From: a virus
IMG/VR virus record: IMGVR_UViG_3300035670_000412
Location: 1-44,588 of that record
Length of the DNA stretch: 44,588 bases
Strand: one strand, 5' to 3'
Both the position numbers and the translations under genes were made by a program. Positions 1 through 44,588 of this stretch are shown in pieces. The notes beneath the pieces are model-generated. The model was not told the DNA's origin. It made no database searches and saw only the letters and a program-made list of their open reading frames with translations. The stretch's first letter is position 1, and each line of letters opens with the position of its first letter.

Positions 1-17
1 ACGCAGGCAGGTCGGAC

Positions 18-1132
<1,115 letters not shown>

Positions 1133-1136
<4 letters not shown>

Positions 1137-1717
1137 GCCGCCGCCCTCGCCCGCCCATCGTTGACCACCATCGCCGCGCCGAAGGCGAACACCGACGGAG
1201 CGGCCTGCAGCAGGCGCTGCCTCATGTGCTGCCGGATCGCGTTGACTCTGCTCTGGGTGACGCCCAGCGCGTGCGCCACGGCCACGCCGGACTGGCTCGA
1301 CTCGACGATCCAGCGGCGAAGCTCCTCCGTGATCACGCGCCTGGCGATGGCGGTGCGCCGGGCCGCCTCGCGGTGCTGCGGCGTGTTGAAGATGCCCTGC
1401 TTGTGCTGACGCCTGACCAGCGCCTGGCGCTTGATCACCTGCAGGTGCTCGGGGTTGACGCAGTCGCGGCTGTCGCACTTGCGCGCGACGACCTTGTCCT
1501 GCGGCGCCTCCTCGCCGGTGGCGAAGAGCCACATCGCGCGCATCGGCGTCATCGTTCCGCGGCCATGAACCCAGACGATCTGCCGGCGCCCGACAAGGGG
1601 TCGGCCACGCGCACTGCGCAGATGCCAGCATCCGCTGTCGTCGTCGCACACGCAGCGCAGGCGCATCGCCTCCACGCTGTCGAGGCCGCCCAGGTGGGCA
1701 CCGTATCGATGAGGCAC
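1133..1717 (-). CDS. HNH-type homing-like endonuclease with C-terminal helix-turn-helix
   Basis: A 194-aa protein starting at GTG 1717, chosen because AGGAG lies 7 nt upstream. The central part carries a Cys/His pattern, CDSRDCVNPEHL, typical of zinc-supported HNH nucleases of phages. The last 90 residues hold a helix-turn-helix-like stretch (SGVAVAHALGVTQSRVNAI) probably used for DNA recognition. The gene sits between a ribbon-helix-helix protein and the replication initiator in the early operon and overlaps the initiator start by 4 bp. Such free-standing HNH proteins are often selfish or assist replication/packaging; its actual target cannot be told from sequence. Confidence 0.75.
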
Positions 1718-1774
1718 GTCTACTCTCCTTGACTGCTCAGCGGATCGCGTGGCGGTCGCGCATTGGCGGCGTTG

Positions 1775-2008
1775 TCACAGCGACCGCCCCCCTAGTTCGT
1801 CGGCACTGCAATGCAGTGCACCAAAGTCGGTGACGTGCTGCCCGTCGTCTTGCAGAGTGCGTGCATGCCCAAAGACATGCCGCTCCAGCGTGAGCCGGAT
1901 GTACTCGCTCAGCGTGCGCTCGTCGCGCGCAGCCAGGCGCATGAGGCTGGTCTCTACGCTCTCGCTCACGCGCACAGCTGGCAGCTGGCGGGTGCACTTC
2001 TCGGCCAT
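1775..2008 (-). CDS. Ribbon-helix-helix (CopG/Arc-like) DNA-binding protein
   Basis: A 77-aa protein if started at ATG 2008 (GGAG about 10 nt upstream); an in-frame ATG at 2029 would add seven residues. The segment QLPAVRVSESVETSLMRLAA followed by RDERTLSEYIRLTLERHV fits a beta strand plus two helices of the ribbon-helix-helix fold, with SEYIR at the second helix. Small RHH proteins in phage early operons usually act as dimeric repressors. The 57-bp gap to the HNH gene and shared strand suggest co-transcription. The ATG is back-to-back with a plus-strand ATG at 2007. Confidence 0.7.
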   Translation of the reverse strand: MAEKCTRQLPAVRVSESVETSLMRLAARDERTLSEYIRLTLERHVFGHARTLQDDGQHVTDFGALHCSADELGGRSL

Positions 2009-2141
2009 GGGCGCTGACTCCGCTGCCATCTACGCCTGGGCACGCGCCGCCGTGCGGGACATGCTCATCCGCATCTTCCAGCGCATCGCCCGCGGCGACC
2101 CACTGCCCGGCCTCATGCCGGGCGAGGAAGACCTGCCGTGA
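2007..2141 (+). CDS. Small unknown protein (44 aa)
   Basis: Begins MGADSAAIYAWARAAVRDML and ends in a short acidic tail. Third codon positions are almost all G or C (about 40 of 45), which is what true coding frames show here. It does not conflict with the minus RHH gene, as the two starts share one CATG. No clear Shine-Dalgarno sequence is seen. The function is not recognisable; the helical segment with alternating hydrophobics could be amphipathic. Confidence 0.4.
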   Translation: MGADSAAIYAWARAAVRDMLIRIFQRIARGDPLPGLMPGEEDLP

Positions 2142-2213
2142 CCGCCCTGGCGGCCACCCTCTCCCGTGGCACGATGGAAGTTCCACCGACCACGCACCAC
2201 GAGAGGGGCGACC

Positions 2214-2519
2214 ATGGACATCGAACTCGACTTCGACACCGCCACGAAGGCCGCGCTTGGCGCGCACGGCCTGCCGCGCGCGATCACCTGGCCGGCCGGC
2301 GCATTCGCTCCGCGCAGTGGAGACCGAATGGTCTTCACGATGTCGCAGGGCATCATGGGCGCAGCGGCATTCGAGGTCTGTGGCATCGAGCACTTCATCG
2401 GGCCATCTCCGGCGTCGCTGTCGAAGCTGGACGAATTGGCCGCGCATGCGAAGGCCGTGACCGTTCGGCATCGGGTGAGGCTGCGCTTGGCAGCCGCGGC
2501 TGCGGCCGGCGCGGGCTGA
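2214..2519 (+). CDS. Small unknown phage protein (101 aa)
   Basis: Starts at ATG 2214 preceded by GAGAGGGG. The N-terminus is acidic (MDIELDFDTATKAALGAHGL); the middle has a strand-rich hydrophobic part (DRMVFTMSQGIMGAAAFEV) and the C-terminus is Ala/Arg-rich. It has good third-position G/C bias. Its last 125 bp overlap, antisense, the 3' end of a minus-strand ORF (2395-2682), so one of the two C-termini may be over-long. No family recognised. Confidence 0.6.
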   Translation: MDIELDFDTATKAALGAHGLPRAITWPAGAFAPRSGDRMVFTMSQGIMGAAAFEVCGIEHFIGPSPASLSKLDELAAHAKAVTVRHRVRLRLAAAAAAGAG

Positions 2520-2682
2520 ATGCCGCAGCGGCGCCGGCGCTTGGCGGGTTGCGGCGCAAGGCATCCATCAGCCGGCGCTGGAACTGCGCGAAAGACCAGC
2601 CCTCGACGATGCTGATGCTGACCATGCGTGCTGCCACGCTGAAGGCGTCGCAGTCGGCTGGCGCGCTCTCACGCTGCTGCAC
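2395..2682 (-). CDS. Small unknown early protein (95 aa)
   Basis: GTG start at 2682 lies inside the end of the upstream 43-aa gene (14-nt overlap), repeating the arrangement of another overlap at 3071-3084. The first 50 residues (helical, with VSISIVEGWSFAQFQRRLMD) have strong coding bias. The last 40 are low-complexity Pro/Arg/Ala and lie antisense to a plus gene. The true product may end earlier through a sequence change, or the two genes may really overlap tail to tail. Function unknown. Confidence 0.45.
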   Translation of the reverse strand: MQQRESAPADCDAFSVAARMVSISIVEGWSFAQFQRRLMDALRRNPPSAGAAAAFSPRRPQPRLPSAASPDAERSRPSHARPIRPASTATPEMAR

Positions 2683-2800
2683 GCGCGCTCTCCTCGGCCG
2701 GCGCGGCCACGTCGATGAGGGGCCGGCCCTGCGGGCGCCGGGCCCGCTTCGCTACGATGAAGGTCTCCCAACCACTCACCTTCACGAAGGGGCCCGACAT
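2669..2800 (-). CDS. 43-aa peptide sharing a C-terminal tail with two neighbours
   Basis: Starts at ATG 2800 with MSGPFVKVSGWETFIVAKRA and ends RPLIDVAAPAEESARAAA. About 88% of third positions are G/C. The tail PLIDVAAPAE matches the tails of the genes ending at 3071 and 3563, an unusual shared C-terminal module. The 3' end overlaps the GTG start of the next gene. Its start shares CATG with a plus-strand gene. Function unknown. Confidence 0.5.
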   Translation of the reverse strand: MSGPFVKVSGWETFIVAKRARRPQGRPLIDVAAPAEESARAAA

Positions 2801-2981
2801 GAACTCGTTTCTGCCTTCGCATCTCACCGGGCCGACTCCGATGCAGCAGCTTCAGGAGATGCACGAGGCGCAGATGGCTGCCCATGCGCGCACTCAGGCA
2901 CTGCTGGCCCAGGTGCTGGGGCTGCTGAGTCAGAAGCCTGCTGCCGCATCCACCACTCCTGCGCCAAGCGAACGCGAGTAG
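2799..2981 (+). CDS. Small helical protein (60 aa)
   Basis: ATG 2799 has AAGG placed 9 nt upstream. The product is mainly one long amphipathic helix (MQQLQEMHEAQMAAHARTQA then LLAQVLGLLSQ) with a Pro/Thr tail, suggesting a coiled-coil oligomer. Third-position G/C is moderate (about 72%). It is almost wholly antisense to the 3' half of the minus ORF 2824-3084. In the shared part this plus frame looks the more protein-like of the two. Confidence 0.5.
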   Translation: MNSFLPSHLTGPTPMQQLQEMHEAQMAAHARTQALLAQVLGLLSQKPAAASTTPAPSERE

Positions 2982-3084
2982 GCGAGACGTACTCGCTGCC
3001 GACCATCAGCACCAGAGCCATCTTCAGTTCCTGCAGTTCGGCCAGGATGGCCGACAGCACGGCTTGCTGGTCAAGCGGCTGCAC
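2824..3084 (-). CDS. Small early protein (86 aa), 3' half antisense to a plus gene
   Basis: GTG start at 3084 overlaps the stop of the upstream gene by 14 nt. The first 50 residues are convincing (VLSAILAELQELKMALVLMV, then EYVSPTRVRLAQEWW) with about 83% G/C third positions. The remainder is Ser/Pro/Ala-rich with poor codon bias and lies antisense to the 2799-2981 gene. The real protein might be shorter. A helical N-terminus is visible but no family. Confidence 0.5.
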   Translation of the reverse strand: MQPLDQQAVLSAILAELQELKMALVLMVGSEYVSPTRVRLAQEWWMRQQASDSAAPAPGPAVPECAHGQPSAPRASPEAAASESAR

Positions 3085-3334
3085 GCTCGCCCCCTTCGGC
3101 AACTGGCGCGGCCACGTCAATGCACGGCACCAGCATGAAGTCCTGCGCCATCGTCGTCAGCGGCTCCACGCCGGGGTCCGCATAGAACTCCAGCTGCACC
3201 CGCGGCGGCAGGCCACTCGCGTCGAACACGATCTGCAGCTTCGTCACGCGGTTCGGCAGCCCCCACGCCTGCACAAGAGCCAGCGCCAGCGCGGTCCCGC
3301 GGTCAGCGCATTCCTGAAGGGAGAGATCACCCAT
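3071..3334 (-). CDS. Unknown early protein with IDVAAP tail (87 aa)
   Basis: Start at ATG 3334 is favoured over 3355 because GGCAGG precedes it by 5 nt. The body alternates strands and helices (TALALALVQAWGL; KLQIVFDASGLPPRVQLEFY). It ends LVPCIDVAAPVAEGGERAAA, the tail shared with the genes ending at 2669 and 3563. It lies downstream of Cro in the same direction. No known family could be assigned from sequence alone. Confidence 0.6.
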   Translation of the reverse strand: MGDLSLQECADRGTALALALVQAWGLPNRVTKLQIVFDASGLPPRVQLEFYADPGVEPLTTMAQDFMLVPCIDVAAPVAEGGERAAA

Positions 3335-3560
3335 GCCAACCTGCCCTCGTTTCATGACCGAACGGCGCTTCGAGCCGTCTCACGAAATTCACCACAGCGG
3401 CCAGGTGGCCGGTGGCTCCACGGTCGTGCTGCGCTGGTGCAGCCACCCGCACGGCCCGCTGCCGCGCCAAATCGCGGAGCGGGTGATCGGAGGCGGCGCG
3501 ACGCTGCTGCAGTGCGAAGGCGACCTCGCGCGCTGCCAGGTGCCCGAAGACCGGCGCTGA
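3333..3560 (+). CDS. Small Cys/His-containing protein (75 aa)
   Basis: ATG 3333 follows AAGGGAGAG 8 nt upstream. The protein has scattered Cys and His (VLRWCSHPHGPLP; LLQCEGDLARC) that could bind metal, and strong third-position G/C bias in its second half. It is transcribed against the Cro operon and fills the gap between the Cro stop and the next minus gene. Function unknown. Confidence 0.55.
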   Translation: MPTCPRFMTERRFEPSHEIHHSGQVAGGSTVVLRWCSHPHGPLPRQIAERVIGGGATLLQCEGDLARCQVPEDRR

Positions 3561-3562
3561 GG

Positions 3563-3823
3563 TCACGCCGCATCGCGCACGGCCTCTGCCGCGGGCGCGG
3601 CCACGTCAATGCACGGCCGACCACCCGGGTGCGGCCAGGCCGGGTCGGGGAGCATCTCGTCGAGCGTGACGGCGCCGCCGGTGAAGTCGCGCACGGCCTT
3701 CATCCGCGCTGGCGGCACGCCATTCGTCCGCCACTGCGACACCGCGGATTGCGTCAGGCCGAAGTGCTCGGCCATCGCCGTGAGGCGGCCTCGGTCGCCG
3801 TCGAGCCAGGTGGATAGGTCCAT
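3563..3823 (-). CDS. Cro/YdaS-like repressor
   Basis: An 86-aa protein whose residues 8-45 form a helix-turn-helix (RGRLTAMAEHFGLTQSAVSQ then WRTNGVPPARM), the pattern of Cro-like and YdaS-like phage regulators. It is first gene of the minus early operon and divergent from the repressor at 3897, as cro is from cI. It ends with the shared tail GRPCIDVAAPAAEAVRDAA. No Shine-Dalgarno sequence lies upstream, and the -10 element of its promoter is only 8 nt before the ATG, suggesting a leaderless message. It probably shuts off the lysogenic promoter and favours lytic growth. Confidence 0.82.
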   Translation of the reverse strand: MDLSTWLDGDRGRLTAMAEHFGLTQSAVSQWRTNGVPPARMKAVRDFTGGAVTLDEMLPDPAWPHPGGRPCIDVAAPAAEAVRDAA

Positions 3824-3831
3824 GGTCGGCG

Positions 3832-3860
3832 ACTTTAGCGGTTACTTTTCAGATTCGCAA
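3832..3860 (-). promoter_or_regulatory. PR-like promoter for the Cro operon
   Basis: On the minus strand TTGCGA (3860-3855) and TAAAGT (3837-3832) are separated by 17 bp. The sequence CGCTAA overlaps the -10 element exactly as in the promoter at 6307-6335, so both are probably controlled by the same repressor. Confidence 0.65.
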
Positions 3861-3886
3861 GTGAATGCTTGTGTAGCTGACGCTAA
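3835..3886. promoter_or_regulatory. Operator pair between cro and repressor
   Basis: TTAGCG at 3835-3840 and its inverted copy CGCTAA at 3881-3886 flank this AT-rich stretch. Together with the two copies at 6294-6332 they give a consensus near TTAGCGNNNRCT. I infer these are binding sites for the repressor and/or Cro. No clear repressor promoter was resolved. Confidence 0.55.
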
Positions 3887-3896
3887 GGTTTCGGCG

Positions 3897-4400
3897 GTGG
3901 ATGCAACCGACCTAGAACAGGACGTTCGGCGCCGGCGATTGCGGGAGTGGGTCGCGGCCCACGGCGGGCACGCCGCCGTCGTCAGAGATCGCAAGCTGAC
4001 GCCATCCTTGGCGAGCCACCTGTCTCAGGTGATGAACGGCTACAGCTTTGGTCCACGCGCCGCGCGCGCCATGGAAAACCGCCTTGGGATGAGCGAGCGC
4101 TGGCTCGACCAACCCCTCGACGCCCCCACTCCAGCCGCGGCACCCGCGTCGCGCCCGCCCTCGCTCGACGCCGCGCTGCCGGTGGTGCTGGATGCCATCG
4201 CCAGGTTGAGCGGCGGACAGTGGCGCATGGTCCGTGCACGACTGGATGATCTGCCCGAGCAGCCGGGTGCGCTGCGGCAGGTGCTGGCCGACGTGGCTCC
4301 TGTCATGGGCTTGGGCAGCGTGGAACTGCTGGACCGGCTGGCCAAGGCCGCGCTGGAAGCCAAGTTCGCCGACGCGCGGCGCCGGCTGAACCCGACCTAA
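3897..4400 (+). CDS. Phage repressor (CI-like, without a peptidase domain)
   Basis: A 167-aa protein. GTG 3897 is chosen because AAGG lies 8 nt upstream and because an earlier start at 3822 would run through the operators. Residues about 10-65 resemble a repressor DNA-binding domain (AAVVRDRKLTPSLASHLSQV; ARAMENRLGMSERWLDQP). The C-terminal half is helical and Leu-rich. It shows no S24/LexA Ser-Lys protease signature, so SOS induction by self-cleavage is not evident. It is divergent from the Cro gene and is the likely lysogeny repressor acting on the TTAGCG sites. Confidence 0.75.
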   Translation: MDATDLEQDVRRRRLREWVAAHGGHAAVVRDRKLTPSLASHLSQVMNGYSFGPRAARAMENRLGMSERWLDQPLDAPTPAAAPASRPPSLDAALPVVLDAIARLSGGQWRMVRARLDDLPEQPGALRQVLADVAPVMGLGSVELLDRLAKAALEAKFADARRRLNPT

Positions 4401-4401
4401 C

Positions 4402-4436
4402 ACCCCAGCTGGGGTAGTCGCCACCCCTGTTGGGGT
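4402..4436. promoter_or_regulatory. Two tandem 14-bp palindromes spaced by two helical turns
   Basis: ACCCCAGCTGGGGT (4402-4415) and ACCCCTGTTGGGGT (4423-4436) have centres exactly 21 bp apart, placing them on the same face of the DNA. They lie directly after the repressor stop and 68 bp before the AlpA-like gene. They look like a cooperative operator; terminator function is less likely because no T-run follows. Confidence 0.7.
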
Positions 4437-4503
4437 GCGCGCTGGCGGGCGCGTGCCTACTGTTCGTGTCGTTCCTTCACCCCCTATCACGAGGTATGAC
4501 GAC

Positions 4504-4719
4504 ATGAAACAAGACCCCCGCCCCTTCGGCGAGCTGCCCGCCACCGGCTACGTCCGAGAGTCGCAACTGATCCCGGCCCCGGTGCCGTTTTCGTCGGCGA
4601 CGCTGTGGCGCCGCGTCAAGGACGGCACCTTCCCGAAGCCGGTGAAGCTGTCCGAGCGCGTGACCGCCTGGCGCGTGGAGGACGTGCGCCAGTGGCTTGA
4701 AGCGCAGGCTGCGCGGTGA
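4504..4719 (+). CDS. AlpA-family regulator / excisionase-like protein
   Basis: A 71-aa protein starting at ATG 4504 (GAGG upstream). The pattern FSSATLWRRVKDGTFPKPVK followed by AWRVEDVRQWLEAQ is the winged helix-turn-helix of AlpA/Xis-type proteins. In this lysogeny region it may be the recombination directionality factor for the integrase or a transcription activator. Tandem palindromes upstream may be its own operator. Confidence 0.8.
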   Translation: MKQDPRPFGELPATGYVRESQLIPAPVPFSSATLWRRVKDGTFPKPVKLSERVTAWRVEDVRQWLEAQAAR

Positions 4720-4729
4720 GGCCGGCCTG

Positions 4730-4900
4730 GTGGACCTGGCCGGCGGCACGCCGGCGCACATCGAGCGCAGAATGGTGCACCGGGCAGCGCCACGGCCGGC
4801 GCGCGAAGAGAGGTTTCACGCGCCGCCGCGCCCGGTGCCGGCACCTGCGCCGCGGACGCCGCCCCCGCCTCCTCCAGCCCCCGCACCCAAGCCGCCATGA
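4730..4900 (+). CDS. Small Pro-rich protein (56 aa)
   Basis: GTG 4730 has GAGG 8 nt upstream; an in-frame TTG at 4697 is an alternative. The stop overlaps the next start (ATGA at 4897-4900), which argues for a translated, coupled gene. The C-terminal 25 residues are mostly Pro and Ala (PAPRTPPPPPPAPAPKPP), the N-terminus is basic. Function unknown. Confidence 0.4.
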   Translation: MDLAGGTPAHIERRMVHRAAPRPAREERFHAPPRPVPAPAPRTPPPPPPAPAPKPP

Positions 4901-5364
4901 ACTTCGACCGTGCCATCGCGCTGAACGAGATCCGGTACGCCGAGCGCCTGTGCCAGCGCACGGCGCGCATGTACAGGCGCGCGCAGATGCTGGGCGTCTT
5001 CGCGTCGGCGCTGGCCGGCACGGCGGCACTGGCCGCGGCGGCGCAGTGGCTGCCCGCGGCCTTGGCGGCTGCTGGCGCCTTGCTGATGGCCGTGGTGGGC
5101 GCCGGGCTACTGGCCGCACGCCCCGGCGACAAGGCCCTGCAGAACGAGGCCGACGTGAAGCGCTACGCCCAGCTGCGCGCCGCCAGCGTGGACATGACCG
5201 ATGCCGAGTTCGAGCGCGCGCTCTGGCGAGCCCGCGAACTGGACGCCCCAGAAGTGGAGGCGCTGCGCGACGTGGCCTGGAACGACGTGGTGTGCGAGAT
5301 CGGGCGGCCCGAGCTGGCGACGCCGCTGCGCATCACGCAGCGCGCGCTGGCGGCCCTGGCCTGA
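4897..5364 (+). CDS. Two-helix membrane protein (155 aa)
   Basis: A basic N-terminal helix (residues 1-30) is followed by two closely spaced hydrophobic segments (ASALAGTAALAAAAQWL; LAAAGALLMAVVGAGLLAA) and a 75-residue soluble, acidic C-terminal part. This is the layout of a hairpin-anchored inner-membrane protein with both termini on one side. In the immunity region such genes can mediate superinfection exclusion, but nothing specific supports that. It is coupled to the preceding Pro-rich ORF. Confidence 0.7.
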   Translation: MNFDRAIALNEIRYAERLCQRTARMYRRAQMLGVFASALAGTAALAAAAQWLPAALAAAGALLMAVVGAGLLAARPGDKALQNEADVKRYAQLRAASVDMTDAEFERALWRARELDAPEVEALRDVAWNDVVCEIGRPELATPLRITQRALAALA

Positions 5365-5595
5365 CGCGCGCCACTGGCGAACCCGAAGTTTCGCGCGTGG
5401 TTCGCCAGTCGGCGCCTGAGCGGCGCGCACCCTCCAGTACAGCGCCCATGCGCGCTGAGGCCTGCGATGCCAGCGCTCGAAGCGATTGACCCCCTGCTTC
5501 GGGTCGAGGCTGCATCCCGGGCAAGGCCCGCCGATGCCGCGACGCCGCTTCCAGAAGATCGACTCGCCCTGCCACGGACGGAACGGGCGCTTCAC
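5107..5595 (-). CDS. Possible small protein with CPGC motif; 3' part doubtful
   Basis: GTG 5595 overlaps the stop of the antitoxin gene (GTGA), suggesting coupling. The first 55 residues look real (SIFWKRRRGIGGPCPGCSLD) with a CxxC pair and many aromatics. The frame then stays open to 5107, antisense to the membrane-protein gene, where its composition is unconvincing. The functional product is probably only the 5365-5595 part, perhaps truncated by mutation. Confidence 0.35.
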   Translation of the reverse strand: MKRPFRPWQGESIFWKRRRGIGGPCPGCSLDPKQGVNRFERWHRRPQRAWALYWRVRAAQAPTGEPRAKLRVRQWRASGQGRQRALRDAQRRRQLGPPDLAHHVVPGHVAQRLHFWGVQFAGSPERALELGIGHVHAGGAQLGVALHVGLVLQGLVAGACGQ

Positions 5596-5960
5596 GGCAT
5601 CAGCACCTGCACCGGCACGCCCAGCGCGCCGGCCAGCTTCTTCAGCGTGGCGGCGGTGCCTGCGCGCTTGCCGCGCTCGATCTGGCTGACAAAGGGCTTG
5701 CTCAGGCCCGCAGCGTCGGCCAGGGCCTGCAGCGTCATGCCCTTGTGCTCGCGCCAGGCCTTCACCGGGTGGGCACCGTCGGCCGTGGCAAAAGCCACCG
5801 CAGCCGGGATGCGCACGCCGTCGTCCTTGCGGTCGAAGCGCTCAAGGTCCGCCAAGTCCTCGGCGTCTTCGGCCAGCTCGCGCATGCGCTCCCACAGGTC
5901 CATCGGGATCTGCACCGCCACGGGCTTGTCGTCCTGCATCACGAACTGGATTCGGCTCAC
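5592..5960 (-). CDS. XRE-family antitoxin (HigA-like)
   Basis: A 122-aa protein with a C-terminal helix-turn-helix (GMTLQALADAAGLSKPFVSQ then IERGKRAGTAATLKKLAGAL) at residues about 73-115. The N-terminal acidic region is probably the toxin-neutralising part. It follows the toxin gene with a 4-bp overlap (ATGA), the toxin-first order usual for higBA-type modules. It should bind the palindrome at 6223-6239 and repress its own operon. In a prophage it may stabilise lysogeny or block other phages. Confidence 0.82.
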   Translation of the reverse strand: MSRIQFVMQDDKPVAVQIPMDLWERMRELAEDAEDLADLERFDRKDDGVRIPAAVAFATADGAHPVKAWREHKGMTLQALADAAGLSKPFVSQIERGKRAGTAATLKKLAGALGVPVQVLMP

Positions 5961-6214
5961 TCGTACACCTGACCCCTTCCGCCGATCTTGATGACCAGCA
6001 ACACCACTCGGTCGTCGAGCACGCGGTAGATGACCCGCCAGTCGTGCACGCGCAGCCGGTACTCAGGCCGGCCCTGCATGCGCGTCACGTTGTTGTGCTG
6101 CGCGTAGGGGTCGGCGGCTACAGCACCGATCTTCTTCTGCACCAGCGCTTGCAAGTCGCGCGGCATCCTCGCCAGCGCCTTGGCGGCTTCCTTGGCGAAC
6201 TCGACCGAGTGCAT
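5957..6214 (-). CDS. RelE/ParE-superfamily toxin
   Basis: An 85-aa basic protein with the family's typical core: N-terminal helix (FAKEAAKALARMPRDLQALV), then strands EYRLRVHDWRVIYRV and DRVVLLVIKIGGRG. RelE-type toxins cleave mRNA at the ribosome, ParE-type poison gyrase; the sequence alone does not decide which. It is transcribed first, overlapping the antitoxin by 4 bp. A palindromic operator lies 9 bp upstream. Confidence 0.85.
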   Translation of the reverse strand: MHSVEFAKEAAKALARMPRDLQALVQKKIGAVAADPYAQHNNVTRMQGRPEYRLRVHDWRVIYRVLDDRVVLLVIKIGGRGQVYE

Positions 6215-6222
6215 GGGCGCAT

Positions 6223-6239
6223 GTTAGCAATTTGCTAAC
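6223..6239. promoter_or_regulatory. Palindromic operator of the toxin-antitoxin operon
   Basis: GTTAGCAA-T-TTGCTAAC is a perfect odd-centred 17-bp palindrome just upstream of the toxin start, the expected site for the XRE antitoxin. Its half-site GTTAGC resembles the phage operator half TTAGCG. Confidence 0.75.
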
Positions 6240-6293
6240 TGATGCGCAACCACTCCCGCGCCCATCCGTGGAAACCCGAGGGGTGAAGATACT

Positions 6294-6332
6294 TTAGCGT
6301 TCACTGTTGACTAATCATTCAGTGTTCGCTAA
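6294..6332. promoter_or_regulatory. Operator pair at the PL-like promoter
   Basis: TTAGCGTTCACTG (from 6294) and TTAGCGAACACTG (minus strand, from 6332) are inverted copies flanking the -35 region. They match the sites in the cro/repressor interval, implying coordinate repression of both promoters. Confidence 0.65.
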
Positions 6333-6335
6333 CGT
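6307..6335 (+). promoter_or_regulatory. PL-like promoter for recombination genes and cassettes
   Basis: TTGACT (6307-6312) and TAACGT (6330-6335) with 17-bp spacing. The -10 overlaps an operator half, CGCTAACGT. It faces the plus-strand run of genes to 15459; no obvious terminator interrupts that run, so this promoter probably also drives the integron cassettes. Confidence 0.6.
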
Positions 6336-6448
6336 CACTCCATCGCCTCCCCATCCGCCCCGCCGGGGCAGGAGGCGAGAGGGGGGCGGACCTTGTCACT
6401 CAAGAAGTGCAGCAAGCCAAGCAGCGGCTTGAGCCAGTCCACGTTCAT
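6335..6448 (-). CDS. 37-aa peptide antisense to the PL leader
   Basis: ATG 6448 is preceded by a near-perfect AAGGAG with 5-nt spacing, better than most sites here. It encodes MNVDWLKPLLGLLHFLSDKV and a polar tail. Its stop codon touches the -10 element of PL, so the gene lies wholly opposite the PL transcript leader. The hydrophobic N-terminus may associate with membrane. Function unknown. Confidence 0.5.
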   Translation of the reverse strand: MNVDWLKPLLGLLHFLSDKVRPPLASCPGGADGEAME

Positions 6449-6517
6449 GGGGGCTCCTTCGGTAGGGCGGCGGTTGGTTGGAACCCCGATGCTCTCACCG
6501 TTGCGAGCCCCCGCCAC

Positions 6518-6709
6518 ATGAGCGTGCTGCCGATGCTGCCCGTGCCCGAGGCACGCGAGCTGCCAGACGACGAAGCCTGGCGCTCGCTCTTTGACGACTT
6601 CGGCCTGCTCGACGACCCAATCACCGAGCCGATGCCCCTGCAGCTCGAACCGCTGCCCGAGTCCGACTGGCTGGCGGCGGCCCGCAAGACCCTTGGGAGA
6701 CCCGCATGA
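6518..6709 (+). CDS. Small acidic protein (63 aa)
   Basis: First gene after the PL-like promoter, started at ATG 6518. It is acidic with a Leu/Asp-rich middle (WRSLFDDFGLLDDPITEPMP) and ends by overlapping the next start (ATGA). Such small acidic proteins can inhibit host nucleases or mimic DNA, but there is no specific support. The Shine-Dalgarno sequence is weak. Confidence 0.6.
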   Translation: MSVLPMLPVPEARELPDDEAWRSLFDDFGLLDDPITEPMPLQLEPLPESDWLAAARKTLGRPA

Positions 6710-6909
6710 GACCCCACGAAACGAGCTCGTTCGCACGATGGACCTGGACGCCACGCACCGCTCAATCGGCCGTAGAGACGGCCTACGCCATCGAGCGCCA
6801 CCCCGCGCAGTTGCGGCGCGATCAGCCGCATCGCATCGCCGACATCGTGCTCGGCATGGCCATTGGCATTCTGGGCGCCGCGGCGCTGGTGCACTGGTGG
6901 GCCGCATGA
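6706..6909 (+). CDS. Small tail-anchored membrane protein (67 aa)
   Basis: Coupled to the previous gene by ATGA. The first 45 residues are polar and the C-terminus has one membrane segment (DIVLGMAIGILGAAALVHWW). It is followed by another small C-terminally anchored protein, suggesting a pair acting at the inner membrane during early infection. Unknown function. Confidence 0.65.
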   Translation: MRPHETSSFARWTWTPRTAQSAVETAYAIERHPAQLRRDQPHRIADIVLGMAIGILGAAALVHWWAA

Positions 6910-7223
6910 GCCTCTACCCCCTTGACCGCCGCCGGCGCGAAGACATCGGCCACGGGCCGCTGGCTCACGCCGCAGCCGGCATCGAACCGCAGCCCGAGCC
7001 GGTTGAGTTCGCGCGCCTGGTGCAGCACCTGGAGCGCGGCGATCTGCAGCAATGCAGCGCCGACGCGTGCAGGCAGGGGCGCAGCCCGTGCCCCACGCCA
7101 CAGGCCTGCCTGCTCGGCGCCGACACCGACGACGGCATCGGCATGTTCCGAGGCCTGGTCGTCGCCCTCCTCGTCACCCTCGCCGCCATCGGTGCGGCAC
7201 TGCTGATCGCCGCGCTGGCCTGA
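6906..7223 (+). CDS. Cys-containing tail-anchored protein (105 aa)
   Basis: ATG 6906 overlaps the preceding stop. Residues 45-68 carry four Cys in a compact pattern (CSADACRQGRSPCPTPQAC) and the last 25 residues form a membrane helix (GLVVALLVTLAAIGAALLIA). Similar short Cys-plus-anchor proteins occur in phage recombination operons without known role. The next gene, bet-like, starts 32 bp downstream. Confidence 0.65.
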   Translation: MSLYPLDRRRREDIGHGPLAHAAAGIEPQPEPVEFARLVQHLERGDLQQCSADACRQGRSPCPTPQACLLGADTDDGIGMFRGLVVALLVTLAAIGAALLIAALA

Positions 7224-7255
7224 GCCGGCGCCCTTGCCCACCCCCAGGAGACTGC

Positions 7256-8107
7256 ATGTCGACCGCCCTCGCCACCCTCTCGAACAAGCTCGCCCAGCGC
7301 TTCGGCATGGAGCACGACGCCGAGCTCGTCACCACGCTCAAGCAGACCGCGTTCAAGTCGCGCGAGCCCGTCTCCGACGCGCAGCTCACGGCGCTGATGG
7401 TCATCGCCAACGAGTACGGCCTGAACCCCTTCACGAAGGAGATCTACGCCTACCCGGACCAGCACAAGGGCATCGTGCCGGTGGTCGGCGTCGACGGCTG
7501 GATCCGCATCGTCAACGAACACCCTCAGTTCGACGGCATCGAGTTCGACGCCACGCCCGAGGTCGTCACGGCGAAGATCTACCGCAAGGACCGCAGCCGG
7601 CCCACGGTGGTGACGGAGTACCTCGAGGAGTGCCGCCGCAACACCGACCCGTGGAAGAACATGCCGCGGCGCATGCTGCGCCACAAGGCGCTGATGCAGT
7701 GCGCGCGCGTGGCCTTCGGCTTCGCGCTGTACGACGACGACGAGGCACGCGACTTCGTGCCGGCCACGCTGATCGACGCAGCCACTGGTGAGGTGATCGA
7801 GCGCGCCCGCAGCGCCAGCCCGGCCCCGGCCTCCCGGCCCGAGCTGCCCGCGTACAGCCCGGCGGACTTTGACAAGAACCTGCCCGCCTGGTCGAAGGTC
7901 GTCGCCAGCGGCAAGAAGACCGCCAGCGCACTGCTGGCGATGCTGCAGACCAAGGCGTCGTTCACCGAGGAGCAGAAGGCCCGCATCCTGAGCCTGAAGC
8001 CCGACGCCACCGACGCGACGCCGGCGCCCTCGCCGGCTGCCGCGCCGACCCCGCCCGAGGCCGACGAGTGGGCCGCCGACTACGCCGCCGAGGAGGGAGC
8101 GAAGTGA
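7256..8107 (+). CDS. bet: Single-strand annealing protein, Bet/RecT family
   Basis: A 283-aa protein started at ATG 7256 with AGGAG 6 nt upstream. Residues 40-150 carry the family core (LMVIANEYGLNPFTKEIYAY; VVGVDGWIRIVNEHPQFDG; ALMQCARVAFGFALYDDDEA). The C-terminus is a Pro/Ala-rich linker. It anneals complementary single strands made by the exonuclease encoded next, as lambda Bet does with Exo. The stop overlaps the exonuclease start (GTGA). This pair supports recombination-dependent replication and gene capture. Confidence 0.92.
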   Translation: MSTALATLSNKLAQRFGMEHDAELVTTLKQTAFKSREPVSDAQLTALMVIANEYGLNPFTKEIYAYPDQHKGIVPVVGVDGWIRIVNEHPQFDGIEFDATPEVVTAKIYRKDRSRPTVVTEYLEECRRNTDPWKNMPRRMLRHKALMQCARVAFGFALYDDDEARDFVPATLIDAATGEVIERARSASPAPASRPELPAYSPADFDKNLPAWSKVVASGKKTASALLAMLQTKASFTEEQKARILSLKPDATDATPAPSPAAAPTPPEADEWAADYAAEEGAK

Positions 8108-9756
8108 ACATCGCCGACCGCACCACGCATGACGTGCAGCAGGGCACGGGCGCCTGGTTGTCGCTGCGCGAGGGCTACTCGACGGCCTCGGAAGCGCCGG
8201 CCGCGCTCGGCGTCAGCCGCTACATGACGCGCGGCGAGCTGCTGCGCCGCAAGCACACGGGCGTGGCCGAAGACCCCGATGCAGCGACGCTCGGCCGATA
8301 CGCTGCCGGCCACGCGGCCGAAGCCGCCGCACGCCCCCTGGCCGAAGACATCGTCGGCGGCGAGCTCTTCCCCGTGACCATGACGGCGGTGGTCGACGGC
8401 GTGCCCCTGCTGGCGAGCCTGGACGGCCTGACGCTCGAAGGCGACGTCTGCTGGGAGACGAAGCTCTGGAACGCGGAGCTGGCCGACTGCGTGCGCCGCG
8501 GCGAGCTGCCCGCGCAGTACACGGCGCAGATGGACCAGCAGCTGCTGGTGAGCGGCGCCAGCCGCTGCATCTTTACCTGCACCGACGGCACGCCGGAGCG
8601 ACTGGTGTCGTGCTGGTACGAGGCCGACCCCGCGAAGTTTGCCGCGCTCGTGGCCGGCTGGCGCCAGTTCCACGCCGACCTGGCGGCCTACGAGCTGCCC
8701 GAAGCCGCGCCGGCGGCGCCCGTCGGCAAGGCCCCCGAGACGCTGCCGGCGCTGCTGATCCAGGTCACCGGCGCCGTCACCGCGTCGAACTTGGCCGAGT
8801 TCAAGGCCACCGCGCTGGGCGCGATCCGCGCCGTGAATCGCGAGCTGAAGACCGACCAGGACTTTGCCGACGCCGAGAAGGCCGTGAAGTGGTGCGCCGA
8901 GGTCGAAGCCCGCCTCAAGGCCGCGAAGGAGCACGCGCTGAGCCAGACCGCCGACATCGACGCGCTGTTCCGGGCGATCGACGAGATCAGCGCCGAGGCG
9001 AAGACGGTTCGCCTCGACCTCGACAAGCTGGTGACGCGCCGCAAAACCGAGGTGAAGGAAGAGGCCGTCGCCCGTGCGCGCCGCGCGCTCGACGAACACA
9101 TCGCGGCGCTGAACGCCGAGATTGCCCCGTTCCGCCTGCCAGCCATCGCGGCGGACTTCGCCGGCGCCATCAAGGGCCTGAAGTCGCTGGCGAGCATGCA
9201 GGACAAGCTGGACGCGCTGCTGACGACGACCAAGGTCGCGGCCGAGGTGGAGGCCCGCGCCATCCGCGCCAACCTGGCGACGTTCAAGGCCGAGGCGGCG
9301 AACTTCGAGTTCCTGTTCGCCGACCTGGCGACGTTCGTGCACAAGGCGGCCGACGACTTCAAGGCGCTGCTGACGGCGCGCATCGCCACGCACCAGGCGG
9401 CGGAGGAACGCCGGGCCCGCGAGAAGGCCGAGGCCCAGGCCCGTGAGGCTGCGGCAGCGCCGGCGGCCGCGGTGTCCACGGCCGCTGCACCCGTGGTCCA
9501 GCTTCCCGCCACGGCGTCCGTGCCCTCCATGCCTTCCGCGCCGCGCGCCGGCGAGCCGGCCACGCTCAAGGTGGGCGAGATCAACGCCCGGCTGGCGCCG
9601 CTGAAGCTCGATGCCGCCGGCCTGGCCGAGCTGGGGATCAACCCCGCGCGCACCGAAGGCGCGGCCAAGCTCTACCGCGAAAGCGACTACACCCGCCTGC
9701 TCATCGCATTGAGCCGGCACGTCGACGGGCTCAGGACTCGGCTGCAGGCCGCGTGA
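8104..9756 (+). CDS. YqaJ-type recombination exonuclease with long coiled-coil C-terminus
   Basis: A 550-aa protein, GTG start at 8104 coupled to bet. Residues 1-210 match a lambda-Exo/YqaJ nuclease: GHAAEA near residue 70, then SLDGL, then the metal-binding ExK in CWETKLWN. Residues about 225-450 are a long helical, charged region like the DUF1351 proteins often found beside phage exonucleases, here fused in one chain. The C-terminal 70 residues look like a small separate domain. It resects double-strand ends to load Bet. The integron cassette array starts within about 50 bp of its stop. Confidence 0.88.
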   Translation: MNIADRTTHDVQQGTGAWLSLREGYSTASEAPAALGVSRYMTRGELLRRKHTGVAEDPDAATLGRYAAGHAAEAAARPLAEDIVGGELFPVTMTAVVDGVPLLASLDGLTLEGDVCWETKLWNAELADCVRRGELPAQYTAQMDQQLLVSGASRCIFTCTDGTPERLVSCWYEADPAKFAALVAGWRQFHADLAAYELPEAAPAAPVGKAPETLPALLIQVTGAVTASNLAEFKATALGAIRAVNRELKTDQDFADAEKAVKWCAEVEARLKAAKEHALSQTADIDALFRAIDEISAEAKTVRLDLDKLVTRRKTEVKEEAVARARRALDEHIAALNAEIAPFRLPAIAADFAGAIKGLKSLASMQDKLDALLTTTKVAAEVEARAIRANLATFKAEAANFEFLFADLATFVHKAADDFKALLTARIATHQAAEERRAREKAEAQAREAAAAPAAAVSTAAAPVVQLPATASVPSMPSAPRAGEPATLKVGEINARLAPLKLDAAGLAELGINPARTEGAAKLYRESDYTRLLIALSRHVDGLRTRLQAA

Positions 9757-9808
9757 TCCCGCGCCCCACAACCGATTTTTTGCAGGCGCTAGGCAGTGGT
9801 GCTGGGCG

Positions 9809-9905
9809 CCCTAACGTGCAGGTAAGCGGGGCCCAACGGCGCACCGGACTATGAACACCGACACACTTGATGCCGTTGGGGCTCCGCTTCACCGGCGGGT
9901 TAGCC
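9809..9905 (+). repeat. attC site 1
   Basis: CCCTAAC (9809-9815) pairs with GTTAGCC (9899-9905). The inner arms GGTAAGCGG and CCGCTTCACC pair with one unpaired base. The stem extends through GCCCAACGGC and GCCGTTGGGGC. The loop contains the methyltransferase ATG at 9851. Confidence 0.8.
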
Positions 9906-10678
9906 GGCAACCGGCGGACTTGCCGAAGCCGTACTACGCCGATGACGCGGTGACGCTGTACCACGGCGACGCGCTGGCATTGCTACCGCTACTGCCCAAG
10001 GCTGACGCGGTGGTGACTGACCCGCCCTACGGCGAAACCTCGCTGGATTGGGACGTGTGGCCGGCTGGCTGGCCTGCGGTGGCTGCGCTGGTGGCGCCGC
10101 AGATGTGGTGCTTTGGCAGCATGCGCATGTTTTTGGACAAGCGCGGCGACCTTGCCGACTGGAAGCTGGCGCAGGACATCGTGTGGGAGAAGCAGAACGG
10201 CAGCAACTTCGACGCGGACAAGTTCAAGCGCGTGCATGAGTTTGCGCTTCACTTCTACCGTGGCGACTGGGGCGCACTGCACCGCGAAGCACAGACCCAG
10301 CCAGGCGAAGCCAAGAGCACCCGGCGCGTGCGGCAACGCGAAGACATCAAGCACCGCGGCGAGATTGGCCCCAACGTGTATGAGTACAAGGACACCCGCG
10401 TGATGCGTAGCGTGATCTACGCGCGCAACTGCCACGGCTACGCGGTTAACGAGACACAGAAGCCCGAGGACATCGTGGCCCCGCTACTGCAGTACAGCGT
10501 GCCGCCCGGCGGCCTGGTGATCGACTGCTTTGCAGGCAGTGGCACGACTGGCGCGGTGGCCCGCAAACTGGGGCGCAGGGCGATCTTGATTGAGAAGCGC
10601 GAGTCACAGTGCCGGGCCATCGCTGCGAGGCTGGCACAGGGTGACTTGTTGACGCCTAACGTTCGCATTCAGCGGTGA
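9851..10678 (+). CDS. Cassette-borne DNA methyltransferase (beta class, N6-adenine type)
   Basis: 275 aa from ATG 9851, or 252 aa from an in-frame TTG at 9920 that follows GGCGGA. DPPYG (residues 57-61) comes before FAGSGTTG (about 228-235), i.e. catalytic motif IV before AdoMet-binding motif I, the order of beta-class methyltransferases; DPPY favours adenine-N6. The last 25 residues hold the KRES motif following the AdoMet strand. No restriction partner is adjacent, so it is an orphan enzyme that could protect phage DNA from restriction. The start at 9851 lies in the loop of attC 1 and the stop lies in attC 2. Confidence 0.9.
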   Translation: MNTDTLDAVGAPLHRRVSRQPADLPKPYYADDAVTLYHGDALALLPLLPKADAVVTDPPYGETSLDWDVWPAGWPAVAALVAPQMWCFGSMRMFLDKRGDLADWKLAQDIVWEKQNGSNFDADKFKRVHEFALHFYRGDWGALHREAQTQPGEAKSTRRVRQREDIKHRGEIGPNVYEYKDTRVMRSVIYARNCHGYAVNETQKPEDIVAPLLQYSVPPGGLVIDCFAGSGTTGAVARKLGRRAILIEKRESQCRAIAARLAQGDLLTPNVRIQR

Positions 10679-10723
10679 GCGACGGCGCAGCCGGCGCGAG
10701 TCCGCTGCAATGCGCTGTTGGGC
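10654..10723 (+). repeat. attC site 2
   Basis: GCCTAAC (10654-10660) pairs with GTTGGGC (10717-10723). Arms CGCATTCAGCGG and CCGCTGCAATGCG pair with one extra base. The methyltransferase stop is in the left arm. Confidence 0.9.
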
Positions 10724-10751
10724 GGCCGGTTCACGAAGCAAAGGACAGAAG

Positions 10752-10946
10752 ATGGAGACCGAATTTCCGCGCGATGATCAGAAGCGCGCGTGCATGCGTT
10801 GCCTGTGGTGGAGCCCGACAAACAGTGTTGCCGGCCACTGCAAGCGCATGCCGCCGGTTCGCCCGGACGGCGAAAGCGAAGGCTTCTGGCCGATGACAGG
10901 GCGCGGCGACTGGTGCGGAGAGTATCGGCAAGGCAGCCCGGAATGA
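10752..10946 (+). CDS. Cassette-borne small Cys-rich protein (64 aa)
   Basis: ATG 10752 has AAGGACAGAAG upstream. It contains CMRCLWW, HCKRMPP and GDWCGEY: four Cys and a His spaced like a zinc ribbon. The arrangement, with conserved Trp and a final WCGEY, suggests a small metal-binding fold. It overlaps the next gene (ATGA), so cassette 2 is a two-gene operon, uncommon for integron cassettes. Function unknown. Confidence 0.75.
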   Translation: METEFPRDDQKRACMRCLWWSPTNSVAGHCKRMPPVRPDGESEGFWPMTGRGDWCGEYRQGSPE

Positions 10947-11203
10947 CCGACGTGACGCTGCATTTCAAGGCGCAGCTTGCGAGCCGCGAGTGCGCGGTGT
11001 GCGGCGCCAGGCTGGACCGCAGCGAGCGCGATCACTGGTGGTTGCGCAACACATGGACCAGCGCGGTGCGCGACTATGCCGAGGGCGGAGGATGCTTGCC
11101 GACCGACTGGTTCAGGCCGTGCGGCAAGCTGCCGGCCGACTTAGGCATGACGCCCAACGTTGGAGCTAAGCGGGCGCCGTTGGCGCTCCGCTTGAGCGAC
11201 TAG
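10943..11203 (+). CDS. Cassette-borne Cys-motif protein reading into attC (86 aa)
   Basis: ATG 10943 overlaps the previous stop. A CAVCGARLDRSERDHWW segment resembles a half zinc-finger. The ORF continues through the left arm and loop of attC 3 and stops at TAG immediately before the GTTAGGC core, so its last 17 residues are encoded by the recombination site. Unknown function. Confidence 0.7.
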   Translation: MTDVTLHFKAQLASRECAVCGARLDRSERDHWWLRNTWTSAVRDYAEGGGCLPTDWFRPCGKLPADLGMTPNVGAKRAPLALRLSD

Positions 11204-11209
11204 TTAGGC
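11152..11209 (+). repeat. attC site 3
   Basis: GCCCAAC (11152-11158) pairs with GTTAGGC (11203-11209). Arms GAGCTAAGCGG and CCGCTTGAGC pair with a bulge. At 58 bp it is a compact, textbook site. Confidence 0.92.
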
Positions 11210-11231
11210 AGCATCTGGTGAAGGACTGACC

Positions 11232-11645
11232 ATGCCGATTAAGCCCGAGAACAAAGCCCGATACCCAAAGGACTGGAAGGACGTGCGCCACCGCATCCTG
11301 CAGCGCGCGAACTGGCGATGCGAGCACCCGAACTGCCGCGCCCGCCACGGCGTGACCGGCTACTGGCGCAAAGGTCTGTTTCACCGGCTGCCCGATGTGC
11401 TGTGGGATGCGGGGTACACGGCTGGCGATGTGATGGCATGCGAGAACGGCGAAAAGCTGAAGATCATCAAGATCGTGCTGACCATCGCGCACCTTGACCA
11501 CACGCCCGAGAACTGCGCAGACGACAACCTGCGCGCCTGGTGCCAGCGCCACCACCTGGCGCATGACGCTGCACACCACAAGACCACCGCCTACCGGAGA
11601 CGCAAAGATGCGGCGATGACGGCGGACATGTTTGATGCTGCCTAA
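11232..11645 (+). CDS. Cassette-borne HNH endonuclease
   Basis: A 137-aa protein with GAAGGA 8 nt before ATG 11232. The catalytic ββα region is AHLDHTPENCADDNLRAWCQ followed by RHHLAHD, with the His-Asn-His residues in place. CEHPNCRARHG supplies a zinc-binding pair. HNH proteins nick or cut DNA and some phage members aid packaging. The stop TAA is part of the attC 4 core GCCTAAC. As a cassette gene it might act in defence or inter-phage competition. Confidence 0.85.
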   Translation: MPIKPENKARYPKDWKDVRHRILQRANWRCEHPNCRARHGVTGYWRKGLFHRLPDVLWDAGYTAGDVMACENGEKLKIIKIVLTIAHLDHTPENCADDNLRAWCQRHHLAHDAAHHKTTAYRRRKDAAMTADMFDAA

Positions 11646-11742
11646 CGTTCGAGCTAACCTGGACCCAACGGCATGAACCAACACACCCGAAGCGAGACCC
11701 CGGCGCCTGCCGTTGGGGCTCAGGTTGAGCGAGCAGTTATGC
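11640..11742 (+). repeat. attC site 4
   Basis: GCCTAAC (11640-11646) pairs with GTTATGC (11736-11742). Arms CGAGCTAACCTG and CAGGTTGAGCG pair with bulges, and GACCCAACGGC with GCCGTTGGGGC. The loop contains an ATG at 11673 in frame with the next gene. Confidence 0.9.
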
Positions 11743-12065
11743 CGCTACCGCCGGAGCGCGCGACCTTTGCGGACTGGCTGCGCGCAGCCAAAGGCCGGCT
11801 CGATGCCCGTGGCGACGTGAACTACCACTGGGCGGAAAACATCACGATGGGCGAGCACGACGCCGCGTTGATGGCGTGGAGGTTCCAACAGCGAGAGATT
11901 GACCGCTTGCGAGCCGCGTTGCTGACCTGCGCCAGGCAGGCGGAAGCGCTCAAGGTCGATTGCGGCATGGACCCCGAGAGCGCCCAGGCCGCCCGCAACT
12001 CAAGGTATCAAGCCATTAGCACCACAGCCCACATTGCGCTGGGCACGATCAAGGGGGCCGAGTGA
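11739..12065 (+). CDS. Cassette-borne unknown protein (108 aa)
   Basis: The ATG at 11739 is formed by the attC core GTTATGC itself; an in-frame ATG at 11673 in the attC loop would add 22 residues. The protein is helical (TFADWLRAAKGRLDARGDVN; MAWRFQQREIDRLRAALLTC) and resembles the short ead/ea-type accessory proteins of phages rather than known resistance cassettes. The TGATG junction couples it to the next gene. Confidence 0.75.
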   Translation: MPLPPERATFADWLRAAKGRLDARGDVNYHWAENITMGEHDAALMAWRFQQREIDRLRAALLTCARQAEALKVDCGMDPESAQAARNSRYQAISTTAHIALGTIKGAE

Positions 12066-12421
12066 TGTTCAGCCGACAGCAGATCATGAATGCCATGCAC
12101 GAGTGCGAGGCGCCTGACTACGTTTTTAAGTCCATGCTGGTTGCAATGGACAACATGGAGGCATCGGCACCCGTTGCCGTGCACCTGTTGCGCAACGCAG
12201 TTGCCGCACTGCTGAAGTGCAAGAGCGGCGAATACTGCGATGCCTACCCGGCCGCGCTAAAGCTGGCGCAGCATGCCATGCAGTTGACCGACTACGCGCA
12301 GCAGCAGGTTGCCACCGTCACGGAGTGCGAGGCCTGCTTCACGCCCGATGTGTGCCAACTGCGCGGGACGTGCGATCACTACACCGCTGCGCAGCTTCGT
12401 ATTGCAAAGGCTGTGCCATGA
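12065..12421 (+). CDS. Cassette-borne unknown protein with C-terminal Cys cluster (118 aa)
   Basis: ATG 12065 overlaps the preceding stop. The first 85 residues are helical. The C-terminal part has CEACFTPDVCQLRGTCDHY, four Cys and a His that may bind zinc. Its stop overlaps the next start (ATGA). This cassette therefore carries three coupled genes, an operon moved as one unit. Confidence 0.75.
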   Translation: MFSRQQIMNAMHECEAPDYVFKSMLVAMDNMEASAPVAVHLLRNAVAALLKCKSGEYCDAYPAALKLAQHAMQLTDYAQQQVATVTECEACFTPDVCQLRGTCDHYTAAQLRIAKAVP

Positions 12422-12660
12422 AGCTGACAAAGGCGCAAGACCGCGCGCTCTCGTTCATCCGCCAGGCCGTCGCCGTGCGCATTGACGCCTACGGCTGCCT
12501 TGTGCGCGACGACGGCGAGAAGACCAATGCCAGCGGCGCCACCACGGCCGCGCGACTGGTGGCGCTGGGCCTGCTGACAGGCCGTGGCGGGCTGCTGATG
12601 CTGACGGAGGCAGGGATGCGCAACGCACTGCCAACGTGGCCCAGCAAAGAAGCGGCATAA
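12418..12660 (+). CDS. Cassette-borne small winged-helix-like protein (80 aa)
   Basis: ATG 12418 is coupled to the previous gene. Helices TKAQDRALSFIRQAVAVRI and ATTAARLVALGLLTGRGGLL with a terminal strand (LMLTEAGMRNAL) suggest a winged-helix DNA-binding fold. The stop TAA is inside the attC 5 core GCATAAC. Regulatory role possible, unproven. Confidence 0.7.
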   Translation: MKLTKAQDRALSFIRQAVAVRIDAYGCLVRDDGEKTNASGATTAARLVALGLLTGRGGLLMLTEAGMRNALPTWPSKEAA

Positions 12661-12758
12661 CGTTCGAGGTAACGCGGGCCAAGCGGCCTGCACGGAGGAT
12701 GCAGATGCAAACTGATGACCCGGGCCGTTTGGCCTCGCCGTTGACCGAGCAGTTAGGC
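12655..12758 (+). repeat. attC site 5
   Basis: GCATAAC (12655-12661) pairs with GTTAGGC (12752-12758). Arms CGAGGTAACG and CGTTGACCGAG, then GGGCCAAGCGGCC with GGCCGTTTGGCC. The loop carries GGAGG and ATGs used by the next gene. Confidence 0.88.
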
Positions 12759-13193
12759 CAGGCGCCGGAGCGCGCCGAACTGCGCGCAACGCTGGCCGAG
12801 CTGCTGACCTACGCGGAGGCGTACTCGGGGCGCGCCGATGACTGCGGACGCTTGGCCCGGCTGGTGGTTGAGTTTCTTTCGGCAGGCGGCGTGCCTCAAT
12901 TGCCCACAAACGCCACGGAGCCGATGCAGAAGGCCATGCAACGCGCCGTGATGCTGCGTAAGAGCATGATCGACGTATGGCGCGCGGCGCTGGCTGAACT
13001 GCCAGAGCCCGCAACCGACGCGAGCGCAGAGTTGGAGCGCCTGCGCCAAGCCCTGCGCGACATTGCCGACCCGATTGCAGCGTGGCAGCGCGACTTGCAG
13101 CCGGGCTACACGTTGGACGGCGCGATGTGCGTTCACATGGCGAACGACCCGGAAACGTACAAGCGCATGGCCCGTGAGGCTTTGCGGGCCTAA
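12705..13193 (+). CDS. Cassette-borne unknown protein translated through attC (162 aa)
   Basis: ATG 12705 is favoured: GGAGG at 12694-12698 is 6 nt away, whereas the ATG at 12699 abuts it. The first 18 residues are encoded by the loop and right arm of attC 5. The body is helical (RAELRATLAELLTYAEAYSG; MQKAMQRAVMLRKSMIDVW). The end, GYTLDGAMCVHMANDPETY, looks like phage accessory proteins. The TAA stop lies in attC 6. Confidence 0.72.
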   Translation: MQTDDPGRLASPLTEQLGQAPERAELRATLAELLTYAEAYSGRADDCGRLARLVVEFLSAGGVPQLPTNATEPMQKAMQRAVMLRKSMIDVWRAALAELPEPATDASAELERLRQALRDIADPIAAWQRDLQPGYTLDGAMCVHMANDPETYKRMAREALRA

Positions 13194-13242
13194 CGTTTTG
13201 GTAACCGGCGCCGTTCGGCGTCCGGTTGACCTGTAGTTAGGC
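13188..13242 (+). repeat. attC site 6
   Basis: GCCTAAC (13188-13194) pairs with GTTAGGC (13236-13242). Arms GGTAACCGG and CCGGTTGACC pair with one bulge. At 55 bp it is the shortest intact site of the array. Confidence 0.92.
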
Positions 13243-13262
13243 CCCAACGATACGGAGTACGC

Positions 13263-13838
13263 ATGAGACACCAACGAGGATGGCAAGAAAAGATAGCGGC
13301 ACGCACGGCGCGACGCCTGCAGGCCAATTTGCGACGAGCCGCCGAGGCAGAAGGGAGAACAAGCATGGCAGACAAAGCTACAAACGCAGCCGGGCCAGCG
13401 CACTTGGCGCCGCAGCCTGCGCCCGGTCTGGCTTTCGATGCGCGCGGCGTGCTGTCGCCGCTTGCGCGAGAAAGCGTGGCCGACGCGCTGCTGATCGTGG
13501 AGAGCTACGGCCCGTGGGGCCCTGACGTGAACGACGCGCACCGCCGCCAGATTGTGCTGGCCGACGAAGTTAGGCGCCTTGTGGACAAGTGCAATGGCTA
13601 CATCGCGGACAACGCGCGACTGGCTGAGCAGGTGGAAAACATGCGCGCCGCTTTGCAGTGGTACGCCGATGGCCTGCACTTCGACAAGGCCAGCCCTGAC
13701 GCATGGGACACGGTGAGCGGCGAGCCGCAGAACTGGTGGTGCGACGAGGCGGGCACGGCGACCGTAGAAGACGGCTCGATTGCCGCGATGGTGCTGAGCG
13801 GCGAGTTGACCGGCGCCCAAGTTCAGGCGCTGGACTGA
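13263..13838 (+). CDS. Cassette-borne phage-type unknown protein (191 aa)
   Basis: Two in-frame starts are plausible: ATG 13263 (GGAG 6 nt upstream) and ATG 13365 (AGGGAG upstream). The part after residue 50 is conserved-looking: ESVADALLIVESYGPWG, then a coiled helix (DNARLAEQVENMRAALQWYA) and an acidic, Trp-rich end. It resembles ead-like phage proteins, so the cassette probably carries phage-derived cargo. The stop is 11 bp before the degenerate attC 7. Confidence 0.7.
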   Translation: MRHQRGWQEKIAARTARRLQANLRRAAEAEGRTSMADKATNAAGPAHLAPQPAPGLAFDARGVLSPLARESVADALLIVESYGPWGPDVNDAHRRQIVLADEVRRLVDKCNGYIADNARLAEQVENMRAALQWYADGLHFDKASPDAWDTVSGEPQNWWCDEAGTATVEDGSIAAMVLSGELTGAQVQALD

Positions 13839-13848
13839 TGGCCTTGGG

Positions 13849-13867
13849 GCCTAACTTGTGATTAGGC
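13849..13867 (+). repeat. Degenerate attC site 7 / array end
   Basis: GCCTAAC TTGT GATTAGGC keeps only the outer inverted cores; the inner arms are missing. It marks the right boundary of the array and is probably no longer recombinogenic. Confidence 0.6.
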
Positions 13868-13927
13868 CAACCGCGCCACCCCCTGCCAGTCGGCCTATTG
13901 CAGCCTCTCACCCAGGACAGCGACATC

Positions 13928-14164
13928 ATGGACAGCCTAAAACCCATCGGACTGACTCACCGAGTCACGATCACTGTCACCGGCCGGTATGCCCACGGGC
14001 GAGAGCAAGAGCACGCGACCGTGACGCTGGCGGGTGACGGCTCTCTCGACCACATGCTCGATGCCTACCGGGCGGCGCTCGTGGCCGCTGGCTATTCGCC
14101 CGACACGGCGCGTCGGCTGGAGGTGTGCGATGCGATGATGGTGCGGCGGGGTGAGGACCGCTGA
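13928..14164 (+). CDS. Small unknown phage protein (78 aa)
   Basis: ATG 13928 has AGGA 10 nt upstream. A strand-rich N-terminus (HRVTITVTGRYAHG) is followed by a helix (DHMLDAYRAALVAAGYS). It is the first gene after the cassette array and precedes the DUF4224/integrase pair in the same direction. No family assigned. Confidence 0.65.
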   Translation: MDSLKPIGLTHRVTITVTGRYAHGREQEHATVTLAGDGSLDHMLDAYRAALVAAGYSPDTARRLEVCDAMMVRRGEDR

Positions 14165-14167
14165 CCG

Positions 14168-14383
14168 ATGTTCACCGTCCGCCTGTCAGACGCCGAGCTG
14201 GTCGAGCTCACTGAGTACGAGCAGCCAACGAAGCAGCTGCAAGAGCTGCACAGACAGGGTTTCTACCGAGCGCGGATTGGGCGCACCGGGCGGGTGATCC
14301 TCGAGCGGGCGCACTACGATGCGGTGGCACGCGGCGAGGTGGCGCCCCCTGTCCAGCGCCAGCCGCGGCTCCGCACCGCATGA
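14168..14383 (+). CDS. DUF4224-type protein upstream of integrase
   Basis: A 71-aa protein with the pattern LVELTEYEQPTKQLQELHRQ then GFYRARIGRTGRVIL, characteristic of the DUF4224 family that regularly precedes phage tyrosine integrases. It probably binds DNA and may regulate or assist integration. The stop overlaps the integrase start (ATGA). Confidence 0.85.
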   Translation: MFTVRLSDAELVELTEYEQPTKQLQELHRQGFYRARIGRTGRVILERAHYDAVARGEVAPPVQRQPRLRTA

Positions 14384-15459
14384 AGGATCCTGCCCTCCCC
14401 CCTCGGGTCTTCGAGCACGGCGCCTGGTACAGGATCGCGGTTGCCCGCGGCGACAAGCGCGAGTGGCACAAGCTCTCGCGCATCCGCGACGGCCTGCCGG
14501 CCATGTGGCGAGCCTATGCGGCCTTCACGGTCGATGCACCGACCGACACCTACCTCATGCCGGCGCTCATCGCCGAATGGCAGGATGCCGTGCTGGCGTC
14601 GCGCGCCAAGGCCACCAAGACTGCGGCCAACTACATGCTCGGGCGGGTCTCGGGCGCCTTTGCTGAGTTCCGGCCCGACCAAGTCGAGCCGCCGCACTGC
14701 GTCGAGTTCCTGGCCCAGTGGGCCGACAAGCCGCGCAGCTATAACCAGTACCGCGCGCTGCTGGCCGAACTGATGCGCTACGCGATGGAGACTGGGAAGC
14801 GCCCGGCCGGGACGAACCCGGTGCGTGGCGTGATCCGCACCAAGACCGAGAAGCCGCGCCAGCGCTGCCCGACGACGAGCGAGCTGCGCCGCATCAAGAT
14901 CGGCTGCCTGTACGGCGACGACGGCCTGCACACGCGCTCGGGCCTGACGATGGCCGCGCTGATCGAACTGGCCTACCTCACCGGCCAGGACATCGGCCGC
15001 CTGGTCGTGCTGCGCGACGGCCCCGGCGAGGATCAGAACGAGCCGTTCCTGACGCGCGTTGGCATCAGCTTCCGGCGCTCGAAGACCGGCGGCCGGGTGC
15101 TGATCGAGTGGACGCCGCGGCTGCGGGCGGCGGTGGCGGCGCTGAAGCGCATCAAGGCCGAGCGCATGCTGCGCAAGACGTCCGCGGAGCGCAGGCGCCT
15201 CGCGCACCCCTACCTGATGACGCGGCAGGACGGATCGCCGATGACCTACGAGGCGGCGTCGAACGCCTGGCAGCGGGGGCTCAAGCGCTCGGGCGTGGCG
15301 CACTGCATGTTCCGCGACATCCGCGCCCGCGCCATCACCGACACCGACGCCCACGCCGGCCGGCTGGCCGCGAACGCGATGGGCGCCCACACGACCGAGG
15401 CTCAGACGGCCGAGTACATCCGCCACAAGACGGCCCGGACGATCAAGGCGACCGCCTGA
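14380..15459 (+). CDS. int: Phage tyrosine recombinase (integrase)
   Basis: A 359-aa protein with an N-terminal arm-binding region, a core-binding helical domain (about 60-150) and a catalytic domain. Visible catalytic residues: Lys in RRSKTGG, Arg in RDIRARAITD, His about 337 in GAHTTEAQ, and nucleophile Tyr about 346 in TAEYIR. The box I segment reads TGQDIGR where TGxR is expected, so the first catalytic Arg is displaced or replaced. It integrates the phage at a tRNA-Pro gene using the attP just downstream. It lacks integron-integrase hallmarks, so it is not expected to act on the attC sites. Confidence 0.93.
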   Translation: MKDPALPPRVFEHGAWYRIAVARGDKREWHKLSRIRDGLPAMWRAYAAFTVDAPTDTYLMPALIAEWQDAVLASRAKATKTAANYMLGRVSGAFAEFRPDQVEPPHCVEFLAQWADKPRSYNQYRALLAELMRYAMETGKRPAGTNPVRGVIRTKTEKPRQRCPTTSELRRIKIGCLYGDDGLHTRSGLTMAALIELAYLTGQDIGRLVVLRDGPGEDQNEPFLTRVGISFRRSKTGGRVLIEWTPRLRAAVAALKRIKAERMLRKTSAERRRLAHPYLMTRQDGSPMTYEAASNAWQRGLKRSGVAHCMFRDIRARAITDTDAHAGRLAANAMGAHTTEAQTAEYIRHKTARTIKATA

Positions 15460-15494
15460 CGGTTACCAGATCGAGGCTCCGTTACCAGCCGATG

Positions 15495-15541
15495 TGGTCG
15501 GGGTGGAGGGATTCGAACCCCCGGCCCATTGCTCCCAAAGC
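15495..15541 (-). other. attP core: 3' part of tRNA-Pro(UGG)
   Basis: Read on the minus strand the segment ends CACCCCGACCA, contains the T arm around GGTTCGAATCCC and reaches the anticodon loop TTTGGGA (anticodon UGG). The 5' stem of the anticodon arm no longer matches (mismatch in the second pair) and no D arm follows, so it is only the part that restores the host tRNA gene after integration. Confidence 0.85.
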
Positions 15542-15608
15542 AGCATTGTGATTCTTTGAAATCAACAGCTTGCGCGCGATTCTGGTAACGGACAGCGCGC
15601 GGTCTTGG

Positions 15609-15626
15609 TCGCCCTCCCCAGGGCGA
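15609..15626. terminator. Hairpin between integrase and late operon ends
   Basis: TCGCCCT-CCCC-AGGGCGA forms a perfect 7-bp stem with a 4-nt loop where the plus integrase transcript and the minus late operon converge. No T-run follows, so the terminator role is uncertain. Confidence 0.4.
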
Positions 15627-15644
15627 TCAAACGGCCGTTACCAG

Positions 15645-15860
15645 TCAATCGGCCTCTTGATCCAGCCCGTAGATCCGTGTCTGCGGCAGCTCTGCCGGCC
15701 CGCCGATGACGAGCGGCATGACGACGCCGTGGAGCTGGGCGGCCTGCAGCTCGGCCCGACCGCGCTCCATGGACAGGGCGCGGTGCTGCAGGCGCGGGCC
15801 GTACAGCACCAGCCAGCCGGCGAGATCTCCGGGCTCCGGCAGATCCGCCGCAGCCGTCAC
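15645..15860 (-). CDS. Small protein at the end of the late operon (71 aa)
   Basis: GTG 15860 overlaps the previous stop (GTGA). The product begins MTAAADLPEPGDLAGWLVLY and has no signal peptide or membrane segment. Its place, last in the late operon beside holin-like and anchored proteins, suggests a lysis or virion accessory role. No family recognised. Confidence 0.6.
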   Translation of the reverse strand: MTAAADLPEPGDLAGWLVLYGPRLQHRALSMERGRAELQAAQLHGVVMPLVIGGPAELPQTRIYGLDQEAD

Positions 15861-16306
15861 AGCGCGACAGTCACGAGTCGAGACAGGACCACCCTGCCGC
15901 CGCACTCGTGCTCTACCGTCACGCGGACGTACTTGGCCGCGGCTGGCACCTTGGCAATGCGGTAGCGTCCGAGGGCCTGGACGCCAGTCTCGCGCGTCGC
16001 GCCGACCATCGGGGCGTCGATGCGGGTGATCTGTGCGTCTGCCAATACGCCCTGGACATCCATGCTGTACGCGTTGATCCGCAGGAAGCGGCAATTCCGC
16101 CGCTTGTCCCCGGCGATCGAGAGTTCGACCGCATCGCCTGAGCGCTCGGTGTCCGTGGCCCTGCCGTCCACCCACACGGGGTGCGCCTTGTCGTACTGAT
16201 CCTGGAGCACGTCAAGCGCGGCCGGCATCATCGCCGACAGGAGCAGGCCGGCGACGGCACCCAAGGCCAGTGCGACGGGGCTGTGAATGACCTCGCGCTG
16301 GATCAT
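15857..16306 (-). CDS. N-terminally anchored envelope protein (149 aa)
   Basis: ATG 16306 sits right after the upstream stop. Residues 9-28 are a membrane anchor (SPVALALGAVAGLLLSAMMP). The rest is strand-rich and predicted outside the cytoplasm (RRNCRFLRINAYSMDVQGVL, two Cys). It is not a typical Rz spanin, because no long coiled coil is seen. It could take part in lysis or in modifying the envelope. Confidence 0.65.
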   Translation of the reverse strand: MIQREVIHSPVALALGAVAGLLLSAMMPAALDVLQDQYDKAHPVWVDGRATDTERSGDAVELSIAGDKRRNCRFLRINAYSMDVQGVLADAQITRIDAPMVGATRETGVQALGRYRIAKVPAAAKYVRVTVEHECGGRVVLSRLVTVAL

Positions 16307-16308
16307 GC

Positions 16309-16647
16309 TCACCCCCATTTTTTCGTGACGATCCACATTGCCGCCGCGAACAGAGCGCCGGCGATGGCCGCCAACACCTTTGATCCGATCCAGCGCGATG
16401 CGTCGTCTGAGAGGTGCCGGAAGACCGCTCGCATGAAGTGCCGCAGCGTTTCGGAGTCCTCGGCGGCAAGCTCTTTGATGGCCTGCTTGATGCCGAGCGC
16501 GAGGACGTGTGCGTCAATGGCGTTGACCTCGAGCCTATGCAGCCGCTCGTCCAGGCCGGATGTGATGTCGCCCAGGGCCTCGAGCTGCTCGCTCTGCTGG
16601 TCGTCCGTGCCGCCGCGGAGGCGCTTGAACGGGTTGTCTGTGCTCAT
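16309..16647 (-). CDS. Holin-like membrane protein (112 aa)
   Basis: A coiled-coil region (EQLEALGDITSGLDERLHRL) is followed by one C-terminal membrane helix (VLAAIAGALFAAAMWIV) and a short basic tail KKWG. This resembles single-helix phage holins or pinholins and late-operon anchor proteins. Start ATG 16647 is chosen because MSTDNPFKR begins the conserved-looking part. No endolysin is adjacent, which weakens the holin assignment. Confidence 0.5.
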   Translation of the reverse strand: MSTDNPFKRLRGGTDDQQSEQLEALGDITSGLDERLHRLEVNAIDAHVLALGIKQAIKELAAEDSETLRHFMRAVFRHLSDDASRWIGSKVLAAIAGALFAAAMWIVTKKWG

Positions 16648-16669
16648 GATGTTGGTGGTGGCGTAACGA

Positions 16670-17134
16670 TCAGGGCCAAGCCACCACAACGGCGGCGACC
16701 TGCTCTGGTGTCGTGGCCTCCTTGACGGCCTGTATGGCGGTGCGCGCTGCGTTGACGGTCTGCAACAGCGTGGCCCAGTTGCCTTGCGGGGCCTTGGCGC
16801 CGGCTGTGAGGCCCTGCGTCCACAGGCCGATGAACAGCTCCAGTGTGCCGAAGCTGTCGATGCCCTCGTAGATCGCGCTGGCCCGCGTCAGGCACTCGGT
16901 CTTGATCGACTCGATGCTGTCGCGCTTGATCTCGTCCAGCGTTGGAGGTGGCGGCGGATTCGAGACCCACTGCTGCGCGCCAAAGTCCCATCGCCACGCC
17001 GAAGTCCCGTCCGGCGTCACACCAACAACGGCAGTTTCCCCGCTGCGGCACTGCGCGTTCGCTTGCTCCACGTCGGCGAGGCTCACGACTCGCCGCGGGC
17101 TGCCGGCTGCGTTGACGATCGTCACAAGATTCAT
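16670..17134 (-). CDS. Tail-tip associated / fibre-assembly-like protein (154 aa)
   Basis: Follows the gpJ-like gene with a 4-bp overlap (ATGA). A short N-terminal strand domain (MNLVTIVNAAGSPRRVVSL) with Trp-rich WRWDFGAQQWVSNPPPPP leads to a helical C-terminal domain. Proteins in this place often assist assembly of the preceding fibre. The family is not certain. Confidence 0.6.
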   Translation of the reverse strand: MNLVTIVNAAGSPRRVVSLADVEQANAQCRSGETAVVGVTPDGTSAWRWDFGAQQWVSNPPPPPTLDEIKRDSIESIKTECLTRASAIYEGIDSFGTLELFIGLWTQGLTAGAKAPQGNWATLLQTVNAARTAIQAVKEATTPEQVAAVVVAWP

Positions 17135-20100
17135 CGTTTCGTCCCCACCACGAGCATGAAGACTTCGCCGGCCCGCGCGGTGAGGTAGCCGTCTCCGGCG
17201 GTCGCAGCTACCAAGTCAATCGTTCTGGTCCCGGCCGCACCTACGACTAGCACCATGCTGGACCAAGTAACCGGCATCGAACTCCCGTCGAGGGAGGAAA
17301 AAAAGCTCTTGGTCGCCATAGTCACCCCGTCGACATTCACTTTGAACGAGCCGGACCCAATGCCTGATGAAGCCCACTTTCCATGCACGCCAACGAGGAC
17401 TATCAGCGGGGCGCCTGCGGCGGGGATCGACAGAGTTGCCCATGTGCCGTCGCCGTTGAGATCCCCGGCATTCACGGCCCCCATCGGGATCGTGACCGCA
17501 TTCCCGGCGATGTTGATGGTGTCGACTGCATTGACCGCCTGCGCGGTCAGTGTCCCGGAGAACGTGCCGGTCGCGGCCGACAACGAGCCCGCGAACGTCC
17601 CGGTCGCAGCGGACAGCGCACCGGCGAACGTGCCCGTGGCCGCTGAGAGTTGACCCGCGAACGTCGCGTCCCCAGTGCTCGCGTCGAGGCTGAACGTCGT
17701 GTTCCCGGCCTTCTTGCCCACGATCCCGCCGGGCGCCATGTAGACGCCCGTGTTGGTCGTGCCCGCGAGGATCATGCCCGTCGTATTGAGCGTGATCGTG
17801 CCCGTGAGGATGTCGGACGCGGACTTGTTGAGCTTGTCGCTGAGCCCGGAGAGGGCGGCGCTGGCGTTGCTTGCCGCGGTGTTTGCCGTGGAGACGAGCG
17901 CAGAGGCTTCTGTGCCGGCGACGTTGGTCCCTGCTGGTGCGCCCACCGTCGCCCCAGGCTCGGCGCCGGGCTTGTACTGCGTCGCCACTGATCCTCGCTC
18001 GACCTGGATGCGGTCGGCGTAGACAGTGCCGGCTGTGTTCAGCGATCCTCCCTGATGGTACAGGCCGACGCCGACAGCGTGCATGTCGGACGCGAGTGCA
18101 GGCAGCGTGACAGACGCGCTCTTGCGATCAGGGGACAGGGCCGCCGAGAACGGTGTGGCGCTTACGACCCAGCCGCCGCCGCTTTGCTGAGCCCAGAGGA
18201 ACATCTGCGCGTACTGCCCCGCCGCCAGCGATGTGGCGTCCTGCCACAGATCGGCGCTGATCGTGAGCACATCGCCGGGTTGGAGGCCGAACCTGTTGTC
18301 GGTGCCGTTCTTGAGGTAGGTGGTGCTCGTCCCGTACTGACCCGGGCCAGCGCTGACAGGGCCGTTCTGCGAGCCCCACAGCATGTTGACGCCGCCGACG
18401 TTCGAGTTCAGCCACCCCGCCGCCGGGTTGACCTGCGAGCTGCTGAGCTGCCCGGCGATGTTCGCCCCGGCGATGATCTGCCCGCCCACGCTGAGCGTCG
18501 AGCCGTTCCAACGCACGAAGTTCGTCCCGTCGCCGATGTCGAATCGCGGCACGCCGCCGCTGTTGTCGAGCAGCCAGCCCGTGCCCGCGCCGAACGTGGT
18601 CTTTCCCGAGCGCAGCACGCCCGTGCTCGCCACCGTGAGCGCGCCGTCGACCGTCAGGTCTCCGGTGTTGACCGCCAGCGCCGAGAGGTTGCCCACCTTG
18701 AGCGCGCTGATGTAGGGCGTGCTCCAGGTGACGATGTTGCTGGCCGGGTCATACAGGCCATCGCTCTGATACAGCGTCTGCCCGGCGGCCGGCGTCGAGG
18801 GCGTGCTCGCCCAGCCGCTGGCGCCGAAGCTGCCGTTGGCCGGGAGACTGGCGCTGCCGGTGCTCGTCACCGTGCCAGAGCCCAGGCTCGTGGCCGAGGT
18901 CAGCACGTAGGCCCGCCGCGCGCTCACGCCGGCGATGCCTTGCGCGCCAGCGCTGCCGTTGGTGCCGGCGTAGCCGCGCGCGCTGACGCTGGCCGTGGTC
19001 CAGTCGATCGCCGTCGTGGCGTTGCCGGCCGCGTCGACGAGTTGCACGCTCGCGCCGTAGAGAGTCTGGCCGGCCGATCCAGTGCCGGGCACCAGCGACC
19101 AGCCGGAGGGCACGACGCCGGGGCTGGCCGTGGCCCAGGTGTAGGTGCCGGTGCCGCTGATCGTGGGCGTGCTCGTGTCCCAGCGGTAGACGGTCGGCGT
19201 CGCCGCCTTGATGCCTGCGGCGCCAGCCGGGCCGGTGCTTCCCGTCGGGCCCTGGTCGCCGTTCACTCCCGCGGCGAAGACGGTGTAGCCGCCGGTCCAG
19301 TCGACGGTGGATGCCGTTGTGCCCACGGCCGCGCTCAGCGGCTTGCGGGCGATCCACAGCCGCGCGCCGGCCGTCCCGGGGTTGGCGCCGATGGCCACGC
19401 CCCAGCCGTTGCCGCCGGTGTAGCCGCTGTGCGCCGCGGTGCCCCAGGTCCAGGTGCTTACGCCGCTCGGGTTGCCGGGCGCTGCGGCCGACCCCCACTG
19501 GTACAGATCGACCATGACCTGGCTTTGCCCGGGCGCGCCGGGCTCGCTCTGCACCAGGTCGCCAGCCGCCACCGTGATCGCCACCGAGGCCGCCGTGGCA
19601 CTTTCCACCCAGCCGCCGGCACCATCGGGCACCGCGGCTTTGACGCGCAGGGTGTACGTGCCCGTCGCCGTCACGCGCTGCAGCAGCGCGGTGCCGCGCC
19701 CAGACCACAGCGGCGCCGCGTCGGCCCAGCCGGTGCCGCCGAGCCTGGCGCGCACTTCGTGGTCTTGCTCGGCGGGCGCCGTCCAGGTCCAGGTGATGAT
19801 GCCTTGGCCCACCGTGGCCGACAGGCCCGCGATGTTGGCCGGTGCGCCCTGCGGCGCGTAGACGGCGGGCGCGGCCAGCGCCGGCGGCGAGGCCACGCCG
19901 GTGCTGTAGACCGCGGCGTTGTGCTCGACGAGCGCAAGGCGCCAGCGCCCGCGGTCGGTCATCTCGGCCGTCGTCACCCGCATGGCCTTGGCCGACAGGC
20001 CCACCGGGTGCGTCACCGTCACCACGTCGCCCTCCTCGACGGCGATGCCGCCGTCGAAGACATCGAGCGTGGTTGTCAGCGCCTGGAGGTTGAGCTTGTT

Positions 20101-21150
20101 CAGCCGCTCGGTGGCCTCGCGCAGCGCCTGCGAGTAGCGCTGGATGCCGGGCAGTCGCACCTGGGAAAGCCGCCAGGGCCGCGTCGTGCCGGCGCCGCTC
20201 ACCGAGGCGATCGCGCTGCCCTCGCGCCAGGGCGTCGTGCGGGTGTCGGTGTAAAGCACCTCCACGGCGGTGGGCGTGTCGCCCAGCTCGCGCAGGCGCA
20301 ACGCGCCGATGGCGGCGATGCTGCCGGCCGAGTGGTCGAAGGTGGCGACGGCTGCGCTGTCGGCGTCCGGCACCAGGCGGATTCCGCTGCCGCCGGGCAC
20401 GAGCCAACAGCCGGCGTAAGCGCGTAGAGCGTCGGCCATCTGCGCCGCGCTCGCCGGCGCGCCGAAGCTCACGCCCACCAGGCGCCGCTTCTCGGCGGGG
20501 CTGCCCACCAGCGCATCGTTGGCATCGGCCGCGGCCTGCAGCGCCAGCGGCTCGACCGTGCGCCCGCAGCCGTACAGCGTGCTGCGCAGGAAGTCGGCCA
20601 ACACCAGCGCCGGGTTGTCGCTCCACTCCCAGGTGGCGGGGTTGTTGACGCGGTGCGTGCCAGAGCCCCCGGCGACAGACGAGTCCTTGCGCGGGTCGTA
20701 CACCTTGCGCCCGCGCACCCGGGCGCTGATCGAGAGCTGCCCCTCCACGCTGCGCATCGGCAGCGCCACCACGCTGTAGCAGTAGCCTTCCAGGGTGTCG
20801 GCGTAGGCGATGGACTGCGCGGCGAACGCGGTGACGAGGGCGCTGTCGGCCGTGGTCTGCGCGCCGGTGTAGCTCGTCACCGACGCGCCGGCCGGCAGCG
20901 CCTGGTCGTTGAGCTGCACGTCGGCCACCGCGTCGCAGGCGAATCCCCACAGGCACGCCACCAGCAGCGTCGAACTGCCCGCCGCGGCCGGCAGCACGTT
21001 GAGGATGCGGGCACCGACGCGGTCTTCGCCGTAGATCAGCGGGATGACGGCCCGCTCGCCGGCCACGGCCTGCTTGCGCTCGGCCGCCGGCGCGCCGACG
21101 GCGTTGAGGCTGCCCGCCGGCGGTATGGTGAGGCTGGAGATGATCGACAT
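17131..21150 (-). CDS. J: gpJ-like central tail-tip / host specificity protein
   Basis: 1339 aa, ATG 21150. The N-terminal 450 residues match the baseplate hub part of lambda gpJ-type proteins (ERAVIPLIYGEDRVGARILN; VYDPRKDS; EEGDVVTVTHP). Fibronectin-III-like sandwiches follow (around GIITWTWTAPAEQDHEVRA), then a collagen-like stretch (GDQGPTGSTGPAGAAG), glycine-rich repeats and three copies of SAATGTFAG near the C-terminus. It binds the host receptor and plugs the tail. Position after two minor tail proteins agrees with siphovirus tail order. Confidence 0.9.
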   Translation of the reverse strand: MSIISSLTIPPAGSLNAVGAPAAERKQAVAGERAVIPLIYGEDRVGARILNVLPAAAGSSTLLVACLWGFACDAVADVQLNDQALPAGASVTSYTGAQTTADSALVTAFAAQSIAYADTLEGYCYSVVALPMRSVEGQLSISARVRGRKVYDPRKDSSVAGGSGTHRVNNPATWEWSDNPALVLADFLRSTLYGCGRTVEPLALQAAADANDALVGSPAEKRRLVGVSFGAPASAAQMADALRAYAGCWLVPGGSGIRLVPDADSAAVATFDHSAGSIAAIGALRLRELGDTPTAVEVLYTDTRTTPWREGSAIASVSGAGTTRPWRLSQVRLPGIQRYSQALREATERLNKLNLQALTTTLDVFDGGIAVEEGDVVTVTHPVGLSAKAMRVTTAEMTDRGRWRLALVEHNAAVYSTGVASPPALAAPAVYAPQGAPANIAGLSATVGQGIITWTWTAPAEQDHEVRARLGGTGWADAAPLWSGRGTALLQRVTATGTYTLRVKAAVPDGAGGWVESATAASVAITVAAGDLVQSEPGAPGQSQVMVDLYQWGSAAAPGNPSGVSTWTWGTAAHSGYTGGNGWGVAIGANPGTAGARLWIARKPLSAAVGTTASTVDWTGGYTVFAAGVNGDQGPTGSTGPAGAAGIKAATPTVYRWDTSTPTISGTGTYTWATASPGVVPSGWSLVPGTGSAGQTLYGASVQLVDAAGNATTAIDWTTASVSARGYAGTNGSAGAQGIAGVSARRAYVLTSATSLGSGTVTSTGSASLPANGSFGASGWASTPSTPAAGQTLYQSDGLYDPASNIVTWSTPYISALKVGNLSALAVNTGDLTVDGALTVASTGVLRSGKTTFGAGTGWLLDNSGGVPRFDIGDGTNFVRWNGSTLSVGGQIIAGANIAGQLSSSQVNPAAGWLNSNVGGVNMLWGSQNGPVSAGPGQYGTSTTYLKNGTDNRFGLQPGDVLTISADLWQDATSLAAGQYAQMFLWAQQSGGGWVVSATPFSAALSPDRKSASVTLPALASDMHAVGVGLYHQGGSLNTAGTVYADRIQVERGSVATQYKPGAEPGATVGAPAGTNVAGTEASALVSTANTAASNASAALSGLSDKLNKSASDILTGTITLNTTGMILAGTTNTGVYMAPGGIVGKKAGNTTFSLDASTGDATFAGQLSAATGTFAGALSAATGTFAGSLSAATGTFSGTLTAQAVNAVDTINIAGNAVTIPMGAVNAGDLNGDGTWATLSIPAAGAPLIVLVGVHGKWASSGIGSGSFKVNVDGVTMATKSFFSSLDGSSMPVTWSSMVLVVGAAGTRTIDLVAATAGDGYLTARAGEVFMLVVGTKR

Positions 21151-21163
21151 GGCGGCCGGGGCC

Positions 21164-21493
21164 TCAGACCTCGTGCAGCCGCACGGTGGCCACCCACAGG
21201 TCGGCCGTGCGCCACTCGTATTGAGGCGCGTCCGCGAAGCGGCAGGTGTAGGCGATGCCATCGGCCGGCCAGGTGAGCGTCACCGTGCCGGTCTTGAAAC
21301 TCTCGAAGCACGCGTCGAGCGTGGCGCGCTGCGCGTTTGTCAGCCAGTGCACGAGGGTGAACTGCGCCTTCTCGGCGCCGTACAGCCGCCGCACCTTCAG
21401 CACGCCGTTGCTGGCGCGCACGGGATCGATGCCGCTCAGGCGCTCCATGCGCGAGCCGTCGCGCATGACGGGCAGCCCGGTCGGGTAGCTCAT
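21164..21493 (-). CDS. Minor tail protein (109 aa)
   Basis: ATG 21493 overlaps the upstream stop (ATGA). The sequence LKVRRLYGAEKAQFTLVHWL, then AFDACFESF-like helix and TLTWPADGIAYTCRF suggests a beta-rich tail-tip protein. It lies between the DUF2163-like minor tail gene and gpJ, where lambda K/I-type genes lie. Exact counterpart unclear. Confidence 0.7.
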   Translation of the reverse strand: MSYPTGLPVMRDGSRMERLSGIDPVRASNGVLKVRRLYGAEKAQFTLVHWLTNAQRATLDACFESFKTGTVTLTWPADGIAYTCRFADAPQYEWRTADLWVATVRLHEV

Positions 21494-22002
21494 GACACCC
21501 TCTCGATCTGGATGTCGACGCCGTTGATGCGCAGCACGGCGCCGGCCGGCATCAGCGTGGCGAAGCCCGCAGCCGGGTTGACGTAGGTGCGAGGCGCCAC
21601 GAGGCTCGCGCACGGGTGGCGAAGCGTCACGCGCAGCTCGAGCGGCGTGATCTCTACCGCGCCGGCAATGGCGTCGGCCAGCCACACCACATCGCCCAGG
21701 GACGTAGCCGCCGCGTCATAGCCCCACAGGCGGATGCTGCGGTCGGTGAGCCCCTCGGCCAGCGCCTGCGCGCCGGCGGCGCCGTCGGCGTTGCCGACGA
21801 TCAGCGTGCCGGCCAGGTCGAGCGCCCGCACCGACAGGCCGTCGACGCGAACGTCCTCCTTGTCCCAGGTGCTGCCGTTCCAGCCGATCGTGCCGAAGGA
21901 TGACCATCGCACCGTGCTCGCGTAGGCCACCTCGACGAGCAGCGCCGGCTGCTGCACGGCCGCGCCGAGGGCGGTGGAGAGGGCGGACGACAGGCCGCGC
22001 AT
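21490..22002 (-). CDS. Minor tail protein L-like (170 aa)
   Basis: A beta-rich protein (LLVEVAYASTVRWSSFGTIG; PLELRVTLRHPCASLVAPRT) with a central Ala/Gly region. Position directly after the tape measure gene (4-bp gap) and before the tip genes fits gpL/DUF2163-type hub proteins. One Cys in HPCAS corresponds to the region where gpL-type proteins bind an iron-sulfur cluster, but only one Cys is visible. Confidence 0.65.
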   Translation of the reverse strand: MRGLSSALSTALGAAVQQPALLVEVAYASTVRWSSFGTIGWNGSTWDKEDVRVDGLSVRALDLAGTLIVGNADGAAGAQALAEGLTDRSIRLWGYDAAATSLGDVVWLADAIAGAVEITPLELRVTLRHPCASLVAPRTYVNPAAGFATLMPAGAVLRINGVDIQIERVS

Positions 22003-22005
22003 GAC

Positions 22006-25000
22006 TCAGCCACCCCACCCGAACCAGCCCGGGAGCGTCACCTCTGCGCCGCCCGGCGACTGCACGGGCATCGTGGTGGACCGGCCGTCGCGCACCACCT
22101 CGATCAGGTTGCTCACGCGCTCGGCCACCACGTTGACGGCATCGCGCACGTCGTTGGTGGCCTGCACCTGCGGCGCCGAGCTGGCCGCGAACAGCGGCGC
22201 CAGCGTGCCGAGGGCCGGGGCCTGCCCGGCCACCCCCGAGAGGCTGCCGCCGGTCTCGCCGAGGTAGTCGGCCACCTGGGCGAAGTCGCCCTGCACGCCC
22301 AGCAGCGTGGCGAGGCGGCGCCGGCCGGCCTCGGTGCCCACGTCGGAGCCCTCCACCAGCGCGCGGAACTGCGCGCGCGCGTCGCTGCCGGTGAAGTCCG
22401 AGGTGATGCCGATGCCGCCGAGCACGCCCTGCAGCTCGCGCGCCTTCAGCGCCGCGATCTCGTCGCGGCCGTAGTAGTTCTGCAGGTAGCCGGTGGAGTT
22501 CTGGGCCAGCGCTTCCAGGCCGCCGGCGAAGTCGACGAGCTGCTTGGCCGCGTCGCCCCCCAGGCCCGCCACGCGGCCGAGCACGCCGCCGACGTTGACA
22601 AAGCCCGTCTGCAACGTGCGCAGCGAGGCCTGGATATGCGTGATGCTGTCCACCAGCGCCGCGAACTGCTCGATGGTGGCGCCGTCGCCGAGCTTGGCGA
22701 ACTGCTCGCGCGCCCACTGCGGCAGGCCCACCTGGTCGACGGCCGCGCGCGTGGCGGCGGCCACGTCCTTGGTGTAGGCCTCCCAGGCGGCGGTGGGGTC
22801 AGAACTGTACTTGTTGTAGTCCGACGTGATGCCGAACTGGCTGAACATCCGCCCGTTTCGAGACAGCCCCAGGCTGCCGATGCTCGGGTCGTTGCCGTCG
22901 GCAGCGAACTTGAGCACGCCGGAGAAGCCGCCCGCGCCGCCGAAGGCCTGCGACAGTCGGTTGAGCGCGCCGGTCGAGGCGCCGCCCAGCGCCTTGAGCG
23001 CGGTGTCGGTCTCGGCCTGGTAGTTGTTGAGAATCTGACTACCGTCGCCCCACAGCGTGCTGCTGCCGCCCATGGCGTCGACGCCGACGGCGCTGCCGCG
23101 GTGCGGGGTGCCGGAGCGGTCGAACTTCTTGTAGACCGCATACAGCGCCGCGGCGGCGGCCAGGTACGGCGCCAGCGTGCCGAGGCCCATGGCCAAGCCG
23201 CTGCCGACCTGCCCGGCGCTCATCATCGCGCCGGCGCTGCTCAAGCCTCCGGCCAGCGTGGTCGTTGTGCCGGCGGCGAATATGCTGCTGAGACTGGAGA
23301 GCGTGGAGATCATGCCGCTCATCTGCCCTAGCGTCCCGAGGCCACCGCCCGCGCCGGCCGCGCCGCCCGCGCCGCCAGCCATCGCCGGCCCGCCTAACAT
23401 CGTGCCGAACGCACCAGCCGCCGGCGCCACGACAGCGCGAACAACGGGCTGCAGCACGAGCGTTTTTAACGCGCTTTTGATGCTGTTCACGAAGCTGTCG
23501 ACGAAGCCGCGCCCGCCCTCGAAGCCGCGCATCAGCGCGTCGGTGAGAGACTGCTCGATCTGATCGGTGACGCGCTTCCATTCGCGCTCGATGGCCTGCG
23601 TCTGCTCGATGCTCTCGCGCACGGCCTCGCGGTCGACGATGGCCGCGCGCAGCTGCTCGGCGTACTCCTCATAAGCCGCGGTGCCGGCCTTGACGCCCTT
23701 CTCCTCCAGCGCCCACAGCGCGACGGCAATCTCGCGCTCGGTGTTGTTCATCTTGAGCGCGGCAGTCTGGCGCTGCACGGCCGAGATGGCGCCGCGCATG
23801 GCCTGCACCTGCCTGTCGGCCGCCGCTTCGGCCGCGAGGTATTGCTCCTCGTCAAACTTCTGGCGCTTGAGCTGCTGCGCGTAGTATTCGTCGCGCCACT
23901 GGAGATGCTCTTTTTCCGCTGCCAGTTGGTCCTTTATGCGCTCCGCTGCCGCTTTGTCTGCTTCGACTCTGGCCTTGGTTGCGTCGCCGGCCGCCTTGGT
24001 CTGCTGCCACGCGCGACGCGTCATCTCGGCATATTCCTGTTGGCTGATCGCGCCGGCCTGAAGCAATGCAGCCAGCTCGCGCACGAGCTTGGTGTACTTC
24101 TCGTCCTCACCCGATAGCTGGCGCTGGATCTCGAGCACTCTGGCGGCCGCCTTCTCGCGGGCATTGAACGCCTCGGCGCTGCGCGCCAGCCTTGCGTCCT
24201 CGGCGCTGGTGTCGACTCCTTCCCCAGACTTGAGTGCGAGCCGAAGCCGCAGCGCGTTGGCCTTTGCCGCCCGTGCTGCGGGGTCGCGGTCCTCGGCGCT
24301 GTCGTAGATGCTCGCCGGCCCCTCCAGTCGCGCCAGCTCTTTGGCCATGCCACCCGTACTTTTGCGCCAGGCCAGCCATGCGGCAGTGGCCGCGCCGATC
24401 GCTGCGGCAGCGCCAGCGATGGCCAGCCCCACCGGACCCAATGCCGCAGCGGCACCGACCAATACGGGGCCAAGAGCCACGAGTCCGGCTTTGAGCGCGA
24501 GCACACCGCCGACGGCGGCGGTCCCAGCCAGCCCGCCGACCAGAATGCCGAAAGCTGTCTCGTGCTCGCGGATGGTCTTGCCAACGGTGCCGATGACTTC
24601 GGCCAACCAGGTGAGCCCGCCGGCCAGTGCCTTGCTAGACCCAGTGGCCGCATCAAGGTCACCGACAAAGCGCGTGGTCGCGTTGCCGAGCACGGTGAAT
24701 CCCTGGCTGACGGTGGCCTGGCTCTTCTCCATCTCGGCCGCGAGGCGCGGCGCGCTGGTCATCAAGGCAGAGACCACTTTCTCGCTGGTCAGCTCGCCCT
24801 GCTCGCCGAGCCGCCGAAGCTGACCGATCGGCACCCCAAGCCCGTCCGCCAGAGCCTGTGCCAGCCGCGGCGCCTGCTCCATCACGCTGTTAAGCTCTTC
24901 GCCGCGCAGCACGCCGGATGCCATCCCCTGGCCGAGCTGCACCAGCGCCGCGCGCATGCTCTCAGCACTGCCGCCACCGATCGCCATGGCGTTGCCGATG

Positions 25001-25413
25001 GCCTGCACGACGGCGATGTTCTGCACGCCGGCGCGCGCCATCGTTGCGTAGACGCCGCCCAGCTCAGTGAAGCTGGTTCGGCTCTGCTGCGCCACGTTGT
25101 AAAGCTGGTCGAAGGCGCGCGCAGCAGCCGTCGCGCTGCCGGTGGCCAGCTCAAGCCGGTTTCGCATCGTGACGATGGCATCAGCTGATGCCACGGCTTG
25201 TTGCGCCATGGCCTGCAGCGCGGGCACCGCCAAGAACAGCGCCGCTCCGTAGTGCCCCACGCGCGACATTGAGACGCTCAGGCGCGACACGCCGTCGCTG
25301 GCCTGCTCGGCCGTGCGCTGCATGCCGGCGATGCTGCTGTTGACCTGCTCGATGCCTGACTTGGCAGCGGCCACGTCCGCCGCGATGCGAAAGGTGATGC
25401 CGGGCGTGGTCAT
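22006..25413 (-). CDS. Tail tape measure protein
   Basis: 1135 aa from ATG 25413 (GAGGG 8 nt upstream). The N-terminal 250 residues fit the tape-measure domain (GMQRTAEQASDGVSRLSVSM; LNSVMEQAPRLAQALADGLG). Two hydrophobic stretches around residues 330-370 are likely membrane-active. Long charged coiled coils span about 400-640, followed by Gly/Ala-rich segments. Its length of 1135 residues predicts a tail near 170 nm by the usual 1.5 Å per residue rule. Confidence 0.92.
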   Translation of the reverse strand: MTTPGITFRIAADVAAAKSGIEQVNSSIAGMQRTAEQASDGVSRLSVSMSRVGHYGAALFLAVPALQAMAQQAVASADAIVTMRNRLELATGSATAAARAFDQLYNVAQQSRTSFTELGGVYATMARAGVQNIAVVQAIGNAMAIGGGSAESMRAALVQLGQGMASGVLRGEELNSVMEQAPRLAQALADGLGVPIGQLRRLGEQGELTSEKVVSALMTSAPRLAAEMEKSQATVSQGFTVLGNATTRFVGDLDAATGSSKALAGGLTWLAEVIGTVGKTIREHETAFGILVGGLAGTAAVGGVLALKAGLVALGPVLVGAAAALGPVGLAIAGAAAAIGAATAAWLAWRKSTGGMAKELARLEGPASIYDSAEDRDPAARAAKANALRLRLALKSGEGVDTSAEDARLARSAEAFNAREKAAARVLEIQRQLSGEDEKYTKLVRELAALLQAGAISQQEYAEMTRRAWQQTKAAGDATKARVEADKAAAERIKDQLAAEKEHLQWRDEYYAQQLKRQKFDEEQYLAAEAAADRQVQAMRGAISAVQRQTAALKMNNTEREIAVALWALEEKGVKAGTAAYEEYAEQLRAAIVDREAVRESIEQTQAIEREWKRVTDQIEQSLTDALMRGFEGGRGFVDSFVNSIKSALKTLVLQPVVRAVVAPAAGAFGTMLGGPAMAGGAGGAAGAGGGLGTLGQMSGMISTLSSLSSIFAAGTTTTLAGGLSSAGAMMSAGQVGSGLAMGLGTLAPYLAAAAALYAVYKKFDRSGTPHRGSAVGVDAMGGSSTLWGDGSQILNNYQAETDTALKALGGASTGALNRLSQAFGGAGGFSGVLKFAADGNDPSIGSLGLSRNGRMFSQFGITSDYNKYSSDPTAAWEAYTKDVAAATRAAVDQVGLPQWAREQFAKLGDGATIEQFAALVDSITHIQASLRTLQTGFVNVGGVLGRVAGLGGDAAKQLVDFAGGLEALAQNSTGYLQNYYGRDEIAALKARELQGVLGGIGITSDFTGSDARAQFRALVEGSDVGTEAGRRRLATLLGVQGDFAQVADYLGETGGSLSGVAGQAPALGTLAPLFAASSAPQVQATNDVRDAVNVVAERVSNLIEVVRDGRSTTMPVQSPGGAEVTLPGWFGWGG

Positions 25414-25452
25414 CGTGCTACCCTCTTCAACCTGCCAAGACCGCCTTCCGCC

Positions 25453-25656
25453 ATGACCATCAGCGTTGCCCTGGTCCAGATCGCATTCGGCTGCTTCGTG
25501 CTGCTGATCATTTCGGCGGGCGCCGGCTGGGAAGCCGCGGGGCGCGCGCTCGCAATGGGCACCGTGCTCGCGGTGCTGCTGCTGATCCCGGTGGCGGTGC
25601 TGGAGGTGCTCGGCGTTCTCAGTGGCGTCGCGCGCTGGCTTTCCCGGAGGCCGTAG
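25453..25656 (+). CDS. Plus-strand two-helix membrane protein (moron candidate, 67 aa)
   Basis: It is the only plus gene within the tail operon. Two membrane helices (ALVQIAFGCFVLLIISAGAG; VLAVLLLIPVAVLEVLGVL) with a basic tail WLSRRP. Third codon positions are almost all G/C. The minus strand here shows no convincing frame, so the plus gene is preferred. Small holin-like or superinfection-exclusion proteins have this shape. Its 3' end overlaps the end of the GT frame by 38 bp. Confidence 0.6.
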   Translation: MTISVALVQIAFGCFVLLIISAGAGWEAAGRALAMGTVLAVLLLIPVAVLEVLGVLSGVARWLSRRP

Positions 25657-26415
25657 GCTCGCCCTGCCCATCCCGCCAAGCGCTGATCCAAAGCGCGTCC
25701 AGCGCCCGCAGCACGCGGGCTTCCCAGGCCTGCAGGGTCACGCCGGCGATGCCGGCCCAGGCCGCGATCTCGCTCCATCCGATCGGCTCGGGCGCCGACA
25801 TGCCCATGCGCCGCGCCGCGGCCAGCTCGCCGAAGTAGGCGAGCAGGTAGCTCAGCGATGCCGGCGCCTGCGGCGTCGCAAGGCCTGCAGGCCTGCGCCC
25901 GGTGGCGGCCTGCACCTGCAGCAGCTGGTCGCGCAGCGAACATCCGCCCTCGCGCGTCAGGTCGAGGGCGAACTCGGCGCGGGCGTGCTCAAGCAGCTCG
26001 CCGACGAGGGCCGCACGAAGTTTCCCAGGTTCTGCGCCTCGGCCACGACCTGGCTGCGCAGCCACGGGTGCGCGCGGTACAGGCGCCGCGCGTTGTCGGC
26101 CGTGCACGGCATGGGCTGGCCGCCGTCGGCGATGCCTTCCCATCCGGTTGTGTAGACGACCGCGAGCTCGACGAGCTGCTGCTCGAGCTCCTCGGCGCGC
26201 GGCGGCTCCACCTCGCGGCCCGCGCGGCGCGCGGCCATCTCGCGCGCCTGCATCTCGCCGAAGCGCCGGTTGCCGTAGTCGCGCGCCGCGGCGCTGTCGG
26301 GGCCGCAGACGATGATGCTCGCGCCCGTGGGCGAGCCGTCCGGGTAGCGCGGGCTGAAGGTGTAGCCGGCCTCGCTCGCCTGTTGTGCGGTGGGCGTCTT
26401 GCTGATGTCGAACAT
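25619..26415 (-). CDS. Tail assembly chaperone GT-like frameshift product
   Basis: Translation of the G-like gene from 26415 can slip -1 at GGGAAAC (26020-26026) and continue in the frame that closes at 25619, adding about 130 residues (LVGELLEHARAEFALDLTRE; YLLAYFGELAAARRMGMSAP). This reproduces the G/GT arrangement of long-tailed phages, where both forms chaperone the tape measure. The continuing frame has no good start of its own and is strongly coding, supporting frameshift expression. Confidence 0.8.
25957..26415 (-). CDS. Tail assembly chaperone G-like
   Basis: A 152-aa protein from ATG 26415 (GAGGA 5 nt upstream), located between the tail tube and tape measure genes. The last 15 residues after the slip site are Ser/Pro-rich filler, as expected of a zero-frame tail. 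It carries KTPTAQQASEAGYTFSPRYP near the N-terminus and a helical middle (FGEMQAREMAARRAGREVEP). A hairpin next to its ribosome-binding site may limit translation. Confidence 0.82.
   Translation of the reverse strand: MFDISKTPTAQQASEAGYTFSPRYPDGSPTGASIIVCGPDSAAARDYGNRRFGEMQAREMAARRAGREVEPPRAEELEQQLVELAVVYTTGWEGIADGGQPMPCTADNARRLYRAHPWLRSQVVAEAQNLGNFVRPSSASCLSTPAPSSPST
26020..26026 (-). other. -1 ribosomal frameshift site GGGAAAC
   Basis: In the zero frame the codons are CTG GGA AAC, giving the canonical X XXY YYZ heptamer G GGA AAC. The -1 frame is open for another 130 codons. Lambda uses GGGAAAG at the same place in its G-T genes. Confidence 0.85.
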
Positions 26416-26421
26416 GCTTCC

Positions 26422-26470
26422 TCGCAGTGGATGGGTCTTGCCCGTGCCGAGCGCGGCCGACCCACTGCGA
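26422..26470 (-). promoter_or_regulatory. Hairpin adjoining the ribosome-binding site of the chaperone gene
   Basis: TCGCAGTGG (26422-26430) pairs with CCACTGCGA (26462-26470), with GGGTC/GACCC possible inside. In the minus transcript the 3' arm ends at GCGA, touching the GAGGA Shine-Dalgarno sequence, so it may tune chaperone translation or reduce read-through from the tube gene. Confidence 0.5.
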
Positions 26471-26510
26471 AGAAGGTCGAACCGCGCCCGGTCGGTGCTC
26501 GGGGTGGCGC

Positions 26511-27710
26511 TTACGCGCCGGCGTCCTGCAGCAGCAGCGTGGTCGCCTCGTTGCCGTTGGTGCCGGGGTGCAGCAGCGCCGTGAAGTCGAAGCTCTGCAC
26601 GCGGCTTTGGTTGTTGGTGCTGAAGCTGCCGCCGGCGAGCTTGATGCGCGGCAGGCACAGCTGCATGAAGTTGCCGCCCACGGCGCTGTCGTCGCTGGTG
26701 CGCACGATCAGCGAGATCTCGCTCTCGGCGTCGAACACGTCGTCGAGCGCGGTGCTGTCGAAGTAGGCGCTGAGCTGGCCGCTCGCGCGCAGCGAGCCAT
26801 AAAACACGTCCGGGGTGAGGTTGCTGCCCACCGCCGCGCCCACCTCCATGCTGTTGGTCACGTTGAGGCTGAGGCCGGTGACGATGCCGCTGACCGCGCC
26901 GTCGACCACCAGCAGGCCGTTGTGCCCGGTCTGCATCACGGCGGCGGCCGGCGTGCTCGCGCTCGAAAAGTGCCGCGTGGCCGAGGCCTCGCGGTCGCGC
27001 CCGAGCATGCCGAAGCTGAGCGTGGCCCGCGCGTTGGGCGGTAGCTCGATGCCCATGCTGTTGGCGCGCACACCCAGGAAGCGGTTACTGCGCGGCACGT
27101 CGGGGTTCCACTCCTCGACGGTGAAGCTGGTCGTCGTGTGGCCCGTGCTCGGCACCCAGGTCAGTTTGCCGGGGATGCTGACGACGATGCTGTCGCCGGC
27201 CGCCTTGGCCGAGACGGTCTCGGCCACCGTCATCACGGTGGCGGTGAGGCTGACGATGGTGTAGTTGCGGCTGTTGTTGCCGGTGGCAGTGGTTGTCCAT
27301 CCGGTCATCCGCACGCACATGCCCACGCGCAGGCCGTCGGTGATCCAGCTGCCGGCGGCGCGGGTGAAGGTGCCGCCGCTGCCGACGCTGGCCGCGGTGA
27401 CGTTGGTCAGGGCCGAGAGCGACGAGACCGCGGCGAAGTCGCGCCGCAGCACGGCCTCCATGAGCGGGCTGTAGGTGCCGGTCTGCAGCTGCAGCTGCAG
27501 GTCGCCGCCGACGGCGCGATTGCCGTGGCGCATCGTGGCCACCTGCCGGTCGCTGCGGATCTCCTCGCTCTCGATGGTGCTCTTGGAAAGCGCCAGGGAG
27601 TGCGACACGTAGGGCACCACGCGCGCCGTGGCGTCGTTGGTGGCGATGGTGCCGAAGGTCGTCTCCTTGCGGAAGGCGAGCATGACGCCGACGGCGGACT
27701 GGATGGGCAT
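26511..27710 (-). CDS. Major tail tube protein
   Basis: A 399-aa beta-rich protein (KLTWVPSTGHTTTSFTVEEW; LPPNARATLSFGMLGRDREA) starting MPIQSAVGVMLAFRKETTFG. It lies between the tail terminator and the chaperone genes, the fixed place of the tube subunit. The length suggests an added Ig-like C-terminal or inserted domain. It forms the hexameric tube rings threaded on the tape measure. Confidence 0.85.
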   Translation of the reverse strand: MPIQSAVGVMLAFRKETTFGTIATNDATARVVPYVSHSLALSKSTIESEEIRSDRQVATMRHGNRAVGGDLQLQLQTGTYSPLMEAVLRRDFAAVSSLSALTNVTAASVGSGGTFTRAAGSWITDGLRVGMCVRMTGWTTTATGNNSRNYTIVSLTATVMTVAETVSAKAAGDSIVVSIPGKLTWVPSTGHTTTSFTVEEWNPDVPRSNRFLGVRANSMGIELPPNARATLSFGMLGRDREASATRHFSSASTPAAAVMQTGHNGLLVVDGAVSGIVTGLSLNVTNSMEVGAAVGSNLTPDVFYGSLRASGQLSAYFDSTALDDVFDAESEISLIVRTSDDSAVGGNFMQLCLPRIKLAGGSFSTNNQSRVQSFDFTALLHPGTNGNEATTLLLQDAGA

Positions 27711-27735
27711 GGTGTTGTCCTCTTGAGTTTGTGGG

Positions 27736-28188
27736 TCAGGTCAGCGCGTTCGCGCGCTGCACCGTCTTGCTGACGGCGAAGTCGTCGCGCCAGGCGATCA
27801 CGCCGCCGTCCATGAGGTCGACCAGCTCGCCGCGCTGGAACTGCAGGTAGTCGATGCAGCCCGGCGGGCGCCAGCCCACCAGGGCAGCCTGCACCGTCTC
27901 GCGCAGCGCGGCCAGTGCCTCGGTGGCCTTGGCGCCACTGGCGTCGCCGGCATGGCGCACGACGTACTGCAGGCCGAAGACGGCGGTGTGCAGCTGCTGG
28001 CTGGTGGCGCCGATGGTGTCTGGTGCCTCGGCGCTCTCGGCCAGCGGCACGACGTACAGGGCCGGCATCACGCGCGGCATGTCGGCCAGCGCCGCCAGGT
28101 CGGCCACGGTGCCGATCAGCGCAAACTGCGTCTGCGTCTGCGCCTGCTGGCGCAGGCGCTCGGCGATGTCGACGGTCAGGCCGATCAC
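27736..28188 (-). CDS. Tail terminator protein (Mu gp37 / lambda U-like)
   Basis: A 150-aa protein with an N-terminal helix (MIGLTVDIAERLRQQAQTQT) and a strand-helix pattern (MPALYVVPLAESAEAP; QQLHTAVFGLQYVVR). Located between the virion morphogenesis gene and the tube gene, it should cap the tube and join it to the head. Overlaps the upstream gene stop by 4 bp. Confidence 0.75.
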   Translation of the reverse strand: MIGLTVDIAERLRQQAQTQTQFALIGTVADLAALADMPRVMPALYVVPLAESAEAPDTIGATSQQLHTAVFGLQYVVRHAGDASGAKATEALAALRETVQAALVGWRPPGCIDYLQFQRGELVDLMDGGVIAWRDDFAVSKTVQRANALT

Positions 28189-28778
28189 GACGCCGCCTTT
28201 GCCAGGTGCCGCTCCAAGGCGTCGCGGATGATCTCGCCGTACTCACGCGGCAGGCCGCGCGCCTTGACGGCAAGGAAGGGCCGCGCCGGGATGCGAACCT
28301 GCCAGCCGGTGCTGTTGGTGCCCCACTTCGTGGTGGCGCGCTTGTGGCTGTTCTTGGCGAAGCGGGTGACGGTGCGGCCGTCATCGAGCATCACCTTGCG
28401 CAGCCGCACCATCTGCGACCGCGCACCGAAGCTGATCGTGCCGCCGAACTGGTGGATGGCAGCGTAGTCCAGATTCGTGCCCACCTCGACGCCCCGCGGG
28501 CCAAGCAGCCGACGGGTGACGCTGTTGCGCAGCCGCCCGGTGTCCAGCAGCGGCTTGGCGTCCACGCCGCCGCCGCGCCGGCGCTTGAGCGTTGCAGCCT
28601 TGAGCTTTTGCCAGGCCACGCCATAGGGGTCGCGGCTGTTCTTGAAGCGCATCTGCGCGTCGGCTACCACGCCGTCGCCGATCTCGCGGAAGGCCGGAGT
28701 CAGGTCGCGGAGCCGTTCGTCCAGGCGATGCAGCACGCGCTGCAGCGGGCCGGCGTCGATGTCGACGTGGATCTTCAT
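28185..28778 (-). CDS. Virion morphogenesis protein (Mu gpG-like)
   Basis: A 197-aa basic protein with the family features: N-terminal DIDAGPLQRVLHRLDERLRD, DPYGVAWQKLKAATLKRR, then LLDTGRLRNSV and GTNLDYAAIHQFGG. These match the phage tail completion / virion morphogenesis family of Mu-like heads. The protein helps join head and tail. Confidence 0.88.
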   Translation of the reverse strand: MKIHVDIDAGPLQRVLHRLDERLRDLTPAFREIGDGVVADAQMRFKNSRDPYGVAWQKLKAATLKRRRGGGVDAKPLLDTGRLRNSVTRRLLGPRGVEVGTNLDYAAIHQFGGTISFGARSQMVRLRKVMLDDGRTVTRFAKNSHKRATTKWGTNSTGWQVRIPARPFLAVKARGLPREYGEIIRDALERHLAKAAS

Positions 28779-29227
28779 GGCCGCCAGGCGGCAGCGAACG
28801 CGTCGCCGAAGGTGGCCGTGGCCGGATACGGCGCACGCCCGCTGGTGCTGAAGCCGCCCGTGGCGCGCGGCGAGACCACGGCGCCGTCGGCGGTGACCAG
28901 TGGCAGCCGGCCCTCGCCCACGTCGCGCAGCCAGCGCAAGGCATCCTCGTAGTGCTTGCGCACCTGCTCGGGCGCCGCGGCGTCGTAGAGGAAGTAACGC
29001 GCGATCTCGCAGGCCGTGCGGGCAATGTCGGCCGGCAGGGTGCCGGTCAGCGGGACGGCATAGCGACTGGCCAGGTGACGGTTGACCACGCTGTCGGCGT
29101 CGCCCATGGCCCGGTCGAGCACCGAGTCCACGATGCTGCCGGTGATCGGCATCTCGCGGTCGGTGAGCTGCTGCAGCTCGGTCTCACCGTAGCGCTGCAG
29201 CATCTCGGACTTGGTGGCATAGGGCAT
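28775..29227 (-). CDS. Head completion / connector protein, DUF1320 (Mu gp36-like)
   Basis: A 150-aa protein with the DUF1320 signature: MPYATKSEMLQRYGETELQQ at the start and DSVVNRHLASRYAVPL in the middle, followed by a helical IARTACEIARYFLYD. It overlaps the next gene by 4 bp. In Mu-like phages this protein acts as head-tail adaptor. Confidence 0.88.
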   Translation of the reverse strand: MPYATKSEMLQRYGETELQQLTDREMPITGSIVDSVLDRAMGDADSVVNRHLASRYAVPLTGTLPADIARTACEIARYFLYDAAAPEQVRKHYEDALRWLRDVGEGRLPLVTADGAVVSPRATGGFSTSGRAPYPATATFGDAFAAAWRP

Positions 29228-29257
29228 GGCGGCGGCGCCTGGCGGGGCGGGGCAGGC

Positions 29258-29449
29258 TTACGCGGCCACTTCCTGCGGCTCGTCGTCTGCCGCGGGGCGC
29301 ACCGTGCTGATCACGCCGGCCGCCACGAGAGCATCCCGCTCGGTTTCGCCCATGGCGGGCAGCGCGTCGCCCGCGGCGTAGCGCTTGCCGTCGTGGTCGA
29401 TGGTGCCGAGCGCGTACAGCGTCGGCTGCGTTGCGGGCTTGGTAGCCAT
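29258..29449 (-). CDS. Small head-region protein (63 aa)
   Basis: MATKPATQPTLYALGTIDHD continuing KRYAAGDALPAM resembles the short N-terminal FluMu/DUF7210-type module found next to capsid genes of Mu-like phages. It lies 4 bp after the capsid gene. The acidic C-terminus is DDEPQEVAA. Exact role unknown. Confidence 0.65.
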   Translation of the reverse strand: MATKPATQPTLYALGTIDHDGKRYAAGDALPAMGETERDALVAAGVISTVRPAADDEPQEVAA

Positions 29450-29453
29450 CGCG

Positions 29454-30386
29454 TCAGGCGACCGCGTTCTGGAAGAAGTAGCCGAGGGTGTTCTCGGCGA
29501 TCACTTCCTTGACCGACTCGCCCACGCGCACGCGCTGGCCGCCGCGCAGGCCGATGTCGCGGTCGAACTCGCTGCCTGCGATGCGGTCGCCCCACTGCGC
29601 CGTGAAGCCGAAGGTCGAGCCACGCGTCGGGTCTGCCAGAGTGTCCAGGCGCATCAGCGCGCAGTGCTTGCCCCAGGCGCGGCTGTAGGCGGCCGTCTGC
29701 CCCTTGCGCGCGGTGTTCAACCAGGCCTGGCCGACGACGATGCGCTCGAGGCCCGGGAACAAGCCGCGGATGCCGTCGAGCGACACCACGCCAGAACCCT
29801 GCGAGGTCATCGCCACTGCCTGCACCACCTTCGGGTGCTGGATCAGCTGCGTGGCCACCTGCTGGCCGATGACCATGACGTTCGGACGCATGATCATCGC
29901 GTCCATGGCGGTCAGGATCGCGCTGATCGGGTTGGAGTTGGTGAAGTCACTCCACTGCGACGTGCCCGACAGCGTGGTGCGCTGCGCGCTCGGGTAGTTG
30001 TTGAGCGTGGTCACCAGCGTGGCAGCGCGCACCTCGCGGTCGAGCTCGATCAGGTTGGTGATGTAGCTCACCGCGCGGGCCAGCGGGTTGTAGCGCGCGT
30101 CGGAGTTCTGGATGTCGGCCATCGGCACCGCATCCTCGAGGCCGAAGTCCACCGTGAAGTCGGCAACCTCAGTACCACCCGTCTCGACCATGTTCGGTCG
30201 GGACTTGCGGCCGACGCGGGTGTCGGGCACGGTGAAGTCGTCGGACAGGTTGTTCTTGAAGTACTTGAACTCCTGCTTGGCGACGCGCACGCGCGGCAGC
30301 ACCAGGTCGGCCACCATCTGCTCGTTGCGGTAGCTGACCGCCAGCGAGGTGAGGTCCGGATCGATGGGGAAGGGGGCGTTGGCCAT
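29454..30386 (-). CDS. Major capsid protein
   Basis: A 310-aa protein, right length and place for an HK97-fold capsid subunit without a delta domain. It contains FKYFKNNLSDDFTVPDTRVG near the N-terminus (extended arm and E-loop region) and AILTAMDAMIMRPNVMVIGQ in the spine/P-domain region. It is preceded by the DUF2190 decoration gene and the protease/scaffold gene. GGAC in front of the start acts as ribosome-binding site. Confidence 0.88.
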   Translation of the reverse strand: MANAPFPIDPDLTSLAVSYRNEQMVADLVLPRVRVAKQEFKYFKNNLSDDFTVPDTRVGRKSRPNMVETGGTEVADFTVDFGLEDAVPMADIQNSDARYNPLARAVSYITNLIELDREVRAATLVTTLNNYPSAQRTTLSGTSQWSDFTNSNPISAILTAMDAMIMRPNVMVIGQQVATQLIQHPKVVQAVAMTSQGSGVVSLDGIRGLFPGLERIVVGQAWLNTARKGQTAAYSRAWGKHCALMRLDTLADPTRGSTFGFTAQWGDRIAGSEFDRDIGLRGGQRVRVGESVKEVIAENTLGYFFQNAVA

Positions 30387-30413
30387 GATGGCGGTCCTTC
30401 AGTTGTTCTGGGA

Positions 30414-30800
30414 TCAGCCCTGACGGGACTGCGGATTGACCAGGATCTCGACGATGTCGCCGGCAGCGACGGCCTCCTCGATGGCGATGCCAACGATCCC
30501 GTTGTTCGTGCCCGCCGACGGCGCGGCGGCCACCGCGCGCCCCGACGAGTCGGAGGTGAGGTACTGGCCGGGGTTGAACGCGGCGCCAGCGGTGACCTTG
30601 GCAAGCCCGGACATGATCACGTCCACGCGCTCGGAGGCCGCCACGGCGACACCTTCGGACACGCCGATGGGCGCGTCGGTGGCGGCTGCCGCTTTCAGCA
30701 CTTGCGTCTTGTTGGTGCTGTCGAACTTGACGATGCGGTACGCCTCGATGGCCGCGGCGGTGGCCGTGAGGTTCTTGATGACGCTGGTCGGATGGCTCAT
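30414..30800 (-). CDS. DUF2190 capsid decoration-type protein
   Basis: A 128-aa beta-rich protein: DAPIGVSEGVAVAASERVDV, AGAAFNPGQYLTSDSSGRAV and IGIAIEEAVAAGDIVEILV fit the DUF2190 family of small head proteins that decorate or cement the capsid. It sits between protease/scaffold and capsid genes in the operon. Confidence 0.85.
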   Translation of the reverse strand: MSHPTSVIKNLTATAAAIEAYRIVKFDSTNKTQVLKAAAATDAPIGVSEGVAVAASERVDVIMSGLAKVTAGAAFNPGQYLTSDSSGRAVAAAPSAGTNNGIVGIAIEEAVAAGDIVEILVNPQSRQG

Positions 30801-30818
30801 GTCTGTGGCTCCGGGTGA

Positions 30819-31238
30819 TCAGACGGACACGAGCGCCGCGAAGGCCTGCTCGTAGCTGGCGCCGGGGTTGTCGCGGCGGTACTTGTGGATGGCCTCGGGC
30901 GTGACCTTGCCGGCCCGGGGCGCGCCGCTGGCGATGCCGGTGGCCTGCTCGGCGGTGAAGCCCGGCGGCAGCTTGGACGCCGCGGTCTTGGCCAGCGACT
31001 GCACGGCGGCGAACTGCTCGGCCGTCATGTCCAGGTAGGGCTTGGCGGCGTCGGCGCTGAAGGACTCGCCCAGCATCGCCTTGACGGCCACTTCGCGCTC
31101 GGTGCGCTCGCGGGCCTCGAAGCGACCGCGCAGCTCGGCGAGATCGGCCTCGGCCTTGTCGGCGCGGTCCTTCTCGGCGTCGCGCGCAGCGACTGCCGTT
31201 GCCAGCTCGGCAGCGTGGTCGGTGTTGGGGGTGGGCAT
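30819..31238 (-). CDS. Nested scaffold protein (internal start, 139 aa)
   Basis: An in-frame ATG at 31238 is preceded by GGAGGAG with 6-nt spacing, much better than the site of the full gene. It would yield only the coiled-coil scaffold part, starting MPTPNTDHAAELATAV. The same economy is known for lambda C/Nu3 and Mu I/Z. Confidence 0.75.
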   Translation of the reverse strand: MPTPNTDHAAELATAVAARDAEKDRADKAEADLAELRGRFEARERTEREVAVKAMLGESFSADAAKPYLDMTAEQFAAVQSLAKTAASKLPPGFTAEQATGIASGAPRAGKVTPEAIHKYRRDNPGASYEQAFAALVSV

Positions 31239-31826
31239 GAAGAGCTCCTCCGTGGTGAGCAGCGGCACGCGGCGCGCCGCTGCCAGGGGGTTGAACACAG
31301 TTGCGCTGGTGCTGCCGTCGGCGCCGAGCGCGACGAAGCTCGTCTCGCGCACGCGGCTGCGGCGAAAGACGTGCGTTTTGCCGGTGACGGCGCGGCCGTT
31401 GAGCGTGACGGTCGTGTTGGCCGGCACCTCCTCGATAGCGTCGGCGAAGATGCCCACGCTCATCTGCCATGGCATGCCGGCGTCGGCCTTGGCCGCCACG
31501 CGGTCGGCCTCGGGCTCGGTGCCGGTGAACAGGCGCCCCGCAATAGCGAGCTGCGCGCCGTCGTTGGTCACCTGGTCGATCACACCGATGGCGCGATCGG
31601 GGTCGTGCTGCAGCAGCAGCGGCATGGGCGTGGCGGCCTGCAGGCCGGCCAAGTCGAAGGCCACCGCATCCCACCAGCCGTGGTCTGCGATGACGCCGCC
31701 GCCGTAGGCCACGCCCGAGAAGCGGCGCGGCGCCTTCGGGTCAGCGGCGGATGCAGCGGCCAGCTGCACCGGCGCGGCAAAGCACAGCCCCTCGGGAGGC
31801 ACCTCGATGCTGCGCGCGGTCGTCAT
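30819..31826 (-). CDS. Prohead protease with C-terminal scaffold (Mu I/Z-like)
   Basis: A 335-aa protein. Residues 1-195 resemble the Mu gpI-type prohead protease (RRFSGVAYGGGVIADHGWWD; MPLLLQHDPDRAIGVIDQV with catalytic His candidate; RVRETSFVALGADGS with Ser). Residues 197-335 form the acidic coiled-coil scaffold (AARDAEKDRADKAEADLAEL). It cleaves itself, scaffold and capsid during maturation. It is the last minus gene before the plus-strand structural island. Confidence 0.82.
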   Translation of the reverse strand: MTTARSIEVPPEGLCFAAPVQLAAASAADPKAPRRFSGVAYGGGVIADHGWWDAVAFDLAGLQAATPMPLLLQHDPDRAIGVIDQVTNDGAQLAIAGRLFTGTEPEADRVAAKADAGMPWQMSVGIFADAIEEVPANTTVTLNGRAVTGKTHVFRRSRVRETSFVALGADGSTSATVFNPLAAARRVPLLTTEELFMPTPNTDHAAELATAVAARDAEKDRADKAEADLAELRGRFEARERTEREVAVKAMLGESFSADAAKPYLDMTAEQFAAVQSLAKTAASKLPPGFTAEQATGIASGAPRAGKVTPEAIHKYRRDNPGASYEQAFAALVSV

Positions 31827-31858
31827 GGGCCGCGAATGTGATGCAACCCGCGCGCCGT

Positions 31859-31884
31859 GTCATGAGGAAGCATTTCCTCATGAC
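31859..31884. promoter_or_regulatory. 26-bp inverted repeat at the divergent junction
   Basis: GTCATGAGGAA and TTCCTCATGAC form a perfect 11-bp stem around GCAT. It lies in the 117 bp between the minus head genes and the plus structural island, where a promoter for the island must be. An operator or an mRNA hairpin is possible. Confidence 0.6.
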
Positions 31885-31943
31885 GGTGCGGCGAATTGCG
31901 CGGAGCATGTCGGAGCTTCAGACCACCCCGGAAGGACATCACC

Positions 31944-32339
31944 ATGGCCAAGAAAGCCAACAGCACCCTCCGCACCGCCTGGGCGCAGTCGTTGATCGAC
32001 ACGCTCGGCGCGAGCCACAAGATCAAGTTCTACAACGGCACGCAGCCGGCAGACACGAGTGCTGCGATCAGCGGCCCGACGCTGCTGGCGACGCTGACGG
32101 CCGACGCCACGCCGGGCAGCGCCTCCGCGGGCGTGCTGACCTTCGACGCTGCGAACTACACGCAGACGAACTCGTCGCACGTCAACGGCACGCCGACCTG
32201 GGTGAGTTTCACCACCTCGGCCGATGTCCGCGTGTACGAGCTGGCGATCCCCGCGGACGGCATGACTTTCACCGGGACGATCCAGAACGGCGTGGACATC
32301 GCGCGTGGTGCGTGGACCTGGACGGCGCCTGACGCGTGA
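31944..32339 (+). CDS. Structural protein, first gene of plus island (131 aa)
   Basis: ATG 31944 has AAGGA 8 nt upstream. It begins MAKKANSTLRTAWAQSLIDT and is beta-rich afterwards (SHKIKFYNGTQPADT; WVSFTTSADVRVYELAI). Such proteins occur among virion/tail genes of several betaproteobacterial phages. It is coupled to the next gene through TGATG. Function inferred only as a virion component. Confidence 0.65.
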   Translation: MAKKANSTLRTAWAQSLIDTLGASHKIKFYNGTQPADTSAAISGPTLLATLTADATPGSASAGVLTFDAANYTQTNSSHVNGTPTWVSFTTSADVRVYELAIPADGMTFTGTIQNGVDIARGAWTWTAPDA

Positions 32340-32728
32340 TGCCAGATCCGGTATTCCCGCCGCTGCCGGAGGCGCCGACCGGCGCCGACGCGCAGCAGTG
32401 GCGTGACTACATCGAGCGCGTGCAGGCCTACAACTACGCTGTCGGCCTGATGGACGCGCGTGTCCGCGCGCTTGTAGCCGAGAAGCACGCTCAGGCTCAA
32501 GCCGACACCGCCGCGGCCATGAACGCGGCAGCGGAGGCCTCGAAAGAGGCGGCTCTGACGATGCTTCAGCCCGTGCCGAGGATGCCGCTGACGCGCGCCG
32601 AACTCGCGTGGGACGCGCTGCGCCACATGCCGCACATCACCGGCATGACCGATCTGCAACAGGTTGACGTTGCGGTGATGCGTGCCGATGCGTTCCTGCG
32701 GCGGTTCCCGCCCTCTCCGACCGCCTGA
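32339..32728 (+). CDS. Chaperone-like protein of the plus island (129 aa)
   Basis: ATG 32339 overlaps the preceding stop. The protein is almost all helix (EKHAQAQADTAAAMNAAAEA then SKEAALTMLQPV), with a Pro-rich start and end. Placed in front of the propeller protein, it may be its assembly factor. No family recognised. Confidence 0.6.
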   Translation: MPDPVFPPLPEAPTGADAQQWRDYIERVQAYNYAVGLMDARVRALVAEKHAQAQADTAAAMNAAAEASKEAALTMLQPVPRMPLTRAELAWDALRHMPHITGMTDLQQVDVAVMRADAFLRRFPPSPTA

Positions 32729-32743
32729 CGAGGCAGCCCGATC

Positions 32744-34210
32744 ATGTGGCTGATCCTCGACAGCGCGACGCGGGCCGCGTGGTCGGCAGCCACGTCGCAG
32801 CAGGGCCAGCTGCAGGCCATCACAACGGCCTTTGGCGGCTCGCCTGTCACCGCGCGCCTGTTCGGCGGCGACGGCACGTTGCGCCGCGTGCTCACGCTGC
32901 CAGTGCTCACCATCGACACCGCGGCGAGCCCGCGGCGCATCGTGCTCGGCGCCCTGGCGGCCGACAGTCCGATCACAGCCGGGTCGCTCGGCAAGTGGGT
33001 GCTGCGCACAGCGGGCGGGGTCGACATCATGGAGGCCGATGCGGGCCTCGCGGGGTCGACCATCGTGCATCCAGGCACGGTCAAGGCGCTCTGCACGCCG
33101 ACGCTGGCTGGTGTTGAGATCGCGTCCGATGCTCAACTGCCGGCAACGGCACTGCCGACGTGGATGTCCGGCCAGGCGATCAACGAGTGGCGCCAGATCA
33201 GCGGCACGTCACTGAGTACGGCGCCGGCCACGGGCGGCGGTAGCAATGTCCCGCAGGGCAAACAGGATGCATGGTGCGGCTGGCACGTTGATCCGCGCAA
33301 CGGCGACATCCTGAGCGTCGGGCAGGGCGGGCACGGCGACTATTACGGGAACGAAGTCAATCGACTCAGGCTGAGCGACAACGTGCCGGCGTGGGTCGAG
33401 CTGGTGCCGCGCTCGGACATCAGCGCGCTGACGCAGGCGTCTGACTACTACACAGACGGCAAGCCCGCATCGACGCACGGATACCACACGGGCGTTACGG
33501 TGGGGGCGCGTGCGCTCCGGTTCCCAGGCGCATCGCGGTCGCAAAACGGCTCGTCGACGCAAACGATTACGGCGTTCAATCTGGACAGCCAAGCATGGGA
33601 GTCGGCTGCGACGTGGCAGGGGCTGGCGTGGCCGGCGTCCGTGACTACGGCCGGCGGCACTTACGCTGCGCACCCGGTAACGGGCGAGGTGTTCGCGTGG
33701 TATGACAATTACGGTGTGCATCTGTGGACCCCCGGTGTGCCAGGGTCGTGGACCACGCTTGTTACCAACCCGCCGGGGTCGTCCGTGTATTACACGGCCG
33801 CCGCTATTGACCCGACGCGCCAGCAAATGTTCTTGTTGGGCGGCAACCTGGGCAGTGTTTGCAGGACGTACAACATACAGACAAACACGATCTCTGAAAT
33901 ATCGTTGACCGGCGTCAATCTGTCATCGTCATACGGTATCGGCCTGGTCTACGTGCCGGCGCTGGACAAGTACGTCGCGTGCGTGCCGACAACGTCGGGC
34001 AGCGGCGTCTACCTCATCACGCCGAACGGCACAACGACATGGGCGTGCGAGGCACTGGCGACGACGGGCGGGGCGGCCATCGCCGACACGCTGAGCTATG
34101 ACGGGTTCAACCCGTTTACAAAATTCTTGTATGTCCCCACGCTTGGCGGCTGCGTCTTCGGCCCGCGTTGGGCGTCTAATGTCTGGTTCCTTCGGTTGCA
34201 CGCAGTCTAA
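32744..34210 (+). CDS. Kelch/beta-propeller adsorption protein candidate (488 aa)
   Basis: An N-terminal 110-residue region is followed by repeated Gly-rich blades (WHVDPRNGDILSVGQGGHGD; HPVTGEVFAWYDNYGVHLW; IDPTRQQMFLLGGNLGSV; VPALDKYVACVPTTSGSGVY), the look of a kelch-type propeller. Virion propellers often bind sugars or surface proteins, so this is a receptor-binding candidate. The second half (33.6-34.2 kb) is AT-richer than its surroundings, with codons such as ATA and AAA, suggesting transfer from another source. Confidence 0.65.
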   Translation: MWLILDSATRAAWSAATSQQGQLQAITTAFGGSPVTARLFGGDGTLRRVLTLPVLTIDTAASPRRIVLGALAADSPITAGSLGKWVLRTAGGVDIMEADAGLAGSTIVHPGTVKALCTPTLAGVEIASDAQLPATALPTWMSGQAINEWRQISGTSLSTAPATGGGSNVPQGKQDAWCGWHVDPRNGDILSVGQGGHGDYYGNEVNRLRLSDNVPAWVELVPRSDISALTQASDYYTDGKPASTHGYHTGVTVGARALRFPGASRSQNGSSTQTITAFNLDSQAWESAATWQGLAWPASVTTAGGTYAAHPVTGEVFAWYDNYGVHLWTPGVPGSWTTLVTNPPGSSVYYTAAAIDPTRQQMFLLGGNLGSVCRTYNIQTNTISEISLTGVNLSSSYGIGLVYVPALDKYVACVPTTSGSGVYLITPNGTTTWACEALATTGGAAIADTLSYDGFNPFTKFLYVPTLGGCVFGPRWASNVWFLRLHAV

Positions 34211-34223
34211 GCAAGAGGTCTAG

Positions 34224-35423
34224 ATGGCAACCCGCACACAGATCGCAGCAGACTCATTCGCACGGGCTGGAACGGCTATCGGGTCTGATTGGGCGCAGCT
34301 AAACACGTTTTGGGGGAATGTCCAGATCACGGCGAGCACGCAAAGGGTCCGAGGAACGACAGCTAGCCCTGACCTGACCAGAGGCCAAGCCGTTCGGTGG
34401 GTCGGCGCGGGCACGTTCACCGATGACCAATACGCGACGCTCGAATTGGTCGACCTGACATTTCAGTCGATCGGGTATTACATCGGCGTCGCGGTGCGGT
34501 GCTCGGCCGATACCGATGGCGCGCGTGACTATTACGCGCTGATCGTTTCAAGCGACGCGGCGGGTCCGAACTACACGACCCGGCTTATCAAGATCGTCAA
34601 TGGATCAGCGACGACGCTGCACTCGGCGTCTGTCGCGTGGGCTTCCGGCGACACCGTGGAGCTGGAGGTCGAAGGCACGACGCTGACCGGGATGAAAAAC
34701 GGCTCTGCCCTTGGCGGATCGTTTACTCAGACTGATACGTCTTTGACGACGGGTAAGCCTGGCATTTTGGGGGCGACCGATACCGACACCAGCGCCACCG
34801 GCAAGAACTGGGTCGGCGGGAATCTGACGGCTGGCGACTCTACCCCCCCCACTCTCACCAGCCCGAGCGGCACGGGCGGTATCGGCGTCTGCTCTGGCAG
34901 CGTGAGCACGGACGAAGGCAACGGCACGCTCTACGCGGTTTCCACAGCCAGCGCGACGCAGCCGAGCGTCGCGCAGGTCAAGGCCGGTCAGGATCACACC
35001 GGCACGGCGGCGCTGCGCGCGGTCTCGCAGGCCGTCAGCGCCACGGGCACGCAGACCATCGCCAGCGGGGCCATCACGGGCGGCGCAGGCACACGCTACT
35101 GGCACTTCGTCCACGCGGACGCCGCGGCCAACGACAGCGCTGTGGTCTCGTCGGCGGGGTTCTCGGTCACGGCCGCCCTTGGCATCACCCTGGACGCCCT
35201 TGTCGACGAGAGCGGCAACCCGCGAGCGAGCTACGTGGTCGACAAGGCCTGGGCTGTACGCATCAGCGACAACACGCTGGTTGCGACCTGGACCAACCAG
35301 ACGACCAACGGCTCGGGCGTGCTCACGCTCTCGGACGCGGCTCTGACCGCCGTTCCGCACGCCGTCGTCACCTACACCACCACGGGCCTCAAAGCCGGCG
35401 CCAAGGTCTACACCCCGGCCTGA
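34224..35423 (+). CDS. Tail-fibre-like structural protein (399 aa)
   Basis: Residues 1-200 look like a concanavalin/LamG-type sandwich (WVGAGTFTDDQYATLELVDL; VELEVEGTTLTGMKNGSALG). A fibronectin-III-like part (PTLTSPSGTGGIGVCSG; RYWHFVHADAAANDSAVVSS) and a C-terminal Ig-like part follow. This is a typical modular receptor-binding or fibre layout. A run of eight C at 34843-34850 lies in the linker between domains. Confidence 0.65.
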   Translation: MATRTQIAADSFARAGTAIGSDWAQLNTFWGNVQITASTQRVRGTTASPDLTRGQAVRWVGAGTFTDDQYATLELVDLTFQSIGYYIGVAVRCSADTDGARDYYALIVSSDAAGPNYTTRLIKIVNGSATTLHSASVAWASGDTVELEVEGTTLTGMKNGSALGGSFTQTDTSLTTGKPGILGATDTDTSATGKNWVGGNLTAGDSTPPTLTSPSGTGGIGVCSGSVSTDEGNGTLYAVSTASATQPSVAQVKAGQDHTGTAALRAVSQAVSATGTQTIASGAITGGAGTRYWHFVHADAAANDSAVVSSAGFSVTAALGITLDALVDESGNPRASYVVDKAWAVRISDNTLVATWTNQTTNGSGVLTLSDAALTAVPHAVVTYTTTGLKAGAKVYTPA

Positions 35424-35427
35424 CGCG

Positions 35428-35832
35428 ATGGCGCACTTCCACGGCTCGGTATCCGGCAGTCACGTCCACGGCGATGGCTCGTGGGCCGTCGCGCCGACCA
35501 TCGGCACGATCACGCCAGCGGCCACGAGCATCTTGTTCGCGCACTCTGGCGGCGGCACGCACTACCGCATCTTCGCGCTCGGCGAGTCGGCCGGCGCGTG
35601 GCTCGCGCTCGGCGCCTCGCCGGTCACGGTCAGCGGCCTGACGGCCAACACCGAGTACACGCTACAGATCAGCGGTGACGGGTCCACCGTGGCCGACGCT
35701 GAGAGTACCGGCACGATCAATCCGGGCTCTGGCGGCGGGCAGGTCAGTTCTGGCGTGCCCACGCTGAGCGCGGCGACCGTCATCAATATCAGCGCGACCT
35801 CGGCCACGCCGCGCGTCACGTTGACCTTCTGA
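35428..35832 (+). CDS. Small fibronectin-III-like structural protein (134 aa)
   Basis: A His-rich start (MAHFHGSVSGSHVHGDGSW) may bind metal. The middle is a fibronectin-III-like sandwich (ASPVTVSGLTANTEYTLQIS) and the end is Thr/Ser-rich. It lies 4 bp after the fibre-like gene and 10 bp before the repeat protein. Probably a virion accessory. Confidence 0.65.
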   Translation: MAHFHGSVSGSHVHGDGSWAVAPTIGTITPAATSILFAHSGGGTHYRIFALGESAGAWLALGASPVTVSGLTANTEYTLQISGDGSTVADAESTGTINPGSGGGQVSSGVPTLSAATVINISATSATPRVTLTF

Positions 35833-35842
35833 GGCCGTCGCC

Positions 35843-38167
35843 ATGCCCGTCGTCATCCGCGCCCCGAGCAGCGACACCTCGGCGTCCGGCACATGGACCG
35901 GATCGGTCGGGTCGCGGTGGGCCGTGGTCGACGACTACCCGGACACCGCAACCGACAACCTCATCCACGGCACGGCGGCCGGGGCGATCCAGTTCGGCTA
36001 TGCGGCGCCGAATGTTCCGGCCGGGTCTTCCATCGTCTCGGTTGTCGTCAGGTACTACGCAAACAAGACCGCCCCGCAGGGCGTTTCGTTTGGCGCACGA
36101 ATCACGGTCAACGGCACCGCCTATGACAGCGCGGCCGACAACGTGGCCAACGGCACGCCGACCCTTTACACGAAGACCTGGACGACAAACCCATCTACCG
36201 GCGCGGCATGGACGCGCGACCAGGTCAACGGCACGGCGGGCAGCGGCAACCTGACGGCGTTCGGCACCTTCGCCAACGACGCCAACCCGACTATTCAGCT
36301 CTGGTCGATCGAGCTGGCGATCGACTACACGGAGCCACCTCCGGTCACGATGTCGACCACGGGCGGCAGCGGCGCGTTCGCGGCGAGCGCGTCTTCGCCG
36401 GCCGTGGCGGCGAGCGCGGTCACTGGAGACTCTGGCTCGTTCGCTGGCGCGGGCAGCGCGCAATCGTCAGCGCAGGCTGATTTGACTGGTGGCGCGGGCG
36501 GCTTCTCGGGTTCAGCGTCGGTCGTGGTGGCGACCAGTTTGTACTACGTGGTCGGCCCCGCCAGTGGCTGGACGGACCCGTCGGCCGCAGAGATCAAGGC
36601 CGGGCAGATCGCAGGGGGCTCGCCAGCCACTGCGGCCGGCAACGATGCGGCGCCGAGCGCGTCGCAGACATTCGACTTCAGCCCGGCCTCGGGTCTATCG
36701 CCCGGCACGGCCTACCGCGTCGCGGTCGTCTGGAGTGACGGCGCCAGCAACAGCAACGTCGCGGTCAGCGCCGAGTGGCAGACATCGCCCCTGGTGTCGG
36801 CGGCGGTCTCTGGCGCTAGCGGCACGCTTTCGGCTGCGTCGAGTCCGCTGGTCACGGCATCGCTCGCGCTCACGGGCGCCTCGGGCACGCTCAGCGGCAC
36901 GGCCAACAGCACGACGACAGTAGTCGCGGCGGTCACTGGATCGTCTGGCGTCTTCGCCGGCAGCGCGCAGACCAATGCGACGGCATCCGCAGCGGTCACG
37001 GGGGCGAGCGGCTCGTTCGCGGCAGCCGCACAGAGCAACGCCACCGCCACGCTCTCGGCCACGGGCAGCAGCGGCACGCTCAGCGCAGCGGCCAACAGCA
37101 CGACGACAGTAGCCGTGGCGATCGCCGGGCAGTCGGGCACGCTCGCGGCCAGCGCGGGCGCATCGTCCAGTGCGACGCTCTCGACAACGGGCAGCACGGG
37201 CACGCTGGCCGCCTCGGCATCGTCGCCGGCCGTCGCCACGCTCGCGGCCACCGGCAGCAGCGCCGCCTTCTCAGGGTCGGCGCAGAGCGTCAGCAGCGTT
37301 GCCCTGGCGGCGTCAAGCAGCAGCGGCACGTTCTCTGGCGGCGCCGGGGCCGGCACGTCGGCGGCGCTCGCTGCGTCGGGCAACAGTGGCGCCTTCGCTG
37401 GCGCGGCATCGTCGCCCGCGGTCGCCACGTTGGCCGCCGTGGGTGGCGCGGGCAGCGTCAGCGCTTCGGCCAGTTCGCCCGCGACGGCGGCGCTGGCGGC
37501 AACCGGCGGCGCCGGGGCTTTCAGCGGCACGGCGCAGACCAACGCGACGGCAACGCTGGCGGCATCCGGCAGCTCGGGCGCGATCTCGGCGTCGGCCAGT
37601 TCCACGGCGGCAGTGGTGCTCGCTGCGGCTGGCAACAGCGGCATCTTCGTCGGTTCGGCGTTCTCGTCGGCCACGGCGGCGGCGGCCATCGGCGGCGGCA
37701 GCGCGGCCTTCAGCGGCGGCGCCGGTGTCGGCACCTCGGCCTCGTTCGGCGCCACGGGCGGCAGCGGGGCGTTCGGCGGCACGGCCAGCAGCACGACGAC
37801 AGCGCAGATGGCGGCGCTCGGCGGCGAAGGCGCGTTCGCAGGTTCGGCCTACCCGCTCACGCGGGCGCAGCTTGCGGCTGCGGGCGGGTCGGGGGCCTTC
37901 GCCGGCAGTGCTTCATCTTCGGCCGGCGCCAGCATGGCGGCCACCGGCGACAGCGGCCAGGCGGCGCTGTCGGCATGGAGCCTGGCCATGGCCAGCTTCG
38001 CAAGCGCCGGCAGCTCAGGGGCTTTCGCCGGCGTTGTCTTCGGCAAGGACACGCGGCGAGAGTTCGTCCGGCTGACCAGCCCCATCGCCACCGCGCGCGC
38101 CTTTGACAGCCCCATCGCCACCGCGCGCGCCCTCGCATCGCTGCTGAACCTCGAGGCGGAAGCATGA
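35843..38167 (+). CDS. Giant Ala/Ser/Gly repeat fibre protein (774 aa)
   Basis: Residues 1-170 form a jelly-roll-like domain (IVSVVVRYYANKTAPQGVSF; IQLWSIELAIDYTEPPP). A fibronectin-III-like module (about 235-315) follows. The remaining 420 residues are about 20 degenerate repeats of 22-24 residues around ATLAATGSSGAFSGSA. These predict a regular beta-solenoid or silk-like filament. The last 45 residues contain a tandem SPIATAR duplication. Third positions are nearly all G/C. It resembles no named fibre family I can recognise. Confidence 0.7.
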   Translation: MPVVIRAPSSDTSASGTWTGSVGSRWAVVDDYPDTATDNLIHGTAAGAIQFGYAAPNVPAGSSIVSVVVRYYANKTAPQGVSFGARITVNGTAYDSAADNVANGTPTLYTKTWTTNPSTGAAWTRDQVNGTAGSGNLTAFGTFANDANPTIQLWSIELAIDYTEPPPVTMSTTGGSGAFAASASSPAVAASAVTGDSGSFAGAGSAQSSAQADLTGGAGGFSGSASVVVATSLYYVVGPASGWTDPSAAEIKAGQIAGGSPATAAGNDAAPSASQTFDFSPASGLSPGTAYRVAVVWSDGASNSNVAVSAEWQTSPLVSAAVSGASGTLSAASSPLVTASLALTGASGTLSGTANSTTTVVAAVTGSSGVFAGSAQTNATASAAVTGASGSFAAAAQSNATATLSATGSSGTLSAAANSTTTVAVAIAGQSGTLAASAGASSSATLSTTGSTGTLAASASSPAVATLAATGSSAAFSGSAQSVSSVALAASSSSGTFSGGAGAGTSAALAASGNSGAFAGAASSPAVATLAAVGGAGSVSASASSPATAALAATGGAGAFSGTAQTNATATLAASGSSGAISASASSTAAVVLAAAGNSGIFVGSAFSSATAAAAIGGGSAAFSGGAGVGTSASFGATGGSGAFGGTASSTTTAQMAALGGEGAFAGSAYPLTRAQLAAAGGSGAFAGSASSSAGASMAATGDSGQAALSAWSLAMASFASAGSSGAFAGVVFGKDTRREFVRLTSPIATARAFDSPIATARALASLLNLEAEA
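38078..38131 (+). repeat. 30-bp tandem duplication at the end of the repeat protein
   Basis: The 24-bp block starting AGCCCCATCGCCACCGCG occurs at 38078-38101 and again at 38108-38131, encoding SPIATARA twice. A recent slippage or a small functional repeat. Confidence 0.85.
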
Positions 38168-38451
38168 CCACCCAGAAGACCTACGTCGGAGACGCCGGAA
38201 CCGCAATCGTCCTGGACTGCGGCCAGGACATCAGCGCGGCTACGGCGCGCAGCATCGAGGCGCGCAAGCCCGACGGCACCACGGCGAGCTGGCCGGCCTA
38301 CGCCAGCGGCACCACGGCGATCCGTTTCGACACGCTGGCCGGCACGCTGGACCAGGCGGGCCGGTGGCGGCTGCAGGCGAAGGTTGCGATGCCTTCGGGC
38401 GAGTGGCGCGGCGAGACGGTGGAACTGGCGGTCTATGCGGAGTTCGGGTGA
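38164..38451 (+). CDS. Small beta-sandwich structural protein (95 aa)
   Basis: ATG 38164 overlaps the previous stop (ATGA). The fold looks like an Ig-like sandwich similar to the N-terminal part of BppU-type baseplate proteins (VGDAGTAIVLDCGQDISAAT; WRLQAKVAMPSGEWRGETVE). It is the last gene of the plus island; its stop TGA abuts the stop of the convergent minus gene. Confidence 0.7.
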   Translation: MTTQKTYVGDAGTAIVLDCGQDISAATARSIEARKPDGTTASWPAYASGTTAIRFDTLAGTLDQAGRWRLQAKVAMPSGEWRGETVELAVYAEFG

Positions 38452-38670
38452 TCAGACGCCCGTCATGCGGCGATCGAAGCCGTCCGGGTCGTCTTCTGGC
38501 TCGACGAACTCGCCGTTGACCCACAAGCCAGCAGCCTCCTGAGCAGCTCGAATGCGGGCTGATTGGGCCTCCATCTCGGCGAGGCGTTCGGGAGTAACGG
38601 GCGGCAGCGGCCTTGCCTGGCCAACTCCGATGCAAAGCGGCAACCCGCCTTTCAAATCTCGTTTGCCCAT
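38452..38670 (-). CDS. Small protein after head morphogenesis gene (72 aa)
   Basis: Starts at ATG 38670, overlapping the end of the upstream gene by 19 bp. It has a helical middle (PERLAEMEAQSARIRAAQEA) and an acidic C-terminus (EPEDDPDGFDRR). It may be an accessory or antidote to the ADP-ribosyltransferase domain encoded upstream, purely by position. Unknown. Confidence 0.6.
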   Translation of the reverse strand: MGKRDLKGGLPLCIGVGQARPLPPVTPERLAEMEAQSARIRAAQEAAGLWVNGEFVEPEDDPDGFDRRMTGV

Positions 38671-40043
38671 ATCTCAACCACCTCTTCCCGTCTCGAAACC
38701 CGCTCCGGCGCAAGCCTCAGCGGAGGCGCGAAAAGCACCTCCCGCTGCTCCGGCTTGGCAGAAAGGCTGCTGATGTCTCTGCCGGTGCGACTCTGGATGA
38801 TCAAGATCGCACGCCCTCGCAGCCGCCCACTCTCGACCGCAGACGCACCCACGAATCCTGGATGGTAGACCTCTGGGAGCGTTTCGTGTTCCCTGATGAA
38901 CTCCTCGAAAGCGTCTCTACCGATCGGCCGCTCCTTGATCCCGCGGTACACCGTTCCCTCGGAAGCCGGCAGCTTGCGAAGCCCGCTCAGCAGAGTGTGT
39001 GCCATAGGCATCACGGCCTCCAGTTCGCCCGGCGGCAGATCGGCCATGCGCATCATGGCGTTGATGCGGGCGAACCACGGAATCGGCGAGGTGTCGATCG
39101 TCCACACGTAGACGGCCACCTTCTCGGCAAGGGTGAGCCCGGCGGCCGACACGTCGGCAGGCAGCGCCCGGCTGCTCACGGCAACGGCAGCTTCGTCGAA
39201 GAGCCTGTCGCCCAGGCTGCGCCGCAGCAATTCATCGGACATGGGTCCATTGTCCAGCGCTTGCGCAACCAGTTTGAGACGCGCTTCGGCGTCGCCGGGA
39301 TCGCACCACACACCCCGCGCCCGCACCTTCTTCGGCGCGAACGTCGTCAGGCAAGCCGCCTGCCGCGCCTGGATGATGCGCACCAGGTCGTCATTGCCCT
39401 CCGTCGGGTCGCCACTCCACCCCGCATCCGGCTCGACGCCCGGCTCGGCCTTCGGGTAGCCCCGCGCGCGGGCCTGCGCCTCGGTCAGCGCGATGCGGGT
39501 GCAGCGGCAGCGGTGCCCAGCGGGCGGACTCCAGCGCTGCCAGATCGGATCGTCGATCGGCGCGATATGCCCGTCCATCGCCGCGTGCGTGGGCCGCGTG
39601 CGGCTGTCGTTGATGGCATCCCACATCAGGTAGCCGCGCGCCGCGGCGTTCTCGCGCTGCTGGATCGTGCGCCCGATGCCGTAGTTCGTCTGCACCGCGT
39701 TGCGGAAGACGAGCTCGCGCCGGGCCTTGCCGAGCGCGAACAGCTCGCCGCCCTGATCGGCGGCCAAGACTGCGCGTTGCCAGTCGCGGAACGTCTGCCC
39801 GCTGGCGGTGGCCTGGGCCGCGGCGTCGGCCACCTGCTGCACCTGGTCGAGCGTGGCCAGGCCCGTGACGGCGAAGCTGCGCGCCCGCACGGCCTGCAGC
39901 CGGGCGCCGTAGAACTCGGCCGGCAGCACGGCCTTGCGCTCGCGCGCCCAGGCGATGGCCTCGGCGAAGGGTACGTCGAAGTCGTCGCCCGGCAGGCGCG
40001 GCGGCTCGGCCGGGCGCGGGCCCGTGCGGTCGAAGGTGTGCAT
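38652..40043 (-). CDS. Head morphogenesis protein (Mu gpF / SPP1 gp7) fused to an ADP-ribosyltransferase
   Basis: 463 aa from ATG 40043, overlapping the portal stop. Residues 100-200 carry the gp7/gpF pattern (NAVQTNYGIGRTIQQRENAA; DSRTRPTHAAMDG; PPAGHRCRCTRI), a minor head protein that enters the cell with DNA. From about residue 363 the chain has ADP-ribosyltransferase features: GTVYRGI with the NAD-binding Arg, HPGFVGASA in the STS position, and EQREVLF, i.e. a Q-x-E ending in the catalytic Glu near 435. Such fusions may modify host proteins right after ejection. Confidence 0.85.
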   Translation of the reverse strand: MHTFDRTGPRPAEPPRLPGDDFDVPFAEAIAWARERKAVLPAEFYGARLQAVRARSFAVTGLATLDQVQQVADAAAQATASGQTFRDWQRAVLAADQGGELFALGKARRELVFRNAVQTNYGIGRTIQQRENAAARGYLMWDAINDSRTRPTHAAMDGHIAPIDDPIWQRWSPPAGHRCRCTRIALTEAQARARGYPKAEPGVEPDAGWSGDPTEGNDDLVRIIQARQAACLTTFAPKKVRARGVWCDPGDAEARLKLVAQALDNGPMSDELLRRSLGDRLFDEAAVAVSSRALPADVSAAGLTLAEKVAVYVWTIDTSPIPWFARINAMMRMADLPPGELEAVMPMAHTLLSGLRKLPASEGTVYRGIKERPIGRDAFEEFIREHETLPEVYHPGFVGASAVESGRLRGRAILIIQSRTGRDISSLSAKPEQREVLFAPPLRLAPERVSRREEVVEIWANEI

Positions 40044-41563
40044 CAGCTGCGCAGCTCTTCGGCCGCCACGTAGCCCAACACTGCGGCGGCAAAGCTCGCC
40101 CGCTCGAGCGCCTGCTGAAACCGCGGGTCGGCCTGCGGCACCAGCGCGGCCAGGCGTGCGCGCAGATCGGCCTCGTCGCTGGCGGCCAAAACCGCGGCGC
40201 GCACCAGCTCGGGCGGGATGGGATCGGTGGTCTCCAGGTTCTGGAGGCCATCCTCGATGCCCTGCTGCACGGGCGTGAAAGTGCGCTTGGAGGCCGCGAA
40301 CTGGCCGCTGCCTTGTCCCGCCTCTTCCGAGTTGTCGTCCGCGCCTGCCGGGGCGTTCTGCGGCGCCGCGGCGGCATCCGGGTCGACCATCTCGAACTCG
40401 CCGGGCTCCAGGTCGTAGCGCTCGGCGATGTATTCCGGGGATAGGCGCACGCCCACCTTCTCCACCAGGATGGCGTCGCGCTCGGCGCGCTCGCGCTCCA
40501 GGCCGGTGTCGTCGGCCATGACGAAGCGCGGCGGCGCGCCGGAGTGGCCGTTGAAGGCCCACAGCGCGTCGACCAGGCGCTGCATCGTGCGCGAGACCAG
40601 GCGGATGTCGGCATTGCGGCGGTCGTTGCGCACGCCGTCGGCCACCTTGGCGGCGGCGTAGCTGCCGCCGGTGCTGGCGTCGGTGGTCAGCGTCTGGCCG
40701 AGGATGATCTTCTGGATGCGCCGGCAGATCACCGCGTCGAAGGCCTCGAAGTGACCCGCGCCGCTGGGCGGCTGGATGGCGCTCACCTCGTCGCCGATGC
40801 CGACGGCCAGCGCGCCGCCGTTCGCGGCCGCGGCCAGGTTCTCGGCCATCGCCTGCGGGTCGCCGCTGGTCTTGCCCAGCAGCGTGGGCGTGCCGTAGCG
40901 CTCCAGCCAGCGCGACCAGTACTGCCAGCCCATGGTGCGGAAGAACCACGGCCAGTAGGCACGGCTGAGCAGCGCCTCGCCGTAGGGGTTGCGCGCGCTG
41001 CTCTGCCGCACGGTCAGCAGGAACTTCCGCGGGTCGACCGGCTCGCCCTCCATGGGGCCGCCGGCGCGCTTCCAACGCAGGTTCACGCCATCCGGCCCCG
41101 GCACGAACCACTCGAAGGGCTTCTCGCTCACGCTGGCGATGCCGGCGCGACCGCCGTCGTTGCGGTAAACCACCTCCATGACGCTGTAGCCGTAGGGCAC
41201 GGCTGCGAAGGCGCCGCGCAGAAGCGCCTCCATGTGCGGCGCCAGCTCGGCCTCGAGCGCCGCGCGGTGACGCTGGGTGCCGCCCTCAAGGTGCCAGGGC
41301 GTGCCGATGAGGGCCTCGCGCCGGGTGTCGAGCGCGGCGGTGACCTCATCGTCCATCTCCACGGCGCGCAGCTGGTGGCGCTGGATGCCGGCGCGGCGCA
41401 GCGCCTCGTCGGGGTCGGGCAACGTGGCGAACAGCGCGAACATGCGCTCCATCGTGGCCTGCTCGCGCGTCATCGGGGCGGGCGCGGCGAAGGTGGCCAC
41501 GACAGTGGTCTGCCGGCCGAACGCGCGGGAGACGGCGCCGGCGATGGTCTTCATGGGGTTCAT
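40043..41563 (-). CDS. Portal protein, DUF935 (Mu gp29-like)
   Basis: 506 aa from ATG 41563 (GGAG 7 nt upstream). Diagnostic segments: LRRAGIQRHQLRAVEMDDEV, PYGYSVMEVVYRNDGG, YWPWFFRTMGWQYWSRWLER and GQTLTTDASTGGSYAAAKV, all typical of the DUF935 portal family. It forms the dodecameric vertex through which the terminase packages DNA. The stop overlaps the next gene start. Confidence 0.92.
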   Translation of the reverse strand: MNPMKTIAGAVSRAFGRQTTVVATFAAPAPMTREQATMERMFALFATLPDPDEALRRAGIQRHQLRAVEMDDEVTAALDTRREALIGTPWHLEGGTQRHRAALEAELAPHMEALLRGAFAAVPYGYSVMEVVYRNDGGRAGIASVSEKPFEWFVPGPDGVNLRWKRAGGPMEGEPVDPRKFLLTVRQSSARNPYGEALLSRAYWPWFFRTMGWQYWSRWLERYGTPTLLGKTSGDPQAMAENLAAAANGGALAVGIGDEVSAIQPPSGAGHFEAFDAVICRRIQKIILGQTLTTDASTGGSYAAAKVADGVRNDRRNADIRLVSRTMQRLVDALWAFNGHSGAPPRFVMADDTGLERERAERDAILVEKVGVRLSPEYIAERYDLEPGEFEMVDPDAAAAPQNAPAGADDNSEEAGQGSGQFAASKRTFTPVQQGIEDGLQNLETTDPIPPELVRAAVLAASDEADLRARLAALVPQADPRFQQALERASFAAAVLGYVAAEELRS

Positions 41564-41994
41564 GCGGGGTCTCCTTGCATGGCGAACAGGTCGAGGTTGT
41601 CGCCGGGCTTGTGGTTGGGGCGGTAAGCGCCGTCGCCCCGGGCCGCGGCGACGATGTTGCGGATCTGCCGCTCGGTGAGGTGAAAGCGCAGCGCGAGCTC
41701 GGCCTGCGTCTCTCCGTGGTCCCAGCGGGTGACGATCTCCTCGTTGCGGCGCGTGGTGAGCCAGTTCGCGCACCGCGGCAACTCGATCAGGCATGGACCC
41801 AGGCGCTCGGTCAGGAGGCGGGCGCCCTCGATGCCGATGGCCATGGACAGCGAGTCGCGCGGTCCGGCATTGGCAGGGATGGCGAGCCGCACGCCGCCGA
41901 AGCGCGAGACCAACGCGATGGCAAGGTCGAAGCCGATGGCCTCCACGATGGGCTCCATGCTGCGGGCGAGCAGCTTGTCGACGTTGTCGGTCAC
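41560..41994 (-). CDS. Mor/C-family transcription activator-like protein
   Basis: A 144-aa protein, GTG 41994 overlapping the terminase stop, its own stop overlapping the portal start. The C-terminal helix-turn-helix (HGETQAELALRFHLTERQIR then NIVAAARGDG) and the N-terminal dimerisation part (EAIGFDLAIALVSRFGGVRL) follow the Mor family of Mu middle/late activators. In Mu these lie outside the head operon; here the gene is inside it, so it might give positive feedback on late transcription. Confidence 0.8.
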   Translation of the reverse strand: MTDNVDKLLARSMEPIVEAIGFDLAIALVSRFGGVRLAIPANAGPRDSLSMAIGIEGARLLTERLGPCLIELPRCANWLTTRRNEEIVTRWDHGETQAELALRFHLTERQIRNIVAAARGDGAYRPNHKPGDNLDLFAMQGDPA

Positions 41995-43286
41995 GGGGTG
42001 AGCGCCTCCATGCGCCGGGCGGGCGCCACTGCGACGCCTACGCGGCCTGGCCGGGCGGCCATGGCGTGCCAGGCGATCGCCAGGCTCATCACGCCGTCGT
42101 CGTGGCCGCCGGGCGGGGCCGAGTAGCGCATCAGGCCGCCGGCGGTGCGCTGCTGGTCGAAGGCGAGCAGCTCGTCGATCAGCCACTGCTCGGGCGGGAT
42201 GCGGATCTCGCCCTGCTCGAAGGCTACAGCCAGGCCCTCGATGATGGCGGCTTTGCTGGCGGCGGTGGTCTGGAAGGCGGTCACGGGCACGCCGTCGCGG
42301 CGCAACTGCTCGATGAGCGGGCCGCCGATGCTGTTGGCCTCGGCCACCACGGCGGCGTGCGGGAAGCGCTGGCGCAGCGCCTTGAGGCGGGCGATCTGCA
42401 CCGCGTACTCGATCTGCGTGAAGCGGTCGACGGCCACCAGCGAGCGGTCGCGCGCGTCGAGCACGCTGAAGACGGTGAAGTCCTCGTGGCGGCCCCAATC
42501 GATGCCGATGACGAAGGCGCGGCCGTCGCCGGGGTCGACGCCGGTGTGCAGCGCGGCGGCCAGGCGGTGGTCGACGGCGTCGGTGACGCGGCGGAAGACG
42601 CCCGCGCCGTCGGCCAGGAACTGCGCCAGCACCTCCTGGGAGAACACGCGTTCGGGCATGGTGCTGCGCTTCTCGTCCATCCAGCCGGGCGGAAGGTGCG
42701 GGTTGTCGGTGCTGGGCGCCGTGAGGCTGGTCCACCCCTGCCGCCCCGAGGCGCCACGCTGGAAGAGCTGGTGGAAGTAGTTCATGCCGTAGGGCGTGCT
42801 GATGAACCAGGCGTCGCCGTCCAGGTCGGCCAACGTGAACTCGATGGTCTGCTCCCAGGCGTCCTGCAGGTGGCGGGCGTGCGCGGCCTCATCGACGATG
42901 ACGCGGGCGTAGAAGTTGCCACGGCCGCACTTCATCGGGTTCTCCAGCGTCCAGAAGTCGATGCTGCCCCCGTTGGTGAACTCGATCACCGGCCGCGGCT
43001 GGCTGGTGGCCTTGCGGATCACCGGCGCGTACTGCTGGGCGATGCCCTGGAACACCTTGCTGAAGTAGCTGTCGTTGGGGGCGTACCAGGCGGTGGGCAG
43101 CCCGCGGCGTCCGCGCCCGTCCTTGCCGGCCAGCGCGCCGCCAGGCCGGTTGAGCATGATCTCGGTGAGCGCGTAGGTCTTCCCCCAGCGCCGGCCGCAG
43201 CAGGCGACGTTGCGCTTGCGCGCGCCCGCGATCAGGCGGCGCTGGCCGGGGTGCGGGGTGAAGGGGGGCAGAGTCAGGGATGGCAT
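41991..43286 (-). CDS. Terminase large subunit (Mu gp28-like)
   Basis: A 431-aa packaging motor with Walker A CGRRWGKT near residue 34, Walker B ARVIVDEAAH near 135, coupling motif ISTPYG, and an RNase-H-fold nuclease with Asp in GIDWGRHEDFT, Glu in VAEANSIGG and Asp in DDGVMSL. It cuts concatemers and pumps DNA into the prohead. Mu-like sequence suggests headful packaging, consistent with a circularly permuted genome. Confidence 0.93.
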   Translation of the reverse strand: MPSLTLPPFTPHPGQRRLIAGARKRNVACCGRRWGKTYALTEIMLNRPGGALAGKDGRGRRGLPTAWYAPNDSYFSKVFQGIAQQYAPVIRKATSQPRPVIEFTNGGSIDFWTLENPMKCGRGNFYARVIVDEAAHARHLQDAWEQTIEFTLADLDGDAWFISTPYGMNYFHQLFQRGASGRQGWTSLTAPSTDNPHLPPGWMDEKRSTMPERVFSQEVLAQFLADGAGVFRRVTDAVDHRLAAALHTGVDPGDGRAFVIGIDWGRHEDFTVFSVLDARDRSLVAVDRFTQIEYAVQIARLKALRQRFPHAAVVAEANSIGGPLIEQLRRDGVPVTAFQTTAASKAAIIEGLAVAFEQGEIRIPPEQWLIDELLAFDQQRTAGGLMRYSAPPGGHDDGVMSLAIAWHAMAARPGRVGVAVAPARRMEALTP

Positions 43287-43295
43287 GCTGAGGCA

Positions 43296-43841
43296 TCAAC
43301 CTTCACTCATCGCCCCTCGTGGGTTGCTGATCACGATCTCGGCCTCGGCGGTCTGATCCAGGCCCCAGGCCTTGCGCTCGCCGGCCTGCTTGACCTCCAG
43401 CGCCCGCATGTTCGCCAGCGCCGTGTCGGCGGCGAGCTTGGCGTTCTTCCATTCCCCGGTGCCTTCGTGCGCAGCCTTCATGACGACGAGGGCGGCCTTG
43501 CGGAAGGCCTCGAGCTCGGCCCACTCGCGGCGCAGGCGTTCGAGGACGGCGGCGCGGACGTCCTCGCTCTCGGTGCGGGTTGCCAGGTCGCCGGCTGTGC
43601 TTTGTCTTTGCGGTTGCTTTGCATTGCCATCGGCGTCGACGCGGGCGTCGGCCTTGCGCTGGGCGGCCTCGTTGATGTCGCCGATGACGCCACGCTTGGA
43701 CCAGCCATGGCGGGCGGCGGTGCGGCTGATGCTGGAGACGGCGACGCCGTGCTTTTCGGCCAGGCCGAGGAAGGTGGCGGAGGGCTCGCCCTCCCACTCG
43801 ATGCGGATGGCGGCCCACTGGTCTGCGGTCAGGCGTGGCAT
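43296..43841 (-). CDS. Terminase small subunit
   Basis: 181 aa from ATG 43841, with GAGGTGAT 4 nt upstream. The N-terminus has a helix-turn-helix (ATFLGLAEKHGVAVSSISRT then AARHGWSKRG) used to recognise pac DNA. A helical oligomerisation part (REWAELEAFRKAALVVMKAA) follows. It lies 9 bp before the large subunit gene. Confidence 0.85.
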   Translation of the reverse strand: MPRLTADQWAAIRIEWEGEPSATFLGLAEKHGVAVSSISRTAARHGWSKRGVIGDINEAAQRKADARVDADGNAKQPQRQSTAGDLATRTESEDVRAAVLERLRREWAELEAFRKAALVVMKAAHEGTGEWKNAKLAADTALANMRALEVKQAGERKAWGLDQTAEAEIVISNPRGAMSEG

Positions 43842-43845
43842 GGGA

Positions 43846-44073
43846 TCACCTCGAGTCCTCGGCGCCGGAGCCGCGAGTGCGGGCGGGGGCCCTGGCGCCG
43901 TCGAAGCGCTGGCCGACGTGGAAGCGGCCGCAGTGCTTGCAGCGGTAGGGCTCGACGTAGCAGCCGTCCTCGTGGTTCTGGCGCATGCGGCGAGCGCGTT
44001 CATCGGCCTGCGCCCAGGTGGCGAAGGCGGTCTTGCCGGTGCAGCCGCGGACGAGGCGAGGATCGGTGGTCAC
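43846..44073 (-). CDS. Small zinc-ribbon phage protein (75 aa)
   Basis: GTG 44073 overlaps the rusA stop (GTGA). EPYRCKHCGRFHVGQ plus upstream Cys residues (GCTGK, DGCYV) make a compact zinc site. This short family is common beside phage recombination and packaging genes; the function is not known. The 3' tail is Arg/Ala-rich. Confidence 0.78.
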   Translation of the reverse strand: MTTDPRLVRGCTGKTAFATWAQADERARRMRQNHEDGCYVEPYRCKHCGRFHVGQRFDGARAPARTRGSGAEDSR

Positions 44074-44504
44074 GCGCAGGCCTCGATCTCGATCCAGACG
44101 CCGGGCGAGCTCAGCGCCTGCTCTGCCTCGTTGGGGTAGGTCTTGGCTGCGGCGCACTCGACGACGCGGGCGTCGTCGGCCCAGATCCCGGCGTCGGTGA
44201 GCGCGTCTTCGGTGCTGCGCACGAGCTTGCTGAGGTCGGGAGTCCTGTCAGGCAAGGTCTGGCGGCGCTTCGGTGCGCTCTTGGGCTTGGGCAGGGTGAA
44301 GACCATGCGGACGCGCAGCGGGCCGTCCAGAGGCGCGGGCATGCCGCAGGCCTCGCGCGCGCGCAGCGCGGCGTAGCGAACGCTCTCGCGCCAGGGCTTG
44401 ACCTTGGCGGAGGACTCGACGAGCACGCCGCGGCCGGCCTTGCTGACGCCGACGAAGCGCTTGCTGCCCTGCGGTGCAGGCAGTCCGTGGGCGACGATGC
44501 GCAT
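44070..44504 (-). CDS. rusA: RusA-family Holliday junction resolvase
   Basis: 144 aa from ATG 44504; GTG 44507 is also possible. RusA hallmarks: MRIVAHGLPAPQGSKRFVGV at the N-terminus, PLRVRMVFTLPKPK, PDRTPDLSKLVRSTEDALTD with the metal-binding Asp residues, and DDARVVECAAAK. It resolves branched DNA before packaging. Its place, between replication and terminase genes, is as in lambdoid phages if the window ends are joined. Confidence 0.92.
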   Translation of the reverse strand: MRIVAHGLPAPQGSKRFVGVSKAGRGVLVESSAKVKPWRESVRYAALRAREACGMPAPLDGPLRVRMVFTLPKPKSAPKRRQTLPDRTPDLSKLVRSTEDALTDAGIWADDARVVECAAAKTYPNEAEQALSSPGVWIEIEACA

Positions 44505-44512
44505 CACCGCGT

Positions 44513-44588
44513 TCAAGCCGCAGCCCTCGCCTCGTCGATGCGCTGCGCCCAATGACGCACGCGCCGGTGCAGCGCTTCGCGCGCTGCC
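44513..44588 (-). CDS. Partial gene at the window edge (C-terminal part)
   Basis: The visible frame encodes AREALHRRVRHWAQRIDEAR and a short Ala tail before TGA at 44513-44515. It lies just before rusA. If base 1 follows base 44588, a GTG is created exactly at the junction, giving a 25-aa peptide just after the DUF1376 stop; otherwise the gene extends outside the window. Function unknown. Confidence 0.5.
   Translation of the reverse strand, partial: AAREALHRRVRHWAQRIDEARAAA

Follow-up and report, generated by a model that had tools for sequence, protein, structure and literature searches.

The window, that is, the whole 44,588-base IMG/VR virus record IMGVR_UViG_3300035670_000412, is a temperate siphophage genome in which six integron attC sites alternate with cassette genes, and we conclude, at a probability of about 0.83, that this array stores the cassettes of a phage integron and that the window is a member of the group without intI. 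Integrons are usually viewed as bacterial devices that are occasionally acquired by phages, and exchangeable cassettes of this type are the ones by which antibiotic resistance spreads among bacteria. Here, the sites are true attCs, the cassette genes are inverted relative to them, a phage clade of IntI occurs beside the arrays of relatives in a conserved gene order, cassette junctions fall at the R box, and cassettes are shared between phages.

The window encodes a replication protein, Bet, RecE, xis, and int on its left side and tape measure, major capsid, protease, portal, and large terminase proteins on its right side, and the combination of integrase, excisionase, capsid, portal, terminase, and tail genes is that of a temperate tailed phage. 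No near DNA matches to it were found in INPHARED, and an IMG/VR search with its own integrase retrieved no relatives. The six attCs lie between recE and xis. They were sought with a covariance model, R1, trained on 44 attCs from Burkholderiales chromosomal integrons and on no phage attCs; all six were detected (E values from 5.4e-12 to 2.4e-5), each on the minus strand, and no other R1 match in the window had an E value below 0.09. The features are as follows.

7052-8107, plus strand: Bet-like ssDNA annealing protein, an upstream operon gene (phrog_252, E 5.9e-74)
8068-9756, plus strand: RecE-like exonuclease, the left flank of the array (phrog_7655, E 2.2e-173)
9809-9905, minus strand: attC 1 (R1 33.3 bits, E 4.4e-6), with the ATG of the methyltransferase gene in its loop
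9851-10678, plus strand: cassette 1, N6/N4 DNA methyltransferase (PF01555, E 8e-29; phrog_67, E 1.3e-47), starting within attC 1
10654-10723, minus strand: attC 2 (R1 50.9 bits, E 2e-10)
10710-11203, plus strand: cassette 2, two small ORFs (10710-10946 and 10943-11203), no family matches
11152-11209, minus strand: attC 3 (R1 57.4 bits, E 5.4e-12)
11232-11645, plus strand: cassette 3, HNH endonuclease (phrog_1571, E 3e-24), with a counterpart in phage L160
11640-11742, minus strand: attC 4 (R1 40.2 bits, E 9e-8), with the ATG of the next gene in its loop
11673-12660, plus strand: cassette 4, three ORFs (11673-12065, 12062-12421, and 12418-12660), no assigned function
12655-12758, minus strand: attC 5 (R1 30.4 bits, E 2.4e-5), with GGAGG and then an ATG at 12705 in its loop
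12699-13193, plus strand: cassette 5, an ORF with an in-frame ATG, beginning within attC 5, no assigned function
13188-13242, minus strand: attC 6 (R1 40.3 bits, E 8.7e-8)
13263-13838, plus strand: cassette 6, an ORF, no assigned function
13849-13867, minus strand: array end, a lone R box (GCCTAAC/GTTAGGC) missed by R1 and starting AACTT as the attI of relatives does; probably an attI-like remnant, not an attC
13898-14164, plus strand: small ORF between the array end and xis, at the position of intI in relatives
14168-14383, plus strand: excisionase, xis (phrog_1266, E 6.3e-6)
14380-15459, plus strand: phage tyrosine integrase, not IntI (phrog_1, E 4e-22; no TIGR02249 match)

An earlier interpretation made from the letters alone (the sequence-only reading) had proposed six attC sites flanked by phage recombination and integration genes. 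The covariance search returned six significant matches at the same positions, and the Bet, RecE-type exonuclease, xis, and int matches agree with the proposed flanks. All six sites possess RYYYAAC...GTTRRRY boxes, paired L arms, an extrahelical base, and a hairpin, and while the best minus-strand score was 57.4 bits, no window attC scored above 13.8 bits on the plus strand. A scan at the Rfam gathering thresholds gave no matches. A pattern detector (score of at least 12.5) found 27 sites in 3.5 Mb of related loci versus 0 in composition-matched random sequence; it replaced an earlier, less strict detector, which had no fixed bulge position and gave chance matches of up to 16. The same reading had also called a degenerate attC at 13849, but R1 misses this site, which is the terminal R box of the array, GCCTAAC followed by its inverted copy. 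The array terminates there in GCCTAACTTGTGATTAGGCC, at the place equivalent to the attI of relatives, and GCCTAACTTGTGATTAGGCC is probably an attI remnant. With six sites in 3.4 kb, the window classifies as a CALIN (at least two attCs within a few kilobases and no adjacent intI); it is not a complete integron, in which intI lies beside the array, and no IntI (TIGR02249) match was found in the window record.

We compared the orientation of the cassette genes with that of their attCs. Every cassette gene of the window is on the plus strand, while all six attCs are canonical on the minus strand, and the extra bulged base is located in the 3′ L arm on the gene strand, opposite to its place in canonical cassettes. 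Since both the attC bulge and R1 put the sites on the minus strand and the genes are on the plus strand, the array polarity assigned from the letters was reversed: the start of a gene lies at its own attC or within it. On the plus strand, a phage cassette therefore consists of an attC followed by a gene that runs to the next attC. The window therefore lacks canonical gene cassettes, in which gene and attC share one orientation. This arrangement is general among the phages. When attCs of phage arrays were located by the covariance model and gene strands were assigned by a GC-bias heuristic, genes were inverted in 97 of 114 phage intervals (the other 17 being on the other strand) versus 5 of 35 bacterial intervals (Fisher P = 1.6e-14); 30 of these 35, from 17 Burkholderiales arrays, were canonical. 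In 34 phage loci, 128 of 129 attCs were on the strand opposite to the genes. As a control, the resistance genes of a plasmid-borne class 1 integron followed the canonical attC direction, away from intI. Because the phage genes are inverted relative to their own attCs, they face intI and could be transcribed within the phage early operon, not from Pc.

Putative gene starts also lie within the recombination sites. Of 74 distinct phage attCs, 22 hold a loop ATG whose frame stays open for 40 codons or more past the site (fewer at contig ends), compared with 0 of 64 bacterial attCs in the same direction (P = 4e-7). A Shine-Dalgarno motif was recognizable for no more than 13 of these 22. That loop starts use only two frames is expected, since GTTAG contains a stop in the third. 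In the window, such starts are present in attC 1 (the methyltransferase), attC 4, and attC 5; the ATG of attC 1 is in the VTS, and its frame stays open for 256 codons beyond the site. Many long attCs thus appear to hold, within the hairpin loop, both the Shine-Dalgarno motif and the start codon for their own gene, and translation would start in the recombination site and read out through the R box.

Relatives of the window, mostly metagenomic contigs, were collected by a RecE search. The five closest relatives by RecE that had sufficient sequence (L002, L003, L005, L006, and L007; 56 to 65% RecE identity) all have arrays downstream of recE, and the covariance model identified 49 attCs in 17 of 179 RecE loci, 48 of them opposite to recE. 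The window's nearest relatives, G001 to G005, have no intI on record, and most of these are fragments. An intI is present in relative G011 and in a prophage on a 155-kb Burkholderiales contig (G007:C102), where the order is bet, recE, three attCs, intI, xis, and int, with xis 57% identical to that of the window. Searching IMG/VR with the G011 IntI yielded 47 viral contigs, and a second search with a different IntI of the set retrieved nearly the same contigs; 33 of 34 viral records checked passed the TIGR02249 cut-off, with 388 to 487 bits. The invariant R, HxxR, H, and Y catalytic positions are present in the IntI of relatives (A2). In L290, two attCs precede intI, xis, and int, in that order, with xis and int 56% and 47% identical to those of the window, respectively. 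The integron unit is found in unlike phages, since G035 has the sheath, baseplate, capsid, and terminase genes of a P2-like phage.

In a tree of 86 IntIs, rebuilt after a first quick version showed very long branches and without these, 27 viral sequences grouped with the G007 prophage and with G154:C13 from a bacterial genome (bootstrap 98, aLRT 84). The G154:C13 locus, like that of G007 taken for a prophage, lies at a host-gene edge, with array, intI, and phage int followed by host genes, and G154 also has the closest IntI to that of G011 among 399 Burkholderiales genomes (73% identity, the next being 64%). No INPHARED IntI was more than 58% identical to the phage clade. The clade does not hold every phage IntI, since the viral IntIs of L283, L286, L288, L291, and L297 group with bacterial ones outside it.

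The intI phages share the order array, conserved attI, intI, and phage int. In about 17 phages, attI can be recognized by AACTTAAATTC (or AACTTGAATTC) and, after it, CGACACC or a near variant, 37 to 148 bases upstream of the intI match; the sequence before AAC is unrelated between phages, and attI is the border of the invariant region in near-identical phages. With an IntI above the TIGR02249 cut-off, attI, and attC arrays, these relatives are complete integrons.

Cassette content was then compared between relatives, and four near-identical pairs were found to differ at just these boundaries, contradicting the alternative that relatives keep an identical gene content without variation there. 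The identity between L006 and L007 is 99.985% along 13,046 bases and breaks off exactly at GGCCTAACG; L270 and L271 are 99 to 99.9% identical on both sides of differing cassette sets; and L263/L264 and L273/L276 are likewise near-identical with differing cassettes. About a dozen junctions were inspected, and all fell at RYYYAAC, the R box at which IntI would cut in canonical orientation. Judging from these junctions in relatives, the attCs of the window may be recombinable by IntI. In L006, one cassette start follows two different sites; this copy is at a contig end and may represent a mixed assembly.

Cassettes are also shared between more distant phages. The HNH cassette gene of the window is 92% identical in nucleotide sequence to its counterpart in L160 over 475 to 483 bp, the match ending at the next attC, while the RecE proteins of the two phages are 52% identical. 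Other cassettes are common to recE-type and intI phages (e.g., L002/L281 and L003/L285), and one or both of their ends coincide with attC positions. No cassette was common to the phage arrays and the 17 sampled bacterial arrays; the sharing found was between phages only. Among 113 cassette proteins surveyed, the majority had no family. Named cargo includes four N6/N4 methyltransferases, two Dam proteins, PAPS-reductase-like proteins, HNH endonucleases, Mom (G011, E 1.9e-41, directly before intI), and an Acb2/Tad1 sponge (L155 [G003], E 8.6e-17, in the cassette following the attC at 11844). A Lar restriction-alleviation protein gave one weak census match but did not reappear in a direct search of the records and is not counted as cargo.

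Taken in the direction of early transcription, the complete unit in relatives comprises recombination genes, cassettes, attI, intI, in some cases xis, and the phage integrase. IntI would recombine single-stranded attCs at the R box, adding, removing, and reshuffling cassettes whose genes would be read within the early operon from the phage side, and part of the cargo, judging from its families, may counter bacterial immunity. For the window, IntI might come in trans from the host, a prophage, or a coinfecting phage; failing that, the array would be frozen.

Other explanations were weighed against this phage integron. The sequence-only reading had held that the IntI of a host chromosomal integron moves the cassettes and that the phage carries them from one bacterial integron to another. 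An IntI above the cut-off in 97 of 250 sampled Burkholderiales genomes fits that account, as does the published assay in which phage attCs were recombined by IntI1 (PMC9892861), but many relatives have their own IntI in a separate clade, no cassette links the phage arrays to the 17 bacterial ones, and a bacterial Pc would not read inverted genes; we regard the account as rather unlikely. A real cassette array in a temperate phage, with exchange, is what survives of it after the comparison of relatives, while a source of IntI in the host only does not, since many relatives encode IntI beside the array. We consider it improbable that the array is a relic, a captured piece of a bacterial chromosomal integron with cassettes fixed as ordinary genes between fossil attCs. 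The absence of intI from the window, the degenerate terminal site at 13849, and comparable published phage CALINs (PMC9892861) speak for a relic; however, six sites still show pairing in their R and L arms as well as the bulge, and a captured bacterial piece is expected to be canonical, whereas the phage genes are inverted. For the lineage, this reading is already contradicted, as the same locus holds other cassettes in relatives and near-identical phages differ in theirs.

Exchange between phages by homologous or RecE/Bet-mediated recombination, with the attC hairpins as mere short homologies, could draw on the two genes that adjoin the array in the window's group and on the short identity around AAC at junctions. 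This identity is short and varies by site, however, all inspected junctions, including the conserved attI edge, are at RYYYAAC, and several of the swapping phages belong to the intI-bearing group, with swaps adjoining intI; these data make such exchange distinctly improbable as the explanation. We give very little credence to the cassette variation being an artefact of metagenomic assembly. Although all four compared pairs are metagenomic contigs and several contigs stop within arrays, the same junction recurs in four independent pairs from different samples, the attCs are short and differ in sequence, and arrays also occur within the 155-kb bacterial contig and, on another of 74 kb, at its end.

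Beyond the phage integron itself, we lean, at slightly better than even odds, toward a phage-specific integron class, with its own integrase clade, attI, cassette pool, inverted genes, and starts inside attC, that would act as an exchangeable counter-defense store traded among unlike phages and kept from bacterial integrons by gene polarity. A phage lineage with its own integron would explain rapid change of counter-defense genes in temperate phages and would offer a test bed for cassette shuffling beyond antibiotic resistance. Inverted cassettes and starts within attC would represent the same recombination system rebuilt to suit a phage operon, and these two features predict which cassettes are expressible in which integron.

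A literature search, with subscription papers and preprints beyond its reach, found no earlier account of an IntI clade in phages, of cassette arrays with inverted genes, or of genes that start within attC. Cassette arrays in phages as such have been published, contrary to the earlier premise that arrays are normally bacterial: Qi et al. (2023; PMC9892861) described 17 CALINs and a few captured integrons among 10,705 phage genomes. These resemble the present arrays in having attCs, cassettes, and methyltransferase cargo in phage genomes. Their complete integrons, however, are bacterial captures (Vibrio, class 1 in P1, and Shewanella), whereas the phages described here have a separate IntI clade, their own attI, inverted cassettes, and a conserved position beside the phage int. 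What is new relative to the published phage CALINs is thus a lineage-wide phage system with its own IntIs, inverted cassettes, and starts within attC. Sedentary chromosomal and class 1 integrons share with it the integron-specific region of IntI, attI, the attC structure, and attCs directed away from intI, but their genes also point away from intI, while the phage genes face it and are not placed for Pc. In the reverse integron of Treponema denticola (PMC4909258), intI and the cassette genes run in one direction, as in the phages; by the definition given there, the reversed element is the integrase gene, whereas the phages keep the usual orientation of intI and attC and have the genes turned within their cassettes. 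Finally, ORF-11 of attI1 and short attC ORFs (PMC8876359) likewise place translation signals that aid expression in recombination sites, but in the phages the cassette gene itself begins in the loop of its own attC and crosses the R box.

Two further integrase genes related to the integron integrases (IntI) of the phage contigs were placed in the IntI tree:

L330 (KX853513, virus Rctr41k), 4680-5678: gene annotated xerD, 45% identical to phage IntI
G007, contig C93, 13817-14809: second IntI of the Burkholderiales genome that also holds the intI prophage

The xerD-annotated gene forms a long branch in this tree, and the C93 integrase lies nearer to IntI1, the class 1 integron integrase.

Comparison of two phage loci, L164 and L165, revealed that they are identical over 3,406 bases and that the L164 contig terminates within an attC site, at its R box (L165 3399-3406), as if cassette variants had broken the assembly. 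Among the cassette proteins aligned in A4, phrog_424 (PAPS-reductase-like) is recurrent, with four members.

Elsewhere in the window, short palindromes recur at 551-701 within the replication gene, with weak matches to the attC model at 551-593 and 659-701; these repeats may be iterons of an origin. At 31896-38451, a block of plus-strand genes is enclosed by the minus-strand structural cluster, and the plus-strand genes of this block, for example those at 32744-34210 and 35843-38167, yielded no PHROG matches.

Outside the main arrays, the phage relative L155 carries a lone attC in reversed orientation (678-778) at the contig end away from its main array. A published phage CALIN was also inspected:

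Tetrasphaera phage TJE1 (L235), 1016-1075: attC, the single site detected there

In contrast to the arrays described here, this one TJE1 site shows canonical polarity relative to the genes of its CALIN.
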